Source: Herbihabitans rhizosphaerae
Lineage (GTDB): Bacteria > Actinomycetota > Actinomycetes > Mycobacteriales > Pseudonocardiaceae
Assembly (NCBI RefSeq): GCF_004216555.1
Contig: NZ_SGWQ01000013.1
Coordinates: forward strand, 62,001 to 126,000
DNA: 64,000 bases
Direction: 5' to 3'
This document shows, piece by piece, positions 1 to 64,000 of this stretch (its first letter is position 1; each line of letters starts with the position of its first letter). Under the pieces are notes generated by a model. That model was not told where the DNA came from. It saw nothing but the letters and a program-made list of their open reading frames with translations, and searched no databases. Both the position numbers and the translations under genes were made by a program.

Positions 1-463
1 TCGCGGCACGTCCGGCGGCGCGCACCATCTCCCGCCGGGCGTCCCGCTTGGCCAGGTCCTGCCGCTTGTCGTAGGACTTCTTGCCCTTCGCGAGCGCGAT
101 CTCGACCTTGACCTTGCCGTCGGAGAAATACAGCGACAGCGGCACCAGCGACAGGCCGCTCTCCTTGGTCTTGCCGATCAGCCGCAGGATCTCCTGCTTG
201 TGCAGCAACAGTTTCCGGTGCCGGCGCGGCTCGTGGTTGGTCCACGTGCCCTGGTCGTACTCCGGGATGTGCAGGTTGCGCAGCCACACCTCGCCGTCGT
301 CCACGGTGGCGAACGCGTCGGCCATGGAGGCGCGGCCGGCGCGCAGGCTCTTCACCTCGGTGCCGACGAGCACGATCCCGGCCTCGTAGGTGTCCAGGAT
401 CGTGTAGTCGTGCCGCGCCTTGCGGTTCGACACGATCACCTTCTGTCCACGTTCCCTGGGCAT
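1..463 (-). CDS. smpB: SsrA-binding protein SmpB (3' end cut by window edge)
   Basis: SmpB binds tmRNA and delivers it to stalled ribosomes for trans-translation. The ATG is at 461-463 and the first residues [20 protein letters not shown] match the family. The middle carries the typical [13 protein letters not shown] and [12 protein letters not shown] signatures, and the end has the basic [16 protein letters not shown] tail. About 154 codons are visible with no stop, so only a few C-terminal residues are missing. It follows ftsX on the same strand with a 46-base gap, the usual actinobacterial order ftsE-ftsX-smpB. Identification is firm. Confidence 0.97.
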
Positions 464-509
464 GGCGACACCCTACGTGTTCGCCGGCGGTGGGTGCGAC
501 ACGATTCCG

Positions 510-1421
510 CTAACGCCGGACATAGAGCCGCAGTGTCACGTATCCGGTGACCGCGGAGATCAATATCGCGGTCAGCACCAGCCACGGTGTCACCGCGACC
601 ACGTCCACGCCTCGGATCGGACTGATGATGTTCGGATCGATCAGCTTGCCGTTGCCGATCACTTCGTCGAAGAACCACGACTTGACGCCGACCAGCAGAC
701 CGATCGCGGCGATCGCGCCGATCACGCCGGCGACCACCGCCTCGAGCAGGAACGGGAGCTGGGTGTACCAGCGGGTCGCGCCCACCAGTCGCATGATGCC
801 GACCTCGGTCCGTCTGGTGTACGCGGACACCTGGACGGTATTGGAGATCAACAACAGCGCGGCGATGGCCTGCACGATCGCGGCGACGAACGCCAGCGCC
901 TGGATACCGCCGAGCGCGTCGAAGAACTTGTCGAGGAAGTCGCTCTGGTCGACCACCTTGTCCACACCGGGCTGGGTGGCGTAGGTCTGCGCGATCACCT
1001 CGGGCCGGTCCGGATTCTTCAGTTTGACCTGCAGTGACGCGGGCAGCGCCTCTGGTCTGGCGACCTGCACCAGCTCCGGCTGCCCCTCGAAGATCCGCCT
1101 GAACCGCTCGTAGGCCTGCTCACGGCTTTCGAACACCACCTCGTCGATGACGTCGGTGTTGCTCTCCAGCTCGGCCTTGAGGCGCTTGCACGGGTCCTGC
1201 GTGCAGGTCTTGTCCTTATCCCCGACGTCGTTGGTGAGGAAGATGTGCACCTGGAGCTTGTCCTGGTACAGCTCCTGGGTGTTGTCGATCATGCGGACCA
1301 CGAGCATGCCGCTGCCGAGCAGGGTGAGCGAGATCGCGGTCGTGATGATCATCGCGATGGTCATCGTGACGTTCCGGCGCAGGCCGGTGACGACCTCGCT
1401 GAACACGAAACTTGCGCGCAT
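510..1421 (-). CDS. ftsX: Cell-division permease-like protein FtsX
   Basis: FtsX is the membrane partner of FtsE; the complex transmits ATP-driven signals to peptidoglycan hydrolases at the septum. The 303-residue protein has one N-terminal membrane segment (about 17-42), a large extracellular domain (about 45-165) with a Cys pair in CTQDPC, and three C-terminal membrane segments (about 175-200, 220-245, 275-297). This is the FtsX topology. The motif EVGIMRLVGATRWY is the cytoplasmic coupling helix contacting FtsE. ATG at 1419-1421; ftsE lies 42 bases upstream, so the two are probably cotranscribed. Confidence 0.97.
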   Translation of the reverse strand: MRASFVFSEVVTGLRRNVTMTIAMIITTAISLTLLGSGMLVVRMIDNTQELYQDKLQVHIFLTNDVGDKDKTCTQDPCKRLKAELESNTDVIDEVVFESREQAYERFRRIFEGQPELVQVARPEALPASLQVKLKNPDRPEVIAQTYATQPGVDKVVDQSDFLDKFFDALGGIQALAFVAAIVQAIAALLLISNTVQVSAYTRRTEVGIMRLVGATRWYTQLPFLLEAVVAGVIGAIAAIGLLVGVKSWFFDEVIGNGKLIDPNIISPIRGVDVVAVTPWLVLTAILISAVTGYVTLRLYVRR

Positions 1422-1463
1422 CGGTGCGGTTGTCCTCGGGGATCGGGGGCGGGGGCGGGTTGG

Positions 1464-2153
1464 TCAGCGGCCGACGCCGTAGACGCCGCGTGCGTCGTCG
1501 CGGATGACCTTGCCGAGGCTCAGCTCGACCACACGCCGCCGCATCGAGTCCACGATCGAATGGTCGTGGGTGGCCATCAGCACCGTGGTGCCCGTGCGGT
1601 TGATCCGCTCGAGCAGCAGCATGATGTCCTGGCTGGTGTCCGGGTCCAGGTTTCCGGTCGGCTCGTCGGCCAGCAGCATCAGCGGCCGGTTGACGAACGC
1701 GCGCGCGATCGCGACACGCTGCTGCTCGCCGCCGGACAGCTCGTTCGGCATCCGGTCGGCTTTTCCTTCCAGGCCAACGAGTTCGAGCACCTCGGGCACG
1801 ACCTTCTTGATCGTGTGCTTCGGCTTGCCGATCACCTCGAGCGCGAACGCCACGTTCTCGGCGACCGTCTTGTTGGTCAGCAGGCGGAAGTCCTGGAACA
1901 CGCAGCCGATGGACTGGCGCAGGCGGGGGACCCTGCGCCGGGCCATGCGGGCGACGTCGAAGTTGGCCACGTAGACCCGGCCCTTGGTGGGCACTTCCTC
2001 GCGCAGCAACAGGCGCAGGAAGGTCGACTTGCCCGAGCCCGACGGACCGATCAGGAAGACGAACTCGCCCTTGTCGATCTCGACGGAAACCTCGGCAAGC
2101 GCGGGACGCGCCGAGGTCTTGTAGTTCTTGGACACCTGCTCCAGCCGGATCAC
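1464..2153 (-). CDS. ftsE: Cell-division ATP-binding protein FtsE
   Basis: This is the ABC-type ATPase of the FtsEX complex. It is 229 residues with a GTG start at 2151-2153. Walker A is GPSGSGKST near residue 37, the signature is [14 protein letters not shown], and Walker B is [12 protein letters not shown] followed by a switch His in MATHDHSIV. Size and motifs match FtsE rather than a transporter ATPase, and ftsX follows directly. prfB lies upstream on the same strand after a 70-base gap. Confidence 0.97.
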
Positions 2154-2223
2154 GAGGCGCGAGTCTACCTGTGTTCGTTACTGGACCGTTGCAACGCCCT
2201 GCGTCGGTGTTTCCGCAGGTAGA

Positions 2224-3327
2224 TCAATTGGTCCGGCGCCAGCGGATGCCCGCCTCGATGAATCCGTCGATGTCGCCGTCGAGCACCGACGACGGGTTTC
2301 CGACCTCGTGCTCGGTGCGCAGGTCCTTGACCATCTGATACGGGTGCAGCACGTAGGAGCGCATCTGGTTGCCCCAGCTCGACCCGCCGTCGCCCTTGAG
2401 CTCGTCCATCCTGGCGCGCTCCTCCTCCTGCCGTTTGGCGAGGAGCCTGGCCTGCAGCACGCGCAGGGCGGCGGCACGGTTCTGGATCTGCGACTTCTCG
2501 TTCTGGCAGGAGACCACGATGCCGGTCGGGATGTGCGTGATCCGCACGGCGGAGTCGGTGGTGTTGACGCTCTGGCCGCCGGGCCCGGAGGAGCGGAACA
2601 CGTCGACCCGCATGTCGTTCTCCGGAATGTCGATGTGGTCGGTCTGCTCGGTCACGGGCAGCACCTCGACGCCGGCGAAGGAGGTCTGCCGGCGGCCCTG
2701 GTTGTCGAACGGCGAGATCCGCACCAGCCGGTGGGTGCCCTGTTCGATGGACAGGGTGCCGTAGGCGTAGGGCGCGCCGACCTTGAAGGTGGCCGACTTG
2801 ATGCCGGCCTCCTCGGCATAGGAGGTGTCGTAGACCTCGGTCGGGTAGCCGTGCCGCTCGGCCCAGCGCAGGTACATGCGCATGAGCATCTCGGCGAAGT
2901 CGGCGGCGTCGACCCCGCCGGCCTCGGAGCGGATGGTCACGAGTGCCTCGCGCTCGTCGTACTCGCCGGACAGCAGCGTGCGCACCTCGAGCTGGTCGAT
3001 CTCCTTGTGCAGCTTGTCCCGCTCGGTGTCGGCCTCGGCGCGCGCGTCGGCGCTCTCGCCCTCGGCTTCCTCGGCAAGCTCGTAGAGCACCTCGAGGTCG
3101 TCGAGCCGCTGACGAAGATCTTCGACCTTGCGCAGCTCACCCTGCTTGTGCGAGAGCTGGCTGGTGACCTTCTGCGCGTTGTCCTGGTCGTCCCACAGGT
3201 CGGGCTTGGAGGCCTGCTCCTCCAGGTCGGCGACCTTCGCGCGCAGCGCCTCGAGGTCCATCACCGCCTCGACGCTGGCGAGGGTGTCGGAGAGGTTCTT
3301 GAGATCGGCCGCGACGTCGGGGTTCAC
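2224..3327 (-). CDS. prfB: Peptide chain release factor 2
   Basis: RF2 reads UGA and UAA stops and triggers peptidyl-tRNA hydrolysis. The 367-residue protein has the N-terminal helical domain, the SPF stop-recognition tripeptide ([11 protein letters not shown]), the catalytic GGQ loop ([17 protein letters not shown]) and the usual C-terminal domain. The start is GTG at 3325-3327. The frame is continuous from the start, so the autoregulatory +1 frameshift known from E. coli prfB is absent. It sits upstream of ftsE, as in many Actinobacteria. Confidence 0.97.
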
Positions 3328-3361
3328 AACGAAACAGGTTACGTCCTCGGGACACGCCCGT

Positions 3362-3398
3362 GTCGCACGGGCCTCAGCGTTGGCGTGGCCCGTGCGAC
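3362..3398 (-). terminator. Hairpin after the PadR-family gene
   Basis: A perfect 12-bp inverted repeat (GTCGCACGGGCC, 13-base loop, GGCCCGTGCGAC) lies just past the stop of the PadR gene and before prfB. No strong T-run follows, so it is a GC-rich hairpin of the kind common in high-GC genomes. Confidence 0.6.
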
Positions 3399-3408
3399 GT
3401 GAGGGTAT

Positions 3409-3909
3409 TCAGTCGGTCGGCAGCGAATCGAGCAGCTTGACCATGGCCTTGGCGCGCGCGGCGCCGAAGTCGGCGATGGCCTTGGCGTACGGGTCGTCGG
3501 CTGCCTTGGCGGCGTTCTTGGCGGCTTCCTGCTCCGCGTTGTACGTCTCCTTGGCGGAGGCGAACAGGGCGGCGCGCTGCTTGCCGGACAGCGTGCTCGC
3601 GTGCGCGATGCGGAGGATCAGCGGGCTGCGAAGGTGATCAGGGCCGGGCTCGGTGGTGAGCCAGGACTTGAAAGCCTTCTTGCCGGCGGCCGTCACCTGA
3701 TACTGCTGGCTGGACCGCGGCCCCTGCTTGCCCAACCGCACCAGCCCGGCGTCGGCCAATGCCGGAAGCTCCCGGTAGACCTGGCTCCGCGTCACACTGA
3801 AGAACGCCCCGAACCTCTCCCGCGCGGCGGAAACGAGCTCCCCGCCCGTCTGCGGCCCATCGTGGAGCAATCCGAGCAGTGCTGCGGCAGTCGCGTTCAG
3901 TTCAGACAC
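3409..3909 (-). CDS. PadR-family transcriptional regulator
   Basis: A predicted DNA-binding repressor of about 166 residues. The N-terminal winged helix (about 3-80) contains the PadR pattern: ALLGLLHDGPQTGGELV, then TRSQVYRELPALADAGLV and a wing ending in QYQVTAAGKKAF. The C-terminal half is an Ala/Lys-rich helix typical of the PadR dimerisation arm. The GTG at 3907-3909 (VSELNATAAALLG) gives the family N-terminus; upstream in-frame codons look non-coding. The target gene is not evident, and no classic operator was recognised. Confidence 0.85.
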   Translation of the reverse strand: MSELNATAAALLGLLHDGPQTGGELVSAARERFGAFFSVTRSQVYRELPALADAGLVRLGKQGPRSSQQYQVTAAGKKAFKSWLTTEPGPDHLRSPLILRIAHASTLSGKQRAALFASAKETYNAEQEAAKNAAKAADDPYAKAIADFGAARAKAMVKLLDSLPTD

Positions 3910-4139
3910 ATTCCCCACCGTGCCACGACTCAGCGCGTCTGTCCACAGTGGCCACAAAACTGTCCACAATGGCCAGTCCCCCTACGCAAGAATCCCCTTA
4001 CCCCCCAACCCATTCGGCCCACTCATCCCCCACACAGACCAATCCCCCATTCCCCACCGCAACCATCCACAGTGGACTGTCCACCCGACCGTCCACAAGC
4101 GACAGAGGCCTCCAACGCACCCCGATAGGAACCTGGGGG
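3910..4139. other. C-rich gene-free stretch between PadR gene and initiator tRNA
   Basis: No convincing gene is present. The plus strand is strikingly C-rich and G-poor from about 3985 to 4100. It contains palindromic GTCCACAGTGG-type motifs at 3941-3953 and 4066-4076, and a related copy near 3962. The segment from 4121 onward begins the block duplicated at 16941. Confidence 0.6.
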
Positions 4140-4160
4140 TTTGGGGGCTGGGCCCCCAAA
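4140..4160 (-). terminator. Second hairpin downstream of initiator tRNA copy 1
   Basis: A 9-bp stem (TTTGGGGGC / GCCCCCAAA) with a TGG loop lies downstream of the tRNA terminator. The duplicate at 16960-16980 keeps the pairing through a compensatory T-A to C-G change, which supports a selected RNA or DNA structure. Confidence 0.5.
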
Positions 4161-4170
4161 ATAATGCGAA

Positions 4171-4209
4171 AGAGGCCCTCATCTGCGCTTTCCGCAGATA
4201 AGGGCCTCT
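4171..4209 (-). terminator. Terminator of initiator tRNA copy 1
   Basis: A 17-bp stem (4171-4187 with 4193-4209, one mismatch) and a 5-base loop lie immediately 3' of the tRNA. On the transcribed strand it is followed by a T-rich CTTTCGCATTATT. It pairs in the same way as the copy at 16992-17030. Confidence 0.8.
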
Positions 4210-4217
4210 CGACTCTG

Positions 4218-4291
4218 TAGCGGGGACAGGATTTGAACCTGCGACCTCTGGGTTATGAGCCCAGCGAGCTACCGAACTGCTCCACCCCGCG
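4218..4291 (-). tRNA. Initiator tRNA-fMet (CAT), copy 1
   Basis: A 74-base tRNA with anticodon CAT in CTCATAA. The acceptor stem begins CGCGGGG and ends CCCCGCTA, leaving position 1 C unpaired opposite U72. The anticodon stem has three G-C pairs (GGG/CCC). Both are initiator-tRNA hallmarks. The 3' CCA is not encoded. The sequence is identical to the copy at 17039-17112. Confidence 0.95.
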
Positions 4292-4321
4292 GTGACAGAG
4301 CAAAGACTACTGGAGTGGTGA

Positions 4322-4888
4322 TCAGCTGTTCGCGGCGGGTCGTCCTAGTTTGGCGAGCAGTGCGGTGAACGGGCTCGCACCTGCGGAAACGGGGACGGCG
4401 GGGTCGAACATGCCGTCCATGCCCGCGCCGCTGTCCGCGTTGAACTCGGCGACCGCGGCGATCACATCGGCGTCCGGTTCGTAGCCGATCTCGGCGCCGG
4501 TGGCGATGTCCCAGCCGTGCACCAGCGCCTCCTGCATGCTGATCGTCGCGATCACCAGGCCGGGCGTCGGGCCGAACGGGAAGGCGAACTCGGTGGTGAG
4601 CACGCCGGGCCGACCGAACGCGGCGAGGCACCGGGCGGCGGCGGTGTCGAAGGCGCCGGCCGGGTCGTCGCCGAGGTGATCGCGCTCCTCCGCGTCGAAG
4701 TCGACCTCCTGCCCCTCGGCGACCCTGGCGAACACGTCCAGCGCGCTCACGAGGTGGTTGGCCACGTCGGCGACGGTCCACCCGTCGCAGGGGCTGGGTG
4801 CGGCGAGCGCGCCGAGCGGGGCGATGGCGAGCACCTTGGCGGTGCCGGCGTAGGCGCGTTCGAGCAGGTCGACGGTGGACGTGGTCAT
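4322..4888 (-). CDS. TIGR03086-type DinB-fold metal-binding protein
   Basis: A 188-residue protein of the DinB/maleylpyruvate-isomerase N-terminal superfamily: four-helix bundles that hold a divalent metal by histidines. Visible family features are SPCDGWTVADVANHLVSALD near the N-terminus and ISMQEALVHGWDIATG in the middle, with His in NHL and HGWD as likely ligands. The ATG at 4886-4888 has GAGGAG upstream. Members of this family use mycothiol or related thiols as cofactor or remain uncharacterised. No substrate can be named. It reads toward the initiator tRNA on the same strand. Confidence 0.8.
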   Translation of the reverse strand: MTTSTVDLLERAYAGTAKVLAIAPLGALAAPSPCDGWTVADVANHLVSALDVFARVAEGQEVDFDAEERDHLGDDPAGAFDTAAARCLAAFGRPGVLTTEFAFPFGPTPGLVIATISMQEALVHGWDIATGAEIGYEPDADVIAAVAEFNADSGAGMDGMFDPAVPVSAGASPFTALLAKLGRPAANS

Positions 4889-4956
4889 GGCTGGCTCCTC
4901 GAGTTCCGGGTACCGGTCACCCCACCGACGAACGGCGTCCGCGCGAACAGACACAC

Positions 4957-5577
4957 CTATTCGAATCGGGTGGTGTCGCCGGCTCCCCGGCGCACGATCT
5001 CCGGCTCACCCTGGGAGAAGTCGATCACCGTGGTCGGCACGGTGCCACACTCGCCGGAGTCGATCACGGCGTCCACGACGTGGTCGAGCCGTTCCTTGAT
5101 CTCCCAGCCCTGGGTGAGCGGCTCGTCGAGGTCGGGCAGCAGCAGCGTGCTGGACAGCAGCGGCTCGCCGAGTTCGTCGAGCAGTGCCTGCACGACGATG
5201 TCGTCCGGGATGCGCGCGCCGACCGTGCGCTTCTTCGGGTGCATCATGCGGCGCGGCACCTCGTTGGTGGCGGGCAGGATGAACGTGTAGCTGCCCGGGG
5301 TGGACGCCTTGATCGCGCGGAACACCGTGTTGTCCACGTGCACGAACTGGCCGAGTTGGGCGAAGTCGCGGCACATCAGGGTGAAGTGGTGGCGGTCGTC
5401 GAGCCGGCGAATCTCCTTGATCCGCTCCAGCCCGTCCTTGTTGCCGAGCTGGCAGCCGAGCGCGTAGCACGAGTCGGTCGGGTAGGCGATCAGGCCGTCC
5501 TCGCGCAGCAGCGCCACCGCCTGCCCGATCGCGCGCCGCTGCGGGTTGACCGGGTGCACATCGAAGTACCTCGCCAT
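4957..5577 (-). CDS. YciO/YrdC/Sua5-family protein, YciO subgroup
   Basis: A 206-residue protein, the same length as E. coli YciO, that aligns throughout: MARYFDVHPVNPQRR, GLIAYPTDSCYALGCQ, DDRHHFTLMCRDF, GSYTFILPATNEVPRR, IDSGECGTVPTTVIDF. YrdC/Sua5 proteins make threonylcarbamoyl-AMP for the tRNA t6A modification. YciO relatives share the nucleotide-binding fold and are reported to have weak activity, so the role here is less certain. ATG at 5575-5577. It is followed after 68 bases by the DinB-fold gene. Confidence 0.9.
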   Translation of the reverse strand: MARYFDVHPVNPQRRAIGQAVALLREDGLIAYPTDSCYALGCQLGNKDGLERIKEIRRLDDRHHFTLMCRDFAQLGQFVHVDNTVFRAIKASTPGSYTFILPATNEVPRRMMHPKKRTVGARIPDDIVVQALLDELGEPLLSSTLLLPDLDEPLTQGWEIKERLDHVVDAVIDSGECGTVPTTVIDFSQGEPEIVRRGAGDTTRFE

Positions 5578-5815
5578 GGACGAGCAGCCTAGGTGATCAC
5601 ACGTTCGGGATCGGCTGTCCCACGATCGAGTCTCCTGATGCCCACCAGGTGTGACGGCTCGATACATGGTCGGGTGAATGCCGTTCTCCCAGGTCACTCG
5701 ATACGGGCGTTCCCCGGCTCGCCTACTGCCGAGGCCCCGCCGGTCGTGCCAGCCTGTAGCCGCACAGCACTGTGTGTGCACATTCCGACACCCCTGGCAC
5801 AACGAGGCGAGCCGC

Positions 5816-6646
5816 ATGGCAGACGATCGGGCGCGACGAGGCACGGCGCTGACGCGCTGGTGCTCGCGCCTGCTGCTGGTGCTCGGCGGGGCGGTGATCA
5901 CGACCGTCGCCGCGTGGATGCTGTCCGAGGTGCCGGCCAGCGCCACCCCGATCGTGATCCAGGCGCCGGCGGACCCGATCAAGGCGACGGCCGAGCACAT
6001 GAAGTCCACAGTGGACACCGCTGGGGACACCGCTGGCCAGTACGCGGCGGCGACCACCAAGGCCGTGCACGACACAGTCGCCCCCGTGGCCGAGCGCGCC
6101 GTCGCCACGGTCGAGCGGGTGGTCGAGCGCACCGGCGTGAAGCGCCTGGTCACCGGCGCGGCGCAGAAGCTCGACGCGCTGCGCCCCGCCACGCCGCCGC
6201 TTCCCGTGTCGCAGCTGCTGCCGACGCCCACCGTCGCCGAGCCGCCGACGCTCCAGCCCGCACCCGTGCCGCCGGCGGCCGTTCACCCGGCGCCGCTGCC
6301 GGTCGGCACGCCCGATGACCGACCCGTCCAGTTGTCCTCCGCCGCGCTCACGACCGACGAGCAGCACGAGGTCGAGATCAACGCACGGCGCATCGAACCC
6401 CGCCAGGCCGACCCGGCCGAGAACGAGCCCGGCTCGCCGCAGCGCCGCGGTGAGCCGAGCACACTGCCGAACCCGCACGCCCCCGCGCCCCACAACGGGA
6501 ACACCGGCGGCACGGATCACTCCCAGTTCGCCATCGCCACACCGCCGGCGGTCGCGAGCGCTCCGGCCAAGGCCGGCTGGGCCCGCACGGGCACGCCGAC
6601 CCGGCTGACACGCACCAACGTCCGTCCTGGCGTCACGCCCGACTGA
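5816..6646 (+). CDS. Exported or membrane-anchored Ala/Pro-rich protein
   Basis: A 276-residue protein without a recognised domain. Residues about 15-40 (LLLVLGGAVITTVAAWMLSEVPASA) form a signal peptide or anchor ending in an Ala-x-Ala-like site. Then comes an amphipathic stretch with heptad-like AVATVERVVERTGVKRLV (about 65-115), and a Pro-rich low-complexity tail (about 125-276). The ATG at 5816 has GAGGCGAG upstream. It lies 84 bases before the chaplin-like gene on the same strand, so both may serve the cell surface. Function unknown. Confidence 0.7.
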   Translation: MADDRARRGTALTRWCSRLLLVLGGAVITTVAAWMLSEVPASATPIVIQAPADPIKATAEHMKSTVDTAGDTAGQYAAATTKAVHDTVAPVAERAVATVERVVERTGVKRLVTGAAQKLDALRPATPPLPVSQLLPTPTVAEPPTLQPAPVPPAAVHPAPLPVGTPDDRPVQLSSAALTTDEQHEVEINARRIEPRQADPAENEPGSPQRRGEPSTLPNPHAPAPHNGNTGGTDHSQFAIATPPAVASAPAKAGWARTGTPTRLTRTNVRPGVTPD

Positions 6647-6730
6647 CCGGGCGCACGCCCACACCTCGAGAACCATCGCGCGTTCCGGCGCGCTTCGAAG
6701 CTGGAAAACCCTGGAATATCAAGGAGAATC

Positions 6731-9463
6731 ATGCACATCTGGGCAAGGCGCGGTCTGCAGACCGCACTGGTAACCGGCGGCCTGTTGATGCTCGGCACGG
6801 GGATCGCCTCCGCCGACGAGCGGGTCGACCCGGACCGTCCGGCGAGCCCGCTGGACGGCGGGATCACCATCCCGGTCGACATCGGCGACAACGCGCTGGG
6901 CACCCCGCTCGGGCAGCTCGACCTGCCCGGCTACCAGGGCGAGATCAGCACCAAGCAGGTCACCGCACCGCTGAGCCAGGCGCTGCAGAGCAACGCCCCG
7001 GTCACCAAGCCGACCCCGAAGCCGAGCACGAAGCCGGCGCCGAAGCCGGCCGCGCTGCTCAACGGGCTGCCCACCGGGATGCCCGACGGTCAGTGCGGGC
7101 TGCCCGCGGCCAAGGGCGCCAAGGCCCCGGTCTGCGAGACCACCCCGCCGGTGCCGCGTCCGGACAAGCCGGTCGCGACGGCCGACGACGCCTTCCTGGG
7201 CAACCGGGTGAACGCCGACCTCGTGGTGCCGCTGCAGATCACCGGCAACGCGATCGCCGCGCCGCTGTCCTCGGCGACCGTCGCCGGCTCGAGCCACAGC
7301 CAGACCTACGACGGCCGGCAGGACATCGAGACGGGCGGCAACGGCTCCGCGCTCGGAGGGAACGTGGTTGACCTGGACTGGGCGGTGCCCGTACAGCTGT
7401 CCAACAACGCGGTCGCCTGGGCCGGCTCGGCGCAGTCGATCGGCGGCAACGCCGAGCAGGACGTCGTCACCGGCGGTGACACGACCACCGACGGCCGCAA
7501 CGGCAGCCTGGCCGGCAACGTGCTCGCCGGTCACTGGGCCACCCCGGTCCAGGCCACCGGGAACGCGGTGAGCTGGGGCGGCAACGCCCAGGTCACCGAC
7601 TCCACGGCGACCAACTACACGGAGAGCGGCGGCGCGGTGGACACCGCCGGCCGGGACGGCACGCTGTCCGGCAACGCCGGCGCGGCCCCGCTGGCGCTGC
7701 CGGTCGAGGTCAACGGCAACGCCCCCACCTGGGGTGGACGATCCGACGTGCAGTCGTCCACCACCACGGTCGACGCGATCGCCGGTGGCACGAAGACCGG
7801 GATCAACGACATCCCGACCTACGTGCAGACCGACGGCGACCAGGGCGCTGGATCCGGCAACATCGTGCAGCCGCAGGGCGCCGGCATCGCCAACGTGGCC
7901 AGCGTCGCCGCGGCCTGGACCGGCATCGCCACCACGGGCGGGGCGACCGCGCCGTCCACCACCCCGGTGCCGATCCCCAGCCCGGAGCCGGTCGCGCCGA
8001 TGAGCCCGAACGCGTCGAACAGCAGCTCGAGGACCGACGTGACCTCCGGCGGGTTCTCCAGCACCTCGTCGGAGGGCGGCGTGCTGTCCGGCAACCTGGC
8101 CGACGCGCCGGTCGCGGTGCCGGCCGAGGTGTTCGGCATCGGCGGCACGTGGGGCGGCATCGCCCACGCGCTGCACGACAACGAGTCCACCACGGTCGTC
8201 GGCGGCGGCACGTACACCAACGGCGACAAGGGAACCCTGGCCGGCAACACCGCGTCCACGCCGGTCGCCAGCAGCCCGGACGTGTTCGCGGTCGGCGGCT
8301 CCTGGATCGGCATGGCGTCCGGTCAGGCGACCAACGACAAGGTCGTGCAGGCCGGCGGCTACAACGGCACCCGAGGCAACGAGGGCACCGGCTCCGGCAA
8401 CCTGATCACCGGCCCGGTCGCGCTGCCGGCCGAGCTGTTCGGCGTGGGCGGCTCGTGGGTCGGCTCCGGTACCGGCATCGGCGAGGAGACGAAGGTCGTC
8501 AAGGCCGGCGGCGGCGGGAACACCGAGGACCCGTGCGGCGTCGCGTCGTCCAACCTGGTGGCCGCTCCGCTGTCCACCCCGGCCCAGGTGTTCGGCATCG
8601 GCGGCGCCTGGATCGGCCGCGGCGTCGGCGAGGCCACCAACGACACCGAGTCCACGGCCGGCGGCGACTACAAGACCACCGGCGGGTTCGGCACCATCAC
8701 CGGCAACCTGGTGCAGGCACCGGGATCGCTGCCGGCGCAGGTGCACGGCATCGGCGCCGCGTGGGGCGGCTTCGGCCAGGGCGTGTCGGACAACGAGACC
8801 GACTCCACCGCCGGCGGCCACAACCTGGCCGACGGTGAGGGCGGTCAGCTCGCCGGCAACGTGGTGCAGGCTCCGGTCGGCTCCACCGCCGGTGTGTTCG
8901 CGCTGGCCCCGGTGTGGGTCGGCCGGGTCACCGGTGACGCCACCAACGAGGTCACCTCGACCGCCGGTGGCGACACCGAGACCAACGGCGACGCCGGCCA
9001 GATCTCCGGCAACGTGATCAGCGGGCAGGCCCTGCCGGTCGCCCAGGTCTTCGGCAACGCGGCGAGCTTCATCGGCGCGTCCGACGGCAGCGCGATCAAC
9101 GAGACCGTGGCCGAGTCGGGTGGCGACATCACCACCTCCGGCCTGGGCGGCTCGCTGTCCGGCAACATCGCCGACGTCCCGGCCGCGGCCGTGGCGCAGG
9201 TGTTCGGCAACTCGGCGGCCGTGGCGGGCACCTCCTACGCGTGGGCGGCCAACGACCTGACCGGTCAGTCCGGCGGCACGACCACCACGACCGGCGGCCA
9301 GGATCTGCAGATCCCGGTCGGCGCGGTGGCGCAGGTGTTCGAGTTCAGCCCCGCACTGGTCGGCGAGGCCGAGGCGATGGCCACCAACATCACGTCGGTG
9401 ACCGTCGACGAGACCCCGGCACAGGTCAACGTGCCGGTCGACGGTTCGGGTTTCTCGCTCTAA
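6731..9463 (+). CDS. Secreted chaplin-like repeat protein, 910 residues
   Basis: The protein has a signal peptide (about 1-28, cleavage after ASA), a Pro/Lys linker (about 90-150, repeats of KPTPKPS type) and, from about residue 155, thirteen full repeats plus a degraded fourteenth, each about 50-60 residues. The repeat follows the pattern G-x-L-x-GN, 5-6 residues, (L/V)P, x2-3, V-x-G-x-(A/G)-x-x-W-x-G, about 10 residues, N, then GG and a T/G/D turn. GNVVQAPVG-, VPAEVFGIGGTWGG-type stretches resemble the chaplin domain of Streptomyces hydrophobic coat proteins but lack its cysteines; only isolated Cys occur elsewhere. AAGGAGAA precedes the ATG. A beta-rich surface or aerial-hypha coat protein is inferred, not shown. 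Confidence 0.85.
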   Translation: MHIWARRGLQTALVTGGLLMLGTGIASADERVDPDRPASPLDGGITIPVDIGDNALGTPLGQLDLPGYQGEISTKQVTAPLSQALQSNAPVTKPTPKPSTKPAPKPAALLNGLPTGMPDGQCGLPAAKGAKAPVCETTPPVPRPDKPVATADDAFLGNRVNADLVVPLQITGNAIAAPLSSATVAGSSHSQTYDGRQDIETGGNGSALGGNVVDLDWAVPVQLSNNAVAWAGSAQSIGGNAEQDVVTGGDTTTDGRNGSLAGNVLAGHWATPVQATGNAVSWGGNAQVTDSTATNYTESGGAVDTAGRDGTLSGNAGAAPLALPVEVNGNAPTWGGRSDVQSSTTTVDAIAGGTKTGINDIPTYVQTDGDQGAGSGNIVQPQGAGIANVASVAAAWTGIATTGGATAPSTTPVPIPSPEPVAPMSPNASNSSSRTDVTSGGFSSTSSEGGVLSGNLADAPVAVPAEVFGIGGTWGGIAHALHDNESTTVVGGGTYTNGDKGTLAGNTASTPVASSPDVFAVGGSWIGMASGQATNDKVVQAGGYNGTRGNEGTGSGNLITGPVALPAELFGVGGSWVGSGTGIGEETKVVKAGGGGNTEDPCGVASSNLVAAPLSTPAQVFGIGGAWIGRGVGEATNDTESTAGGDYKTTGGFGTITGNLVQAPGSLPAQVHGIGAAWGGFGQGVSDNETDSTAGGHNLADGEGGQLAGNVVQAPVGSTAGVFALAPVWVGRVTGDATNEVTSTAGGDTETNGDAGQISGNVISGQALPVAQVFGNAASFIGASDGSAINETVAESGGDITTSGLGGSLSGNIADVPAAAVAQVFGNSAAVAGTSYAWAANDLTGQSGGTTTTTGGQDLQIPVGAVAQVFEFSPALVGEAEAMATNITSVTVDETPAQVNVPVDGSGFSL

Positions 9464-10086
9464 CTCGCGAGTGATTGTTCTGCCGAGGGGGCACGCACCG
9501 CGTGCCCCCTCGGCTTTTCCTTGCGCAGCTTGGGAAGCACGCCCTCGGCGAACGAGTACGCCTCCTCCAGGTGCGGCGTGCCGGACAGCAGGAACTCCTC
9601 GACGCCGTGATCGCGGTAGTCCTCGATCCGCCTGGCCACCTCGGCGTGGCCGCCGACCAGGGTCAGCACATCGCCGCGCGCGAGCAGGTTCGGGTACACC
9701 TCCAGCTTGGACGCCGTGGGTTCGGCGAACAGCCGGCGCGCTCGCGCCCACGCCTCGCCCGAGGTGTCCCGGCTGATCACGTGCAGCCGCACGGCCCGCC
9801 CGATGATCTCGGGTGGCGAGGCGCTCTCGATCGCCGTGGCCAGCACCAGCCGCTCGCCGGCGTAGTGCCGGAACGTGGCGACCGCCTCGGGTGCGACATC
9901 CGCCGGCACGGTGAACCGCAGCCGCTCGGTCGTCGTCGCCAGCAGGGCGGCGATCACCAGCGGATCGCCTTCTCCTTCTGGCAGAACGACTCCGTCGAAT
10001 CCGAGGTGCTCGGCGGTACGCGCGGCGTGGGTGAGGTATTTCAGCGTCGCGGGACGGTCCGGCAGCACCCAGTGCACGGCGGTCAC
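9460..10086 (-). CDS. Shortened LLM-class (SsuD-like) flavin monooxygenase paralogue
   Basis: This 208-residue protein is plainly related to the upstream SsuD-like protein (385 residues). It shares RPATLKYL, GERLVLATAIES, RLHVISRDTSGEAW, LEVYPNL and HLEEAYSFAEGVLPKLR. Relative to that neighbour it lacks roughly 110 residues after the GERLVL strand and about 28 more before LEVYPNL, both in frame. A normal TIM-barrel active site is therefore unlikely. The GTG at 10084-10086 overlaps the upstream stop as GTGA, so it is translationally coupled. Its last codons cross the opposing gene's terminator. It may be a decaying copy or a small partner subunit. Confidence 0.75.
   Translation of the reverse strand: MTAVHWVLPDRPATLKYLTHAARTAEHLGFDGVVLPEGEGDPLVIAALLATTTERLRFTVPADVAPEAVATFRHYAGERLVLATAIESASPPEIIGRAVRLHVISRDTSGEAWARARRLFAEPTASKLEVYPNLLARGDVLTLVGGHAEVARRIEDYRDHGVEEFLLSGTPHLEEAYSFAEGVLPKLRKEKPRGHAVRAPSAEQSLAS
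9483..9513 (+). terminator. Terminator of the chaplin-like gene, inside the convergent gene
   Basis: A perfect 14-bp stem (CCGAGGGGGCACGC / GCGTGCCCCCTCGG) with a 3-base loop is followed by CTTTTCC on the plus strand. It lies within the 3' coding part of the minus-strand LLM gene. Confidence 0.85.
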
Positions 10087-11240
10087 GGCGTGGCCCCCGC
10101 GAACGGGATCGCCGCGCGCACCGGTTCGGCGCCGGCGTCCACCGGATGCCGCCACACACCCCGGTCGCGCAGCAGCGGCAGCACGCCCTCGCCGAACCAG
10201 TACGCCTCCTCCAGGTGCGGGTGCCCGGACAGCACGAACTCCGAGATGCCCAGCGCCGCGTACTCCTCGATCCGCTCGGCCACCTCGACGTGACTGCCGA
10301 CCAGCGCGGTACCCGCTCCCCCGCGCACCAGACCGACGCCGGCCCACAGGTTCGGGTACACCTCGAGCGAGCCGGTGCGGCCGCCGTGCAGCGCGCGCAT
10401 CCGGGCCTGCCCCTCCGAGCCGCTCCTCGACAGTCCACTTTGGACAGACGCGATCACGTCCGGGTCGAGCGCGGCCAGCAGCCGGTCGGCCTCGGCCCAC
10501 GCCTGCGCCGAGGTGTCCCGGCTGATCACGTGCAGCCGGATGCCGAAGCGCGGCGGCGTCCGGCCCGCCTCGGCCGCCTCCTTGCGGATCCAGGCGATCT
10601 TGTCGGCGACCGCGTCCGGCGGCTCGCCCCAGGTCAGGTACACGTCCACGTGCCGCGCGGCCACCCGGCCGGCCGCGGGCGAGGAGCCGCCGAAATACAC
10701 GTCCGGCACCGGATCGGGCACCCGGTCCAGCCGCGCGTCGTCCACCTTCACGTGCTCGCCGTGCAGCGACACCCGCTCGCCCCGCCACAGCGCGCGCACC
10801 ACGGTGAGGAACTCGTCGGTGCGCTGATACCGCGCCTGCTTGCCGAGGTGATCGCCGTAGGCGCGCTGCTCGTGGTCCTCGCCGCCGGTGACCACGTTCA
10901 GCAGCAGCCGCCCCTCGGAGTGCCGCTGGAACGTGGCGGCCATCTGCGCGGCCAGCGTCGGTGACACGAGCCCGGGCCGGAACGCCACCAGGAATTTCAG
11001 CCGCTCCGACTCGCGGGCGAGCATCGCGGTGGTGAGCCACGCGTCCTCGCACCACGCGCCGGTCGGGGTGAGCGCGCCCTCGAAGCCGAGTTGCTCGGCG
11101 GCGCGGGCGATCTGCGACAGGTACGCGATCGTGGCCGGACGGTCGCCACCCGCCGTGGTGACCGCCGTGCCGTGCCCGCCGCCGACCAGGTAGCGGCTGT
11201 CGCCGTAGGTCGGCAGGAACCAGTGGAACCGCAGTGTCAT
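10083..11240 (-). CDS. FMNH2-dependent alkanesulfonate monooxygenase, SsuD family
   Basis: A 385-residue luciferase-like (LLM class) monooxygenase. Such enzymes use reduced FMN and oxygen to cleave C-S bonds of sulfonates, releasing sulfite and an aldehyde. Family features are FHWFLPTYGDSRYL at the N-terminus, RESERLKFLVAFRPGLVSPTLAAQM, LLLNVVTGGE, YFGGSSPAAGRVAARHVDVYLTWGEPPDAV and the C-terminal HPHLEEAYWFGEGVLPLL. ATG at 11238-11240 follows AGGAG. The reductase gene ssuE lies 9 bases upstream, so the enzyme and its FMNH2 supplier are made together. The exact sulfonate is unknown. Confidence 0.88.
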   Translation of the reverse strand: MTLRFHWFLPTYGDSRYLVGGGHGTAVTTAGGDRPATIAYLSQIARAAEQLGFEGALTPTGAWCEDAWLTTAMLARESERLKFLVAFRPGLVSPTLAAQMAATFQRHSEGRLLLNVVTGGEDHEQRAYGDHLGKQARYQRTDEFLTVVRALWRGERVSLHGEHVKVDDARLDRVPDPVPDVYFGGSSPAAGRVAARHVDVYLTWGEPPDAVADKIAWIRKEAAEAGRTPPRFGIRLHVISRDTSAQAWAEADRLLAALDPDVIASVQSGLSRSGSEGQARMRALHGGRTGSLEVYPNLWAGVGLVRGGAGTALVGSHVEVAERIEEYAALGISEFVLSGHPHLEEAYWFGEGVLPLLRDRGVWRHPVDAGAEPVRAAIPFAGATP

Positions 11241-11249
11241 GGTCAACTC

Positions 11250-11798
11250 CTAGGCCACGGCCAGCGCGTGCCGGCCGCGCACGACCTCGGAGAACGCGTC
11301 GACGATCGGGTACAGGTCCTCGGCGGCCCGCTGGTCCAGCCGCGCGTCGCCGGGCAACGGCTCCACGTGCCGGTCGAGCACGAACCAGCCGGGCACGATG
11401 TGGTCCGCGCCGAGCGAGGACAGCACCGGCCGCAGCGCGTAGTCGATCGCCAGCACGTGCGCCGGGGTGCCGCCGGTGACCACCGGCAGCACGACCTTGC
11501 CGGCCAAGGCGAACTGGGGCAGCAGGTCGAGCAGCAGCTTGAGCACCCCGCTGTAGGCCGCCTTGTACACCGGCGAGGCGACCACCACGCCGTGCGCGCC
11601 GGCGATCGCGTCGGCCACCTCGGCGATCTTCGGATGCGTCGAATCGGCGTGCAGCAGCGGCTCGGCCGGCAGGTCGCGCACCCGCACGACGCTCGCGGTG
11701 TGGCCGTCGCCGCGCAGACGCGTGGCGAGGTGATCGGACAGCGCGCCGGTGCGCGAGGTGACCGACGGGCTGCCGGACAGGATGATCAAGCTGGTCAT
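11250..11798 (-). CDS. ssuE: NAD(P)H-dependent FMN reductase, SsuE type
   Basis: A 182-residue flavodoxin-fold reductase that supplies FMNH2 to the flanking monooxygenases. The phosphate-binding start ILSGSPSVTSRTG and the motif HGVVVASPVYKAAYSGVLKLLLDLLP are characteristic of SsuE/MsuE. ATG at 11796-11798 follows AGGAGAT. It lies between an SfnB-like gene (11 bases upstream) and the SsuD gene (9 bases downstream), evidently in one operon. Confidence 0.9.
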   Translation of the reverse strand: MTSLIILSGSPSVTSRTGALSDHLATRLRGDGHTASVVRVRDLPAEPLLHADSTHPKIAEVADAIAGAHGVVVASPVYKAAYSGVLKLLLDLLPQFALAGKVVLPVVTGGTPAHVLAIDYALRPVLSSLGADHIVPGWFVLDRHVEPLPGDARLDQRAAEDLYPIVDAFSEVVRGRHALAVA

Positions 11799-11809
11799 GG
11801 GTGATCTCC

Positions 11810-13006
11810 TCAGATCAGGCCGTGCCGGGGCGGCGGCGAACCGGTCAGCGCGTATCGCCCGATGTGCTGGACCTTCCAGCGCACCGGGTCGTGCAGCGTG
11901 TGCGTGCGGGCGTTGCGCCAGTGCCGGTGCAGGTTCAGCGAGTCGAGCGCGGACCGGGTGCCGGACACCTCGAACAGCGCGTTGGTCACCTCGACGGCGG
12001 CCCGGTCGGCGAACGCCTTCGCGGCGGCCACGGCGATCGACGCGCTCGCCACGCCCGGCTCGTCGAGGGTCGCGCCGTCCACCGCCCGCCCCGCCTCGGC
12101 GAGCAGTGCCTCGGCCGCGCGCACGGTGATCTCCAGCTCGCCGAACCGCTGCACGGTCAACGGATCCTGGTCGGCGCGCTCGACTCCCGCCTCGAACCAC
12201 GGCCGGCTGCGGGTGCGCACGAACTCGGCCGCCTCGGCCAGCGCGCCGCGCGCGATGCCGGCGTCGATCGCGGCGTGCAGGATCTGCGCCCGCGCGCCGT
12301 AGAGCTGCGGGCCGGTGAACGTGAGGTGGTGCGGCAACACGCGATCGGCCGGCACCCGCACGCCGTCCAGCCGCACGCTGCCGCTGGCCGTGGTGCGCTG
12401 GCCCATGCCGTCCCAGTCGTCGGTGACCGTCACACCGTCGGCGTCGGCCGGCACGTAGGCGACCACGATCTTGTCCTCGTCGTCCTTGGCCAGCACCGGA
12501 ATCCAGTGCGCGAACAACGCGCCGGTCGAGTAGTGCTTCACGCCGTCCAGCACGTAGCCGTCAGCTGCCGCGCGCAGCCGGGTGCGGTAGTCCTGCACGT
12601 GCTTGGTGCCGGCCTCGGACTGCGCGTTGCCGAACCGCCTGCCGGCGAGCACCTCGGTGAAGAAGAACCCGCGCTGATCGGCGTTTCCGTTGTGCCGCAA
12701 CGCGTTCACGTACACGAAGTGGCTCTGCGGGATCTGCGCGATGTTCGGATCGGCGGCGGCGAGCAACCGGAACACCTCGGCCACGGTCGCCGTGCCGACG
12801 TCCGCGCCGCCGTACTCGCGCGGCACGGTGATCGCGAGCAGCCCGCTGGCCGACAACTCGTCCAGCTCCGCCTCGGGGAGCCGGCGCACCGCGTCCCGCT
12901 CGGCCGCCCCCTCGGCGAAGGTGGCGGCGAGCCGCGCCGCGACCGCCAGCGCCTCGTCGGCATCGGCGATCACGTGCGCGACCCGCTCCATCAGACTCTT
13001 GCTCAT
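11810..13006 (-). CDS. SfnB/DszC-type flavoprotein (acyl-CoA dehydrogenase fold)
   Basis: A 398-residue acyl-CoA-dehydrogenase-like protein of the sulfur-acquisition group that includes SfnB and the dibenzothiophene monooxygenase DszC. The N-terminal helical domain has SGLLAITVPREYGGADV. The middle beta domain has QSEAGTKHV, DGYVLDGVKHYSTGALFAHWIPV and GMGQRTTASGSV. The end has RTHTLHDPVRWKVQHIGRYALTG. The last motif is typical of these oxygenases rather than of fatty-acid dehydrogenases. The ATG at 13004-13006 has GGCGGGA upstream. The substrate (sulfone, sulfide or similar) cannot be read from sequence. Confidence 0.82.
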   Translation of the reverse strand: MSKSLMERVAHVIADADEALAVAARLAATFAEGAAERDAVRRLPEAELDELSASGLLAITVPREYGGADVGTATVAEVFRLLAAADPNIAQIPQSHFVYVNALRHNGNADQRGFFFTEVLAGRRFGNAQSEAGTKHVQDYRTRLRAAADGYVLDGVKHYSTGALFAHWIPVLAKDDEDKIVVAYVPADADGVTVTDDWDGMGQRTTASGSVRLDGVRVPADRVLPHHLTFTGPQLYGARAQILHAAIDAGIARGALAEAAEFVRTRSRPWFEAGVERADQDPLTVQRFGELEITVRAAEALLAEAGRAVDGATLDEPGVASASIAVAAAKAFADRAAVEVTNALFEVSGTRSALDSLNLHRHWRNARTHTLHDPVRWKVQHIGRYALTGSPPPRHGLI

Positions 13007-13198
13007 AGTCCCGCCATTCCGTCCTCGCAGGGTGACCCACCGGGCGCGTCCAGGTGGATGAGCTGAGCTACATCGGGTCGTGTGATGGGAGCGACTCGTA
13101 TTGGGCATACTCGAGCGGACGCCAACGCCGTAGATCGCCGCCTGGGCGTGCCCTAAGTGACCACCCACGCAAATTGGGAACAAGCCCTTGTCCGGTCA

Positions 13199-14416
13199 TC
13201 ACGTGTACCAGGTTGGTTCTGGCAGCTCACCCAGCAGCGCGTACCGCCCGACCTCGACCCGCTTGTAAGCGACCGGGTCGTGCAGGCTGTGCGTGCGGAG
13301 GTTGCGCCAGAAGATGTCCAGCCCGACCGCGTTCGCGCTCGCCCGCGCGCCGGTGACCTCGAAGATCCTGGTGCCGATCTCCAGGCCGACGTCGATCGCG
13401 CGCTGCTTGGCCGCCGCGATCACGACGGCCGCCTCGCCGCGCTCCTCCGGCGTCACGGTGTCGGCGTGCGCGTTGATCGCCTCGATCTTCGCCGCGGCCC
13501 GGTCGGCCAACGCCTCGGCCGCCCACAGCTTGGACTGCAGATCGCCGTAGGTGTCGAGGATGTAGAACTCCTCGCCGGCCGACTCCTTGTTGTCGCCGCC
13601 GTAGGGCCACGGGCGGGTGCGGTCACGCGTGTAGGCCGTCGCGGTGGTCAGCGCGCCGCGGGCGATGCCGAGGTAGAAGTTGGTGAACACCAACTGGATC
13701 AGCGGCACGTTGAGCGTGTTGTAGGTCCTCGGCTGGAACTCCTTGCCGACGTAGCCGGCGGCCAGCTCCCACGGCACCCGCACACCGTTGATCTCCACGC
13801 TGCCGCTCTCGGTCAGCCGCTGGCCGAGGTTGTCCCAGTCGTCGTTGAACACGATGGCGGGCTGGTCGGACGGCACGATCGCGAAGATGTGCTTGTCCGT
13901 TCCGTCCAGCACGCCCTCCAGCACGGTCACGTCGGAGACCTTGCTGCCGGTGGAGAACGACTTGCGGCCGGTGAAGACGATCTCGTCGCCCTCGTCGGTG
14001 ATCGTCAGGTCGTTGTCGCGCGGGTTGATCGCGCCGCCGAAGAACCACTTCTCGCGGGTGGCCTGCTCCTCAACGGCGGCGATCTGCTCGGGTGTGGCGA
14101 CCAGTCGCGCGGCCCACGCCCACAGGTAGTGGTAGCCGATGAGCTGGCCGATCGAGCCGTCGCCGCTGGCGATCTCGCGGATCACCCGGTACGCGGTGGT
14201 CCAGTTCTGGCCGCCGCCGCCATGCTCGACCGGACCGAGCAGGGTCACCAGGCCGGTGTCCTTGAGCAACTGGACCTCGGCGTGCGGGGTCCGGTTCGCC
14301 CGCTCCCGTTCGACGGCGTCGGAGGCCAGGATCCCGGCCACCTCGGCGGCCTTGGCGAGCCACTCCTGCGTGGTGGTCACTGTCGTCGTCCCTGTTGTCG
14401 TCCCTGTTGTCGTCAC
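13199..14416 (-). CDS. Second SfnB/DszC-type flavin monooxygenase
   Basis: A 405-residue paralogue of the downstream SfnB-like protein. It has DTGLVTLLGPVEHGGGGQNW, FTGRKSFSTGSKVSDVTVLEG, NLGQRLTESGSVEINGVRVP and RTHSLHDPVAYKRVEVGRYALLG. The GTG at 14414-14416 overlaps the stop of the SfnG gene as GTGA, which implies coupled translation. The first 15 residues are low-complexity Thr/Gly, encoded by a 12-base tandem repeat (14387-14415); a GTG at codon 13 (VTTTQEW) is an alternative start. Flavin-dependent oxygenation of an organosulfur compound is inferred from family and context. Confidence 0.82.
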   Translation of the reverse strand: MTTTGTTTGTTTVTTTQEWLAKAAEVAGILASDAVERERANRTPHAEVQLLKDTGLVTLLGPVEHGGGGQNWTTAYRVIREIASGDGSIGQLIGYHYLWAWAARLVATPEQIAAVEEQATREKWFFGGAINPRDNDLTITDEGDEIVFTGRKSFSTGSKVSDVTVLEGVLDGTDKHIFAIVPSDQPAIVFNDDWDNLGQRLTESGSVEINGVRVPWELAAGYVGKEFQPRTYNTLNVPLIQLVFTNFYLGIARGALTTATAYTRDRTRPWPYGGDNKESAGEEFYILDTYGDLQSKLWAAEALADRAAAKIEAINAHADTVTPEERGEAAVVIAAAKQRAIDVGLEIGTRIFEVTGARASANAVGLDIFWRNLRTHSLHDPVAYKRVEVGRYALLGELPEPTWYT

Positions 14417-15549
14417 TGGGTCACCCCCGCCGGCTCGGGCGTGCCGGCACCGATCGGCAGGTCGGCCTCCAGCTCGCGCACGATCGGCAGCACATGCTTG
14501 CCGAAGTACTCGACTTCCTCGTGGTAGTGCAGGAATCCGAGGAGCAGCAGGTTCACCCCGCGCCGCTTGTACTCGACGATCCGGTGCGCGATCTGCTCCG
14601 GCGTGCCGATCAGCTTGCTGCGGAATCCGTCGTTGTACTGGATCAGGTCCTCGAAGTCGGAGTCGGCCCACATGCCCTTGCGGTCCGAGGTGGACCCGCC
14701 GGCCTGGCGGACGGCGTCGCGGAATCCGTGCACCGCGTCGACGTTCGCCTTGTCCACGATCTCGCGCAGCGTGTCGCGCGCCTCGGCCTCGGTGTCCCGG
14801 GCGATCAGGAACGCGTTGAGCCCGAACCGGACGGCGCGATCGTGCGCCTGGGCGGTCTCGCTGACCTCGGCGATCTGCTCGCTGATCCCGTCGAAGTCCT
14901 TGCCGTTGCTGAAATACCAGTCCGACACCCGCCCGGCCATCGCGCGCGCGGCCGTGGAGTTGCCACCCTGGAAGACCTCCGGGTGGGCGCGGCCGGGCAC
15001 CTCAACCGGCTTCGGTTTCAGGTCGTAGCCGTGCAGCCGGTAGAAGTCGCCCTGGAACTCCGCGTCGTCCTGCGTCCAGCTCGCGCGCAGCACGCGGATG
15101 AACTCCTCGGACCGCCGGTAGCGCTCGTCGTGCTCCAGCCACGGCTCGCCGAGCGCGGTGAACTCGCCCTTGAACCAGCCGCTGACCACGTTCACCGCGG
15201 CGCGTCCACCCGACAGATGATCAGCGGTGGACAGCAGCTTCGCCAGCACGCCGGGATGCCACAGCCCCGGGTGCACCGCGGCGATCACCTTCAACCGCTC
15301 GGTGGCCAACAGCAGCGCGAGGCTGAAACTGGTGGACTCCTGCTGATAGGCGGCCCCGTAACTGGCCATGTAGCGCACCTGGGACAGCGCGTACTCGAAC
15401 CCGTTGTTCTCGGCCAGAACCGCCAACTTCTTGTTGTACTCGTACCCCCAATCGGTGCGTTGTTCGATCGTGCTGGTGACGAGCCCACCACTGACGTTCG
15501 GCACCCAATAGGCGAACTTCAACGGCTGCTCAAGATTTTCCGCAGACAC
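14413..15549 (-). CDS. sfnG: Dimethylsulfone monooxygenase, SfnG family
   Basis: A 378-residue LLM-class flavin monooxygenase close to SfnG, which converts dimethylsulfone to methanesulfinate with FMNH2. Motifs include FAYWVPNVSGGLVTSTIEQR, YEYNKKLAVLAENNGFEYAL, VAGHP-like AAVHPGLWHPGVLAKL, NVVSGWFKGEF, VFQGGNSTAARAMAGRVSDWYFSNG and the C-terminal RGVNLLLLGFLHYHEEVEYFG. GTG at 15547-15549 follows GGAG. It is the first structural gene of the sulfur set, 260 bases after the LysR gene. Confidence 0.88.
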   Translation of the reverse strand: MSAENLEQPLKFAYWVPNVSGGLVTSTIEQRTDWGYEYNKKLAVLAENNGFEYALSQVRYMASYGAAYQQESTSFSLALLLATERLKVIAAVHPGLWHPGVLAKLLSTADHLSGGRAAVNVVSGWFKGEFTALGEPWLEHDERYRRSEEFIRVLRASWTQDDAEFQGDFYRLHGYDLKPKPVEVPGRAHPEVFQGGNSTAARAMAGRVSDWYFSNGKDFDGISEQIAEVSETAQAHDRAVRFGLNAFLIARDTEAEARDTLREIVDKANVDAVHGFRDAVRQAGGSTSDRKGMWADSDFEDLIQYNDGFRSKLIGTPEQIAHRIVEYKRRGVNLLLLGFLHYHEEVEYFGKHVLPIVRELEADLPIGAGTPEPAGVTQ

Positions 15550-15721
15550 GGCAATACTCCAAAAAGTGGAAGAGGCACAAGGCAAAGCCCTACGTTTGAC
15601 GCGGGCGACAATCGATCAACGAGCGGTCAGCTCGGACACCCTTGGCCGGCGATCCGCGCGAAATCGAGATGCCGCCGCCGGGTGAGATCCCATCGGTCAA
15701 CGATTTCGGCGATCATGCCTG

Positions 15722-15783
15722 AAACCCTACGGAGAACAACGCCGATCGGTCTACCAGCCATTCACGAACCGCCGATAGGGTTT
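15722..15783 (-). promoter_or_regulatory. Inverted-repeat pair upstream of the sulfur operon
   Basis: AAACCCTA (15722-15729) and TAGGGTTT (15776-15783) are perfect 8-base inverted repeats 46 bases apart. They lie between the LysR gene stop and sfnG. A related CCCTACGTTT lies at 15590-15599. The spacing suits two operator half-sites bound by a LysR tetramer, but no activity is shown. The gene-free stretch is 15550-15809. Confidence 0.4.
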
Positions 15784-15809
15784 CCCTTCCAAGCCACCCC
15801 ATGGCCTGC

Positions 15810-16721
15810 TCACGCCGCGCTCGCACCCATCGCGTTAGCCCGCCTGACCAGCACATCATGCAGGTTCCGAGCGGCCAGCGGAGGCGCCCCGGACCGACGC
15901 CGCTGCACCACCAGCAGCACGTCCACCATTCGGGAATCCAGCGGCCGCCACGTGATCGCCCCTGCCCGCTCCAACGGATCCCCCACCACACTGAATTCGG
16001 GAAGTACGGTCGCCCCAAGCCCCTCAGCCACCATGATCTTTCCCATCTCCGCCCCATCGGTCGAATAGGAAAATACCGGCTGCCGCCCATCCAACAACCG
16101 GTGCACGAACCGATGCATCACATACCCCGACCGCATGACGATCAAGGATTCCCTCAACAAATCCTCAACCCCCACCGCCGACAAACCCGCCAACCGACTG
16201 TCCGGCCGAACACACACCACCGCCCGCCCCCGAAGCAGTTCAGTCGTATCAAACTCCGGCGGCCAATCATCCCCCGCCAAATAATTGACCAACCCCAAAT
16301 CAAACCCCCCATCCAACAACCCCCGATGAATCTCGGCCTGCTGCACATCCACAACCTCAACCTGCGTCCCCGAATGCGCCGCCCTGAACTCCCGAATCGC
16401 CGGAATCACCAGCGAAACAGTCGCCGCGTTCACCGTCCCCACCCGCACCATCCGACTCACCAGATGCTGCTCCCCCGCCGCCCTCCGCAGTTGATCAACC
16501 GCATCCAAAACCTGCCCGATATAAGGCAGCAGCTCCCGCCCCACCTCACTGATCCGAGCCCCCGACCTCCTCCGATCCAGAAGGTCAACCCCCAACTCCC
16601 GCTCCAAATTACGCAGCGTCTCACTCAGCGCAGGCTGCGAAACATGCAGTTCCTCGGCCACCCGGCGCAAAGACCCCAACCGAGTAACCGCTTGTATGTA
16701 TTCGAGCTGCTCAACCCGCAC
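15810..16721 (-). CDS. LysR-family transcriptional regulator of the sulfur cluster
   Basis: A 303-residue LysR regulator. The N-terminal winged helix (about 1-60) reads VTRLGSLRRVAEELHVSQPALSETLRNLERELGVDLLDR, and the rest is the periplasmic-binding-like effector domain. GTG at 16719-16721 gives the standard start. Placement next to organosulfur oxygenases suggests control by sulfate or a sulfonate, as CysB/Cbl/SftR do elsewhere; this is inference. The coding strand uses an unusual share of codons ending in G or T between about 16060 and 16720, leaving the plus strand very G-poor. Confidence 0.88.
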   Translation of the reverse strand: MRVEQLEYIQAVTRLGSLRRVAEELHVSQPALSETLRNLERELGVDLLDRRRSGARISEVGRELLPYIGQVLDAVDQLRRAAGEQHLVSRMVRVGTVNAATVSLVIPAIREFRAAHSGTQVEVVDVQQAEIHRGLLDGGFDLGLVNYLAGDDWPPEFDTTELLRGRAVVCVRPDSRLAGLSAVGVEDLLRESLIVMRSGYVMHRFVHRLLDGRQPVFSYSTDGAEMGKIMVAEGLGATVLPEFSVVGDPLERAGAITWRPLDSRMVDVLLVVQRRRSGAPPLAARNLHDVLVRRANAMGASAA

Positions 16722-16769
16722 CCCCAAACCGTACGAACCAACCCCCACCCCCACCACCACTCCCACCAA

Positions 16770-16849
16770 GCGGAACTCCCAGGTGCAGAACGCGGAACTC
16801 ACCGGCGCACAGCGCGGAACTCACCGATGCACAGCGCGGAACTCGCGCC
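16770..16849. repeat. 22-bp tandem repeat, 3.6 copies
   Basis: Units begin at 16770, 16792, 16814 and 16836. Each starts GCGGAACTC and units 2 and 3 continue ACCGRYGCACAGC. Read on the minus strand the core is GTGAGTTCCGC followed by GCTGTGC. Copies 2 and 3 differ at two positions only. Confidence 0.85.
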
Positions 16850-16959
16850 AAGAGGGCGCCCCGCGCCCGAATAGGCGCACCCCAAACGCGCCCACGAACG
16901 CGCGCAGCGCGTGAGTAGGGCGCACCCCGCTGAAAGGTGACCCGATAGGAACCTGGGGG

Positions 16960-16980
16960 TCTGGGGGCTGGGCCCCCAGA
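16960..16980 (-). terminator. Second hairpin downstream of initiator tRNA copy 2
   Basis: A 9-bp stem (TCTGGGGGC / GCCCCCAGA) with a TGG loop. It is the counterpart of the hairpin at 4140-4160, with a compensatory base-pair change. Confidence 0.5.
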
Positions 16981-16991
16981 AATAATGCGAA

Positions 16992-17030
16992 AGAGGCCCT
17001 TGCCTGCGCTTTCCGCAGGCAAGGGCCTCT
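16992..17030 (-). terminator. Terminator of initiator tRNA copy 2
   Basis: A perfect 17-bp stem (16992-17008 with 17014-17030) and a CTTTC loop directly follow the tRNA and lead into T-rich sequence on the minus strand. Relative to copy 1 two A-T pairs are replaced by G-C pairs and the single mismatch is repaired. Confidence 0.85.
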
Positions 17031-17038
17031 CGACTCTG

Positions 17039-17112
17039 TAGCGGGGACAGGATTTGAACCTGCGACCTCTGGGTTATGAGCCCAGCGAGCTACCGAACTG
17101 CTCCACCCCGCG
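17039..17112 (-). tRNA. Initiator tRNA-fMet (CAT), copy 2
   Basis: Identical over 74 bases to copy 1 at 4218-4291: unpaired C1 opposite U72, three G-C pairs in the anticodon stem, anticodon CAT, no encoded CCA. A block of about 171 bases including the two downstream hairpins is duplicated. Confidence 0.95.
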
Positions 17113-17124
17113 TCGGTGACACCA

Positions 17125-17154
17125 ACTGTACGTGTCGGTGACGAGTTGGGGCAA
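17125..17154 (-). promoter_or_regulatory. Promoter of initiator tRNA copy 2
   Basis: On the minus strand TTGCCC (17149-17154), an 18-bp spacer and TACAGT (17125-17130) lie 12 bases before the tRNA 5' end. The fit to a housekeeping promoter is fair. Sequence upstream of copy 1 differs, so the duplication does not include the promoter. Confidence 0.45.
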
Positions 17155-17196
17155 ATCAGGCGACCGGTAGGTGACGGCCTTCACTCCCCTGGTCGG

Positions 17197-20157
17197 TCAG
17201 CCCGGTGGTCGCGGCGCTGTCGTGGTCGGCGGTGCCGGGGTCTGGCCGGCCGGAGGCGTGCCGTTGAGCCGCGCCTGGACCTGGTCGACCTTCAGTCCGG
17301 CCGCGTCCACGGCGGCCATCGCCTTGCCGAAGCCTTCCCAGTCGCCCTTGGTCACCTGGCGCAGCTTCTGCACGGCGGCCAGCAGCTCCGTCTTGGCCGC
17401 CTCCAACTCGGGCGAGGTCACCCCTGGCGGCGGTGGCTGCGAGGTGGGCGGCGTACCCGGAGGCGTGCCCGGTGGCGGCGTGGTCGGCGGTGTCGCGGCG
17501 GTGCCGAACACGCGGTTGAGCGCCTCATCGATGGTCGCGGCGAACCCGACGCGGCCGTTGTAGGACACCAGCACCCGCGCGAGCTGCGGGAACGACTTGT
17601 CGTTGCGCTGCTGGATGTACATCGGCTCGACGTAGAGCAGCGATCCCGAGACGGGCAGTGTCAGCAGGTTCCCGGACAGCACCATGGTGTTGGAGTTCTG
17701 GAAGAACGTCCGCTGCTGGGTGACCTCACTTGTCGAGTTGAACCGGTTCTGCACTTGGACAGGACCGTCCACCTGCAGACCGTTCGGTAGTCGGAGCACT
17801 CTGATCTTGCCGTAGTCCTCGGGTTCGGACGACACCGTCATCCAGGCCGCGAGGAACTCCCGGCGCAGCGACACGAGCGCGCTGGTGAGCTGGAACTTGG
17901 GCTCGTTCTGGCCCGGCGTCTGCGCGTACACGTAGTACGGCGGTTGCTTGGCCGCGTTGCTGCCGGCGACCGTGCCGCCTTCCTTGGTCGGGTCCGGCGG
18001 CACGTTCCAGAACTGCTCGTTGCCGAAGAACTCCTGCGGCTTGTCCACGTGGTACCGGGACAGCAGCTCACGCTGCACCTTGAACAGGTCCTCCGGGTAC
18101 CGGAAGTGCTCTCGCAGCCCCGCCGGCGCCTCGGACAGCGGCTTCACCACGCCGGGGAACACCGAGGTCCACGCCTTGAGCACCGGGTCCTGTTCGTCGA
18201 TACGGAACAGGTTCACGCTGCCGTCGTAGGCGTCGACCGTGGCCTTGACCGAGTTGCGGATGTAGCTGATCGGCCGGTCGGCCTGCCGCGCGACGCCGGA
18301 CAGCGAGTCGCTGGTGGCCGAGCCGAGCGGGGTCTCTCGGGAGTACGGGTAGTGCTCCAGCGTGGTGTAGCCGTCGACGATCCACTGGATGCGCCCGTCG
18401 ACCACGGCCGGGTACGGGTCGCCGTCGACGGTCAGCCACGGCGCCACCTTGCTGACGCGATCGCGCGGGTCGCGGTGGTACATGATCCGCGAGCCTTCGC
18501 CGACCGCGCTGTTGAACAGGATGTTCTGCTCGGTCTCGTAGGCGGCGAAGATCAGCTTGTCGAAGAACCCGTCGATCGGGATGCCGCCCTTGCCGTCGTA
18601 CTTGAACGACTTGCCGGGCAGGTCGAACTCGCGGGCCTGGTCGCCGCCGACGATCGCGTAGCTGGTGGCCAGCTCGCCGTAGTAGATCCGCGGCTGGTTC
18701 ACCGGGATGGGCATCGGCACGCCGCTGTTCTGCGCGTTGAGGTCGCTGACCGTGAACCGCGGATATCCGCCCTGCGCCTCGTTGTCCCGGTACGCGCCTT
18801 CGGTGGTGTTCGCCTGTGCGGCGACGAAACCGTTTCCGTGCGTGTACACGAGGTGCTGGTTGATCCAGGAGCGCTGGTTCTCGGCGAGGCCCGCGGTGTT
18901 GATTTCACGCGCGGCGACGATGTAATCCTGCTTCTTCCCGTTGACCGTGTACCGGTCGACGTCCAACTTGTCCGGGAATCCGTAGAAGTTCTCCTGCGCA
19001 CGCAACTGCGTGAACGTGGTCTCCAGAATGCTCGGGTCGAGCAGGCGGATGTTGTCGAGCGTGCCCGGATTGGACGCCCTGACCTCCGACGGCTGCAGCG
19101 TCGAGTTGCCCGGATATTCGTCCATGGTGACTTTGTCCGGGCCGAGGCCGTACGCCTGTTTGGTGGCGTCCATCGCGCGTTGGATGGACTTCGCCTCTTT
19201 CTCGTTGGCGTTGGGCTTGACCGAGAACTGCTCGAGCACGAGCGGCCACGCGACACCGATGAGCACGCTGGACAGCACCAGCAGCACGGTGGCGATGGCG
19301 GGCAGCTGCAGGTTGCGCAGGAATCCGCCGACGAAGAAGGCGACCGCGCAGAACACGGCGATGAACGTCAGAATCAGTTTCGCCGGGAGTACCGCGTTCA
19401 GGTCGGTATAGGTCGCACCGTTGAACAGGTCTTCTCGTCGCTCGGAGAACAGCAACTCGTAGCGCTCGAAGAAATAGTCGATCGCGTACACCAGAACGAA
19501 TACGCCGGCCGTGATGGAAAGCTGCATCCTGGCCGTGCCGGTGAGCTGGCCGCCCTTTCCGGCGAGCCTGATCCCGCCGAAGATGTAATGCGTGACCGCC
19601 GCACCGGCGAACGCCACCGCGATCGCGATGAACCCCCAGCTGATCAGCCAGGTGTAGAACGGCAGCTTGAACGCGTAGAACCCGATGTCGTTGCCGAACT
19701 CGGGGTCGGTCACCCCGAACGGCGTGGCGTTGAGCCACATCTGCACGATCTGCCAGTCGCCCTGGGCCGCGGCACCAGAGGCGACGCCGGCCAGCACCGG
19801 GATGCCGATGCCGAACAGCCGCACGCGCGCGACGATCGTGGACCGGTACCTGGCGAGCGGATCGTCGGCGCCGGCCACCGGCACGAACACCGGCCGCGTC
19901 CGGTAGGCGATGATCAAACTGATCGCGAGCAGGCCACCGACCAGTATGCCCACGCTGAAGAACAGCGCGATCCTGGTCCACAGGACGGTGGTGAACACAC
20001 CCCGGAACCCGACCTCGCCGAACCACTGCCAGTCGACATAGGCGTCCAGCAGTCGCGCCCCGACCAGGAGGACGACCGCCACCGTCGCGGCGATGATCAG
20101 CAGTATCCGGCTGCGGCGGGACAGCCTCGGCATTCCGATCGGGGGCCGAGTGGCCAC
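17197..20157 (-). CDS. UPF0182 family large membrane protein
   Basis: A 986-residue protein of the UPF0182 family, found throughout Actinobacteria (Rv3193c-like). The N-terminal third has about seven membrane segments (roughly 18-40, 60-85, 112-130, 168-195, 212-235, 260-280, 288-308). A large extracytoplasmic region follows with NQHLVYTHGNGFVAAQANT and IYYGELATSYAIVGG. The C-terminus is Pro/Thr-rich (about 885-986). GTG at 20155-20157. The biochemical role is unknown. It stands next to the PPA1309 and Lon/PDZ genes, an order conserved in the phylum. Confidence 0.93.
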   Translation of the reverse strand: MATRPPIGMPRLSRRSRILLIIAATVAVVLLVGARLLDAYVDWQWFGEVGFRGVFTTVLWTRIALFFSVGILVGGLLAISLIIAYRTRPVFVPVAGADDPLARYRSTIVARVRLFGIGIPVLAGVASGAAAQGDWQIVQMWLNATPFGVTDPEFGNDIGFYAFKLPFYTWLISWGFIAIAVAFAGAAVTHYIFGGIRLAGKGGQLTGTARMQLSITAGVFVLVYAIDYFFERYELLFSERREDLFNGATYTDLNAVLPAKLILTFIAVFCAVAFFVGGFLRNLQLPAIATVLLVLSSVLIGVAWPLVLEQFSVKPNANEKEAKSIQRAMDATKQAYGLGPDKVTMDEYPGNSTLQPSEVRASNPGTLDNIRLLDPSILETTFTQLRAQENFYGFPDKLDVDRYTVNGKKQDYIVAAREINTAGLAENQRSWINQHLVYTHGNGFVAAQANTTEGAYRDNEAQGGYPRFTVSDLNAQNSGVPMPIPVNQPRIYYGELATSYAIVGGDQAREFDLPGKSFKYDGKGGIPIDGFFDKLIFAAYETEQNILFNSAVGEGSRIMYHRDPRDRVSKVAPWLTVDGDPYPAVVDGRIQWIVDGYTTLEHYPYSRETPLGSATSDSLSGVARQADRPISYIRNSVKATVDAYDGSVNLFRIDEQDPVLKAWTSVFPGVVKPLSEAPAGLREHFRYPEDLFKVQRELLSRYHVDKPQEFFGNEQFWNVPPDPTKEGGTVAGSNAAKQPPYYVYAQTPGQNEPKFQLTSALVSLRREFLAAWMTVSSEPEDYGKIRVLRLPNGLQVDGPVQVQNRFNSTSEVTQQRTFFQNSNTMVLSGNLLTLPVSGSLLYVEPMYIQQRNDKSFPQLARVLVSYNGRVGFAATIDEALNRVFGTAATPPTTPPPGTPPGTPPTSQPPPPGVTSPELEAAKTELLAAVQKLRQVTKGDWEGFGKAMAAVDAAGLKVDQVQARLNGTPPAGQTPAPPTTTAPRPPG

Positions 20158-20300
20158 GGGGCACGCTCCTGGGTCGTACGTTGTCGTCGGCGGCTCTCAC
20201 GAGCGCCGTTCCGATATGTCCAACTCTACGGACGGGGGCCTAGGTTCCCGTATCTGCCTCCTGCGTCACCATCCGGGTCCCCGGATGCGACGATGGCCGC

Positions 20301-20837
20301 GTGCCAGACGCATCAGTGGAGCCGCCCGCCATGCTGCCGTCCGTCGTCCGCGAGGTCGAGGAGTTCGTCGGCTCCGCCGGCTGGGATCAGCCGCCGCAGT
20401 TGTTCGCCCTGGTGCCGACGGCCGACCTGCTCGCGGCACAGCCGGAGTTGGCCGGGTCGCTGTCCGACGCGCCGGTGACGCCGGTGGCCCAGGACGCGCT
20501 GCCGGACGGCGATCTCGACCTGGCGCTGGCCCGGATCATGTGGCCGGACGCGGTGCGCGGGTGCGCGCTGGCGCAGGAGATCGTGGTGCTGCCGCCCGAG
20601 GCCGAGGAGACCATCGCCGACGAGGTGGGCTCCGACGAGTCGATGCTGCGCCGGATCGCCGCCGAACACCCGCGCAGGCGCGAGGCACGGCTGGTCGCGG
20701 CGGTGCTGCGGGACGGCACGGCGGCGTGTGTGATTCGCCTGCGCGCGACCGACGGCACCGAGGTCGACCAGTTGGTGGAGCACCCGGAGCTGGCGCCGAA
20801 CCTCACCGACGCGCTGCTGCGAACCCTGCGCGACTGA
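20301..20837 (+). CDS. PPA1309 family protein
   Basis: A 178-residue cytoplasmic protein, GTG start at 20301. The recognisable family stretch runs from GSAGWDQPPQLFALVPTADL through DLDLALARIMWPDAVRGCAL to HPELAPNLTDALLRTLRD. The family is actinobacterial and of unknown function. The neighbourhood (UPF0182 diverging on one side, Lon/PDZ on the other) is typical. Confidence 0.88.
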   Translation: MPDASVEPPAMLPSVVREVEEFVGSAGWDQPPQLFALVPTADLLAAQPELAGSLSDAPVTPVAQDALPDGDLDLALARIMWPDAVRGCALAQEIVVLPPEAEETIADEVGSDESMLRRIAAEHPRRREARLVAAVLRDGTAACVIRLRATDGTEVDQLVEHPELAPNLTDALLRTLRD

Positions 20838-21208
20838 GCAGGTACCTCTCGAACGGGATCCGCCCGCGGAGATCTCCCCCGCCGTCGACGGCTTCCAGAA
20901 CGGCGGATGGCGCCTCGACGAGCGCTACGTGGAACTGCTGACCATCACCGACGAGGAGCGGGCGGGCGCGCTCTCCTGCGGCCGGCGATCGCGACCCGCC
21001 TGCGCGACCGGGGACACGAGGTCGCCGAGTTCGCGATGACGCTGGAGGAGCACGGCGTCTCGTTCACGGAAGTCTTCGTGACCGACGTGCCGCCGTGGAG
21101 CCCGGCACGTTCGACCCGGGGAGCCGGGACGCGATCACCGCCGTGACGCTCTCCGGCCCCGCGCGGCCGGACCTGGTGATCGACGGGCTGACCTTCCGCT
21201 TCGGCTAG
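20838..21208 (+). pseudogene. Frameshifted gene remnant
   Basis: Three protein-like segments lie in three successive frames: an acidic stretch with GFQNGGWRLDERYVELLTIT (about 20881-20970), then RLRDRGHEVAEFAMTLEEHG and SFTEVFVTDVPPW (about 21000-21095), then EPGTFDPGSRDAITAVTLSG to a TAG at 21206-21208. No single frame is open throughout and no good start exists. This suggests a decayed gene with at least two frameshifts; its family was not recognised. Its last base pairs overlap the convergent Lon/PDZ stop (CTAG). Confidence 0.5.
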
Positions 21209-22323
21209 CAGCCGGGGACGGGCCGGCCGGCTTTCATGTCCTCGAGCGCGGTCACGGCGCCGGCGAGCGTGTCGACCTTGATCAGCCGCAGACCGTCCGG
21301 CGCGCGGGACTTGGCCTCGGCGCAGTTGTCGGCTGGCACCAGGAAAGTGCTCGCGCCGGCCTCCTTGGCCGCCGTCATCTTGAACGGGATGCCGCCGATC
21401 GCGCCGACCTTGCCGGTCGCGTCGATCTCGCCGGTACCCGCGACCTGCTGGCCGGCGTTCTGCTCGCCTGCCTTGAGCTTGTCCACGATGGCCAGCGCGA
21501 AGATCAACCCGGCGGACGGGCCGCCGACGTCCTTGAGCTGGATCGTGGTCTTGAGCGGCACGTCGACGCGTTCCACGGCGGTCAGGCCGAGGAAGCCCTG
21601 CTTGCGATCGTTGCTCGCCTCGAGGGTCGCCTGCAGCGTCACGTCGCCCTGCCCGGGACGGGCGACCACGATCGGCACGGTGTTGCCAGGCTGCGTGTCG
21701 GTCAGTGCGGCCGCCACGTCGGCGGCGGTCCCGATCCGCTTGTCCTTCACCGTGCGCAGATGGTCGCCCGGGTGCAGCTGCGCCTTGTCCGCGGCGCCAC
21801 CGGAGACGATTTGCCCGGCGACGACCTTGACCGGCCTGTCCGGGTAGACGTAGCGCAGGGCGGCCACCTCGGCGCTGCTCTGCGAGTCCTGGAACAGCTT
21901 GACGTTCTCCTTCTGCACCTGTTCCTTGGTCTCGCCCGGCTTGATGTAGTCCTCGCGCGGCGCGAGCGCGTACCGGCCGCTGATCCACAGTCCGAGCGCG
22001 CCGAACAGCGTCATGTCGTCGGACAGCGACACGGTGGTCATGCGCAGCTGACCGGCGGTGGGCTGGCTCGGCTGGCCGTCGATCATGACCACGGGCGCGC
22101 CGTCCACGTCGCCGAGCACGTCGTAGGTCGGCCCGGGGCCGAGCGCCACGTAGGGCACCGGCACGAACCCGCCGACGAGCCCCAGCGCCACCACGATGAG
22201 CATGCTGAACACGACCGTCCACCCTCGCCGGCTCAGCCCACGCCGCTGCGGGGGCGGAGTGGGCGCGGGTGGGTCCTGCGTCTCGCTGCTCGTGGTCTCC
22301 ACGAGGGCACAGGGTACGGCCAT
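21205..22323 (-). CDS. Membrane-anchored Lon-type serine protease with PDZ domain (YlbL family)
   Basis: A protein of about 372 residues. An N-terminal membrane anchor (about 30-55) is followed by a PDZ domain (about 155-240, VAGQIVSGGAADKAQLHPGD) and a Lon proteolytic domain. The latter has the catalytic Ser in DVGGPSAGLIFAL and the Lys in ATGKVGAIGGIPFKM, the Lon Ser-Lys dyad. It probably processes membrane or secreted proteins. The first ATG at 22321-22323 is used here; a GTG at 22300-22302 (VETTSSETQ) is an alternative. It diverges from the DUF2342 gene with 51 bases between, as Rv3194c and Rv3195 do. Confidence 0.9.
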   Translation of the reverse strand: MAVPCALVETTSSETQDPPAPTPPPQRRGLSRRGWTVVFSMLIVVALGLVGGFVPVPYVALGPGPTYDVLGDVDGAPVVMIDGQPSQPTAGQLRMTTVSLSDDMTLFGALGLWISGRYALAPREDYIKPGETKEQVQKENVKLFQDSQSSAEVAALRYVYPDRPVKVVAGQIVSGGAADKAQLHPGDHLRTVKDKRIGTAADVAAALTDTQPGNTVPIVVARPGQGDVTLQATLEASNDRKQGFLGLTAVERVDVPLKTTIQLKDVGGPSAGLIFALAIVDKLKAGEQNAGQQVAGTGEIDATGKVGAIGGIPFKMTAAKEAGASTFLVPADNCAEAKSRAPDGLRLIKVDTLAGAVTALEDMKAGRPVPGC

Positions 22324-22374
22324 CGTCCCAGGTGCGATCAGCGTGTCGTACCCGTGTCCGCGTACGGTGGGGAT

Positions 22375-23763
22375 ATGACCGACTTCCCGTTCGGATTCGG
22401 CCCGCAACCGAACGACGACGAGAGCAAGAAGCGCCACGGTGACGATCCGACCGCGGGCGGTCCCGGTTCGGGCGAACCCGGCAAGAACCCGTTCGACGCG
22501 TTCAGCCAGCTCGGCCAGATGTTGAGTCAACTCGGCCAGATGCTCAGCCAGGCCGGCACGTCGGACGGTCCGGTGAACTACGACCTGGCCAAGCAGATCG
22601 CCCTGCAGCGGCTCGGCGGCGAGCAGATCGGCCTCACGCCCCCGGCCGACTCGGACAAGGCCGTGGCGGACGCGGTGCACCTGGCCGAGATGTGGCTGGA
22701 CCCGGTGACGATCCTGCCGGCCGGTGCCACCGAGACGAAGGTGTGGACCGCGCGCGACTGGGTGGACCACACGCTGCCGACCTGGCAGCGGCTGTGCGAC
22801 CCGGTGGCGCGGCGGGTGTCCGGCGCGTGGGTGGAGGCGCTGCCGTCGGAGGCGAAGGAGGCGGCCGGTCCGCTGCTGTCGATGGTCGGCCAGATGGGTG
22901 GCATGGCGTTCGGCTCGCAGCTGGGTAACGCGCTGGCGCAGCTCGCCGGCGAGGTGCTGACCTCGACCGACGTCGGGCTGCCGCTCGGCCCGCCGGCGAC
23001 GGCTGCTCTGCTTCCGGCGAACGTGGAGAAGTTCACCGAGGGCCTGGAGCGCCCGGCCAGCGAGGTGCTGGTGTTCCTGGCCGCGCGCGAGGCGGCGCAC
23101 CAGCGGCTGTTCGCGCACGTGCCGTGGCTGCGGCAGCGGCTGCTGGCCACCGTCGAGGAGTTCGCCAGCGGCATCACCGTGGACACCGCGGCGCTGGAGC
23201 AGCTCGCCGGTCAGGTGGACCCGGCCAACCCCGAGTCGATCGAGCAGGCCATGCAGTCCGGGCTGCTCGAACCGCAGACCACGCCGGAGCAGAAGGCCGC
23301 GCTGACCAGGTTGGAGACGTTGCTGGCCCTGGTCGAGGGCTGGGTCGACGTGGTGGTCGGCGACGCGATCGGCGAGCGCCTTCCCGGTGGTGACGCGCTG
23401 CGCGAGACGCTGCGCCGGCGCCGGGCCAGCGGCGGGCCGGCCGAGCAGACGTTCGCCACGCTGGTCGGCCTCGAGCTGCGGCCCCGGCGGCTGCGCGCGG
23501 CGGCCGCGCTGTGGCGGCTGGTCGGCGACGAGCACGGCATCAAGGCGCGCGACGACATCTGGGCGCACCCGGACCTGGTGCCCACGGCCGAGGACCTGGA
23601 CGACCCGATGGAGTTCTCCGAGCGGCTGGGCGCCACGCCGGAGATCGGGGACGACCCGATGGCCCAGTTGGAGAAGACCGTCCAGCAGGAGAAGGCCCAG
23701 GAGCAGGCCATGGACGAGGCCTCCGAGAACAAGCCCGACGAGCCCGAGGGCGACTCGCGCTGA
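22375..23763 (+). CDS. Zinc-dependent metalloprotease-like protein, DUF2342 family
   Basis: A 462-residue protein with the family features TARDWVDHTLPTWQRLCDPV, GGMAFGSQLGNALAQLAGEVL, FLAAREAAHQRLFAHVPWL (an HExxH-like helix in inverted context) and EGWVDVVVGDAIGERLPGGDAL. Near the N-terminus is a short internal duplication, SQLGQMLSQLGQMLSQ. The acidic Lys/Glu-rich tail is typical. GGTGGGG precedes the ATG at 22375. Protease activity is a database inference for the family. The actinobacterial gene neighbourhood is conserved. Confidence 0.88.
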   Translation: MTDFPFGFGPQPNDDESKKRHGDDPTAGGPGSGEPGKNPFDAFSQLGQMLSQLGQMLSQAGTSDGPVNYDLAKQIALQRLGGEQIGLTPPADSDKAVADAVHLAEMWLDPVTILPAGATETKVWTARDWVDHTLPTWQRLCDPVARRVSGAWVEALPSEAKEAAGPLLSMVGQMGGMAFGSQLGNALAQLAGEVLTSTDVGLPLGPPATAALLPANVEKFTEGLERPASEVLVFLAAREAAHQRLFAHVPWLRQRLLATVEEFASGITVDTAALEQLAGQVDPANPESIEQAMQSGLLEPQTTPEQKAALTRLETLLALVEGWVDVVVGDAIGERLPGGDALRETLRRRRASGGPAEQTFATLVGLELRPRRLRAAAALWRLVGDEHGIKARDDIWAHPDLVPTAEDLDDPMEFSERLGATPEIGDDPMAQLEKTVQQEKAQEQAMDEASENKPDEPEGDSR

Positions 23764-23866
23764 TCAGAGCGCGCCTGAGTACCACGCCGTAGCCGACCCG
23801 ATCCGGCCAACAAGCCCACTTACCCGACTTCACGCAGCCGGGTGTGTTGACCGCACCGAGCGGCAG

Positions 23867-24032
23867 CCACGCTGGGGTCGGCCCGAAATGGCGAGGGCGA
23901 CCGCCGCCACGCCGAAGGCGTCGAGACGACCACCCACGCCGCTCGCAGCCCACCAACCCCGGCAGTTGACCACCCACACAACCTGACCACAGGCCGTTTC
24001 GGCGAAGCCGAACGACGGCGGATTTTGCCCGA
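23867..24032. repeat. Dispersed 166-bp intergenic repeat, copy A
   Basis: It matches the segment 33696-33861 at most positions, in the same orientation. Each copy contains two small perfect hairpins: ACGCC-GAA-GGCGT (23909-23921) and TTCGGC-GAA-GCCGAA (23998-24012). It fills the gap between convergent genes, where a bidirectional terminator would be expected. Confidence 0.8.
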
Positions 24033-24042
24033 GCTAAACGAT

Positions 24043-24612
24043 TCAGTCCTCGCCGGTGATCTCGAGACCGGCCGCGGCGGACACCCCCTCCAGGTAGCCG
24101 ATCGCGCGCTCGGTCTTCGGGTACTGGCGCACCAGCTTCCAGAAGTCCGGCCCATGACCCGGCACGAGCAGGTGCGCCAGCTCGTGCACGAGCACGTAGT
24201 CGAGCACCCAGCCCGGCACGTCGCGCAGCCGTTCGCTGACCCGGATGCTGGCGTCGGACGGGGTGCACGACGCCCACCTGGTGCGCATCGCCGGAACCCA
24301 GCGCACGCTGGCCGGCGTCGTCTCGCCGTCGAAGTAGCGCCGGCCGAGCTCGTGGCAGCGGGCGAGCAGCGCGGCGTCGGACGCCCGTGCCGGAGAACGC
24401 CGCCGAGTCTCGCTGCGCTGCAGGCGCTGCTGCATCTCGGCGACCCAGTGCGCTTCTTCTTTTTTGGACATCCGCGCGGGCAACAACACCACGAGGGTGT
24501 CACCGTCCCGATACGCGGAGACCGTGCGGGTTCGCCGCTTGCTTCGGCGAACCTGGACGCGGGGTTCGGGCACGGGCTCACGGTACGGCGCCGCGCCGAC
24601 ATTTCGGGACAC
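24043..24612 (-). CDS. YgjP-like M48-type metallopeptidase
   Basis: A protein of about 189 residues with the zinc site HELAHLLVPGHGPDFWKLV (HExxH, then a second His and downstream acidic/aromatic residues). Also present are the YgjP family stretches RWVPAMRTRWASCTPSDASI and VSERLRDVPGWVLDYVLVHEL. The N-terminus is basic (VQVRRSKRRTRTVSAY). Starts: GTG 24610-24612, or GTG at 24571-24573. The family is thought to be cytoplasmic and is often linked to restriction or repair genes elsewhere; no such partner is here. Confidence 0.85.
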   Translation of the reverse strand: MSRNVGAAPYREPVPEPRVQVRRSKRRTRTVSAYRDGDTLVVLLPARMSKKEEAHWVAEMQQRLQRSETRRRSPARASDAALLARCHELGRRYFDGETTPASVRWVPAMRTRWASCTPSDASIRVSERLRDVPGWVLDYVLVHELAHLLVPGHGPDFWKLVRQYPKTERAIGYLEGVSAAAGLEITGED

Positions 24613-24730
24613 GCCATCAGTGTGATCTCGCGCGGCCAAGCGGCGGAACGCTCGGTATGAATCTGTGGATAACTCGTGCCTGTGGATAACCGTTTTGACG
24701 TCCGCGCCACGGTTGGCCGACGCTGCGCGC

Positions 24731-25774
24731 ATGGACGTCGACACGCGAACCACCCTGCCCGTCCGGCCGAGGTCGCTGCCGGGACTGCCGGTGCTGCGCC
24801 GGCGCGCCGGCGAGATCCAGGTCGGGCTCGACCCGGCGCACGCCGTGGTGATCAGCGACCTGCCCGACGGGGTGGTCACCGTGGCCGGCGCGCTGGACGG
24901 CACCCGCTCGGTGGACGAGCTGCTCGACGAGGTCGGGCCGGCCGACTCGGACACGCTGCTCGCCCTGCTCGACGAGCTGGAGGTGCGCGGCCTGCTGGTC
25001 GACGCGGCGAGTACCGCCGTGCCGGCGCGGCTGACCGGCGACGTGACCATGTCGGTGCTGCGCACCCGGGGGCGCGACCGTCCGGTGCCGCCCGCCGTGC
25101 GCCCCGACCAGGTGGTGGTGCGCGGCGACGGACCGCTGGCGGTCGCGGTGGCCGCCACGCTGGCCGGCGCCGGGATGCGGCGGGTGCACGTGGCCGCGAC
25201 CGGTGCCGTGCAACCGGAGGACGTCGGGTGCGGGTACCTCGACGCGCACATCGGGCTGCCGAGGCGGCGGGCCGCGCGGGATGTCGTGCGCGCGGTGGAT
25301 CCGTCCGTGCTCACCGGTCCCCCGCGCCGCGGCTCGGCGTCGCTGGTGGTGCTGACCGACGCGGTGGTGCCCGACCCGGAGGCGGTCGCGGAACTGGTGC
25401 GGCACGGCGTCGCGCACCTGGTCGTGCGGGTCCGCGAGGGCACCGGCGTCATCGGGCCGCTGGTGGTGCCCGGCCGGTCGAGCTGCCTGCGGTGCGCCGA
25501 TCTGGTGCGGGCCGGGCTGGATCCGTGCTGGCCCGCCGTGGCCACCCAACTGCTCGGTGCCACCCAGCCGGTCGACGTGCTGTCCGCCCAGGTCACGGCC
25601 GCACTCGCGGCGGCACAGGCGCTGCGCGCGCTGGACTGGTTCGCCGGAGCCGGGCCACGCCCGCCGACCTGGTGCGGCGCGGTGGAGATCGACCCGTTCA
25701 CCGGGGTCAGTCGTCACAGACGGTGGCCGATTCACGCCGCGTGCACCTGCGGCGCCAAGACGCGTATGACGTGA
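24731..25774 (+). CDS. ThiF-like TOMM precursor-binding-type protein (orphan)
   Basis: A 347-residue protein resembling the leader-binding/ThiF-like half of azole-forming (TOMM) cyclodehydratases. The N-terminal RiPP-recognition-like winged segment (about 20-90, RSVDELLDEVGPADSDTLLALLDELEVRGLLV) precedes a Rossmann-like core (about 120-210) without a clear GxGxxG ATP site. It then has GRSSCLRCADLVRAGLDPCWP, and ends with the Cys pair in HAACTCGAK. The Cys motifs suggest a structural zinc. No precursor peptide, YcaO or oxidase gene is in the window. It is the Rv3196-type neighbour of the ABC1 kinase. Confidence 0.75.
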   Translation: MDVDTRTTLPVRPRSLPGLPVLRRRAGEIQVGLDPAHAVVISDLPDGVVTVAGALDGTRSVDELLDEVGPADSDTLLALLDELEVRGLLVDAASTAVPARLTGDVTMSVLRTRGRDRPVPPAVRPDQVVVRGDGPLAVAVAATLAGAGMRRVHVAATGAVQPEDVGCGYLDAHIGLPRRRAARDVVRAVDPSVLTGPPRRGSASLVVLTDAVVPDPEAVAELVRHGVAHLVVRVREGTGVIGPLVVPGRSSCLRCADLVRAGLDPCWPAVATQLLGATQPVDVLSAQVTAALAAAQALRALDWFAGAGPRPPTWCGAVEIDPFTGVSRHRRWPIHAACTCGAKTRMT

Positions 25775-25859
25775 CCAGCCGAACGAGGCGCGTGCCACAT
25801 GTCGTGGAAGTGTGCCTATTTCACTACACGTGCACGCCGGGACAGGAGAGAATCATGGT

Positions 25860-27176
25860 GTGACCGAGTTGCCCCGCAGAACCGCAGCGCGCACCGCCCG
25901 ACTGGCCAGTCTCCCGATCGGCATGGCCGGCCGGGTCGTCGGCGGCTGGGGCAAGCGGCTGGCCGGCCAGAGCGCCAGTGACGTCAGCGCCGACGTGTCG
26001 GCCAAGACCGCCGAGCAGTTGTTCGCCGTGCTCGGGCAGCTCAAGGGCGGCGCGATGAAGTTCGGCCAGGCGCTGAGCGTGTTCGAGGCGGCGGTGCCGG
26101 ACGAGATGGCCGCGCCCTACCGGGAGGCGCTGACCAAGCTGCAGACGGCCGCGCCGCCGATGACGGCCGCCACCACGCACCGGGTGCTCGCCGAGCAGCT
26201 CGGCCGCTCGTGGCGCGAACGGTTCGACGAGTTCGACGACGAGCCGGCGGCCTCGGCCAGCATCGGGCAGGTGCACAAGGCGGTGTGGCACGACGGTCGC
26301 GAGGTGGCCGTCAAGGTGCAGTACCCGGGCGCGGACGAGGCGCTGATGTCCGACCTGCGCCAATTGAGCCGGTTCTCCCGGCTGTTCCAGGCGCTGGTGC
26401 CGGGCGCGGAGGTCAAGCCGCTGCTGGCCGAGCTGACCGCGCGGATGTCCGAGGAGCTGGACTACCGCGCCGAGGCGGACAGCGAACGCGCGTTCGCCAA
26501 GGCCTACGACGGCGACGAGCACGTGCTGGTCCCGAAGGTGGTGGCCAGCGCGCCGAAGGTGATGGTCACCGAGTGGGTGGACGGCACCCCGCTGGCGGCG
26601 ATCATCCGCGACGGCGACATCGACACCCGCAACCGCGCCGGCAAGCTGCTCTCCGAGTTCCACTTCTCCACCCCGGCCCGGGTCGGGCTGCTGCACGCCG
26701 ACCCGCACCCCGGCAACTTCATGCTGCTGCCGGACGGCCGGCTGTGCGTGATCGACTTCGGCGCGGTCGCGCGGCTGCCCCAGGGCCTGCCGTCGCCGCT
26801 GGGCGCGATGACCCGGCTCGCCCTGGACGGGCACTCCGCCGAGCTGATGCGCCTGATGCGCGACGAGGGTTTCGTGCGCCCCGGTACCGAGGTGCACGAG
26901 GAGGACGTGCTCGCCTACCTCGCGCCGTTCACCGAGCCGGTCGCGAACGACACGTTCCACTTCACCCGCCGGTGGATGCAGAAGCAGGCCGAGCGGGTCG
27001 GCGACCTGCGCGGAAAGGACTTCCGCACGGGCCGCTCGCTCAACCTGCCTCCGCAGTACCTGCTGATCCACCGGGTGACCATGGGCTCGACCGGCATCCT
27101 GTGCCAGCTCGACGCCGAGTTCGGCGTGCGCGAGATCGTCCAGCGCTGGCAGCCCGGTTTCGCCGACCCTGACTAG
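25860..27176 (+). CDS. ABC1/AarF/UbiB-family atypical kinase
   Basis: A 438-residue UbiB-like protein kinase-fold protein. The ABC1 hallmarks are visible: the KxGQ motif (LKGGAMKFGQALSVFEAAVP), the Ala-rich loop ASASIGQVHKAVWH, the Lys in VAVKVQYPG, the catalytic loop HADPHPGNFML, and metal-binding DFGAVARLP. UbiB relatives act in quinone or lipid metabolism; actinobacterial members are less defined. AGGAGAG lies before the GTG at 25860. A two-codon ATG-GTG-TGA reading frame at 25855-25863 overlaps this start in another frame. Orthologous context to Rv3197. Confidence 0.88.
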   Translation: MTELPRRTAARTARLASLPIGMAGRVVGGWGKRLAGQSASDVSADVSAKTAEQLFAVLGQLKGGAMKFGQALSVFEAAVPDEMAAPYREALTKLQTAAPPMTAATTHRVLAEQLGRSWRERFDEFDDEPAASASIGQVHKAVWHDGREVAVKVQYPGADEALMSDLRQLSRFSRLFQALVPGAEVKPLLAELTARMSEELDYRAEADSERAFAKAYDGDEHVLVPKVVASAPKVMVTEWVDGTPLAAIIRDGDIDTRNRAGKLLSEFHFSTPARVGLLHADPHPGNFMLLPDGRLCVIDFGAVARLPQGLPSPLGAMTRLALDGHSAELMRLMRDEGFVRPGTEVHEEDVLAYLAPFTEPVANDTFHFTRRWMQKQAERVGDLRGKDFRTGRSLNLPPQYLLIHRVTMGSTGILCQLDAEFGVREIVQRWQPGFADPD

Positions 27177-28102
27177 GGCACGAGCACCAGTCGCCCGCGC
27201 AGCCCGCCCTTGGCGAACCGCTCGTGCGCCCGCGCGACCTCGTCCAGCGGGTAGGTCTCGGCGAGGCGCAGGCTGAGCCGGCCCGCCTCGACCTCGGCCA
27301 CCAGTTCGGCGAGTTGCCCGCCGTCGGCCCGCACGCCGACCGCGGCGGTCCGGATCCCGCGCACCGGGTCGGGCACCTGGGGCGGCAGCACGGCCACGAA
27401 CGCGCCGCCGTCGGCGACCGCGTCCAACGCAGGCTCGCCCACGGTCGCCGCGTCCAACGCCCCGTCCACGCCGGACGGTGCCACCGCGCGAACGGCCGAG
27501 GCGAGGTCGGCCGACCGCGGCAGGAACTCCGCCCCGCGCGCGGTGATCCACTCCTCGTCGTCCGCACCGGCCACGGCGATCACCTTGAGACCCCGGCCGG
27601 CGGCCAGTTCCACGGCGTACCCGCCGACGCCGCCGGCGGCACCGGTGATCAGCAGCGTCCGCCCCTCGCGCAGGTCGAGCAGATCCAGCGCCTGACGCGC
27701 GGTGAGCCCGTTCAGCGGCAGCGTGGCCGCCTCGGCCGCGGTGTGACCGGCCGGCGCGGCGGCCACGGCGTCCTCGCCGAGCACCACGTACTCGGCGTAG
27801 GTGCCCAACGGCACGATCGGCTGGTCCTGCAGACCGATCACGCGATCGCCCTCGGCGAACCGGGTCACGTCCTCGCCGGTCCGCTCGATCACGCCCGCCA
27901 CGTCCCAGCCGAGCCCGATCGGCGCACTCGGCGCCGTCGCCCCCGGGTCGAACACGCCCATCCGGGTACCGAGGTCCACCGGGTTCACCGTGGCGGCCTC
28001 CACCCGCACGAGTACCTCCCGCTCCCCCGGCTCCGGGCGCGGCCGGTCGGCCGACTCCAGCACCTCGGGTCCGCCGTAGGAGGACAACACAACAGCACGC
28101 AT
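27173..28102 (-). CDS. NADP-dependent MDR-family quinone oxidoreductase
   Basis: A 309-residue medium-chain reductase without the catalytic zinc ligands. The N-terminal GroES-like domain (MRAVVLSSYGGPEVLE, VEAATVNPVDLGTRMG, GLGWDVAGVIERTG) precedes a Rossmann domain with LLITGAAGGVGGYAVELA. Such enzymes reduce quinones or enones. It diverges from an HxlR regulator gene with 108 bases between, a common pair for electrophile-induced quinone reductases. Its stop overlaps that of the ABC1 gene (CTAG at 27173-27176). Confidence 0.9.
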   Translation of the reverse strand: MRAVVLSSYGGPEVLESADRPRPEPGEREVLVRVEAATVNPVDLGTRMGVFDPGATAPSAPIGLGWDVAGVIERTGEDVTRFAEGDRVIGLQDQPIVPLGTYAEYVVLGEDAVAAAPAGHTAAEAATLPLNGLTARQALDLLDLREGRTLLITGAAGGVGGYAVELAAGRGLKVIAVAGADDEEWITARGAEFLPRSADLASAVRAVAPSGVDGALDAATVGEPALDAVADGGAFVAVLPPQVPDPVRGIRTAAVGVRADGGQLAELVAEVEAGRLSLRLAETYPLDEVARAHERFAKGGLRGRLVLVP

Positions 28103-28147
28103 CGAAGATCTCCCTCTGATGGACGAGAACCAACGAGACGAACCGTA

Positions 28148-28180
28148 GGAGTGCTACTCTCCATCGGGAAGTACGTACTT
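28148..28180. promoter_or_regulatory. Candidate HxlR operator region
   Basis: In the divergent promoter region lies the perfect 12-base palindrome AAGTACGTACTT (28169-28180), preceded by the imperfect GAGTGCTACTC (28149-28159). HxlR-type regulators bind such short AT-flanked palindromes, so this is the best operator candidate. Confidence 0.55.
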
Positions 28181-28210
28181 CGAAGTGCCTAACGAACAGG
28201 ATGGTTCTCC

Positions 28211-28606
28211 ATGGCGACCAAGACGGCGGCCGCCCAGCGCGACGAGCAGCGCGCGGCCTACGACGCGTTCCTCGCCGGATGCCCGACGCACCAGCTCGTC
28301 GCGCGGATCAGCGACAAGTGGGTGACGCTGATCCTCTGCGCGCTCACCGACGGCCCGAAGCGCTACAGCGACATCGGCCGCAGGATCGCCGGCGTGAGCC
28401 AGAAGATGCTCACCCAGACGCTGCGTTCACTCGAGCGGGACGGCCTGATCGAGCGGACCGTGACGCCGAGCGTGCCGGTGCGCGTCGACTACGAGCTGAC
28501 GGCGCTCGGCGAGAGCCTGCTCTCCGTTGTGGCCGCGATCAAGGACTGGGCGGAGAGCCACATCGAGCACGTCAACGACGCCCGGGCGCGCTACGACGCC
28601 ACCTGA
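28211..28606 (+). CDS. HxlR-family winged-helix regulator
   Basis: A 131-residue HxlR/DUF24 regulator: CPTHQLVARISDKWVTLILCALTDGPKRYSDIGRRIAGVSQKMLTQTLRSLERDGLIERTV. The Cys at about residue 25 in GCPTHQ matches the conserved N-terminal redox-sensing Cys of QorR/YodB-type members. It probably controls the divergent quinone reductase. Confidence 0.92.
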   Translation: MATKTAAAQRDEQRAAYDAFLAGCPTHQLVARISDKWVTLILCALTDGPKRYSDIGRRIAGVSQKMLTQTLRSLERDGLIERTVTPSVPVRVDYELTALGESLLSVVAAIKDWAESHIEHVNDARARYDAT

Positions 28607-28638
28607 GGCTTGACAACCCGACAACCCCGCCTCCGCGT

Positions 28639-28656
28639 ACTTTAGCCCGCTAAAGT
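28639..28656. terminator. Hairpin after HxlR gene
   Basis: A perfect 7-bp stem, ACTTTAG / CTAAAGT, with a CCCG loop lies 33 bases past the HxlR stop. It could be a terminator or a protein-binding palindrome. Nothing else was recognised in 28607-28769. Confidence 0.45.
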
Positions 28657-28769
28657 CCTCCCAGAGCCGCAAAAGACCAGGTCAGACATGATCAACAAGT
28701 GGCGGGGAATGTGAAGGTGGTCCGCGTCCGGGGGTGCGCGGCGAGCGGGTCACCCTCACGGGTGCTCCG

Positions 28770-28949
28770 CTAGGACCAGTATTCCGAGGGAAGCTTGCCC
28801 TCGATGTCGCGCACGTGTTGGCGCGCGCAGCCGGCGCACAGCCAGCGCGTGACACCGCGTTCCCGCTCGGCGACCCAGGCCAGCGCCTCGCCCGGCGGCA
28901 CGGTCGAGCGCAGCCGGCCGCAGCGGGAGCAGGTGGCGTCCTCTGCCAT
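28770..28949 (-). CDS. Small zinc-ribbon-like protein, 59 residues
   Basis: A short protein with two Cys pairs: CSRCG near residue 7 and CAGCARQH near residue 39. The end HVRDIEGKLPSEYW recurs in small actinobacterial proteins. The pairs fit a zinc ribbon. ATG at 28947-28949. Its role is unknown. It follows the methyltransferase gene on the same strand by 28 bases. Confidence 0.75.
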   Translation of the reverse strand: MAEDATCSRCGRLRSTVPPGEALAWVAERERGVTRWLCAGCARQHVRDIEGKLPSEYWS

Positions 28950-28977
28950 GGGCCCGACGGTACGCCACCGCCAGGTG

Positions 28978-29862
28978 TCACGCGGATCCCTTGCGCCCCA
29001 AGTAGATCGTGAGCGCGCTGAGCATGAACACGTCGTCCCGGTCGCCGACGTAGGCGCCACCGTCCGGGTCGGTGAGCACGGCGAGCGCCTTGCGATCGTC
29101 CTCGCCGAGCCACTCCTCGGCGCCCTCGGCCATCCAGCGCAGCCACGCGCCGGCCCAGCCGCGCACCTCGGGCGGGGCCGGCGCCGGGAGGTCGATCAGG
29201 TAGCTGAACGAGGACACGTCGCGCAGGCCGGTCTCGGCGAGCGCGGTGTTCCACCCGACCGGCAGCCGGACCACGCCGTCCATGTCCGCGCGCATGCGGG
29301 CGAACCACTGCTCGCGCGCGGCCAGCAGCCGGTCCTGCAGGCCGGGTTCGCCGACGCCGACGTCCCACGGCAGGCAGCGGCTCGGCATCCCGCCCTCGCC
29401 GAGCGCCAGCCAGCCGCCGTCGTTGAGCAGCGCGTACAGGTCGGCGAGCCCTCGGCGCTGGTCCGGCAGGTGGTGCACGACGCCCGAGGCCCACACCAGG
29501 TCGGCCGGACCGACGACCTCGGCGATACCGCCGGCGGCGACGTCGGCCAGCACGGTGTTCACCTCGATCGCGCCGCCGAGCGCGGACCGCACGTGCGAGG
29601 CGGCCGCCTCGAGCATCTGCGGCACGGCGTCCACGAGCACGATCCGGCCGCCGCCCTTGGCCACCAGTGCGCGGCCGAGCGCCGCGCTGATCCCGCCGGC
29701 GCCCGATCCGATGTCCACGACCGTCGCGCCCGGCTCGACGAGCCCGATCACTCGTTCGGCCACCGGCGTGACGAACGGCGCGTGGATCGCGTCCATGCGC
29801 CGCATGTCGGAGATGCGTTCGACCCAGTCGATTCCGTCGTGTGTATGCGTGTGCCCGCTCAT
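28978..29862 (-). CDS. Class I SAM-dependent methyltransferase
   Basis: A 294-residue methyltransferase. Motif I is VVDIGSGAGGISAALG, an acidic residue follows in IVLVDAVPQM, and motif IV is DLVWASGVVHHLPD. The N-terminus is His-rich (MSGHTHTHDG), which may bind metal. ATG at 29860-29862 without a clear ribosome site. It diverges from the arsR-arsC fusion gene; a link to arsenic is possible by position only, since the substrate-binding Cys set of ArsM is absent. Confidence 0.85.
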   Translation of the reverse strand: MSGHTHTHDGIDWVERISDMRRMDAIHAPFVTPVAERVIGLVEPGATVVDIGSGAGGISAALGRALVAKGGGRIVLVDAVPQMLEAAASHVRSALGGAIEVNTVLADVAAGGIAEVVGPADLVWASGVVHHLPDQRRGLADLYALLNDGGWLALGEGGMPSRCLPWDVGVGEPGLQDRLLAAREQWFARMRADMDGVVRLPVGWNTALAETGLRDVSSFSYLIDLPAPAPPEVRGWAGAWLRWMAEGAEEWLGEDDRKALAVLTDPDGGAYVGDRDDVFMLSALTIYLGRKGSA

Positions 29863-29903
29863 GACGACAACGGTAACCACGGCGCGCCGCGAACCGGGAA
29901 TCC

Positions 29904-29922
29904 GTTTGCCGAAACGGCAAAC
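29904..29922. promoter_or_regulatory. Palindrome in the methyltransferase/ars divergent region
   Basis: GTTTGCCG-AAA-CGGCAAAC is a perfect 8-bp inverted repeat between the divergent starts (29863-29964). It is placed to control the methyltransferase promoter. The cognate regulator is unknown. Confidence 0.5.
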
Positions 29923-29927
29923 CAGAC

Positions 29928-29967
29928 TTGACACTCCAAAGTTAAGTCAGCAATCATTGAGTCAATG
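29928..29967 (+). promoter_or_regulatory. ars promoter with ArsR-type operator
   Basis: TTGACA at 29928-29933 is a consensus -35. The perfect palindrome CATTGA-G-TCAATG (29955-29967) overlaps the start codon at 29965, so a repressor bound there would block initiation. The mRNA leader must be very short. Confidence 0.55.
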
Positions 29968-30660
29968 AACGCTGAGCTTTCTACGACCGAGGCGCTGGCG
30001 CACCGCGCGCGGGTGCACGCGGCGCTGGGCGAGCCCGCCCGGTTGGCGATCGTGGATCGACTGGTGCTCGGGGACGCGGCGCCGGGCGAGGTCGGCGCCG
30101 AGCTTGGGCTGCCGAGCAACCTGTTGGCGCACCACCTGAAGACGCTGGAGCGCGCCGGGGTGGTCGAGCGACTCCGGTCGGAGGGTGACCGGCGGCGAAC
30201 GTACCTGCGGCTGGTGCCCGCGGTGCTGAGCGACCTGGTGCCGGTCGGACAGCGGAGCGCGCCGAGGGTGGTGTTCGTGTGCACGCGCAACTCGGCGCGG
30301 TCCCAGTTGGCGGCGGCGTTGTGGAGGCGGCGCAGCGACGTGCCGGTGGCGTCGGCGGGGACGGAGCCGGCCGACCGGGTGCATCCGCTGGCGGTGGCCA
30401 CCGCGAAGGCGCATCGGTTGCCGCTGGCGCGCGCTCGCACGAGCCGCGTCGAGGACGTGCTGCGGGCCGACGACCTGGTCGTTGCCGTGTGCGACAACGC
30501 GCACGAGGACCTGGACGCGGCCGTTGAGCGCCTGCACTGGTCGATCCCCGATCCGGCCATGGCGGGCACCCGCCTCGCGTTCGACAAGGCGTTTCGCGAA
30601 CTCGTCGATCGAGTCGACCGGCTGGCCCCAGCCGTCACGAGGACAGGAGAACCACGATGA
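29965..30660 (+). CDS. ArsR regulator fused to arsenate-reductase-type phosphatase domain
   Basis: A 231-residue two-domain protein. Residues about 10-90 form an ArsR winged helix (ALGEPARLAIVDRLVLGDAA, LPSNLLAHHLKTLERAGVVE). Residues about 100-225 form a low-molecular-weight phosphatase/ArsC fold with the CX5R loop VCTRNSARS (Cys 106, Arg 112) and an acid in SIPDPA. Such fusions may couple sensing to arsenate handling. Typical ArsR arsenite-binding Cys pairs are not seen in the DNA-binding domain. ATG at 29965; its end overlaps the next gene by ATGA. Confidence 0.9.
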   Translation: MNAELSTTEALAHRARVHAALGEPARLAIVDRLVLGDAAPGEVGAELGLPSNLLAHHLKTLERAGVVERLRSEGDRRRTYLRLVPAVLSDLVPVGQRSAPRVVFVCTRNSARSQLAAALWRRRSDVPVASAGTEPADRVHPLAVATAKAHRLPLARARTSRVEDVLRADDLVVAVCDNAHEDLDAAVERLHWSIPDPAMAGTRLAFDKAFRELVDRVDRLAPAVTRTGEPR

Positions 30661-31319
30661 CCGAGCCCGACACCGAAGACCGGCGGACGCTGCCGCTGGA
30701 CCAGCATTACGCGCTGCGAGTCGCGGCCCTTCAGCTGCGCGACGAGTTCGCCGGGGTGTTCGGCCCCGAGACGATCGAGCGGTTCCTGCACGCCAGCTAC
30801 GACCAGTTCGCCTCGCGCAGCACGGTGTCGAACTTCCTGCCGCTGCTGGCCGAGCGGTTCGCCCGGCAGCGGCTGCGCGCGCTCGCCCGGGTCGAGGGCC
30901 GTCACCAGGACGGCAAGCCGACCGTGTTGTTCCTTTGCGTGCACAACGCCGGCCGCTCGCAGATGGCGCTCGGGTTCCTCCAGCACCTCGCGGGCGATCG
31001 GGCGGTGGCGTGGTCGGGCGGCTCGGAGCCGGGCCACGAGATCAACCCTTCGGCGATCGCGGCGATGGCCGAGCGGGGCATCGACATCTCCGGCGAGTTC
31101 CCCAAGCCGTGGACTGACGAGATCGTCCGCGCGGCCGACGTGGTGGTCAGCATGGGCTGCGGCGACGCGTGCCCGGTCTTTCCCGGCAAGCGCTACCTGG
31201 ACTGGACGCTGGACGACCCGGCCGGCAAGACCGTCGAGGACGTCCGCCCGGTACGGGACGAGATCGAGCGGCGGGTGCGCGAACTCCTCGCCGAACTCGG
31301 CGTCCCGGCCGCGATCTGA
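30657..31319 (+). CDS. arsC: Arsenate reductase, LMW-phosphatase type with N-terminal helical domain
   Basis: A 220-residue protein. Residues about 15-80 are a three-helix domain (LQLRDEFAGVFGPETIERFLHASYDQF) found in actinobacterial mycothiol-linked arsenate reductases. The catalytic domain has LFLCVHNAGRSQMA (Cys 94, Arg 100), further Cys in SMGCGDACPVFPG, and the acid in DWTLDDPAGK. It reduces arsenate to arsenite in the cytoplasm. The ATG overlaps the upstream stop (ATGA). Confidence 0.93.
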   Translation: MTEPDTEDRRTLPLDQHYALRVAALQLRDEFAGVFGPETIERFLHASYDQFASRSTVSNFLPLLAERFARQRLRALARVEGRHQDGKPTVLFLCVHNAGRSQMALGFLQHLAGDRAVAWSGGSEPGHEINPSAIAAMAERGIDISGEFPKPWTDEIVRAADVVVSMGCGDACPVFPGKRYLDWTLDDPAGKTVEDVRPVRDEIERRVRELLAELGVPAAI

Positions 31320-32020
31320 TGGAACCGTTGTCCCGCAAGCTGATCGCGGAGTTGTTGGGCAGCGCGATGCTGGCCGCGGTGGTGGTCGGATCCGGCATCG
31401 CGGCCCAGCGCCTGTCACCCGGCGATGTCGGGCTGCAGCTGCTGGAGAACGCGGCGGCCACCGCGGTCGGCCTGTACGCGATCATCCTGATCTTCGGCCC
31501 GGTCAGCGGCGGGCACTTCAACCCGGTGGTCTCGCTCGTGGACGCCGCGCTCGGCGGCCTGTCGTGGAAACACGCGGCGGCCTACGTGCCCGTCCAGGTG
31601 CTCGGGTGCGTCGGCGGAGCGGTGCTGGCCAACATCATGTTCGCCGCCCCGGTCGTCAGCATCAGCACCACCGAGCGGATCACCGTCCCGCACGGCGTGG
31701 CCGAGGTGGTCGCGACGGCCGGACTGGTGCTGGTGATCTTCTCCCTGGCTCGCACCGGCCGCCTCGACCGCGCGCCGGCCGCGGTCGGCGCGTACATCGG
31801 CGCGGCGTACTGGTTCACCAGTTCCACCAGCTTCGCCAACCCGGCGATCACGGTCGGCCGCGTGTTCAGCGATACCTTCGCCGGCATCGCCCCCGCCTCG
31901 GTCGTGCCGTTCATCGCCTGCCAGCTCCTCGGCGGCCTGGCGGCGATCGCGATCGTGCGGGTGCTCTACCCGGCCCGCCAGGCCGACCCGGTCAGTTCAC
32001 CGGCGAGCGGCGCTCGATGA
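31319..32020 (+). CDS. Aquaglyceroporin-family channel, AqpS-like
   Basis: A 233-residue MIP-family channel with six membrane segments and the two pore half-helices HFNPVVSL (NPV variant) and FANPAITVGR (NPA with the selectivity Arg). In Sinorhizobium an ars-operon aquaporin (AqpS) releases arsenite; the same job is likely because no ArsB or Acr3 pump gene is present. ATG at 31319-31321 shares a base with the arsC stop. Its last 29 bases overlap the convergent ArsR-acetyltransferase gene. Confidence 0.9.
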   Translation: MEPLSRKLIAELLGSAMLAAVVVGSGIAAQRLSPGDVGLQLLENAAATAVGLYAIILIFGPVSGGHFNPVVSLVDAALGGLSWKHAAAYVPVQVLGCVGGAVLANIMFAAPVVSISTTERITVPHGVAEVVATAGLVLVIFSLARTGRLDRAPAAVGAYIGAAYWFTSSTSFANPAITVGRVFSDTFAGIAPASVVPFIACQLLGGLAAIAIVRVLYPARQADPVSSPASGAR

Positions 32021-32831
32021 GCACGGTGTCGTGCCAGACGCCGTCCCGCTGGGCGACGCGTTCGCGGATGCCGACGGTGCGGTAGCCGGCGGCGTGGTGC
32101 AGGGCGACGCTCGCCCGGTTCTCGGTGAAGATCGAGGTCTGCAGCGTCCACAACCCGGCCGCGTCGGCGGCGGTGACCTGCTTGTGCAGCAACGCCTTTC
32201 CCACCCCGCGCCCCCGGAATCCGTCGGCGACGTAGACGGACGTCTCGGCCACCCCGGCGTAGCAGTCGCGACCGGAGACCGGCGTCGCCGCGGTCCACCC
32301 CACGACCTCGCCGTCGATCTCGGCGACCCACCGGTGATCGGGTAGCCACCGCGCGTCCAGTGCCGACTTGCTCGGCACGGTGGTCTCGAACGTGGCGATC
32401 CCGGTCGCGAGGCCCTCGCCGTAGATTCGCCGCACCGCCGCCCAGTCCCCGGCCTCCAGGGCGCGCACGGTGACACCGGCCGGCAGGTCCTCCGGGCAGC
32501 ACGGCCGGGGTGCGAGCAGGCCCATCACCGCGTCCGCCGCGTGCGGCAACCCCACGCAACACGCCTCGTTCACGGTCACGATCGTCGCCGTGCCCTCCTT
32601 GCGCAGCCGCACGAACCCCACGTCGGCCAGCTTGCGCAGATGGTGCGAGCAGGTGGACTGGCTGGTGCCGATCACCTCGGTCAACGCGCCGACGGTGATC
32701 CCCTTCGGGCTCGTCGCCACCGCGTGCAGCAGCCGCACCCGCACCGGTTCCGCCAGGCAGGCGAACCACTCCGCGTACGTGGCCGCCTCACTCGACGGCA
32801 GCACCTCGGCCTGCCGCAACACGATCGCCAT
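31992..32831 (-). CDS. ArsR regulator fused to GNAT acetyltransferase (ArsN type)
   Basis: A 279-residue fusion. Residues about 15-105 are an ArsR/SmtB winged helix (CLAEPVRVRLLHAVATSPKGITVG, TSQSTCSHHLRKLADVGFVR). Cys pairs in NEACCVG and RPCCPED are candidate As(III) ligands. Residues about 120-279 are a GNAT domain (VRALEAGDWAAVRRIYGEG, GFRGRGVGKALLHK, FTENRASVALHHAAGYRTVG) close to phosphinothricin/ArsN acetyltransferases. ArsN modifies the amino group of organoarsenicals such as arsinothricin. ATG at 32829-32831. It diverges from arsM. Confidence 0.9.
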   Translation of the reverse strand: MAIVLRQAEVLPSSEAATYAEWFACLAEPVRVRLLHAVATSPKGITVGALTEVIGTSQSTCSHHLRKLADVGFVRLRKEGTATIVTVNEACCVGLPHAADAVMGLLAPRPCCPEDLPAGVTVRALEAGDWAAVRRIYGEGLATGIATFETTVPSKSALDARWLPDHRWVAEIDGEVVGWTAATPVSGRDCYAGVAETSVYVADGFRGRGVGKALLHKQVTAADAAGLWTLQTSIFTENRASVALHHAAGYRTVGIRERVAQRDGVWHDTVLIERRSPVN

Positions 32832-32836
32832 GCCGC

Positions 32837-32929
32837 CACTATATCTACTCGAATCGATGGTTGTATTCATCGAGGCACGTCGATAGAGTCACCATGGATC
32901 GACCACAATCGATGAACAAGGAGCACGCG
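32837..32929. promoter_or_regulatory. Divergent arsN-fusion/arsM promoter region
   Basis: TCGATG and CATCGA (32855-32874) form an inverted repeat with an 8-base gap; several more ATCGA elements recur up to 32915. On the minus strand TATAGT (32838-32843) is a candidate -10. ArsR-domain autoregulation of both genes is inferred. Confidence 0.5.
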
Positions 32930-33682
32930 ATGTCTGAGCAGACCGTCGACCTGCGCGAGACCGTCCGCGCCCGCTACGCCGCCGCCGCGACCGCGGTCAC
33001 CGCCGGCCCCGGCTGTTGTGGCCCGCAGGCGGTCGAGGTGGACGAGAGTTTCGGCGCCGGCCTGTACGACACGACCGAGCGCGACGAGTTGCCCGCCGAG
33101 GCGGTCGCCGCGTCACTGGGCTGCGGCAACCCGACCGCGGTGGCCGAACTGCGCGCCGGTGAGCGCGTGTTGGACCTCGGCTCCGGCGGCGGGATCGACG
33201 TGCTGCTGTCCGCCCGCCGCGTCGGCGAGACCGGCAAGGCCTACGGCCTGGACATGACCGAGGAAATGCTGGCACTCGCCCGCGCGAACGCGGCCAAGGC
33301 CGGCGCCACCAACGTCGAGTTCCTCAAGGGCACCATCGAGACCATTCCGCTGCCCGCCGACTCGATCGACGTGGTGATCTCCAACTGCGTGATCAACCTG
33401 TCGGTCGACAAGCCGGCCGTGTTCGCCGAGACCTTCCGGGTCCTGCGCCCCGGCGGGCGGATCGGCGTCACCGACGTCGTCGCAGAGGATCACCTCACGC
33501 CAGCGCAGCGCGCCGAACGCGGCGGCTACGTCGAGTGCATCGCCGGAGCACTGTCGTTCACCGAGTACCGCGACGGGCTCGCCGCGGCCGGGTTCACCGA
33601 CGTCGAGGTCACCCCCACCCACCAGGTCGCCGACGGCCTGCAGTCCGCGATCGTCCGCGCGATCAAGCCCGAGAACCACTGA
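32930..33682 (+). CDS. arsM: Arsenite S-adenosylmethionine methyltransferase
   Basis: A 250-residue ArsM. SAM motif VLDLGSGGGIDVLLSARRVG is followed by the conserved cysteines: the pair in GPGCCGP, one in SLGCGNP, and the As-binding pair in ISNCVINL and YVECIAGAL. It methylates arsenite to volatile or less retained forms. AAGGAG precedes the ATG at 32930; an upstream in-frame ATG at 32912 is less likely. Confidence 0.95.
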   Translation: MSEQTVDLRETVRARYAAAATAVTAGPGCCGPQAVEVDESFGAGLYDTTERDELPAEAVAASLGCGNPTAVAELRAGERVLDLGSGGGIDVLLSARRVGETGKAYGLDMTEEMLALARANAAKAGATNVEFLKGTIETIPLPADSIDVVISNCVINLSVDKPAVFAETFRVLRPGGRIGVTDVVAEDHLTPAQRAERGGYVECIAGALSFTEYRDGLAAAGFTDVEVTPTHQVADGLQSAIVRAIKPENH

Positions 33683-33695
33683 CCATCCGCAAAAG

Positions 33696-33861
33696 CCACG
33701 CCGAGGTCGGCCTGAAAGTCGAGGGCGACCGCCGCCACGCCGAAGGCGTCTCTGCCAACCACCCACGCAACACGCAGCCCACCAACCCCGGCAGGTAACC
33801 ACCAACGCAACCTGACCACAGGCCTTTCGGCGAAGCCGAACCAGCGGCGGCCTTGCCCTCG
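33696..33861. repeat. Dispersed 166-bp intergenic repeat, copy B
   Basis: Counterpart of 23867-24032, of equal length, with the same two hairpins at 33737-33749 and 33826-33840. It again lies between convergent genes (arsM and the 73-residue gene). No other feature was recognised in 33683-33945. Confidence 0.8.
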
Positions 33862-33945
33862 ATAGACAACACGGGCGCGACCCGGGATTTCCGGATCGCG
33901 CCCGCGTCAACTCGGCTCTGTCGGTTCGGTTGTCGAATCAGTCGG

Positions 33946-34167
33946 TCAGGCCGATTCCTCCGCGGCTCTCGCGGCACGCCGGGATGCCCAGCAGGACACC
34001 CGCCGCCACCGCTTGGCGGAGTTCAACCGGCGGAGGTGGCGACGCTGGCGCGCCTCCTCCTCCGCCCCGCGCATTCGTGCACGAGACAGATCTTCGTAGA
34101 GCAATAGTGTGTTGGCCCCCAACGGGAGCGCCGACACTCGCACGGTGTCGTCGGTCAAGATGCTCAT
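33946..34167 (-). CDS. Small basic protein coupled to whiB7
   Basis: A 73-residue protein, MSILTDDTVRVSALPLG then LLLYEDLSRARMR, with a basic Arg-rich C-terminal half. Its ATG overlaps the whiB7 stop (ATGA at 34164-34167), so it should be made with WhiB7. No domain was recognised; a nucleic-acid- or ribosome-binding role is possible from its charge. Confidence 0.7.
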   Translation of the reverse strand: MSILTDDTVRVSALPLGANTLLLYEDLSRARMRGAEEEARQRRHLRRLNSAKRWRRVSCWASRRAARAAEESA

Positions 34168-34571
34168 GCCGCTACCTCCTGCTGCCCGGCGGCCAGGGCC
34201 GCCGTCTCACGTGCCTTGTCCGTTTTCGTGCCTCCTTCGCCGGCGGGCGCGGCTTTGCGCGGACGACCACGGGGACGCTTGCGGGCGATGACGTTTCCTC
34301 GCTCGAAGATCTCGCCACCCCACACGCCCCACGGCTCGTGCCTGGCGAGCGCACCCGCGAGACACTCCGCCCGAACCGGACAGTCGGCACACATGCCCTT
34401 TGCCCGCTCCAGGTCGGCCGGGGTGTCGGCGAACCACAGGTCCGCGTCGCCCGACCGGCAGGGAAGGTCCAGACCAGCCGCCGGCGCGGCATCGAGCAGG
34501 TCGCCCATGCCGAAACCGTCGGGTAGATCCGTCAACGCCTCGCCAAGTGGCGAGACGGTCACCGTTGACAC
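34164..34571 (-). CDS. whiB7: WhiB7 antibiotic-resistance regulator
   Basis: A WhiB protein of 135 residues. Four Cys ligands for the Fe-S cluster are in LPCRSGD, GMCADCPVRAEC. The G(V/I)WGG turn reads PWGVWGGEIFERG. The C-terminal AT-hook KRPRGRPRK is the mark of WhiB7, which with the main sigma factor activates intrinsic drug-resistance genes. The GTG at 34569-34571 is preferred because GAGGAA lies 9 bases before it; a GTG at 34578-34580 is the alternative. It sits by uvrD2, as in Mycobacterium. Confidence 0.93.
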   Translation of the reverse strand: MSTVTVSPLGEALTDLPDGFGMGDLLDAAPAAGLDLPCRSGDADLWFADTPADLERAKGMCADCPVRAECLAGALARHEPWGVWGGEIFERGNVIARKRPRGRPRKAAPAGEGGTKTDKARETAALAAGQQEVAA

Positions 34572-34614
34572 TCGAATCACTTCCTCATCAGTTGGGTTTC
34601 AGTGCTGCTACCGC

Positions 34615-34662
34615 AAAAAACACGAAGGCCGCGGATCCGTTTCCGGGTCCGCGGCCTTCGTG
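34615..34662 (-). terminator. Strong intrinsic terminator/attenuator in the whiB7 leader
   Basis: A 19-bp stem (34621-34639 with 34644-34662, one T-G wobble) and a TTTC loop are followed on the minus strand by six T residues. It lies 43 bases before whiB7 and 19 bases after the 68-residue gene. It may end that transcript or act as the ribosome-responsive attenuator known for whiB7 leaders. Confidence 0.85.
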
Positions 34663-34681
34663 AGCCTGAGAGTCCTGACAC

Positions 34682-34888
34682 CTAGGTCAGAGACTTCGCT
34701 CCGTTCAGGAAGCGGACATTCCGGGACTGGACATCGCCATCGGCGAACACCGGCATCACGGTGTCGACGGTCAGGAAGCGCTCACGCTCAATGCGGGCGC
34801 TCGGCTTGGAAACAATGCCGACCGTGGACAGGGCGGTACCCTCAGACACGAGGTAGCCGTGATTGCCGATGATCGTCAGGTTCTTCAC
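34682..34888 (-). CDS. 68-residue protein of unknown function upstream of whiB7
   Basis: A GTG start at 34886-34888 with a strong AGGAGGTGG site. The protein begins VKNLTIIGNHGYLVSEG and ends NVRFLNGAKSLT, with no recognised domain. Between it and whiB7 is only the strong terminator, so it may double as the upstream reading frame that governs whiB7 read-through, or be an independent small gene. Confidence 0.7.
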   Translation of the reverse strand: MKNLTIIGNHGYLVSEGTALSTVGIVSKPSARIERERFLTVDTVMPVFADGDVQSRNVRFLNGAKSLT

Positions 34889-34956
34889 CGGGGGCCACCT
34901 CCTGTCTCTGCTCGAGGACGAGATTCTTCGGGCACTCCGTGCCCGGCTCCTGCAGG

Positions 34957-34998
34957 TTATTAGGCCCGCCGGGAGCCATGCAACAGGTTTTTCGAAAG
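34957..34998 (-). promoter_or_regulatory. Possible WhiB7-type promoter
   Basis: On the minus strand an AT-rich CTTTCGAAAAA (34988-34998) stands a few bases before TTGCAT (34978-34983), followed by TAATAA (34957-34962). An AT-rich block next to the -35 is the known mark of WhiB7-activated promoters. The spacer is short (15-17 bases depending on choice). Confidence 0.4.
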
Positions 34999-35013
34999 AG
35001 TTCGTGACCGCTG

Positions 35014-37080
35014 TCACGAAGTACCGGCGCCGGACCCTTCGCGCACCAGCGAAAGGACCGCTTCGCCGTATTTGTCCAACTTCGCCGCCCCGATGCCCGG
35101 GATCGCGACCAGTCCGGCCGAGTCGCCGGGCCGCTGTTCGGCGATGGCGATCAGCGTGGCGTCGGTGAACACGACGTAGGCCGGCACCTTCTGCTCGCGC
35201 GACTGCTCGGTGCGCCACTCCTTGAGCCGGCCGAGCAAATCCTCGTCCACATCGGACGGGCAGGAGTCGCACCGGCCGAGCTTCACCGCCATCGAGTCGA
35301 CCAGCGCGGTGTTGCAGATCCGGCAGCGCTGCTTGGCCGGCTTCTTGTCCCGCGACTTGGCGATCCGCGCGGCCGGGTGGTCCTCGGGGATCACGCCGTA
35401 CAGGAACCGGCTGCGGCGCCGCCCGCGTCGCCCGCCCGGCTGCCGGGACAGCGCCCAGGACAGCCACAGGTGCTCGCGCGCGCGGGTCGCGCCGACGTAG
35501 AACAGCCGGCGCTCCTCCTCCACCCGCGCGTCGTCGTCGGCGTGCTGGATCGGCAACGTTCCGTCGACCAGGCCGACCAGGAACACCGCGTCCCACTCCA
35601 GGCCCTTCGCCGAGTGCAGGGACGCGAGCGTCACGCCCTCCACGGTCGGCGGGTGCTGGGCGTCGGCGCGCTGGTCCAACTCGGCGACGAAGTGCGCCAG
35701 ATCCGCACCGTCCACAGTGGACACCAGCTCCTCGGCCAGCTCCACCAGCGACAGCAGCGCCTCCCACCGGTCGCGCGCGGTCCCGCCGGGCGGCGGCTCG
35801 TCGGTCAGCCCGACCGGCACCAGCAGCTCCCGCACAACCTTCGGCAGCTCGCCGGCCGGCGGGTCGGCCGTGGCCACCCGCAGCGCGGCCATCGCCTGGC
35901 GCACCTCGCGACGGTCGAAGAACCGCTGGCCGCCGCGCACCAGATACGGAATGTCCACTTCGGACAGTGCCTGCTCGTACACCTCGGACTGCGCGTTCAC
36001 CCGGAACAGCACGGCGCACTCGCTGGCCGGGACACCGGAATCGATGAGCTGCTTGATCCGCGCGGCGACCGCGGCGGCCTCGGCCGGCTCGTCGTCGTAC
36101 TCGGCGAAGCTCGGCGCCGGGCCCGGCCGGCGCTGGCCGATCAGCCGCAGCCGGGAGCCGGCCGGACGGTCGCGCGCCGCGGAGATCACCCGGTTGGCCA
36201 GCGACACCACCTCGGGTGTCGACCGGTAGTCACGCTCCAGGCGCACCACGGACGCCTCGGGGAACCGCCGGGAGAACGCCAGCAGCGGGCGCGGCGAGGC
36301 GCCGGCGAAGGAGTAGATCGTCTGGTTCGGGTCGCCGACCACGGTCAGGTCGTCCCGCTCGCCGAGCCACGCGTCGAGCACGCGCTGCTGCAGCGGCGTG
36401 ACGTCCTGGTACTCGTCGACCACGAAGCAGCGGTACCGGTCGCGGAACTCCTCGGCCACCTGCGCGTGCTCCTCCAGCGCTGCCGCGGTGTGCAGGAGCA
36501 GGTCGTCGAAGTCGAGCTTGGCCTCGCGGTTCTTCAACTTCTCGTAGCCGGTGTACACGGCCACCATCTGCTCGACCGGCACCGGCGGGTCGCGACGCGC
36601 CTTTGCCGCCGCCTCCGGGTAGGACTCCGGCGAGATCAGCGACGCCTTGGACCACTCGATCTCGCTGGCCATGTCGCGCAGCGCCTCGCCGTCGGTCGGC
36701 GCGCCGAGCTTGTGCGCCGCCTGGCCGACGAACCGGATCTTCCCTTCGAGCACGTCCCACTGGCGCTCGTCGACGACCCTCGGCCAGAAGTAGCGCAACT
36801 GGCGCAGCGCCGCCGAGTGGAACGTGCGGGCCTGCGCGCCCGCGACGCCGAGCGCGCGCAGCCGGGTGCGCATCTCCCCCGCGGCGCGGGTGGTGAAGGT
36901 GACCGCGAGGACCTGGCCGGGGGCGACGTGCCCGCCGCGGACCAGGTTGGCGATCCGGTGGGTGATCGTGCGCGTCTTGCCGGTGCCCGCGCCGGCCAGC
37001 ACGCACACCGGGCCTCTCGGCGCGATCACCGCGGCCCGCTGCTCGGGATCCAGTCCGGACAGCAATTCCCCACTAGACAT
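35014..37080 (-). CDS. uvrD2: ATP-dependent DNA helicase UvrD2
   Basis: A 688-residue superfamily-1A helicase. Walker A is [11 protein letters not shown] (about 29-37), motif II is [12 protein letters not shown], motif III is [15 protein letters not shown], and motif VI is [17 protein letters not shown]. After the motor comes a tetracysteine linker (CRIC, then CDSC near residue 590-608) and an HRDC domain at the end (about 620-688). This layout is the actinobacterial UvrD2 arrangement; the protein acts in DNA repair or replication. ATG at 37078-37080. Confidence 0.96.
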
Positions 37081-37156
37081 GCCGGCCATCCTCGCAGACA
37101 TCGCCGACACCGACCGCGAACCATCCACAGGGTCGGCTCCCCGTATCCTGATACGC

Positions 37157-37894
37157 ATGGCAAAGCAGGACAAAGAGGCCGCCAAGGAGGCCAAGCGCGC
37201 CAAGAAGGCGGCGTCGAAGGCCAGGCGTGGGCAGATCTTCGAGGCGTTCAAGCTGCAGCGCCGCGAGGACAAGTGGCTGCTCCCGTGGATGCTGGGCGCC
37301 TTCCTCGTCGTGACCGGCGTGGTGTTCCTGCTTGGCGTGTGGTGGGGCATCCCGTGGTTCATGTTGCCGCTGGGCATCGCGTTCGGCCTGCTCGCGGCCA
37401 TGATCGTGTTCGGGCGGCGGGTGCAGAAGAACGTGTACGCCAAGGCGGACGGGCAGCCGGGTGCGGCGGCGTGGGCGCTGGAGAACTTGAAGGGCGGCTG
37501 GCGGGTGACGCCGACCGTGGCCGGCACCACGCAGCTCGACGCGGTGCACCGGGTGCTCGGCAAGCCGGGCGTCATCCTGGTCGCCGAGGGCGCGCCGCAC
37601 CGGGTGAAGAGCCTGCTCGCGCAGGAGAAGAAGAAGGTCGCCCGGCTCGTCGGCGAGACGCCGATCTACGACGTGATCGTGGGCAACGAGGAGGGCCAGG
37701 TGCCGCTGCGCCGGCTCGGCCCGCACCTGACCAAGCTGCCGCGCAACCTCCGCGGCCCGCAGATCGACGCGCTGGAGAAGAAGCTGTCGGCGCTGGCCAC
37801 CCGCCGCGCGGCCGGCGCCGCCCTGCCGAAGGGTCCGCTGCCGCAGGGCGCCAAGCTGCGCAACGTCCAACGCACCATGCGCCGCAGCAAGTAA
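37157..37894 (+). CDS. DUF4191 membrane protein
   Basis: A 245-residue protein with a very basic N-terminus, two membrane segments (about 43-63 and 67-88) and a cytoplasmic C-terminal domain with [33 protein letters not shown]. It is the Rv2219-type protein that accompanies glnA in Actinobacteria. ATG at 37157. Function unknown. Confidence 0.9.
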
Positions 37895-37903
37895 CCGTCC
37901 ACA

Positions 37904-38464
37904 GTGGACGGGAACCTGCTCACCGTCGCGGAATACGCCGACCTCGGCGAGACGGAGACGGGTTATACCGAGCTGATCGACGGCCGCGTGCTCCTGTCGC
38001 CGAATCCGTCGCCGGATCACAACCACGCCTCGCTGAACCTGGCTTTCCAGCTTCACGATCAATTGCCTGAGCGGCACGAGGTGCTGCTGAGTCTGGACGT
38101 GGACCTCGGCCTGGCACCGCCGGACGAACCGGGGTTCTCGCGGCGGCCTGACGTGCTCGTCGTCGAGCGCGGCGCGCGACAGCGGGTTCGCGAGCAGGGC
38201 GGGATGCTTCGCGCCGAGGAGGTGCTGATCGCGGTGGAAGTCGTCTCGCCGAGTTCGCGGCGCACCGACAACGTGCACAAGCGCGACGACTACGCCGATG
38301 CCGGGATTCCCTACTACTGGATCATCGACATCGATGAGCCGATCTCCGCGGTGCTGCTGCGTCTGACCGAGGAGTTCGGCTACACCGAAAGCCAGACGGC
38401 GACCGAGACCGTCGAGATCACCGAGCCGTTCGGAGCGACGATCGACCTGAAACGTCTGCGGTAA
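37904..38464 (+). CDS. Uma2-family (DUF820) putative nuclease-fold protein
   Basis: A 186-residue PD-(D/E)XK-like protein: YTELIDGRVLLSPNPSPDHNHA, RRPDVLVVER, LIAVEVVSPSSRRTDNVHKRDDYADAGIPYYWIID. The Asp, Glu-x-x-Ser-Pro-Ser-Ser and Lys-Arg positions match the proposed active site. The GTG start at 37904 lies inside a GTCCACAGTGGAC palindrome. Activity of the family is unproven. Confidence 0.88.
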   Translation: MDGNLLTVAEYADLGETETGYTELIDGRVLLSPNPSPDHNHASLNLAFQLHDQLPERHEVLLSLDVDLGLAPPDEPGFSRRPDVLVVERGARQRVREQGGMLRAEEVLIAVEVVSPSSRRTDNVHKRDDYADAGIPYYWIIDIDEPISAVLLRLTEEFGYTESQTATETVEITEPFGATIDLKRLR

Positions 38465-38507
38465 TCCGTTGGCGCGTCACGGGATCGCGCGCGTAGCGTC
38501 GCGGCTC

Positions 38508-39263
38508 GTGCCTGATTCCCTCGACGCCGTCGTGCGTATCGCCGCCGCCCAGTTGATCGGCGTCGGCAAGGACCGCGACGTCGTGCCGGCCGGCCCGTTC
38601 ACCGGGTTGCTCGTGCGCGACCGGCCCGCGTTCCTGTCCTACGCCGTCGCGGCCTCGCCCGGCGCCCCGGTCGACGGCGACGTCACCGAGTCGCTGGCCA
38701 CGCTGACCGCCGCGTTCTCCCCCGCGCCCGTGCGCTTCGAGCTGATCGACGAGGCGTCCCCCGGCGCGGTCGACGTGCTGACCTCGGCCGGCGCACGTGT
38801 CGTCGGCCGCTACCCGTTGCTCACCCTTGACGTCGCGGAGATGGTCGAACCCGTTGTGCCGCAAGGGGTCGACGTGCACAGAGCGACCACGAAGCAGCAC
38901 GCGATCGACGGGCAGACCGTGGTCAACGCCGCCTACGGCGCGACCATGGACGAGAACCCGGATGCCCCAGGCGACCCGGTGGACGGCGGCTGCGTACTTG
39001 CCACGGTCGACGGCCGGCCGGCGGCGACCGCGTTCTGGACCCCGGTGGTCGACGGTGTCACCGAGGTCGCCGGCGTGGGGACCGTGCCGGAGTTCCGCAA
39101 CCGCGGCCTCGGCACCCTGGTCAGCGCGCACGCCGTACGGGAAGCCGCGACGGCCGGCGCCACCCTCGTCTGGCTGACCCCCGGCGACGACGGCGCGGAC
39201 CGGATCTACCGGCGAATCGGCTTCTCCCCCACCGCCAACGCCGTGCACCTGGAGTCGAACTGA
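38508..39263 (+). CDS. GNAT-family N-acetyltransferase
   Basis: A protein of about 251 residues with one clear GNAT domain in the C-terminal half: EVAGVGTVPEFRNRGLGTLVSAHAVREA (acetyl-CoA loop R/Q-x-x-G-x-G/A) and RIYRRIGFSPTANAVHLE. The N-terminal half looks like a degraded second GNAT unit. GTG at 38508 is preferred; a TTG at 38469 extends the frame. Substrate unknown. It ends 3 bases before the convergent gene. Confidence 0.82.
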   Translation: MPDSLDAVVRIAAAQLIGVGKDRDVVPAGPFTGLLVRDRPAFLSYAVAASPGAPVDGDVTESLATLTAAFSPAPVRFELIDEASPGAVDVLTSAGARVVGRYPLLTLDVAEMVEPVVPQGVDVHRATTKQHAIDGQTVVNAAYGATMDENPDAPGDPVDGGCVLATVDGRPAATAFWTPVVDGVTEVAGVGTVPEFRNRGLGTLVSAHAVREAATAGATLVWLTPGDDGADRIYRRIGFSPTANAVHLESN

Positions 39264-39266
39264 CGA

Positions 39267-39890
39267 TCAGGTGTCCTCTCGCGCGCTGCGACCTTCCTCC
39301 AGCCCGCGAACCACGGCAGCGCCGTACTCGACCACGAGCGCGCAGTACTTCGATACCTGGTCGTGGCACTTCCGCCAGCGGCGATCACGCCCGGCACGGC
39401 GCGCACGTTCGAGTTCCTCCAGGAAGTAGTGCCGGTAGTTCACAACCTTGCGCAGGTTGTTCTTGAGCCCCCAACGCCCGTGATCACGGAGAAAGTCGCG
39501 CAGCAGCGACTCCGCGCTGTGCATCGTCTCGACGAGATCCTTCAGATCCGGTGGAATCGGGTATCCGACGCGCCTGCGCGCACGTTTACCCGCATTGCTC
39601 ACCACGACCGCGAGGACGCACAACGCGATCGCGCCGGCGAATCCGTAGCCGATGAGCGGCCGATCACCGGTGTCGTCCTCGACCACCATGGCCAGTGCCG
39701 GGACGATCGCCAGCAACAGGATGATCTTGCCCAACACATGCAGCCGGCGCGGTCCGCGCCCGTCGTACTCGAGGTTCTCCTCCAATGCCGGCACGACGAG
39801 CGTGGCCTCTTCGGTCCACGGCTCACCGGCTCGCCACAACAAAGGTGTAGTACCCGGCCCGGACGGCGGGCCATCATTCTCCCCAGTCAT
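39267..39890 (-). CDS. Two-helix membrane protein of unknown function
   Basis: A 207-residue protein. Two membrane segments (about 52-70 and 80-99) separate a Pro-rich N-terminus from a basic helical cytoplasmic domain (RKVVNYRHYFLEELERARRAGRDRRWRKCHDQV). No family was recognised. Confidence 0.65.
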   Translation of the reverse strand: MTGENDGPPSGPGTTPLLWRAGEPWTEEATLVVPALEENLEYDGRGPRRLHVLGKIILLLAIVPALAMVVEDDTGDRPLIGYGFAGAIALCVLAVVVSNAGKRARRRVGYPIPPDLKDLVETMHSAESLLRDFLRDHGRWGLKNNLRKVVNYRHYFLEELERARRAGRDRRWRKCHDQVSKYCALVVEYGAAVVRGLEEGRSAREDT

Positions 39891-39918
39891 GGGGAAATCG
39901 TCCCAGGCGGCAGTACAA

Positions 39919-40401
39919 CTAGCGCAGGTGCACCACGATCGTGCCGGCGGCGCGGTCGTGCCACCCTCGGCCGTCCCAGTTGATCAGCACCGCGGGCACG
40001 ATCAGCGCGCTGAGCACCGTGCGCGGAATCGCGCGCACCAGGCCCACCATCGCGGCGCCGTCCATTCTGATCACCCGAATGCCGAGCAGCCCCATGCCCG
40101 GGGTGAACCCGAACGTGGCCACCATGCCGACGGTGATCACCGACCAGGTGAGCACGCTCCACCAGTTGTGCGCGGTCATGCTCGCCGGGTCGCCGAAGTT
40201 CGGGTGGGTGACGATCCCGGTCAGCAGGGACGCGACGATCAGGTCGACGATCAGCGCGCCGCCGCGCCGGGCGACCGAGGCGACCGCACCCGGCCCGTCC
40301 TGGGGAAGGCCGAGCCGCTCGCCGGGCCACTTCTGCTTGTCGGGATCGCCGGCGTCCTCGTTCAGCGCCGCCCGCGGCCCGGACAGCCACGACCCAGTCA
40401 C
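39919..40401 (-). CDS. RDD-family membrane protein
   Basis: A 160-residue protein with ASVARRGGALIVDLIVASLL (the Arg and Asp of the RDD signature), a second segment with FGFTPGMGLLGIRVIRMDG, and a third with NWDGRGWHDRAAGTIVV. Three membrane helices are predicted. It corresponds to Rv2219A, which also precedes glnA. GTG at 40399-40401 has GGAGG at a good distance; GTG 40408-40410 is too close to it. Confidence 0.88.
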   Translation of the reverse strand: MTGSWLSGPRAALNEDAGDPDKQKWPGERLGLPQDGPGAVASVARRGGALIVDLIVASLLTGIVTHPNFGDPASMTAHNWWSVLTWSVITVGMVATFGFTPGMGLLGIRVIRMDGAAMVGLVRAIPRTVLSALIVPAVLINWDGRGWHDRAAGTIVVHLR

Positions 40402-40478
40402 TCTGCTCACCCCTCCAGAGTAAGGGCGCTCACGCTGCGGCCGGTACACAGCCGCCGAATGTCCGATTCGGGCGCTCG

Positions 40479-40516
40479 TTAACACCGGCGAAACATTCGG
40501 GTGATGGTCGGGCAAC
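40479..40516 (+). promoter_or_regulatory. GlnR box upstream of glnA
   Basis: Four half-sites with exact 6-base spacing: TTAAC (40479), GAAAC (40490), GTGAT (40501), GCAAC (40512). This is the a-n6-b-n6-a-n6-b layout of the actinobacterial GlnR consensus (GTnAC / GAAAC). GlnR activates glnA under nitrogen limitation. Confidence 0.8.
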
Positions 40517-40555
40517 ACCGCACTCATAGCTTCATGACGCATCGCGGAGCGACGG

Positions 40556-40583
40556 GTGGCGGAAGCCGTGTGGCGGAAGCCGT
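40556..40583 (+). repeat. 14-bp tandem duplication in the glnA leader
   Basis: Two exact copies of GTGGCGGAAGCCGT lie between the GlnR box and the glnA start. The rest of 40402-40660 holds no gene. Confidence 0.85.
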
Positions 40584-40660
40584 CTGACTGGGGCAGTGTC
40601 CCACCTGTCCCCACAGCGACACCACGACGGCCACCGACCCGAGAAAAGGAGCCTACGAGC

Positions 40661-42085
40661 GTGTTCAACTCTCCCGACGAGGTACTGAAGTTCATCTCCG
40701 ACGAAGAGGTGAAGTTCGTCGACGTCCGGTTCTGCGACCTGCCGGGCATCATGCAGCACTTCACCGTGCCGGCGGAGGCCTTCGACGGCAGCGTGTTCGA
40801 GGACGGCCTGGCGTTCGACGGCTCCTCGGTGCGCGGCTTCCAGGAGATCCACGAGTCGGACATGCTGCTGCTGCCCGACCCGTACACCGCGCGCCTCGAC
40901 CCGTTCCGGATCGAGCGGACGCTGATCCTCAACTTCTTCGTGCACGACCCGTTCACCCGCGAGCCGTACAGCCGCGACCCGCGCAACATCGCGCGCAAGG
41001 CCGAGCAGTACATCACCGAGTCGGGCATCGCCGATCTGGCGTACTTCGGCCCCGAGGCGGAGTTCTACACGTTCGACTCGGTGCGCTTCGACTCCGCGGA
41101 GAACGGCTCCTTCCACGAGATCGACTCCGTCGAGGGCTGGTGGAACACCGGCACCGACGAAGAGGGCGGCAACCGCGGCTACAAGACGAAGTTCAAGGGC
41201 GGCTACTTCCCCGTGCCGCCGGTGGACCACTTCGCCGACCTGCGCGACCAGATGGTGCTGAACCTGCAGGGCTCCGGGTTCACCGTGGAGCGCGCGCACC
41301 ACGAGGTCGGCACCGCGGGCCAGGCCGAGATCAACTACCGGTTCAACACGCTGCTGCACGCCGCCGACGACCTGCAGCTGTTCAAGTACATCGTGAAGAA
41401 CACCGCGTGGCAGGCCGGCAAGACCGCGACCTTCATGCCGAAGCCGCTGTTCGGCGACAACGGTTCCGGCATGCACTGCCACCAGTCGCTGTGGAAGGAC
41501 GGCGCGCCGCTGTTCTACGACGAGTCGGGCTACGCCGGGCTGAGCGACACCGCGCGGCACTACATCGGCGGCATCCTGGCGCACGCGCCGTCGCTGCTCG
41601 CCTTCACCAACCCGACGGTCAACTCGTACCACCGCCTGGTGCCGGGCTTCGAGGCGCCGGTGTCGCTGGTCTACTCGCAGCGCAACCGGTCGGCGTGCGT
41701 GCGCATCCCGATCACCGGCGACAACCCGAAGGCCAAGCGGGTCGAGTTCCGCTGCCCGGACAGCTCGGGCAACCCGTACCTGGCGTTCTCGGCGATGCTG
41801 ATGGCCGGCCTCGACGGCGTGAAGAACAAGATCGAGCCGCCGACGCCGATCGACAAGGACCTCTACGAGCTGCCGCCCGAGGAGCTCAAGGACGTGCAGC
41901 AGGTCCCCGCGTCGCTGCCGGAGGTGCTGACCAGCCTGGAGGAGGACCACGACTTCCTGCTCGAGGGCGGCGTGTTCACCTCGGACGTGATCGAGACCTG
42001 GGTCGACTTCAAGCGCGAGCACGAGATCGACCCGCTGCGCCTGCGCCCGCACCCGTTCGAGTTCGCGCTGTACTACGACGTCTGA
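40661..42085 (+). CDS. glnA: Glutamine synthetase, type I (beta)
   Basis: A 474-residue GSI enzyme that makes glutamine from glutamate and ammonia. Motifs: [26 protein letters not shown] (latch), [13 protein letters not shown], the metal-site block [41 protein letters not shown], and the adenylylation loop [11 protein letters not shown] with its Tyr near residue 400. AAAAGGAG precedes the GTG at 40661. Control by GlnR and by adenylylation is expected. Confidence 0.97.
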
Positions 42086-42099
42086 TCCGACAGCGGGTC

Positions 42100-42140
42100 T
42101 GACAGGGCCGGTTCCGCCACGTGCGGGACCGGCCCTGTCA
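42100..42140 (+). terminator. glnA terminator, probably bidirectional
   Basis: A long inverted repeat, TGACAGGGCCGGT at 42100-42112 and ACCGGCCCTGTCA at 42128-42140, lies 14 bases after glnA and reaches the stop of the convergent TetR gene. Confidence 0.8.
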
Positions 42141-42881
42141 TGTCACGAAGAGCCGGTCGAGGTGGTAGTCGAGGACGGCGTGGGTGGCCTCGGTCGTGCG
42201 CCGGCCGTGCAGGAGATCGCTGCCGAGGCCGACGGCGCACGACATCAGCATCTCGGCTTCGCGTTCCGGGTCGGCCGCGCTCCCGTCGTGTTGGGCGCGT
42301 TCGATCAAGGTGGCCACGAACCGTTCGAGGTCGCGGTCGTTCTGCTGGAACACCTTCGCGAGTTCGGGGTCCACCAGGCTGTAGGCGTAGTAGGCGGCCA
42401 GCACCCGCCACGCGACACGGCGGGGCTCGTCCAGCGGAAGGAATTCCTCGAGGATTCCGCGCAGCACGGCACGCGGGTCGGTCAGGTCGGTGGTGATCCG
42501 GGTCTGCGCGCGCTGCTCGTTGTCCGCGTGCAGCAGCCGAAGCGCTTCGACCAGCAGGGCGTGCTTGCCGCCGAAGTGGTACTGCACGACGCGGACCGAG
42601 ACGCCGGCCTCGGTGGCGACCTCGCGCATGCTGGCCGCGTGCAGACCGCGCGTCGCGGCGATCCGCCACACCGCCTCGGCGATCTGCCGGCGGCGTGCCC
42701 GGGCGGCGGTTATCGCCGACCCGCGAGGCGGGCGAGCCGGCCGCGATCGCGTCGATTCGCGGCGGTGGCGGTACGCCTTGGCCTGGCAGGCACGCGAGCA
42801 GTAGACGCGGCGCCGCCCACGCCCGGCGGCGGGCAGTCGGGCGCCACAGAGCCGGCAGGCGGTCCCCGTTTCGTCACGCAC
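42138..42881 (-). CDS. TetR regulator with N-terminal zinc finger
   Basis: A 247-residue protein. Residues about 7-38 hold CRLCGARLPAAGRGRRRVYC then SRAC, a C-x2-C-x15-C-x3-C finger followed by a basic linker. Residues about 60-110 are a TetR helix-turn-helix (IAATRGLHAASMREVATEAGVSVRVVQYHFGGKHALL). The remainder is a TetR effector domain. GTG at 42879-42881. It diverges from the carboxylesterase gene (94 bases). Target unknown. Confidence 0.88.
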   Translation of the reverse strand: MRDETGTACRLCGARLPAAGRGRRRVYCSRACQAKAYRHRRESTRSRPARPPRGSAITAARARRRQIAEAVWRIAATRGLHAASMREVATEAGVSVRVVQYHFGGKHALLVEALRLLHADNEQRAQTRITTDLTDPRAVLRGILEEFLPLDEPRRVAWRVLAAYYAYSLVDPELAKVFQQNDRDLERFVATLIERAQHDGSAADPEREAEMLMSCAVGLGSDLLHGRRTTEATHAVLDYHLDRLFVT

Positions 42882-42975
42882 GATCGTCAGTGTATCCCTG
42901 CCCAGTCGTGACGTAATGGTGTTAACCGTTGCGGCTCAAGGCAAAAAGGGCCGACGTCGTTGATACGTTCGTGGC

Positions 42976-44538
42976 GTGACGATTCGATTGGCGACGCTCG
43001 CGCTGTCGGTGTTCCTCCTGGTGGGCGGGAGCGTCCACGCCACGGCGAAACAGGACGGGCCGGTCGCCCGCACCTCCGCGGGGCTGGTCCGAGGCACGGA
43101 CGACGGTCCGGTGCGGCGGTTCGAGGGCATTCCGTACGCGGCCGCGCCGGTCGGCGCCCTGCGCTGGGCCGCACCCGCACCGCCCACCCCGTGGTCGGGC
43201 GTGCGCGACGCACGCCGACCCGGCGCGATCTGCCAGCAGCCGGCCGAGGGAAACCCGCCGGGAACGGCGATCAACGAGGACTGTCTGTTTCTCAACGTGA
43301 CGGCTCCGGCCCGCGCGCACCGATTGCCCGTCCTGGTCTGGATTCACGGTGGCGGGTTCATCGGCGGCTCCGGCAGCGAATACGGAATCACCCGGCCGGC
43401 GACGGTCGGAAACATGGTCGTGGTGACGATCAACTACCGCCTGGGCATTTTCGGCACCTTTCCGCATCCGCGACTCGGCAATTCGGGCGCTTTCGGTCTC
43501 CAGGACCAACAAGCGGCGTTGCGGTGGGTGCGACACAACGCCGCCGCGTTCGGTGGTGATCCACGAAATGTCACGGTGGCCGGGGAATCCGCGGGTGGCA
43601 TGAGCATCTGCTCGCAGTTGACCTCGCCGTCGGCGGTCGGCCTGTTCGACCGGGCGATCATCGCCAGCGGCTCGTGCGCGATGACCCATCCGCGCAACGC
43701 TTTCGCGCCCGGCTCGGCACCGGTGGGGACCTGGCAGCCGGTGGACAAGCTCAGGCCGGCGGTCGCGGACGCCGGCGCCAGGCTCGGCTGTCCCGATCCG
43801 CGCACCGCCTTGTCCTGCCTCCGGGACAAGCGGCCCGAGGCGGTCATGAAAGAGAACGGGCCGCTTTTTCAATTCGTCACCTACGGGACCGATGTCCTGC
43901 CGATCGAACCGGCGGTCGCACTCCGAGAGGGGTGGCACCTCCGGGTACCGGTCATGCAGGGAAACACACGCGACGAGCACGCCCGGATTGTCGTCGACGG
44001 TTATACCGACCAGCCCATGGACGATCGCCGGTACAAAGAACTGCTGGTCTCCAGTTTCGGAATCGACAAGGGCGGAAAGGCGCACGAGGCCTACCCGTTG
44101 AAAGCGTTCACGACACCATTGTCCGCCCTCAATCGGGTCTTCACCGACAACGACTGGATCTGCCCGTCGGTGACCAGCAACCGGCACTACGCCCGATTCC
44201 GGCCGACCTACGGCTTCGTGTTCGACGATCCCACCGCACCGATCATGGACGGCGGCGCGCCACTGCCTCCCTCGGTCACTCCGGCGACCGTGCACGGCTC
44301 GGACGTGCCGTACACCTTCGACTGGCCGACCGCCACGCCGTCCCAACGGCGACTCAGCGATCACATGATCCGCTACTGGGCGAACTTCGCCCGCACCGGC
44401 GATCCCAACGGCCCCGGCCTGTCCTACTGGCCTCCGGTCACCGCCGGCCGCGGCACCCGGGCGCAACTCCTGGCCCCCGACGCCATCCGGCCGATCGACA
44501 TGAACACGTCCCACCACTGCGACCTCTGGTCACCGTGA
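42976..44538 (+). CDS. Secreted type-B carboxylesterase
   Basis: A 520-residue alpha/beta hydrolase with an N-terminal signal peptide (about 1-23). Motifs: FEGIPYAAAPVGALRW, EDCLFLNV, oxyanion HGGGFIGGS, nucleophile VTVAGESAGGMS, acid probably in GNTRDEHA, and His in VHGSDVPYTFD. It hydrolyses esters of unknown identity. The GTG at 42976 has TGATAC a few bases upstream, so the message may be nearly leaderless. Confidence 0.92.
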   Translation: MTIRLATLALSVFLLVGGSVHATAKQDGPVARTSAGLVRGTDDGPVRRFEGIPYAAAPVGALRWAAPAPPTPWSGVRDARRPGAICQQPAEGNPPGTAINEDCLFLNVTAPARAHRLPVLVWIHGGGFIGGSGSEYGITRPATVGNMVVVTINYRLGIFGTFPHPRLGNSGAFGLQDQQAALRWVRHNAAAFGGDPRNVTVAGESAGGMSICSQLTSPSAVGLFDRAIIASGSCAMTHPRNAFAPGSAPVGTWQPVDKLRPAVADAGARLGCPDPRTALSCLRDKRPEAVMKENGPLFQFVTYGTDVLPIEPAVALREGWHLRVPVMQGNTRDEHARIVVDGYTDQPMDDRRYKELLVSSFGIDKGGKAHEAYPLKAFTTPLSALNRVFTDNDWICPSVTSNRHYARFRPTYGFVFDDPTAPIMDGGAPLPPSVTPATVHGSDVPYTFDWPTATPSQRRLSDHMIRYWANFARTGDPNGPGLSYWPPVTAGRGTRAQLLAPDAIRPIDMNTSHHCDLWSP

Positions 44539-44611
44539 ACCAATTCGGTGTCTCCGCGAACCCCCGTAACATGATCACCAGGCGGGGTGCGCTGAGAGGA
44601 ATCACCGAACA

Positions 44612-46141
44612 ATGGCTGATCAGAAGACTCGACGACGGGCGCGCGCCTGGCTCGCCGTCGGTGTCGTACTCGGCATCGGGGTGACCACGGCGGGGGCGAT
44701 CGGCGCCTCCGCGGAGTCGACGCCGAACGCCGTGCCGTCGATCGACTGGACCCCGTGTGGCGACGCGATCGAGTGCGCCACCGTCCAGGCCCCGCTGGAC
44801 TACACCCGCCCGTTCGGCGAAACGGTGTCGCTCAAGGTGACCCGCAGGAAGGCGACCGACCCGGCGCGTCGGATCGGCACGCTGTTCGTCAACCCCGGCG
44901 GTCCGGGCGGCTCGGCCTCCGGCCTGGTGAACGCCGTGGCCAAACGGGACACCACCGGTGAGACCGGTGCGCGGTTCGACATCATCGGCATGGACCCGCG
45001 CGGCGTCGGCGGCAGTACGCCCACTATCCGCTGCGTGGCCACGAACGACTACGCGGCACAGTGGGCCGAGGCCACCGCGGTGGCGGCGGACGGGCAGTTC
45101 AAGCGCGCCGTCTCGCAGGCGCGCTCCTACGACAAGGCGTGCGCGGACAACACCGGCCGGCTGCTGCCGCACCTCGGTACCGCCAATGTCGCCAGGGACA
45201 TGGACCTGGTGCGCGCGGCACTCGGCGAGGAGAAGATCTCCTACCTCGGCCTGTCCTACGGCACCTACATCGGCACGGTCTACGCCAACATGTTCCCGCA
45301 TCGGGTGCGTGCCGCGATGCTCGACGGCGGCTACGACCCGCGGCGCTACGCCAGCGACCCGTATCCCAACGACATGGTGCAGTACCACGCCGTCGAGAAG
45401 TCGCTGAACCGGTTCCTGGACTGGTGCGCCTCCGACGCGGCCAAGTGCGGGTTCGGCGCCGGCCGCCCCGCCGAGGCGTTCCGCGCGCTGCAGGCCGACC
45501 TCGACGCGAACCCGTTGCGGGATCCGTCCGGTGGCGTGATCGCCAACGGCGCGACCACGACCTTCGCCGTGGTCAGCTACGTCAACCGGGGCACCTCCGG
45601 CTGGGTCCCGCTCGGCGCGGCGCTGGCGAAGGCGCAGGCCAGGGACGGCAGCAGTGATCTGCTCGCGCCGATCGGCGACGGCGACACGAACTTCTACGCC
45701 GCCAACGTCGCGGTGGAGTGCAACGACCGCGTGTTCCCCGGCAGCCTCGCCGACGCCGAGGGCACACTGGCCGAGGAGGCGAAGGCCGGGCCGCTGCTCG
45801 GCAACACGATCGCCTACGGACCGCCGAACTACGACCACGGTCACGCGCTGGCGTGCCTGCAGTGGCCGGCCGAGCGCAAGAGCCGCTACGACGGGCGGTA
45901 CGACGCGCGCACCGAGACGCCGATCCTGGTGGTGGGCACGACGCACGACCCGGACACTCCGTACCAGGACTCGGTGGCCCTGTCGAAGTCGCTGGGCAAC
46001 GCGCGGCTGCTGACCTTCGACGGTGACGGGCACACCGGATTCGGGCGCAGCAAGTGCGCACTGAGCGCGGAGTTCACGTACCTGCTCGAGCTCAAACTGC
46101 CCGACGTCGAGGTCTGCAAGGACAATCCCCCGCCCGCCTGA
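44612..46141 (+). CDS. Secreted tripeptidyl-aminopeptidase-like hydrolase
   Basis: A 509-residue exported alpha/beta hydrolase. Signal peptide about 1-35 (ending ASAES), oxyanion NPGGPGGSASGL, nucleophile YLGLSYGTYIGT, acid in GTTHDPDTPYQ, His in DGDGHTGFGRSKCA. This matches the Streptomyces SlpD/tripeptidyl aminopeptidase family, which trims peptides from N-termini. Several Cys pairs suggest disulfides. GAGAGGAATC precedes the ATG at 44612. The carboxylesterase gene ends 73 bases upstream. Confidence 0.92.
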   Translation: MADQKTRRRARAWLAVGVVLGIGVTTAGAIGASAESTPNAVPSIDWTPCGDAIECATVQAPLDYTRPFGETVSLKVTRRKATDPARRIGTLFVNPGGPGGSASGLVNAVAKRDTTGETGARFDIIGMDPRGVGGSTPTIRCVATNDYAAQWAEATAVAADGQFKRAVSQARSYDKACADNTGRLLPHLGTANVARDMDLVRAALGEEKISYLGLSYGTYIGTVYANMFPHRVRAAMLDGGYDPRRYASDPYPNDMVQYHAVEKSLNRFLDWCASDAAKCGFGAGRPAEAFRALQADLDANPLRDPSGGVIANGATTTFAVVSYVNRGTSGWVPLGAALAKAQARDGSSDLLAPIGDGDTNFYAANVAVECNDRVFPGSLADAEGTLAEEAKAGPLLGNTIAYGPPNYDHGHALACLQWPAERKSRYDGRYDARTETPILVVGTTHDPDTPYQDSVALSKSLGNARLLTFDGDGHTGFGRSKCALSAEFTYLLELKLPDVEVCKDNPPPA

Positions 46142-46158
46142 CGATCAGCACCACGCCG

Positions 46159-46191
46159 CGGCGGGGAGCCCAGCCAAGGGCCTCCCCGCCG
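46159..46191. terminator. Bidirectional terminator between peptidase and importer genes
   Basis: A 10-bp stem, CGGCGGGGAG (46159-46168) with CTCCCCGCCG (46182-46191), fills the gap between two convergent genes. Confidence 0.7.
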
Positions 46192-47010
46192 TCACGTGTC
46201 CGCACTGACCGGCGGTGTGCCGATGCCGGAGTTCGTGCGTTTCCTGGCGCTGCGATAGGTGATGCGGATCGTTCCGGTGGTCGGTTCGTGATCGATGAGG
46301 GCGTCGACGTCGTACACGGTCCTCACCAGGTCCGGGGTGAGGACCACGGACGGTCGTCCCGCCGCGGCGACGCGTCCGTGGTCGAGAACCACGAGATGGT
46401 CGCAGTACTGGGCTGCGAGGTTGAGGTCGTGTAGTGCGATGACGCAGGTGACGCCGAGAGAACGCAGCAGTTCGAGCAAGTCGAGCTGGTGACGGATGTC
46501 GAGATGATTCGTGGGCTCGTCCAACAGAATCTCGCGTGGTTGCTGAGCCAGGGCGCGGGCCAGCTGGGCGCGTTGTTTCTCGCCGCCGGAGAGCGTGTGC
46601 CAGCTCCGGTGCTGTTTGTCCGCGACGTCGGCCTGTTCCAGCGCGGAGTCGATGATCTGCTCGTCGGCGTCGGTGAGTGCGTCGAATCGGCCGCGGAAAG
46701 GGGTACGGCCGAGTTCGACAACCTGGCGAACGGTGAGGGTGTCGCTGGTGGAGATGTCCTGTTCGACCACGGCGAGCCGCCGGGCGAGGGTGCGGCGGGC
46801 GAAGTCGCGCAGATCCGTGTCGTCGTAGTGGACGGTGCCGGCATCGGGTCGGCGCAACCCCGCCAGCAGTCGCAGCAGGGTGGTCTTGCCCGAACCGTTG
46901 GGGCCGAGCAGGCCGACGACCTGCCCGTCGTGGGCATCCAGGTCGACGCTGTCGAGCAGGCGGCTTTGTTTGACAGACCACGAGATCCCGACCGCCGCGA
47001 TGTGCCCCAT
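46192..47010 (-). CDS. Metal-chelate ABC importer ATPase (FecE type)
   Basis: A 272-residue ATPase. Walker A is LLGPNGSGKTTLLRLL, signature is LSGGEKQRAQLARAL, Walker B is EILLDEPTNHLDI, and the switch His is in ALHDLNLAAQYC. It powers the FecCD-type permease encoded just upstream; its ATG at 47008-47010 shares one base with the permease stop. It is the last gene of the metallophore operon. Confidence 0.93.
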   Translation of the reverse strand: MGHIAAVGISWSVKQSRLLDSVDLDAHDGQVVGLLGPNGSGKTTLLRLLAGLRRPDAGTVHYDDTDLRDFARRTLARRLAVVEQDISTSDTLTVRQVVELGRTPFRGRFDALTDADEQIIDSALEQADVADKQHRSWHTLSGGEKQRAQLARALAQQPREILLDEPTNHLDIRHQLDLLELLRSLGVTCVIALHDLNLAAQYCDHLVVLDHGRVAAAGRPSVVLTPDLVRTVYDVDALIDHEPTTGTIRITYRSARKRTNSGIGTPPVSADT

Positions 47011-48137
47011 CAGGAGTTCACTCGCCGCAGGACCAGTGCGAACGCGGGGGCGCCGAGGAGCGCGGTGATCACTCCCACGGGCAACTCGTTCGGCGCGAAG
47101 GCGGTACGAGCGAACGTGTCGATCCAGATGAGGAAGACGGCGCCGACGAGGGCGGTGACGGGAAGCAGGGTGCGGTGCATGGAGCCGGCCACGATGCGTA
47201 CCGCATGGGGAACGAGCAGGCCGATGAAGCCGATCGCACCGGATGCGGCCACGGCGGCGGCGGTGATCGCGGCGGTGAGGACCAGCAGCCAGACACGTGC
47301 GGCACGAACGTTGATGCCGAGCGCGGCCGCCGAGTCCCATCCGAACGTGAACGCGTCAAGCGCGGGGGCGAAGAACTGGATCGCGACGACGCCGACCAGG
47401 ATGAGCACGGCCGTGACCCCGACCAGCTGCCAGCGGGCCCCGGCGAGGGATCCGAGAAGCCAGTAGGTGAAACCGCGGGTGGAGTTCGCATCACCGTTGA
47501 TCATGAGGATGACCGAGGTGATCGCGGCGAAGAACTGGGAGACGAGCACGCCGGTGAGGACGACGCGTGCGGGGTTGGCGACGCGACCGCCGCCGATCAG
47601 CACGAGCAACACCCCGAAGGAGATCAGCGCGCCCGCGAACGCACCGGTCGACAGCGAGAGGCTGCCCCCGCCGATGCCCAGCAGGAGCACGGCGACGGCG
47701 CCGGTCGACGCGCCGGAGGACACGCCGAGCAGGTAAGGATCCGCCAACGGGTTCCGGGTGACCGACTGCAGGACGGCGCCCGCGACGGTCAGCGCCATTC
47801 CGACCGCGCCCGCCAGCAGGACACGCGGCACACGCGACTCCCAGATCAGGGCGTCCAGCAGCCTCGGCAACGGCTCGGTCGGGGCGATCGCACCCAATCC
47901 GACATGTCGCAGAATCGTGGAAATGACGTCGAGCGGGCCGATGTTCGCGGTTCCGAACAACGTCGCGGAAACGATCGTCACGAACAACGCGGCGGTGGCC
48001 AGAGCGCCAAGAGCCATCGGTGGAATACGCCAGGGCCGTCTCGCTCCCGATCCGAGACTCGCGGGCGGTCCCGCGGCCCGCTCGGTGGGCGGGATCTGTG
48101 CGGTCACGGCGCCGCTGGACCGCTCATTCGAGGTCAA
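47010..48137 (-). CDS. Metal-chelate ABC importer permease (FecCD type)
   Basis: A protein of about 375 residues with roughly ten membrane segments. The family motifs VPRVLLAGAVGMALTVAGAVLQ, NPLADPYLLGVSSGAS and FIGLLVPHAVRIVAG are visible. It carries siderophore-type chelates across the membrane with the downstream ATPase. The TTG at 48135-48137 overlaps the binding-protein stop (TTGA); GTG 48105-48107 is an alternative start. Confidence 0.92.
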   Translation of the reverse strand: MTSNERSSGAVTAQIPPTERAAGPPASLGSGARRPWRIPPMALGALATAALFVTIVSATLFGTANIGPLDVISTILRHVGLGAIAPTEPLPRLLDALIWESRVPRVLLAGAVGMALTVAGAVLQSVTRNPLADPYLLGVSSGASTGAVAVLLLGIGGGSLSLSTGAFAGALISFGVLLVLIGGGRVANPARVVLTGVLVSQFFAAITSVILMINGDANSTRGFTYWLLGSLAGARWQLVGVTAVLILVGVVAIQFFAPALDAFTFGWDSAAALGINVRAARVWLLVLTAAITAAAVAASGAIGFIGLLVPHAVRIVAGSMHRTLLPVTALVGAVFLIWIDTFARTAFAPNELPVGVITALLGAPAFALVLRRVNS

Positions 48138-49183
48138 CGAAGCCCTCGCTGAACGAGTTCGACGAGCCCTTTGGCGAGTGCGGGAACCGCGTAGGCGCTG
48201 CCATAGCTCGGATCCATGTAGCGCCCAGGAATAATGACGAACCGATCATTCGCCACGGCTTCGAGCTTGCTGGTGAGCGGATCTTTCTTGAGAAGGTCGA
48301 TTTTCTCCTTCGCCGTGTCACCAGGCTCTCCTCGGGTGAGATCGGCGATGACGATGACGTCCGGGTCACGGGCCGCGACGCTGTCCCAACTCACCTCGGG
48401 CCACTTTGTCGACGCGTCGTCGAAGACGTTCTTCACCCCGACCATCTCGGACACGTGCTGGGGCAACCCGCCGGTACCGGCGGCCCAGGGCTTACCGCCG
48501 AATGTGGAGTAAAACCACATCACGGTCAGCGGGTCCTTGGCCGCCTTGATTCCTTTCGCCGTCTCAAGGCCGCTGTTGATCACGGCCTGCTGCTCGGCGA
48601 TCAGCTTGTTGCCGGCGGCGGGAACGTCGAAAATCCTGGCCAGGTTGCGGTATTCGTCGAAGAGCAATTCGAACCGGGCACCTGCCACGGACTGGTGATA
48701 GACGCAGTCGAACTCGGTGAGATAGGTCGGGACGCCCAAGCCGTGCAGGACATCGCGCTCCCCGGACTGAGCCGGGGTGAAGAAGCTCGCGAAGGAAGCG
48801 TAGGCGAAATCGGGCTGCGCCTGCAACAGGGCCTCGTGCTTGATTTCCTGCCCGTGCGCGGAAAGTTTCGGGATCTTCTGGTACTCGCCGGCGATCTCGG
48901 GCGGAATCTGGTCTATCTCATACCCAGTCCCGACGATCCTGCCGCCCACCCCGAGATGGATGAGGATCTCCGCCGCGGCCTGGTTCATCGTCACCACTCG
49001 TCGAGGGGTGGCCCCGTAAGTCACCTTTTTGCCGCAGTTCTCCACTGTAAGCGGGTACTTCGTCACCCCCTCACCAGCCGATACCGGCCGCGCTCCGGCG
49101 TCGTTCGACGCGGCACCGCATCCAGCCAGGACCGCACCCACGGACAGCGCCGCGAGCACGGCGGCGATCTTGCGCAAGGTCAT
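48134..49183 (-). CDS. Metal-chelate binding lipoprotein 1 (FecB/BtuF type)
   Basis: A protein of about 349 residues with a lipoprotein signal (lipobox VLAGCGAA) and a type-III periplasmic-binding fold: YGATPRRVVTMNQAAAEILIHLGVGGRIVGTG, ARDPDVIVIADLTRGEPG. It captures a ferric or other metal chelate outside the membrane. ATG at 49181-49183 suits the GAGGGG site; an in-frame ATG lies two codons earlier. It is paralogous to the next gene. Confidence 0.9.
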   Translation of the reverse strand: MTLRKIAAVLAALSVGAVLAGCGAASNDAGARPVSAGEGVTKYPLTVENCGKKVTYGATPRRVVTMNQAAAEILIHLGVGGRIVGTGYEIDQIPPEIAGEYQKIPKLSAHGQEIKHEALLQAQPDFAYASFASFFTPAQSGERDVLHGLGVPTYLTEFDCVYHQSVAGARFELLFDEYRNLARIFDVPAAGNKLIAEQQAVINSGLETAKGIKAAKDPLTVMWFYSTFGGKPWAAGTGGLPQHVSEMVGVKNVFDDASTKWPEVSWDSVAARDPDVIVIADLTRGEPGDTAKEKIDLLKKDPLTSKLEAVANDRFVIIPGRYMDPSYGSAYAVPALAKGLVELVQRGLR

Positions 49184-49209
49184 GGCCATACCCCTCGATC
49201 TCGTCTAAC

Positions 49210-49228
49210 GAGAATGACAATCATTACT
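49210..49228 (-). promoter_or_regulatory. Fur-family box before binding-lipoprotein gene 1
   Basis: The segment has the perfect palindrome AATGA-CAA-TCATT (49213-49225) and matches 15 of 19 positions of the classical Fur consensus by eye. It differs from the IdeR/DmdR consensus. It suggests a second, metal-responsive promoter for the importer part of the operon. Fur or Zur cannot be told apart here. Confidence 0.55.
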
Positions 49229-49269
49229 ATCTTAGAGAGGGACGCAGCCGAGGCAAGGGGCAGGCGCGG

Positions 49270-50256
49270 TCAGCCCAGCCGCTGAAGACCGTCCTTGATC
49301 TCCCGGAGCGCGTTCACGCTGCCCACGGTGGGATCGAGTTCGAGCCCCGGCACCGTGATGAAGCGGTTCTCGCGGACGGCCGTCAGTTGCGATATCACGG
49401 GATGCTCGCGCAAGATCTCGATCTTCTGGGCCGCCTTGTCACCGCGGAGACCGCGATCGGGCAGGTCCGCCAGCACGATGACCGATGGATTGCGTGCGGC
49501 GATCTCCTCCCAACCGACCTCCGCCCAGTCTCCGCCGAGGTCCTCGAAAGCGTTGGGCGCCCGCAGAATTCGGCTCATGTCCTGGGGCATCCCGCTGTTG
49601 CCGGCCACATACGGCAGCCCGTCGTTGTACACCGAGTAGAGGTATACGACGCGCGGCTGGGTTCGCCGCGCCGCACTGGCGGACTGCGCGTCCGCGATGA
49701 CCTTCCGCTGTCGACGGGTCAGCTCCGCCGCACGGTCCGCGACGCCGAAGATCTTCCCGTAGTTGTCGTAATCGACGAGGAGCCGGTCGAACGGCGTGGT
49801 GTCGGGCAAGAATTGTGGGCAGTCCACCGCACTCGCGTACGACGCGACGCCCAACTCCGCCAGTTCCTGCCGAGTCCCCACACCGTCTCGGCTGAAGTCC
49901 GAGGTCACCGCGCTGGCCACGAAATCGGGATTCGCCGCGCGCAGTTGCTCGGCGGTGAGGTTCTTCGGGTTGAGCAGCCGGAGTCGTTCGTAGTCGGCCC
50001 GAAACTCCGGTGCGACCGGCCCTATCTGCAACGCGGTTCCCGCGATTCGATCTCGCAAACCGAGCGCCAGCAGGATCTCCGTGGTCTCCTGATCCGCGGC
50101 GACCGCGCGCGCCGGCGGGTGTTCGACACGAATACTCGTCCCGCAATTCTCGATGAGCACGCCGCCGCGCGCTTCCGCCTGATTGGTATCCACGCAGCCG
50201 GCCGTCGCGACGACCAGAGCGAGCACGGGCACCAGGGCGAAACCGCGACGGGACAC
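49270..50256 (-). CDS. Metal-chelate binding lipoprotein 2 (FecB/BtuF type)
   Basis: A protein of about 328 residues with a lipobox VATAGCVD and the same fold as lipoprotein 1: IENCGTSIRVEHPPARAVAADQETTEILLALGLRDRIAGTA and IAARNPSVIVLADLPDRG. The two share an IENC/VENC start and overall layout but are clearly divergent. GGGGAG precedes the GTG at 50254-50256. It follows the aminotransferase gene by 16 bases. Confidence 0.9.
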   Translation of the reverse strand: MSRRGFALVPVLALVVATAGCVDTNQAEARGGVLIENCGTSIRVEHPPARAVAADQETTEILLALGLRDRIAGTALQIGPVAPEFRADYERLRLLNPKNLTAEQLRAANPDFVASAVTSDFSRDGVGTRQELAELGVASYASAVDCPQFLPDTTPFDRLLVDYDNYGKIFGVADRAAELTRRQRKVIADAQSASAARRTQPRVVYLYSVYNDGLPYVAGNSGMPQDMSRILRAPNAFEDLGGDWAEVGWEEIAARNPSVIVLADLPDRGLRGDKAAQKIEILREHPVISQLTAVRENRFITVPGLELDPTVGSVNALREIKDGLQRLG

Positions 50257-50272
50257 TGCGACTCCCCTTTGG

Positions 50273-51439
50273 CTAGGCGATCGACCGTGAAAACGCTTCG
50301 AGTCGCCGCGCGAGATCATCCACGGCATCCCGGTCGCAATTGCCGACGCTCACCCGGATCATGTTGTGGTCGCACGGCAGGAACGCGGTTCCCGGCATGA
50401 CGATGGCGTCGAATCGAATCGCCAGCTCGCGGACGACCTGCGCGGTCGGCCGGTCGGCGAAAGGGTGCCGAATCCACGCGAAGAAGCCACCACAGGACAG
50501 CGCCTCGAATCCGCCCGGCCGCTGGGCCATGACCTGCCTGAACCAGGATCGGCGCGACGCGATGTCCCGAGATCTCTCGATCCGCCATTCCCGTGCGTGG
50601 CGCAACCCCGCCAACACCGCTTCCTGACCTATTCGCGGAGCGCACACGGCGACACAATCGAGCAGCTTCGCGATCTCCTGGTTGAGCTCCGGCGAACCGA
50701 CGACCGCCCCCACCCGATAACCGGGCAACGCCAGCTCCTTGGAGAACGAATGCAGACTAACCACCGTGTCGAGCCATCCCGGCTCACGGAAGAGCCGGTG
50801 GGCCGGATCATCGACGTCCCGAAAGGACCGGTACGTCTCGTCCAGCACGAGTGCGATTCCCCGTTTCCTCGCGGCCATGGCGAACAGCCGGATCTCCTCG
50901 GGCGGCACCGTGATTCCCGTGGGATTGCCCGGCGTCACCAGGACGACGGCCCTGGTCCGATCGGTGACCAGCGCCTCGATCGCCTCCGCACGCGGCACCA
51001 GGTTTTCGTCGGGCTCCAGGTACACCGGGGTGATTCCGTTGAGCTTGAGCCACATGTCGTGGTTGAAGTAGTACGGCAACGGCACGATGACCTCGCTCCC
51101 CGGCTCGGCCAACGCGCTGATCGTCAGACAGAAAGCCTGGTTGCATCCCGCCGTGATGACGACATTGTCAGGGGTGACCGCTCCGCCGTAGTCGCGATTG
51201 ATCTCGGCGGCGTAGGCCGCCCGCAGCGACGGCATACCCGGCACCTCGGTGTACGCACTCCCCTCCGTACTCCGTGCCGTGCGAACGATGTGCTCGCGCA
51301 CCACGGGCGCGGGCGGATACGACGGTGCCGCCTGAGCGAGATCGAGTTGGGCTCTTCGGGGTCGGTGACCCCGAAGAGCCGCATACACCGCCGTAATGGG
51401 CGAGCCCTCGACCTCGAGCGTGTGTGAACGGAATCGCAA
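50273..51439 (-). CDS. Class I/II PLP aminotransferase of the metallophore operon
   Basis: A 388-residue fold-I aminotransferase with the cofactor Lys in SLHSFSKELALPGYRVGA (about residue 234), TPGNPTGIT and LVLDETYRSF. Aspartate-aminotransferase-type substrates are expected. By position beside the MppP-like gene it could reaminate a 2-keto arginine derivative, as MppQ does in enduracididine formation; this is inference. A TTG at 51437-51439 with GAGGAG upstream is the likely start. Confidence 0.85.
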   Translation of the reverse strand: MRFRSHTLEVEGSPITAVYAALRGHRPRRAQLDLAQAAPSYPPAPVVREHIVRTARSTEGSAYTEVPGMPSLRAAYAAEINRDYGGAVTPDNVVITAGCNQAFCLTISALAEPGSEVIVPLPYYFNHDMWLKLNGITPVYLEPDENLVPRAEAIEALVTDRTRAVVLVTPGNPTGITVPPEEIRLFAMAARKRGIALVLDETYRSFRDVDDPAHRLFREPGWLDTVVSLHSFSKELALPGYRVGAVVGSPELNQEIAKLLDCVAVCAPRIGQEAVLAGLRHAREWRIERSRDIASRRSWFRQVMAQRPGGFEALSCGGFFAWIRHPFADRPTAQVVRELAIRFDAIVMPGTAFLPCDHNMIRVSVGNCDRDAVDDLARRLEAFSRSIA

Positions 51440-51482
51440 CGGTCTTTCCGCTCCTCACTCGATGGACCGGCGAGCCGGACGG

Positions 51483-52601
51483 CTACGCCAATTCTGCGAA
51501 AGTACTGGCCAGCGTGCGAGCCGCGGCCTCGACCGCGTCGGACGGCCGGGCGAGCGACACCCGAATCAATCGCAGGCCCTCCTCCGGATTCGCCCAGTGG
51601 AACGGTGGGCACGGGAGCACGTGCACTCCCCTGCCGACCATCTCTCGATACAACTTCGCCGAGTCCGGGCCGCCCGCCGGGAGCTGAATACGCGCGACAC
51701 TGATCTCCGACTTCGGGTCGGCCAATTCGAGGCCGACCCTGCCGATCTCGTCGGAGACGATTCGCCGATTCCGTTCGACGAGCGCGCGAGCGCTCTCGAA
51801 TCCGCCAGCCGCCCAGTCTCGCGCGAGTTCTCGCACCAGCAGCAGAACGGCCGGCGACGCCGACAACAGCGACTCGGCGAAAGCCGCTTCGATCGCCGCC
51901 GCGTGCCTCTCGGAGAACACGAGCATGCCGATCTTCATCTCGTGCATCGGCCACAACTTGCCGGTGTCCTCGAAGGTGATCCAATCGACCCCGGCGGCGT
52001 CGAGGATCGCGTACGTGTCGTACTGCGCCGATCGCACCTGCCCGCGGAACGCCGCGTCGACGATCACGGTCTGTCCCGCACGGGCGGCGTGTTCGGCCAG
52101 TGAGCGGAGATGATCCGGCGGCGTGACCAGGCCGGTCGGATTGTTCGGATGGGTAATCGCGATGACGTCGACCGCCGACGGCCACCGCTGCTCCATCAGG
52201 TCGGCCTCGGACAGCGCCGTCAACGACAGCCCGCGGGTCCGGAACAGATCCGCGATGTTGTCGAACGTCGGATGCAGCAGCGCGACCTTCGTACCGACCG
52301 GCAGTGCCCTGGCGACGATGTCCGTTGCCAGCGTCGACGAGTAACAGCTCAGGATCCGCCCGGTGCCGACCGGCGCCGTGTGCTGGCCGATCGTGTCGAA
52401 GAAAACACGATGAGCCTCGGTCTCGATGTCCGCGAACCGGCGCCGGGACGCTTCGTGGAATAAGGTCGGGAATTGCTCGATGACCTCCGCCTGCTCATTG
52501 CTCAGCGCGAGCCGCGCATGGCCATCGGTGAGGTTGAGGCCGCCATTGATATCGGTGAGAGCGGCAACCTCCATCTTCGTAAGGTTGTCAATTTTCATCA
52601 T
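51483..52601 (-). CDS. MppP-like PLP-dependent L-arginine oxidase/hydroxylase
   Basis: A 372-residue fold-I PLP enzyme that matches the enduracididine enzyme MppP (oxygen-dependent hydroxylation of arginine) rather than ordinary aminotransferases. Shared stretches are LTDGHARLALS, RILSCYSSTLATDI, LLHPTFDNIADL, FEDTGKLWP with the cofactor Lys 215, and LPCPPFHWANPEEG. The N-terminal catalytic set recalled for MppP (Thr, Glu, Asp, His) is present as T8, E11, D26 and H28. ATG at 52599-52601. It may yield 4-hydroxy- or dehydro-arginine products; substrate is inferred. Confidence 0.85.
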   Translation of the reverse strand: MMKIDNLTKMEVAALTDINGGLNLTDGHARLALSNEQAEVIEQFPTLFHEASRRRFADIETEAHRVFFDTIGQHTAPVGTGRILSCYSSTLATDIVARALPVGTKVALLHPTFDNIADLFRTRGLSLTALSEADLMEQRWPSAVDVIAITHPNNPTGLVTPPDHLRSLAEHAARAGQTVIVDAAFRGQVRSAQYDTYAILDAAGVDWITFEDTGKLWPMHEMKIGMLVFSERHAAAIEAAFAESLLSASPAVLLLVRELARDWAAGGFESARALVERNRRIVSDEIGRVGLELADPKSEISVARIQLPAGGPDSAKLYREMVGRGVHVLPCPPFHWANPEEGLRLIRVSLARPSDAVEAAARTLASTFAELA

Positions 52602-52688
52602 GCTGACACACTTCCACTTCAATAGCAGAAATTGATATGCCGAACCGGCAATCGCACCGCCCTTACCCCCCGACTGCAGAATTCCCGG

Positions 52689-53699
52689 TCAGTTCTGTCG
52701 ATCTTTCTTGCCCAGCATGGACGCCAACTTCTCCACCACGTCCGTGCTGTGCAGTCCGGTGGACGTCATCCAGTCGTCGTCGAAGACCGTGTCCAGATAC
52801 TTCTCGCCGCCGTCGCAGACCAGGACGACGATGTTGGTCGAGGGATCCACCGACTGTGCCTGTTCGAGCGCCTTGTAGATCACACCGCCGGCCGAGCCGC
52901 CCACGAGAATCCCGTAGTTGCGTGCCAGGTAGCGACACGTCTCGAATGCCTCCGAGTCGCTGACCTTGATGCCCTCGTCGATCAGGTCGTAGTCGACCAG
53001 ATCGCCGATTTCCGATCCCTCCGGTGACCCCGTCCCGGACTGGTAGTACGGCGCGCCGACCCCTCCGAACGCGATGGACCCGACCGGCTCGACACCGATG
53101 ATCTTGAGATCCGGAATGCGTTTCCGAAGAGCGCGCCCGGCCCCGCACAGGGAGCCTCCGGTGCCCACCGCGCCGTAGAGAAAATGGAGATCGTCGTCGA
53201 GCGCCTGGTGCAGTTCCTCGGCGAGCGCCAGGTAGCCGTTCGGATTCCCGGGATTGGCATGCTGCTCGGTCCAGTAGGCGCCGTGCTCGATGGCGAGCTT
53301 CTCGGCGGTGGCATCGCGTTCCGCGGTGACCAGGGCCTCGTCCTCGCCGCCGACGTTGATCAGCTCCGCTCCGTACGCCCGCATCGCACGCAGCTTGTCC
53401 ATACTCGAATGATTGTCCACGACCGCGCTGAACCGATATCCACGTTCGGCCGCGATGACCGCGAGGCCGAGGCCGGTATTGCCGGACGTCGATTCGACGA
53501 GCCACCCTCCGGCCTTGAGGAGCCCCGACTCCTCCGCCTCGTCCACCATCTGGCGGGCCATGCGGATTTTCGCGGTCCCGGTGGGGTTGAACTGCTCGAG
53601 CTTCAATATGACATTGCCAGCTCCCTCGATGCCGTCCAATCTGAGCATTGGCGTGCTGCCGATCAGTTCAGAAATCTTGTTCTTTATCACGGCCCCCAT
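52689..53699 (-). CDS. SbnA-family 2,3-diaminopropionate precursor synthase
   Basis: A protein of about 336 residues in the cysteine-synthase fold. PLP Lys is in NPTGTAKIRMARQ (Lys 44), the substrate loop is ESTSGNTGLGLAV, and the phosphate loop is GAVGTGGSLCGAGRAL. Long similarity to SbnA/VioB/CmnB proteins, which join O-phosphoserine and glutamate on the way to L-2,3-diaminopropionate, and an SbnB-like gene in the same operon support the call. The TAKIR in place of the usual S-x-K-D-R is notable. ATG 53697-53699; GTG 53688-53690 is possible. Confidence 0.85.
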   Translation of the reverse strand: MGAVIKNKISELIGSTPMLRLDGIEGAGNVILKLEQFNPTGTAKIRMARQMVDEAEESGLLKAGGWLVESTSGNTGLGLAVIAAERGYRFSAVVDNHSSMDKLRAMRAYGAELINVGGEDEALVTAERDATAEKLAIEHGAYWTEQHANPGNPNGYLALAEELHQALDDDLHFLYGAVGTGGSLCGAGRALRKRIPDLKIIGVEPVGSIAFGGVGAPYYQSGTGSPEGSEIGDLVDYDLIDEGIKVSDSEAFETCRYLARNYGILVGGSAGGVIYKALEQAQSVDPSTNIVVLVCDGGEKYLDTVFDDDWMTSTGLHSTDVVEKLASMLGKKDRQN

Positions 53700-53745
53700 C
53701 TCCCCTGGATACATGTGGTGCCCGCCCCTGAGCCCGCATCCCCTG

Positions 53746-54945
53746 TCAGGGATACGTCGACGGCCGATCGCCGTTGGACCGGCCGAGTGCACAGATTTCG
53801 AGCAGTCTGCGCACGAAGACATCGTTCTCCTCCGGCAAGGAAAGCGACGCCCGAATAAAGCCCTCGTAGCCCGGCTCTCGCCATGGTTTGACGATGATTC
53901 CCGATCGGAGCAACTGCTCGGCCACGACGACAGCGGATTGTTCCGTGTCGATGAACAGAAAATTGGATGCCGACGGCGCGACCCGGAAGCCGGCGGCGCG
54001 GAGTGCTTTCGTGATTCTCGTGCGCTCCAGTCCGGTCCGCCGGACGGTTTCGGCCAGATGCGCCTGATCGTCCAGTGCCGCGACGGCGGCGTCCTGAGCG
54101 ACCTGATTGACGTTGTACGGAGTACGCACCCGGTTGAGCGCGTCGACCAATCTCGCGTCGGACGCGATGCCGTATCCCACCCGAAGTCCGGCGAGGCCGT
54201 ACGCTTTCGAGAACGTTCTCAGCACGATCCACGGACGGCTCAGCCCGCGCAGCACCTCGAGGCCGTCGGGATACGACGGATTCGACATCGCGTATTCGTG
54301 GTACGCGTCGTCCAGGACCACCAACGCCGTCTCCGGCGTCGCGTCCAGAATGGTGTCCAACTGCTCCCGGTCGAGAATCACCCCGGTCGGGTTGGACGGA
54401 CTCGCGATGAAGACGATCTTCGGATCTGCCGCCAACGCCCGCAGCCACCCGGCGGTGTCGAAGCCGAAATCAGCGGTGAACGGAACCTTGTCGACGCGCG
54501 CCCCCATCATGCGCGGAAATATCTCGTGCAGGCTGAAACACGGCGCCTGAATGGTCACGATGTCGCCGGCGCCGAGGAGCGCCGGACTGAGCAGCTCGAG
54601 AATGTTCTCCGAGCCGTTCCCGAGGATGACGTGCTCGGTCGACACCGCCAGCTTGTCGCCGATCGCCTCGGCAAGACGTTTGCCCATGGGGTCCGGATAC
54701 CGCGCGACGCCCGCCGCCAGTCGCCGCCGCACGGCTTCCACGACTCCCGCCGAGACGCCGTAAGGGCTCTCGTTGTTGGAGAGCTTGATGATGCGTGTCG
54801 GGCCGTAGCTGCGCGACACCTCGTCGGGGTCGGCACCGGGGTCGTAGGCCGGGAGACCGGCGACCTCGGGCCGAACCAGTGATTCCATCGCGGAAGGATG
54901 CTCTCCGGCTCTTTCCGCCTGCCCCTCGATCTGCACCTGTCTCAT
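53746..54945 (-). CDS. HisC-like PLP aminotransferase
   Basis: A 399-residue aminotransferase of the histidinol-phosphate type: IIKLSNNESPYGVS, ILGNGSENILELL, SPSNPTGVILDREQLD, VVLDDAYHEY, RTFSKAYGLAGLRVGYG (Lys 247). It is unlikely to serve histidine synthesis in this context and may transaminate an intermediate of the operon product. The ATG at 54943-54945 overlaps the MATE stop (ATGA). Confidence 0.88.
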   Translation of the reverse strand: MRQVQIEGQAERAGEHPSAMESLVRPEVAGLPAYDPGADPDEVSRSYGPTRIIKLSNNESPYGVSAGVVEAVRRRLAAGVARYPDPMGKRLAEAIGDKLAVSTEHVILGNGSENILELLSPALLGAGDIVTIQAPCFSLHEIFPRMMGARVDKVPFTADFGFDTAGWLRALAADPKIVFIASPSNPTGVILDREQLDTILDATPETALVVLDDAYHEYAMSNPSYPDGLEVLRGLSRPWIVLRTFSKAYGLAGLRVGYGIASDARLVDALNRVRTPYNVNQVAQDAAVAALDDQAHLAETVRRTGLERTRITKALRAAGFRVAPSASNFLFIDTEQSAVVVAEQLLRSGIIVKPWREPGYEGFIRASLSLPEENDVFVRRLLEICALGRSNGDRPSTYP

Positions 54946-56354
54946 GATTTGCTCGATTCCAGCGCGACGGTGTCCGAAGCCTTCTGCTTCAAACGGTTGA
55001 CGCGTACCAGGAATGCGACGACGAGCATTCCCGCCGTGGTGGCAAGCCCGATGGTCTGCCCCACCCAAACCCCTTGAACACCCTGCCCCGCCGCCACTCC
55101 GAGCAGGTAACTGACCGGCAATCCCACGAGCCAGTAACCGACGAGCGAGATTCGAAACGGCCCGACGGCGTCTCCGACACCGCGGAGGATGCCGTTTCCG
55201 ATGTTCTGGCTGGCATCGAATACCTGCAGCACGGTCGCGATCAGCAGACCTGAGGCGGTCAAGGCCAGAATGGCCGCGTTGCCCTCGTGGTCGGCGGAAA
55301 GGAACAGCGACACGATGGCATCCGGCACCACCAGGTAGGGAATGGCGACAACCAGCATCGCCAGCACGCCGAGCGCCAGACCCAGGATGCCCAGCCGCCG
55401 TGCCTTCACGTAGTCGCCGACGCCGTGCGCCTCGCTGATGTGCACGGACGCGGCGTGCGAGAATCCCGCGGAGATCATGAACACGATGTAGATGATCTGG
55501 TTGAGCAGGGTCTGCGCCGCGAGAGCTTCCGTTCCCAGTGTTCCGATCAGCAGCGTCAGGACGCTGAAGAACCCGGCCTCGGAGGCGTACGTTCCCGATA
55601 TCGGTAGGCCGAGTTTCCACACCGACTTCACGGCGTCCCCCGACCAGCGAAGTTCCGATCGGGAAAGGTAGGGGCTGAAACTCCGATTCTTGACGATCAC
55701 GAGCAGGAACATCAGGAACGAGAGGGTGAACACGGTGGTGGTCGCGATCGCCACGCCGACGAAACCGAACGCGGGGAGCCCGAGCTTGCCGTAGATCAGC
55801 ACGTAGTTCAGGCCGATCGTCGCGGCGATCGATACCAGCGTGATGGCCAGCAGCGGACCGGGACGCTTGAGGCCGGTGGTGAAGTGCCGCAATGTCTGGA
55901 ACCACAGGCAAGGCACCATCCCGGGAGCCAATACCGTGAGGAACTGGCCGCTCTTCTCCACCACCTCGGGCTCCTGCCCCAGCCACAGGAGAACCGGACC
56001 GATCAGCAGCAGCACCACGGCGAAAACGATTCCGCTGACCGTCGCCCAGAAGAATCCGGCGACCAACAGATCACGAATACGCTGGACGTCGTTTCGGACG
56101 TGCGCCTCGGCCACCAGATTGCTCACGCCGGTGACCAGCCCCGTGCCCATCGTGCGCAACTGGTTGAACAGGACGATGGCGAGACCCGCTGCGGCGATCT
56201 CGGTGGCACCGAGCCGGCCGAGCATCACGATGTCCACGGTGGTGAGCGCGACGTGGGCGAAGTTGGTCAGAATCAGCGGAAAGGCGAGCGCGAGAAGAGA
56301 CCTCGAATTGACGATCCACCAACCGGCCGTCGTGCCGCCACTCGACTTGATCAC
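54942..56354 (-). CDS. MATE-family efflux transporter
   Basis: A 470-residue protein with about twelve membrane helices. MATE features are LTTVDIVMLGRLGATEIAAAGLA in helices 1-2, QTLRHFTTGLKRPGPLLAI, and in the second half SASVHI-like FSHAASVHISEAHGVGDYVKARR. MATE proteins exchange cations or small organic molecules for Na+ or H+. Inside a biosynthetic operon it is the likely exporter of the product. GTG at 56352-56354 overlaps the upstream stop (GTGA). Confidence 0.92.
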   Translation of the reverse strand: MIKSSGGTTAGWWIVNSRSLLALAFPLILTNFAHVALTTVDIVMLGRLGATEIAAAGLAIVLFNQLRTMGTGLVTGVSNLVAEAHVRNDVQRIRDLLVAGFFWATVSGIVFAVVLLLIGPVLLWLGQEPEVVEKSGQFLTVLAPGMVPCLWFQTLRHFTTGLKRPGPLLAITLVSIAATIGLNYVLIYGKLGLPAFGFVGVAIATTTVFTLSFLMFLLVIVKNRSFSPYLSRSELRWSGDAVKSVWKLGLPISGTYASEAGFFSVLTLLIGTLGTEALAAQTLLNQIIYIVFMISAGFSHAASVHISEAHGVGDYVKARRLGILGLALGVLAMLVVAIPYLVVPDAIVSLFLSADHEGNAAILALTASGLLIATVLQVFDASQNIGNGILRGVGDAVGPFRISLVGYWLVGLPVSYLLGVAAGQGVQGVWVGQTIGLATTAGMLVVAFLVRVNRLKQKASDTVALESSKS

Positions 56355-57349
56355 CAGAACCGTACCCTCGATCCACGTCCGGCCGTGAGCGCCAGATCCG
56401 CCACATATCGCCCGAGTGCCGCGTCCGTGACCGCCATTCCGCTGTTGTAGGCGAAAACGACGTCCGTGGCGTCCTTTCTGGCCGGGGTGTGCCCCAAAAG
56501 GATGTCCGGCAACTCCGCGTCGACCGGCGGCAGACTGCCGTCCTCGGCGCGCAGGTCGTCGCAGGTGGCGCGCATTTGTTCGGCGTCGGTCGCGATTCGG
56601 TATTCGGACCCGTGGAGCACATCCGCGTGCACGCCATAGCCGAGCAGGACGGCGATCGCACCCGGCTTCATCCAGTCGCGTCGCACCTCCTGCTTCGCGG
56701 ACAGGCCGGACACGCCGAGCACGATGTCCGCTTCCGCGGCGGCCTTGGGCACGTCGTCGACGAATTCGACATCGCGATCAGGATGGCTGTCCGTGACGCT
56801 CTTTCGGACGGCTCGCAACCCCTCCTCGTAGGTTCCGTAGACCCTCAGCCGCTCCAGATTGGGCAAGGCCGCCAGCAGCATCGGCAGCGCCATCTGCCCC
56901 TGGACTCCGGTGCCCATGACCAACGCGCTCCGCGCGTCCGGACACACCGCGCGCGCCATGAGCGCCGACGTGGCAGAGGATCGGAGCGGCCCCAGCTTGA
57001 CGACGTCCATCAACGCGATCGGCCTGCCGGTGGTGTCGTCGCAGAGAAAGATGAACGAGTGGAAGCCGTAGCTGTCACGGGTGCGCTGCGGATCGAACTC
57101 GTAGACGGCCTTGAAGCAGACGGTGTCGCTGTCTCCGTCCAGGGCGACCATCGAGTAGCTGAGTGACCGCTCGTCCGCACCCTCGACGATGGTCTTGACG
57201 GGGTTTCTCGAGCCGCCGTTTCGCACCGCCTTGTACGCCTGCTCGACGATCTTGAGCACCTGCGGGTAGCTGATTTCCAGATCCTCGAGCTCGGACTGGG
57301 GCAACAGCCACAGCTCTCCTGGCGACGCATAGCCTGCCGGCTGATTCAT
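56351..57349 (-). CDS. SbnB-like ornithine-cyclodeaminase-family dehydrogenase
   Basis: A protein of about 332 residues of the OCD/mu-crystallin family with a Rossmann motif ALVMGTGVQGQMALPMLLA, GPLRSSATSALMAR and CFKAVYEFDPQRTR. SbnB and VioK relatives oxidatively split N-(1-amino-1-carboxy-2-ethyl)glutamate to release diaminopropionate. Pairing with the SbnA-like gene four genes downstream in the operon supports that role. ATG 57347-57349 is chosen for length; ATGs at 57361 and 57403 extend it and the latter overlaps the decarboxylase gene. Confidence 0.85.
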   Translation of the reverse strand: MNQPAGYASPGELWLLPQSELEDLEISYPQVLKIVEQAYKAVRNGGSRNPVKTIVEGADERSLSYSMVALDGDSDTVCFKAVYEFDPQRTRDSYGFHSFIFLCDDTTGRPIALMDVVKLGPLRSSATSALMARAVCPDARSALVMGTGVQGQMALPMLLAALPNLERLRVYGTYEEGLRAVRKSVTDSHPDRDVEFVDDVPKAAAEADIVLGVSGLSAKQEVRRDWMKPGAIAVLLGYGVHADVLHGSEYRIATDAEQMRATCDDLRAEDGSLPPVDAELPDILLGHTPARKDATDVVFAYNSGMAVTDAALGRYVADLALTAGRGSRVRFW

Positions 57350-57381
57350 GCTGTCCAACATCTCCTTCGGTCGGTGCTGGC

Positions 57382-58764
57382 TCAAATACCGTCCAGACGC
57401 CATTTCGGCTGATTCCCTTCTTCACCGAGCCGCACGACCACCTTCTGCGGTATCGGCATCTCGTGGAAGGGCGACTCGTTGGAATCCATCTGATATCCGG
57501 CGGTGTTCAGGTAGACGAGCTGATCGCCGGGCTCGACGACCCGAGGAAATCCGATCTTGCGCCACGTCAGCATGTCGCTTTCCAGGCACGTCGATCCCGC
57601 GACACTGGCGTGGAATTCGCGGTTGCCCACCGGCTCGGACGCGATCAGTACCGGATCCGGCAGGTACTCGCTGTTGAACCACTGCTCGGACAGGCTGAAA
57701 CTACTGCCGTGGACCGTGACGATGGCGTATCCGTCACTTTCCCGCCGGTCGTCCACCTGCTGCACGCCAAATATGGTGAAACCCGCCTGGTCCAGCAATG
57801 CCCGGCCGGGCTCGACAAGAAATCCGATGTCATTCCGAGACGCCTTGCTCATGAGCGTTTCATCGGCATCCACGGGATGTTTCATGATGTCCCGCAGGGC
57901 CAGATCCGCGGGCCGTTCCGTACCGTATGGATAGAACCCGTCGAACGATTTGCCCATGTGGTAATGATCCGGAGCGTCTTGCCGCAGGAAGCCGTCCCAG
58001 GTCGCCGGGTCGACGTATCGCAGCGGCAGGCCGCCGCCGATGTCGACAAGCCGGCAGTGCGCCAGGCCCCGTGCCCGCGCCACGACGCAATGCTCGATCA
58101 TCTCGTTCGCCGCGTGCGCGCGTTCCTGGGTGGAGTATCCAGTGAGGTGGAAGGAGAACCCTTCCAGGCGAACGGATTCGGGTGCGTCAGCGCACAGCGA
58201 GACGGCCTCGTTCCGCTCGGCGGCGGCCATTCCGAATCGGCTCCGACTCTGTGCGTCCACGCGGCAGCGCAGCAGCACTCGGGCAGGCTTTCGCATGCCG
58301 CGCGCCGATTCGCTCAACCGTCGCAGCTCGGACAGGGAGTCGATCGCCACCAGGCATCCGTGTTGAAGTGCGACCGAGTGAAGTGCCGAGTCCTTCTCCG
58401 GACCGGAGATACCGATTCGCTCCCCCGGGATCCCACCAGCGAGCGCCTTGGCCAACTCCGGTGCGCTCGCGACGTCGATTCCTATGCCGAGCCGAGCGGA
58501 CGACCTGACGAAGCAATCCGCCTTGTTCGCCTTCTTCGCGAAGAGTATTCCGGCGTCGATGCCGAGCTCGGCGACCGTGCCCCGCATGCGCCTGACATTC
58601 TCTTCGAAGATCTCCGGCAGCAGTACGTGCAGCGGTGAGCCAAGACCGTTGGCCAAATCGGCCAGCAGATCCGCCTGCTTGCTCAGCAGGTGCGAAACGC
58701 CGGGATGCCGAAGAGCCGTCAAAGGAAATGGCTTCGTCGAAGCGCCGCCCTGGTCAAACATCAT
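57382..58764 (-). CDS. Fold-III PLP decarboxylase-like protein (Y4yA-like)
   Basis: A 460-residue alanine-racemase-fold PLP protein of the DapDC/ornithine decarboxylase superfamily. The cofactor Lys is in LFAKKANKADCFV (Lys 78), with GISGPEKDSALHS, SFHLTGYS, VDIGGGLPLRYVD, VEPGRALLDQ and CLESDML downstream. The pattern is closest, from memory, to the Y4yA-like branch rather than LysA. It probably decarboxylates an amino acid or intermediate. GGAAGGG precedes ATG-ATG at 58759-58764. First gene of the operon. Confidence 0.82.
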   Translation of the reverse strand: MMFDQGGASTKPFPLTALRHPGVSHLLSKQADLLADLANGLGSPLHVLLPEIFEENVRRMRGTVAELGIDAGILFAKKANKADCFVRSSARLGIGIDVASAPELAKALAGGIPGERIGISGPEKDSALHSVALQHGCLVAIDSLSELRRLSESARGMRKPARVLLRCRVDAQSRSRFGMAAAERNEAVSLCADAPESVRLEGFSFHLTGYSTQERAHAANEMIEHCVVARARGLAHCRLVDIGGGLPLRYVDPATWDGFLRQDAPDHYHMGKSFDGFYPYGTERPADLALRDIMKHPVDADETLMSKASRNDIGFLVEPGRALLDQAGFTIFGVQQVDDRRESDGYAIVTVHGSSFSLSEQWFNSEYLPDPVLIASEPVGNREFHASVAGSTCLESDMLTWRKIGFPRVVEPGDQLVYLNTAGYQMDSNESPFHEMPIPQKVVVRLGEEGNQPKWRLDGI

Positions 58765-59341
58765 GAGCACCCTTCCCGACTGGTGAATAGATGCCATTCA
58801 ACGACAGCCAGCCGCACCTGGCCAAAGATGGTTCTCATCAATTCGCTGCGCCCCAGCAGCAGCTACCCCAGAAGTGCGGCCCAAGTGCCCCAGTAGTGCG
58901 CCACACTCAACCTAGCAACGTTGTTACAACGAGATTAGCCCGACTTTTCAAGGCTGTCAAAATATATCTGAAATATATCTGAATGCACATATCGCCACGT
59001 CGCAATATGTTTACCTTAATTGATCTTCATATTGGTTATACACGTGACAGGCAATATGAGCAATCAATTCGGCATATGGCCTACGCCGGCCGGACACCGC
59101 TCGACGCTCCACGGTGGCGCTTGTCCGCCAGGTTCGGAAGCCGCCCTGGCCTCGACCACCCGGAACCAACGCCTCCGCACGCCGTCGAGGACGAAGAATC
59201 TGTTTCAGATCCCCCACCCTGACGTAAGGGTTGCCGTCGAATCCCGCCGTGCGGGATTAATTGCGACTTTCGTCGCTGTCAACGGTCGCGTTCGGATGCT
59301 TGGCTCACGGGGTCATTTCCACTCGATTGAAGGGAGCTACC
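58765..59341. other. Gene-free divergent regulatory region, AT-rich core
   Basis: No gene is supported here. The part 58930-59070 is far richer in A and T than the rest of the window and contains the operon promoter, an operator-like palindrome and an 11-bp direct repeat. The part 59070-59341 is the leader of the trypsin gene, with no clear promoter recognised. Confidence 0.6.
58919..58982 (-). promoter_or_regulatory. Promoter and operators of the metallophore operon
   Basis: On the minus strand: TTGACA (58955-58960), a 17-base spacer and TAATCT (58932-58937), close to the ideal housekeeping promoter. Directly downstream, over the expected start point, is the perfect palindrome CGTTGT-T-ACAACG (58919-58931). 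Directly upstream of the -35 are two exact 11-bp repeats, TCAGATATATT (58961-58971 and 58972-58982), one helical turn apart. These suit a repressor and an activator or UP element respectively. Confidence 0.75.
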
Positions 59342-60160
59342 GTGGCGAAATCCCTGCGCCGCGTCGCGACCGCGATCGGTGCCCTGGCGGGCATCGGCGC
59401 CCTCGCGATCGGCTTCGCCCCGATCTCCAACGCTCAACCGTCCCAGCCCGCCGGCCCGCTGATCGTCGGCGGATCACCGGCCGACATCAAGGACTTCCCG
59501 TCCACCGTGGCGCTGCACCGCGACGGCGGGGCCTGGTGCGGCGGCACGGTCGCCGCACCGACCAAGGTGATCACCGCGGCCCACTGCCTCAAGGGCTTCG
59601 AGAACAGCAAGTGGACCGTGATCACCGGCCGCACCAACGTCAAGGACACCTCGACCGGTGCCGAGGTGAACGTCAAGTCGTTCTGGTTGCACCCCAACTA
59701 CAAGGACGTCACCCAGGGCGACGACGTCGCGGTGCTGACCCTGGAGAAGGCGGTCGAGGCGCCGGCGGTCAAGTTCGCCAAGGCCGGCGACGAGAAGCTG
59801 TACGCGCCGGGCACCACGAGCACCGTGGTCGGCTGGGGCCGCACCAAGGAGGGTGGCCAGGGCTCCGACTCCCTGCTCAAGGTGGACGTCCCGGTCGTGG
59901 CGGACGACACCTGTGCCGCCTCTTACCAGGAGTACGACAAGAACTCGATGGTCTGCGCCGGATTCCCCGAGGGCGGCAAGGACTCCTGCCAGGGTGACTC
60001 CGGCGGGCCGCAGTACGTCAACGGCACGCTGATCGGCATCGTCTCCTGGGGCGAGGGTTGCGCCCGGCCGGACAAGTACGGCCTGTACACCCGGGTGATC
60101 ACCTACGCCGGTGAGATCCAGAAGCAACTCGACGCAACGGGCACCCCCGCACGCCGGTAG
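59342..60160 (+). CDS. Secreted trypsin-like serine protease (S1A)
   Basis: A 272-residue preproprotein with a signal peptide (about 1-32, ending SNAQ), a short propeptide and a mature start near IVGGSPADIKDFP. The catalytic triad is His 81 (TAAHC), Asp 128 (GDDVAVL) and Ser 220 (GDSGGP). Asp 214 in KDSCQGDSGG gives trypsin specificity for Arg/Lys. Six cysteines fit three disulfides. AAGGGAG precedes the GTG at 59342. Close to Streptomyces trypsins. Confidence 0.95.
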   Translation: MAKSLRRVATAIGALAGIGALAIGFAPISNAQPSQPAGPLIVGGSPADIKDFPSTVALHRDGGAWCGGTVAAPTKVITAAHCLKGFENSKWTVITGRTNVKDTSTGAEVNVKSFWLHPNYKDVTQGDDVAVLTLEKAVEAPAVKFAKAGDEKLYAPGTTSTVVGWGRTKEGGQGSDSLLKVDVPVVADDTCAASYQEYDKNSMVCAGFPEGGKDSCQGDSGGPQYVNGTLIGIVSWGEGCARPDKYGLYTRVITYAGEIQKQLDATGTPARR

Positions 60161-60171
60161 TTCTTCCGAGG

Positions 60172-60209
60172 GAGGTGCCGCGTCGGACACAACTCCGGCG
60201 CGGCACCTC
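60172..60209 (+). terminator. Trypsin gene terminator
   Basis: A perfect 11-bp stem, GAGGTGCCGCG (60172-60182) with CGCGGCACCTC (60199-60209), lies between convergent genes. Confidence 0.75.
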
Positions 60210-60227
60210 TTGGCGCGACGGGCTGAG

Positions 60228-60554
60228 TCAGCGCTCGACGGCCAACTCGCCGAGCAGCGACCAGTCGTCCTGGGGAATCGTGAAGTTCACGATTCGCGGT
60301 GTCTCGGCGAGGTAGGGCGGCAGCGTGCTCTGCGCTGTCTTGAAATGGTCCGACTGGACGTGCGCGGCACCGGCGTCGTCATCGCGGAACGCCTCGGTCA
60401 GCACGTACTCGTTGGGGTCGTCGACACTGCGCGCCCAGTCGTACCAGAGACACCCCGGCTCGGCGCGGGTCGCCTCGGTGAACTCGCGGCTGATCTCGGG
60501 CCAGTTGTCGGCGTGCTCCGGCAGGACGCGGAACTTCGCGGTAATGAAGATCAT
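60228..60554 (-). CDS. Antibiotic-biosynthesis-monooxygenase-fold (YgiN-like) protein
   Basis: A 108-residue ABM dimeric ferredoxin-like protein: IFITAKFRVLPEHADNWPEISREFTEATRAEPGCLWYDWARS, and DHFKTAQSTLPPYLAETP. Such proteins oxidise quinols or act on small aromatics without cofactor. The ATG at 60552-60554 overlaps the epimerase stop (ATGA), so it belongs to the GH2 operon. Confidence 0.88.
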   Translation of the reverse strand: MIFITAKFRVLPEHADNWPEISREFTEATRAEPGCLWYDWARSVDDPNEYVLTEAFRDDDAGAAHVQSDHFKTAQSTLPPYLAETPRIVNFTIPQDDWSLLGELAVER

Positions 60555-61558
60555 GCGCCCATCGTGCGGTAGCCGAACGAGCCGCGCCAGCGTTCACCCG
60601 GTTCGAGTACGACCAGCCCGTCACCGGTGTTGAAACAGTTCGGCGCGCAGCTCACCGGTTCGACGGTGATACCCGAGCGCGGCGGGTGCCCGTCCGGCCC
60701 GTCGTCGGTATAGACCTGCAGGTAGCCGTAGCCGCGGTCCATCCACATCTCCACGTTCCGGCCACCCGGGCGTCCGAAGTGGACGGACGCCACCCCGCGC
60801 GCGTTACGGCGCAAACCGGTGAACGCGGTGTCCATGAGGGTGTCGCCGATCCGCCTTCGCGTGCGGAAGTCGTACGGCGTGCCGGCGACCGGCGCCGTGC
60901 CGGTCGGGATGAGCCGGTCGTTCACCAGGTAGTGCGTGTCCGCGCCCAGCTCCAGTTCCATCGAGTCGATCGTGCCGCTCGCCGCCCGGACGTAGGTGTG
61001 GTTGGCCGTGCCGAAGGGTGCCGGCGAATCGCCCGTGTTACGCGCGGTCAGGGTGCTGCGCAGGCCGTCCGGCCCGAGCGAGAACTCGATCTGGAAGGCC
61101 AGCTCGAACGGATAGCCGTAGTGCGGGTACTGCCGGATCCGCAGCACGACGTGGTCGCGCTCGTGCCGCACCGGCTCCCACTCGGTGAAGCTGAGCAGGC
61201 CGTGCAGCGCCGTGTCCCGCTCGATCTCGTTGATCGGCACCTGGTGCTCGACCCCGCCGAACGTGTACCGGCCGTGGTCGATGCGGTTGGGCCACGGCAG
61301 GATCGTCTTGCCCTGGTAGCCCTCGCCCATCTCGTCGGCGGGATGGGTGAGCAGCAGTTCCTCGCCGCCGGCCCGGTAGGACAGCAGCGTGGCCGCGACG
61401 CCGGCGATCACCGCGTGCTGATCACCGTGGCGCAGCTCGTACACCCGGCCGCTGGCGGTGTGACGCTCACCCGGTTGGGCGCTCGCCGTGCCGCCCACCG
61501 TCATGGCGGCACCGGCCGCCAGTGCTCCGCCGATCGCCGTGCGCCTGCTCAGTCTCAT
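60551..61558 (-). CDS. Exported aldose 1-epimerase
   Basis: A 335-residue GalM-family mutarotase with a Tat-type signal (LSRRTAIGGALAAGAA, about 1-28). Motifs: GKTILPWPNRIDHGRY, ALHGLLSFTEW (catalytic His), FGTANHTYVRA (second His), and ITVEPVSCAPNCFNTG (catalytic Glu). It equilibrates sugar anomers outside the cell, perhaps those released by the coupled glycosidase. ATG at 61556-61558 overlaps the GH2 stop (ATGA). Confidence 0.93.
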   Translation of the reverse strand: MRLSRRTAIGGALAAGAAMTVGGTASAQPGERHTASGRVYELRHGDQHAVIAGVAATLLSYRAGGEELLLTHPADEMGEGYQGKTILPWPNRIDHGRYTFGGVEHQVPINEIERDTALHGLLSFTEWEPVRHERDHVVLRIRQYPHYGYPFELAFQIEFSLGPDGLRSTLTARNTGDSPAPFGTANHTYVRAASGTIDSMELELGADTHYLVNDRLIPTGTAPVAGTPYDFRTRRRIGDTLMDTAFTGLRRNARGVASVHFGRPGGRNVEMWMDRGYGYLQVYTDDGPDGHPPRSGITVEPVSCAPNCFNTGDGLVVLEPGERWRGSFGYRTMGA

Positions 61559-63366
61559 GGTGTCCCCGCTTCGATCGCCGCACGATTGTGTTGCGCCACA
61601 ACGGAAAGGTCCGGCTTCATCACCCGCCGGTCATAGGTGAGGAACCCGTTCACCTCGTTCTCCACATCGGTGGTCTGGGTGTAGATCGCGCCGGACAGGC
61701 CGTTGCTCTCGATCACCTTGACCAGGTCCTCACTGACCTCGACGTAGCGCCGGGTCAGCTGCTCCGGGCTGTCGGTCATCTCGTAGGCCTGCGGCCGACC
61801 CGGCCACACGTGCCCGTCCACCACCAGGCCGAGCCCGCCGTACTCACCGTCCACAATGGACCGTGCGTCCTTCACCACAGGGCGGCCGGGCCCGACGTAG
61901 GTGTGGTCGTCGTACACGTCGCCGGCACCCGAGTCGGGGTGTGAGTGGCAGCAGTTGACGCCACTGTTGGCGTTCACGTGCCGGGTCGGGTCGAGCGCCT
62001 TCACATGCGCGGCGATCCGCGCCGTGTCGTACTCGCCCCAGCCCTCGTTGAACGGAACCCAGCCGATGATCGAGGTGACACTGCGGAGCTGGTTGATCAT
62101 GGCGTCCAGCTCGGTCTCGAAGTGCCGCTGCGCCTCCGGCACGGGCGGCGCCTGCGGGCCGGGCGGATTGTCCAGCAGCACGGGCAACGACGGCATGTCC
62201 TGCCACACAAGCAATCCGAGCCGATCGGCCCAGTAGTACCAGCGCGCCGGTTCCACCTTCACGTGCTTGCGCACGAAGTTGAAGCCCAGCTCCTTGGTCT
62301 TCTCCAGGTCGAAGCGCAGCGCGTCGTCGGTCGGCGCGGTGTAGATCCCGTCCGGCCAGTAACCCTGGTCGAGTGGGCCGTGCAGGAAGGTGATCTTGCC
62401 GTTCACCGCGATCCTCGGCCGGCCGGCCGCGTCGCGCACGGTCGACACCGTGCGCAGGCCGGCGTAGCCGCCGACCTCGTCGCCCGCCTTGCCGGTCTGG
62501 TCGAGCAGCCGCACGGTGATGTCGTAGAGGTACGGGTCCTCCGGCGTCCACAGGTGCGGATCGGGCACGGCCAGCCAGATCGGCCGCCCCGGCTCGCCCT
62601 GCGCGCGGGCCACCTCGGCGCCGCCCGGCGCGCGCACGATCACCTCGGCACGCTCGCCGGTCGCACCGGAAACCCTTGGTGTGACGGAGAATCCGGTCAG
62701 CTCCGGCGTGATGTCCACTGTGGACACATGCGCGGCCGGCACGGGCTCCAGCCACACCGTCTGCCAGATCCCGGACGCGCCGGTGTACAGGATGCCGCCG
62801 GGGTCGTTGCGCTGCTTGCCGACCGGGTAGGTGTTGATCTCGTTGCGGTCCTCGGCGCGCACCACGATCTCCTGCGGGCCGCCGGCACGCAGCGCGTCGG
62901 TCACGTCGGCGCTGAACGCGGTGTAGCCACCCTCGTGCGTGGCGACCTGCTGGTTGTTCACCCATACGGTGGCCACCTGGTCCACCGCGCCGAAGTGCAG
63001 CAGCACGCGCTGGCCGCGCCAGTCCGGCGGCACCTCGAACGTGCGGCGGTACCACATCCGGTCGTCGTGCCGGCCGATCCCGGACAGCGCGGACTCCGGC
63101 GGGTACGGCACGAGGATCTGCTCGCCGTACCGATCGGGGCGCTTCTGGCCGCGGGTCGTGTACTCCCACAGGCCGTTCAGGTTCTGCCACTTCGGACGGG
63201 TGAGCTGCGGGCGCGGGTACTCGGGCAGCGCGTTGTCCGGGTTGACCTGCGAGGTCCACGGCGTGGTGAGCGCGGGCGCGGCCGGCTCGGCGTGTGCTGG
63301 TGTGGTCATCGAAACCATGATCGCAGCGAGCAGGGGGACGACGGCTAAGGACGCGATGCGGACCAT
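61555..63366 (-). CDS. Secreted glycoside hydrolase family 2 protein
   Basis: A protein of about 603 residues. Signal peptide about 1-30 (ending AHAE), then a jelly-roll sugar-binding domain (NLNGLWEYTTRG, DRMWYRRTFEVP, GAVDQVATVWVNNQQVATHEGGY), an Ig-like domain, and the TIM barrel with ELGFNFVRKHVKVEP, GWVPFNEGWGEYD (acid/base Glu of the NEG motif) and SIVDGEYGGLGL (likely nucleophile Glu). Substrate may be a beta-galactoside, glucuronide or mannoside. ATG 63364-63366 is chosen; ATG 63400-63402 would add 12 residues. Confidence 0.92.
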   Translation of the reverse strand: MVRIASLAVVPLLAAIMVSMTTPAHAEPAAPALTTPWTSQVNPDNALPEYPRPQLTRPKWQNLNGLWEYTTRGQKRPDRYGEQILVPYPPESALSGIGRHDDRMWYRRTFEVPPDWRGQRVLLHFGAVDQVATVWVNNQQVATHEGGYTAFSADVTDALRAGGPQEIVVRAEDRNEINTYPVGKQRNDPGGILYTGASGIWQTVWLEPVPAAHVSTVDITPELTGFSVTPRVSGATGERAEVIVRAPGGAEVARAQGEPGRPIWLAVPDPHLWTPEDPYLYDITVRLLDQTGKAGDEVGGYAGLRTVSTVRDAAGRPRIAVNGKITFLHGPLDQGYWPDGIYTAPTDDALRFDLEKTKELGFNFVRKHVKVEPARWYYWADRLGLLVWQDMPSLPVLLDNPPGPQAPPVPEAQRHFETELDAMINQLRSVTSIIGWVPFNEGWGEYDTARIAAHVKALDPTRHVNANSGVNCCHSHPDSGAGDVYDDHTYVGPGRPVVKDARSIVDGEYGGLGLVVDGHVWPGRPQAYEMTDSPEQLTRRYVEVSEDLVKVIESNGLSGAIYTQTTDVENEVNGFLTYDRRVMKPDLSVVAQHNRAAIEAGTP

Positions 63367-63441
63367 GTGTCCCACACGACCATGTGGCCGAGTCACCGTC
63401 ATCCGTCCGTTCGGGTGAACTTCACACACGCTCGGTCAAGA

Positions 63442-63930
63442 TCACGCCAAGTCTTCACGGGCAGTGAGCGCGGCGAGTCGATCGACGACCTCGTGCAGCG
63501 GCGCGCGGGTGTCGATCTCCACGGTGGCGAACTCCCGCAGCAGCGGCTCGACCTCGGCGGTGTCGGCCGCGATCGCGGCGCGCTGCTCGGCGGTCCGGCC
63601 GAACGGGTTTTCCCGCGCGGCGACCCGCTCGAGCATGATCTCCAGCGGCGCGGTCAGCAGCACGATCTCGGCGAACCTCGGGTAGAACACGCTCTGGTTC
63701 CACACCGTGCCGGCGACGAACAGCGGCTCGCCCGATCGCTCGTGCCCGGTCAGCAGCGCGTCGATCCGCTCCTCGCGCCACTGCGGCTCCAGCCCGCCGC
63801 CGGGCAGCGGAAGCTCGGCGATCCAGTCGCCCACGTCGGTATCGACGCATCGGAAACCCTTGCGCGCCAACAGGTCCAACGCCGCCGATTTGCCCGCACC
63901 GGACATGCCGGTCACCAAGATCGCCACCAC
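63442..63930 (-). CDS. P-loop nucleotide kinase-like protein
   Basis: A 162-residue protein with the P-loop VTGMSGAGKSAALDLLA, followed by DTDVGDWIAELP and FVAGTVWNQSVFYPRF. It resembles shikimate/adenylate-kinase-like AAA ATPases (AAA_33/AAA_18). Substrate unknown. Two consecutive GTG codons (63925-63930) are possible starts. Confidence 0.85.
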   Translation of the reverse strand: MVAILVTGMSGAGKSAALDLLARKGFRCVDTDVGDWIAELPLPGGGLEPQWREERIDALLTGHERSGEPLFVAGTVWNQSVFYPRFAEIVLLTAPLEIMLERVAARENPFGRTAEQRAAIAADTAEVEPLLREFATVEIDTRAPLHEVVDRLAALTAREDLA

Positions 63931-63946
63931 CCACCGATCGTAGGGC

Positions 63947-64000
63947 TCACGAGCGGCGCGCCTCCCGGACCATCAGCCAGATGAGGTACGCCCCGCCGAG
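63947..64000 (-). CDS. C-terminal end of a membrane-protein gene (partial)
   Basis: Seventeen codons are visible before a TGA at 63947-63949: LGGAYLIWLMVREARRS. The end of a hydrophobic helix followed by a short basic tail suggests an integral membrane protein. The family cannot be named. The rest is outside the window. Confidence 0.6.
   Translation of the reverse strand, partial: LGGAYLIWLMVREARRS

Follow-up and report, generated by a model that had tools for sequence, protein, structure and literature searches.

A question is raised by eleven consecutive minus-strand genes (46192-58797) in the window, the whole 64 kb stretch of DNA analyzed here: what is made by an operon that joins SbnA- and SbnB-like enzymes to an MppP-like arginine oxidase, an exporter, and an importer? 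The operon probably makes an aminopolycarboxylic acid metallophore, with predicted chemistry, product, and metal, in a new side-chain variant of the kind of EDDS ([S,S]-ethylenediamine-disuccinate; Amycolatopsis japonicum) and EDHA (ethylenediaminesuccinic acid hydroxyarginine, from a Streptomyces scabiei cluster and predicted in Burkholderia; PMC8914351 and PMC10702961). This reading is based on the genes present, on their conservation and clade placement, and on the regulatory boxes found in relatives. The first-pass annotation had proposed a small metal chelator, exported and then taken up again, with an arginine-derived building block and no NRPS or NIS synthetase, which the sequence supports, and the operon most likely produces, exports, and re-imports such a compound. 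Its further suggestion of a chelator of new type is not supported because EDDS and EDHA, both known aminopolycarboxylic acid metallophores, have this same core; the novelty lies within this class, as a variant with HisC-like and arginine-modifying enzymes.

Gene content and layout

Gene classes were examined with Pfam for ten proteins and NCBIfam for all eleven (Table 1), in agreement with the enzyme, MATE, importer, and two-lipoprotein assignments made at first pass. As also described there, most genes overlap or nearly touch, with overlaps of 4 nt (SbnB/MATE, MATE/HisC, and SBP1/permease), 1 nt (permease/ATPase), and 22 nt (decarboxylase/SbnB with the first SbnB start), the remaining gaps being ~16-114 nt depending on start choice. 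The NCBIfam SbnA (244.7 bits; cut-off 349.95) and SbnB (78.6 bits; cut-off 326.9) matches fell below their cut-offs, while the HisC-like protein exceeded that of hisC (299 bits; cut-off 276.6) and not that of PRK05166 (458 bits; cut-off 540). The ATPase was closest to F420-0/siderophore ABC models (F420-0 315, EitC 285, and FecE 233 bits), all below cut-off.

Table 1. Features of the window operon and its upstream region
Feature	Position	Strand	Evidence
Fold-III PLP decarboxylase (AesB/SbnH-like role), first gene	57382..58797	-	Orn_Arg_deC_N PF02784 77.5 bits
SbnB/ornithine-cyclodeaminase-like imine reductase (AesA-like)	56351..57403	-	OCD_Mu_crystall PF02423 94 bits
MATE exporter (AesD-like)	54942..56354	-	MatE PF01554 154 bits
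HisC-like aminotransferase, marker of sub-clade	53746..54945	-	Aminotran_1_2 PF00155 203 bits
SbnA/cysteine-synthase-like beta-replacement enzyme (AesC-like)	52689..53714 (alternative start 53699)	-	PALP PF00291 221 bits
MppP-like PLP arginine oxidase/hydroxylase	51483..52601	-	Aminotran_1_2 59 bits; NCBIfam MppP 235 bits
PRK07550-type aminotransferase, MppP partner	50273..51439	-	Aminotran_1_2 157 bits; NF005732 (PRK07550) 461 bits
Substrate-binding lipoprotein 2	49270..50256	-	Peripla_BP_2 PF01497 92.5 bits
Substrate-binding lipoprotein 1 (SBP1)	48134..49189	-	Peripla_BP_2 PF01497 91.4 bits
FecCD-type permease	47010..48137	-	FecCD PF01032 281 bits
FecE-type ATPase, last gene	46192..47010	-	NCBIfam ABC ATPase models, sub-cut-off
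Candidate promoter TTGACA-N17-TAATCT	58932..58960	-	Read by eye; not returned by promoter scan

The absence of NRPS, IucA/IucC, and ATP-grasp genes reported at first pass was upheld, no such domain being listed for the operon's proteins (ten by Pfam and the ATPase by NCBIfam), and no citrate synthase-like gene was found among the eleven (Pfam/NCBIfam). The largest called gene of the 64 kb window encodes 978 aa, so that no NRPS-sized gene, and hence no neighboring antibiotic NRPS, is present in it. Aminopolycarboxylic acid metallophores form a cluster class of antiSMASH 7 (PMC10320115), described as a cysteine synthase, a diaminopimelate decarboxylase, and an ornithine cyclodeaminase (PMC13206832). 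The operon contains this trio as cysteine synthase-like, diaminopimelate-type decarboxylase, and ornithine cyclodeaminase-like genes, with a MATE gene in the core and no NRPS/NIS synthetase in the cluster. A MATE was noted in a Nocardia cluster (PMC10920908), and gene order suggests that AesD of the four-gene EDHA operon AesA-D (PMC10702961) is also a MATE.

Conservation and metal boxes

Because other genomes carry the gene set as well, its juxtaposition is not due to chance: decarboxylase, SbnB, and SbnA homologues were identified in all 41 retrieved loci, with the SbnB-like proteins 44-75% identical to that of the window, and the HisC-like aminotransferase in 34 of them (HisC-type relatives), its Lys353 being kept in 34/34 aligned sequences. 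In a tree of 64 loci, the 32 placeable HisC-type loci and the window formed a single clade (support 1.0) that covers Actinobacteria and Proteobacteria and is distinct both from the EDDS-like loci and from the EDHA-like ones that carry a VioC-type oxygenase. Five of the 34 relatives lack MATE and carry an ABC transporter pair, which supports an export role for MATE. Importer genes are a regular feature of the homologous clusters, with a FecCD-type permease in 16/19 actinobacterial relatives, among which lipoprotein 1 homologues also occur, and a TonB receptor family member in 13/15 Gram-negative ones (Pfam run on one). The first-pass annotation had left open whether a ligase ever accompanies the set; an ATP-grasp gene does occur beyond the ABC exporters in 3/34 relatives, all Micromonosporaceae (Pfam run on one), and the cassette conserved across the two phyla contains none (flanks checked for ATP-grasp only). 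MppP and the PRK07550-type aminotransferase were found in just 2/35 HisC-type loci, the window and Streptomyces sp. ST2-7A, which are not sisters in the tree, so the pair may be optional. No paper on the HisC-type branch was found among the best 15-20 open-licence PMC matches of each literature list.

Neither the strong promoter nor the Fur-like box of the first-pass annotation was borne out. The promoter scan returned no sigma-70-type site in 46050-59300, and the candidate read by eye shares three of six bases with TATAAT in its second hexamer. No Zur, Fur, or IdeR box was recognizable in the 300 bp upstream of the operon, where the best matches were equaled by 46/100, 27/100, and 51/100 dinucleotide shuffles, respectively (best IdeR match 11/19). 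Zinc control of the window copy therefore rests on its relatives, including the sole other MppP-bearing HisC-type locus (L063), which carries a Zur-type box.

Published Zur motifs were identified upstream of 11/13 Gram-negative and 13/19 actinobacterial HisC-type members tested (24/32, with ~0.1 expected in total), of which the nearly identical Streptomyces boxes are not independent counts. The actinobacterial boxes also match (14/19) the consensus Fur 19-mer, and the Zur reading consequently relies on the motif published for S. coelicolor. Among the controls, IdeR boxes were present in 4/4 EDHA-type actinobacterial loci and Zur-type boxes in 6/13 EDDS-like loci (L138-L150), in agreement with published iron and zinc control of those types, such as that of EDDS by Zur (PMC6103462). 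These controls are incomplete because a significant Fur box, which scores as Zur too, occurred in only 1/7 Gram-negative EDHA-type loci, and a Zur-type site was absent from 7/13 EDDS-like loci and from five further similar ones (L133-L137). Regulation of the HisC-type clade, as judged from these motifs, points to zinc.

Proposed route and its rivals

The MppP-like protein scored 235 bits, below the curated cut-off of 450, with the NCBIfam MppP model (TIGR04462 equivalog) and 294 bits against SwMppP (5dj1). It has the equivalents of SwMppP His29, Asp218, and Lys221, the first two being MppP residues named in PMC6411801 and kept in the 20 other homologues aligned with it (fetched loci L038 and L051 have no called gene). 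The partner aminotransferase exceeded the NF005732 cut-off (461 bits; cut-off 366), is 69% and 61% identical to the partners in L063 and L152, and fell below the GntC cut-off (245 bits; cut-off 415). Residues E9, S25, and S26, near the N-terminus of the GntC/VioD/OrfR arginine cyclases (PMC10367076), are all present in the VioD equivalog of L033 and are missing from the window protein, whose region reads LDLAQAAP (by reading and not by full alignment). The ADC-fold cyclase MppR was absent from the operon, with no PF06314 match in the whole genome (98.57% complete), and since no ring-forming enzyme was found alongside the window MppP, whether of MppR or VioD/GntC type, an acyclic gamma-hydroxyarginine arm is predicted. 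The catalytic lysine of MppP is printed as 211 in PMC6411801, where the alignment gives 221, and reviews disagree on the second product of MppP.

In the proposed route, the SbnA-like enzyme would attach an activated serine to an amino acid at its amino group, and the fold-III decarboxylase would remove the serine-derived carboxyl to leave an ethylenediamine unit. For SbnA, the activated serine is O-phosphoserine. The SbnB-like reductase would then reductively aminate a 2-oxo acid with the free amine, yielding an ethylenediamine backbone that bears two amino acid arms. An ATP-dependent ligase would be unneeded. The HisC-like aminotransferase may supply one arm or convert it (an amino acid or a 2-oxo acid, for example imidazolepyruvate), while MppP would convert arginine to 4-hydroxy-2-oxoarginine and its partner would turn this into gamma-hydroxyarginine as an arm, paralleling EDHA, for which the VioC-like oxygenase of EDHA-type clusters is the expected source. 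Export of the chelator would be by MATE and re-import of the metal complex by the two lipoproteins and the FecCD/FecE transporter. We tentatively suggest, as a possibility falling a little short of an even chance, that HisC-type loci are a third, hitherto unrecognized branch of aminopolycarboxylate metallophores, namely Zur-controlled zincophores common to Proteobacteria and Actinobacteria, in which a swappable side-chain module (none, VioC-type oxygenase, HisC-like, or MppP with aminotransferase) sets arm and metal, the window being a two-module form for a ligase-free gamma-hydroxyarginine chelator. Few bacterial zincophores are known (PMC10563805). If true, a ligase-free route to zinc chelators would be common to two phyla, product and metal could be predicted from sequence by way of the side-chain gene next to the invariant core, and an arginine oxidase of antibiotic clusters would gain a place in metal acquisition.

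That the product is EDDS or EDHA itself, with MppP and the extra aminotransferases as tuning or supply genes, would explain the core enzymes and exporter found as in EDDS-like and EDHA-type loci and a hydroxyarginine building block common to EDHA, but is unlikely given the separate and well-supported HisC-type clade, whose core and MATE proteins are 38-55% identical to those of the family's EDDS-like loci and 42-64% to those of TauD-bearing ones. The HisC-like gene, present in 34/34 HisC-type relatives, was not found in the fetched stretches of EDDS-like and TauD-bearing loci, and no VioC-type oxygenase was found among the operon's eleven genes (Pfam/NCBIfam), the only VioC-model match of the genome (202 bits; cut-off 418.6) being solitary on another contig. 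In addition, MppP works on the gamma carbon and VioC on the beta. Supply of diaminopropionate and gamma-hydroxyarginine or enduracididine to a ligase elsewhere in the genome is quite unlikely: the genome does have 13 NRPS condensation domain matches (contigs C1, C2, C3, and C15) and two IucA/IucC (PF04183) matches (C3 only), and in G292 the neighbors of an MppP and aminotransferase pair (65% and 61%) include a VioC equivalog (525 bits) as well as a weak AMP-binding_C end (21.7 bits; cut-off 24.5), but all of these genomic matches are on contigs other than that of the window, export and import are both encoded within the operon, the conserved cassette contains no ligase (an ATP-grasp gene stands beside it in 3/34 relatives, whose flanks were checked for ATP-grasp only), and no MppR or VioD/GntC-type cyclase for a cyclic arginine was found.

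An exported antimetabolite or antibiotic amino acid, with the importer serving something else, is very improbable; MppP-like enzymes are members of antibiotic pathways, as in L034 where MppP lies beside MppQ, MppR, and an NRPS, but Zur-type motifs occur throughout the HisC-type clade and the receptor (13/15) and permease (16/19) genes accompany its Gram-negative and actinobacterial members. Hardly credible is a staphyloferrin B-like NIS siderophore operon, whose SbnA-, SbnB-, and SbnH-like enzymes, exporter, and FecBCD-type importer have counterparts here; the missing IucA/IucC and citrate synthase-like genes and the missed SbnA and SbnB cut-offs contradict it, unless products of the operon are used in trans by the C3 synthetases. 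The preferred reading remains the EDDS/EDHA-kind metallophore in a new side-chain variant.

Comparison with known systems

EDDS and EDHA were compared through look-alike and EDHA-type loci. EDDS is neither an NRPS nor a NIS product (PMC4993170), and its cluster is known here through look-alikes (L138-L150), which share SbnB-like, decarboxylase, SbnA-like, and MATE genes (38-51% identical) with the window in the order SbnB-decarboxylase-SbnA-MATE. No HisC-like, MppP-like, or PRK07550-type gene was recognized in them, whereas the window has these three further PLP enzymes and so departs from the four-gene order without other biosynthetic genes that the look-alikes suggest for EDDS. The EDHA-type loci have the same core and, as a predicted common feature, the hydroxyarginine arm, but carry a VioC/GntD-type TauD protein (two scanned: GntD 325/252 bits and VioC 285/216 bits, all below cut-offs), accompanied by IdeR boxes in the four from actinobacteria, where the window has MppP with its aminotransferase, a HisC-like gene, and no IdeR box. 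The oxygenase beside the core that these loci suggest for EDHA is absent from the window operon.

The enduracididine (MppP/MppQ/MppR) modules of NRPS clusters have the MppP-like enzyme in common with the window, which differs in lacking MppR and an NRPS and in its PRK07550-type aminotransferase, for which MppQ was not among the best 25 of 78 NCBIfam families. The guanitoxin GntC and viomycin VioD cyclases are related to this aminotransferase, which is without E9/S25/S26. The staphyloferrin B (sbn) operon, which contains SbnA, SbnB, a fold-III decarboxylase, an exporter, and a FecBCD-type importer, shares its SbnA/SbnB/decarboxylase logic and both transport directions with the window, and differs by the NIS synthetases and citrate synthase that are absent from the window's eleven genes.

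Gene content of the operon and class of its core

The operon consists of eleven adjacent genes on one strand encoding, in order of transcription, a fold-III PLP decarboxylase, an SbnB-like reductase, a MATE exporter, a HisC-like aminotransferase, an SbnA-like beta-replacement enzyme, an MppP-like arginine oxidase, a PRK07550-type aminotransferase, two substrate-binding lipoproteins, a FecCD permease, and a FecE-type ATPase. Pfam and NCBIfam agreed on these gene classes, and the NCBIfam cut-offs for SbnA, SbnB, MppP, and GntC were reached by none of the operon proteins, which are therefore regarded as relatives of these enzymes. Neither the Pfam scan of ten operon proteins nor the NCBIfam scan of the ATPase listed an NRPS, IucA/IucC, or ATP-grasp domain. 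A promoter scan of the operon region returned zero sites; a promoter-like sequence is readable upstream (see table).

Aminopolycarboxylic acid metallophores form a cluster type in antiSMASH 7 (PMC10320115). The literature describes EDDS as distinct from NRPS and NIS products and strictly Zur-regulated (PMC4993170; also PMC6103462) and EDHA as iron-responsive (PMC10702961), and DmdR1 control has been reported for a Nocardia aminopolycarboxylate cluster (PMC10920908). Judged by sequence, the window core belongs to this class, and the product is probably a chelator of the aminopolycarboxylate type. The first-pass annotation had proposed an NRPS-independent metallophore of new type; the likely function was upheld, and the novelty of kind was rejected since the core matches that of the EDDS/EDHA class. 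A staphyloferrin B type was likewise rejected as no NIS synthetase is present. The operon is a real, conserved metallophore operon whose novelty lies in the variant, its kind being already known. As predicted from the enzyme families and the structures of EDDS and EDHA, the first three steps would be beta-replacement (SbnA-like), decarboxylation, and reductive amination (SbnB-like).

Coordinates of the operon, its surroundings, and related loci (G000, genome of the window; positions for L-numbered loci are within the retrieved locus)
Feature	Location	Positions (strand)	Content
Operon	window	46192-58797 (-)	eleven adjacent genes
Promoter-like sequence	window	58960-58932 (-)	TTGACA-N17-TAATCT
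Gene past operon 3' end	window	40661-42085 (+)	glutamine synthetase (460 bits)
Possible arsenic gene group	window	29965-33682	ArsR-like regulators (by eye), MIP channel (80 bits), methyltransferase resembling ArsM
L182, a further candidate siderophore locus in G000	G000 C3:166000-185999		two IucA/IucC matches and adjoining decarboxylase-like gene (by eye)
L181, no recognisable cluster	G000 C2:458000-477999	9324-10319	lone VioC-model TauD gene (202 bits, below cut-off) near proteasome-accessory-like genes (by eye)
L033	G026 C1:9320600-9340599	5852-10580	MppP (50%), VioD equivalog (491 bits), TauD gene, further aminotransferase-like gene
L152	G292 contig C318 (7105 bases)		MppP (65%) and same PRK07550-type aminotransferase (61%) beside VioC equivalog (525 bits); weak AMP-binding_C end below cut-off
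L070	Amycolatopsis oliviviridis	4594-8475	second binding protein (64% to window SBP2), second permease (51%), partial ATPase

Recurrence, layouts, and descent of the cassette

A search with the SbnB-like protein against genome contigs of 84,980 species yielded 41 loci, all of which contained decarboxylase, SbnB, and SbnA homologues. A HisC-like gene was present in 34 (19 actinobacterial and 15 Gram-negative), mostly in the window's own layout, dec-SbnB-MATE-HisC-SbnA (dec, decarboxylase). The remaining seven, from Trinickia, Burkholderia, Rugamonas, and others, carried a TauD-family gene in the order TauD-SbnB-dec-SbnA-MATE with no HisC-like gene in the fetched stretches. By NCBIfam, the TauD protein of Burkholderia sp. 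OK233 (L097) scored 325 bits for GntD and 285 for VioC, and that of the actinobacterial locus L105 scored 252 and 216 bits, respectively, all below the cut-offs. Decarboxylase searches yielded further TauD-bearing loci: eight of 396 phylum genomes matched at 1e-25 and 19 of 297 family genomes at 1e-30, the window's own genome being counted in both. A third layout, SbnB-dec-SbnA-MATE, was identified in the window's family in 13 loci (L138-L150, here EDDS-like) and in L133-L137, with importer-like genes near some of them. Judged by layout, the TauD loci would be EDHA-type, their VioC-like protein fitting the hydroxyarginine of EDHA, and the bare four-gene loci EDDS-type. Besides the window, its type was recognised among the 297 family genomes in G106 only, while G283 (L151) held an unplaced partial match. 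In these sets, L080 (Amycolatopsis azurea) and L132 are apparently one genome, and L066/L069 and L065/L101 are same-species pairs.

Transport genes accompanied the cassettes. A TonB-receptor family member was found at 13/15 Gram-negative HisC-type loci (not directly upstream in L095) and at every one of the seven scan loci with TauD; one such member was run through Pfam. A FecCD permease was found at 16/19 actinobacterial HisC-type loci, and in two of the three without it the contig ends after the binding protein. A second importer such as that of L070 may have left the window with its extra lipoprotein as a remnant. Five of the 34 HisC-type loci lacked MATE, and all five carried a pair of adjacent ABC transporter genes (Pfam-confirmed in one); in three of these (L067, L076, and L077, all Micromonosporaceae) an ATP-grasp gene follows the pair (confirmed by Pfam in L067), the sole ligase-like gene seen among the scanned neighbours of the HisC-type cassettes.

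The HisC-like enzyme scored 299 bits against hisC, above the cut-off of 276.6, and its best match, PRK05166, fell below cut-off (458 of 540). Lysine occupied window residue 353 in 34/34 aligned clade sequences, followed by W-R-E-P-G-Y with each position conserved in at least 33/34, and two solved relatives displayed arginine at the lysine position. In true HisC enzymes, the arginine at this position binds the phosphate group of the substrate. As a guess at the substrate, conversion of histidine to imidazolepyruvate would suit a zinc ligand.

In a midpoint-rooted tree built on the concatenated sequences of three core proteins at 64 loci (L088, L092, and L151 being absent, each with a core gene uncalled), the HisC-type loci formed one clade (support 1.0) of 34 leaves comprising the window, 32/34 scan loci, and L132, the duplicate of L080. 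Within it, 20 actinobacterial leaves grouped together (support 1.0) with the window as first branch. Under this rooting the HisC clade was placed among the Gram-negative TauD loci, suggesting a proteobacterial origin for the actinobacterial form. The MppP gene and its partner aminotransferase occurred in only two of 35 HisC-type loci, the window and Streptomyces sp. ST2-7A (L063), and as these are not sisters, either two gains or repeated loss took place.

Regulatory sites and the metal

The published Pseudomonas Zur motif was identified upstream of the TonB-receptor gene in 11/13 Gram-negative HisC-type loci (0.13 expected from shuffles). When up to two mismatches were allowed, the published E. 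coli motif likewise occurred in 11/13 (0.0 expected). Thirteen of the 15 loci entered this test, L090 and L092 having no called receptor; L078, with an apparently miscalled receptor start, gave no site, and the L095 receptor does not directly precede its cassette. Allowing one mismatch, the published S. coelicolor motif occurred upstream of the decarboxylase in 13/19 actinobacterial HisC-type loci (0.0 expected). In a second control, at least 12 of 15 bases of a Zur palindrome were matched in 14/19 of these versus 11/172 other promoters of the same loci.

Published Zur motifs were found in 1/11 TauD-bearing and 4/13 EDDS-like loci. When general consensus strings were scored against shuffles, IdeR boxes were significant in 4/4 actinobacterial TauD loci, Fur-type sites in only 1/7 Gram-negative TauD loci, and Zur-type boxes in 6/13 EDDS-like loci; no Zur-type site was found in the other seven of L138-L150 or in the similar L133-L137, which, together with L106, lie outside both box counts. 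The two groups serve as controls and match the regulation published for EDHA (iron) and EDDS (zinc), though not in every locus. The actinobacterial HisC-type boxes also match a Fur 19-mer in 14/19; there, Zur is told from Fur by the published S. coelicolor motif and by the Gram-negative members, of which Zur fits 12/13 and Fur 2/13. Zinc is slightly favoured as the main metal.

The window promoter itself displayed no significant Zur, Fur, or IdeR box, and the Fur-like box claimed earlier for the window was not sustained, shuffles scoring as well. In an initial Zur count over 11 informative positions, its best site scored eight and was equalled by 75/185 control promoters. The other MppP-bearing locus, L063, has a clear Zur-type box. 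The one-mismatch Zur motif had 121 matches on each strand of the window's genome (18 with the reversed motif as control), so many that individual targets could not be picked out. The HisC-type, Zur-linked branch as a whole is a more interesting result than the single operon.

The arginine module compared with known systems

The MppP-like protein aligned to S. wadayamensis MppP (294 bits), for which His29 and Asp218 have been highlighted (PMC6411801); equivalents of both and of the PLP lysine were present in the window protein and 20 other aligned homologues. Its nearest relatives were in L063 (82%), G292 (65%), and L033 (48-50%), and the family search added sixteen loci at 39-44%. One of these, L034, was scanned and held an NRPS together with genes resembling MppQ (488 bits; cut-off 540) and the ADC protein MppR (184 bits). 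L152 is a third setting of the MppP and aminotransferase pair, probably an NRPS cluster. MppR was not recognised among the listed neighbours in L033, which were scanned in part.

One review gives the MppP products as 4-hydroxy-2-oxoarginine and 2-oxoarginine (PMC6411801), whereas another gives 2-ketoarginine and a dehydro compound, also "a hydroxylated ketoacid" (PMC7497351), so that the accounts differ. An enduracididine or capreomycidine product was rejected as less likely: no ADC (MppR) match was found in the window's genome, and residues E9, S25, and S26 of the GntC/VioD/OrfR cyclases (PMC10367076), all present in the L033 VioD equivalog, are missing from the window PRK07550-type aminotransferase. 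A ring-forming step is therefore not evident, and acyclic gamma-hydroxyarginine is the simplest product. On balance, the arginine-derived arm is slightly more probably built into the product than not, and gamma-hydroxyarginine from the MppP module would replace the VioC-type hydroxylation of EDHA-type clusters.
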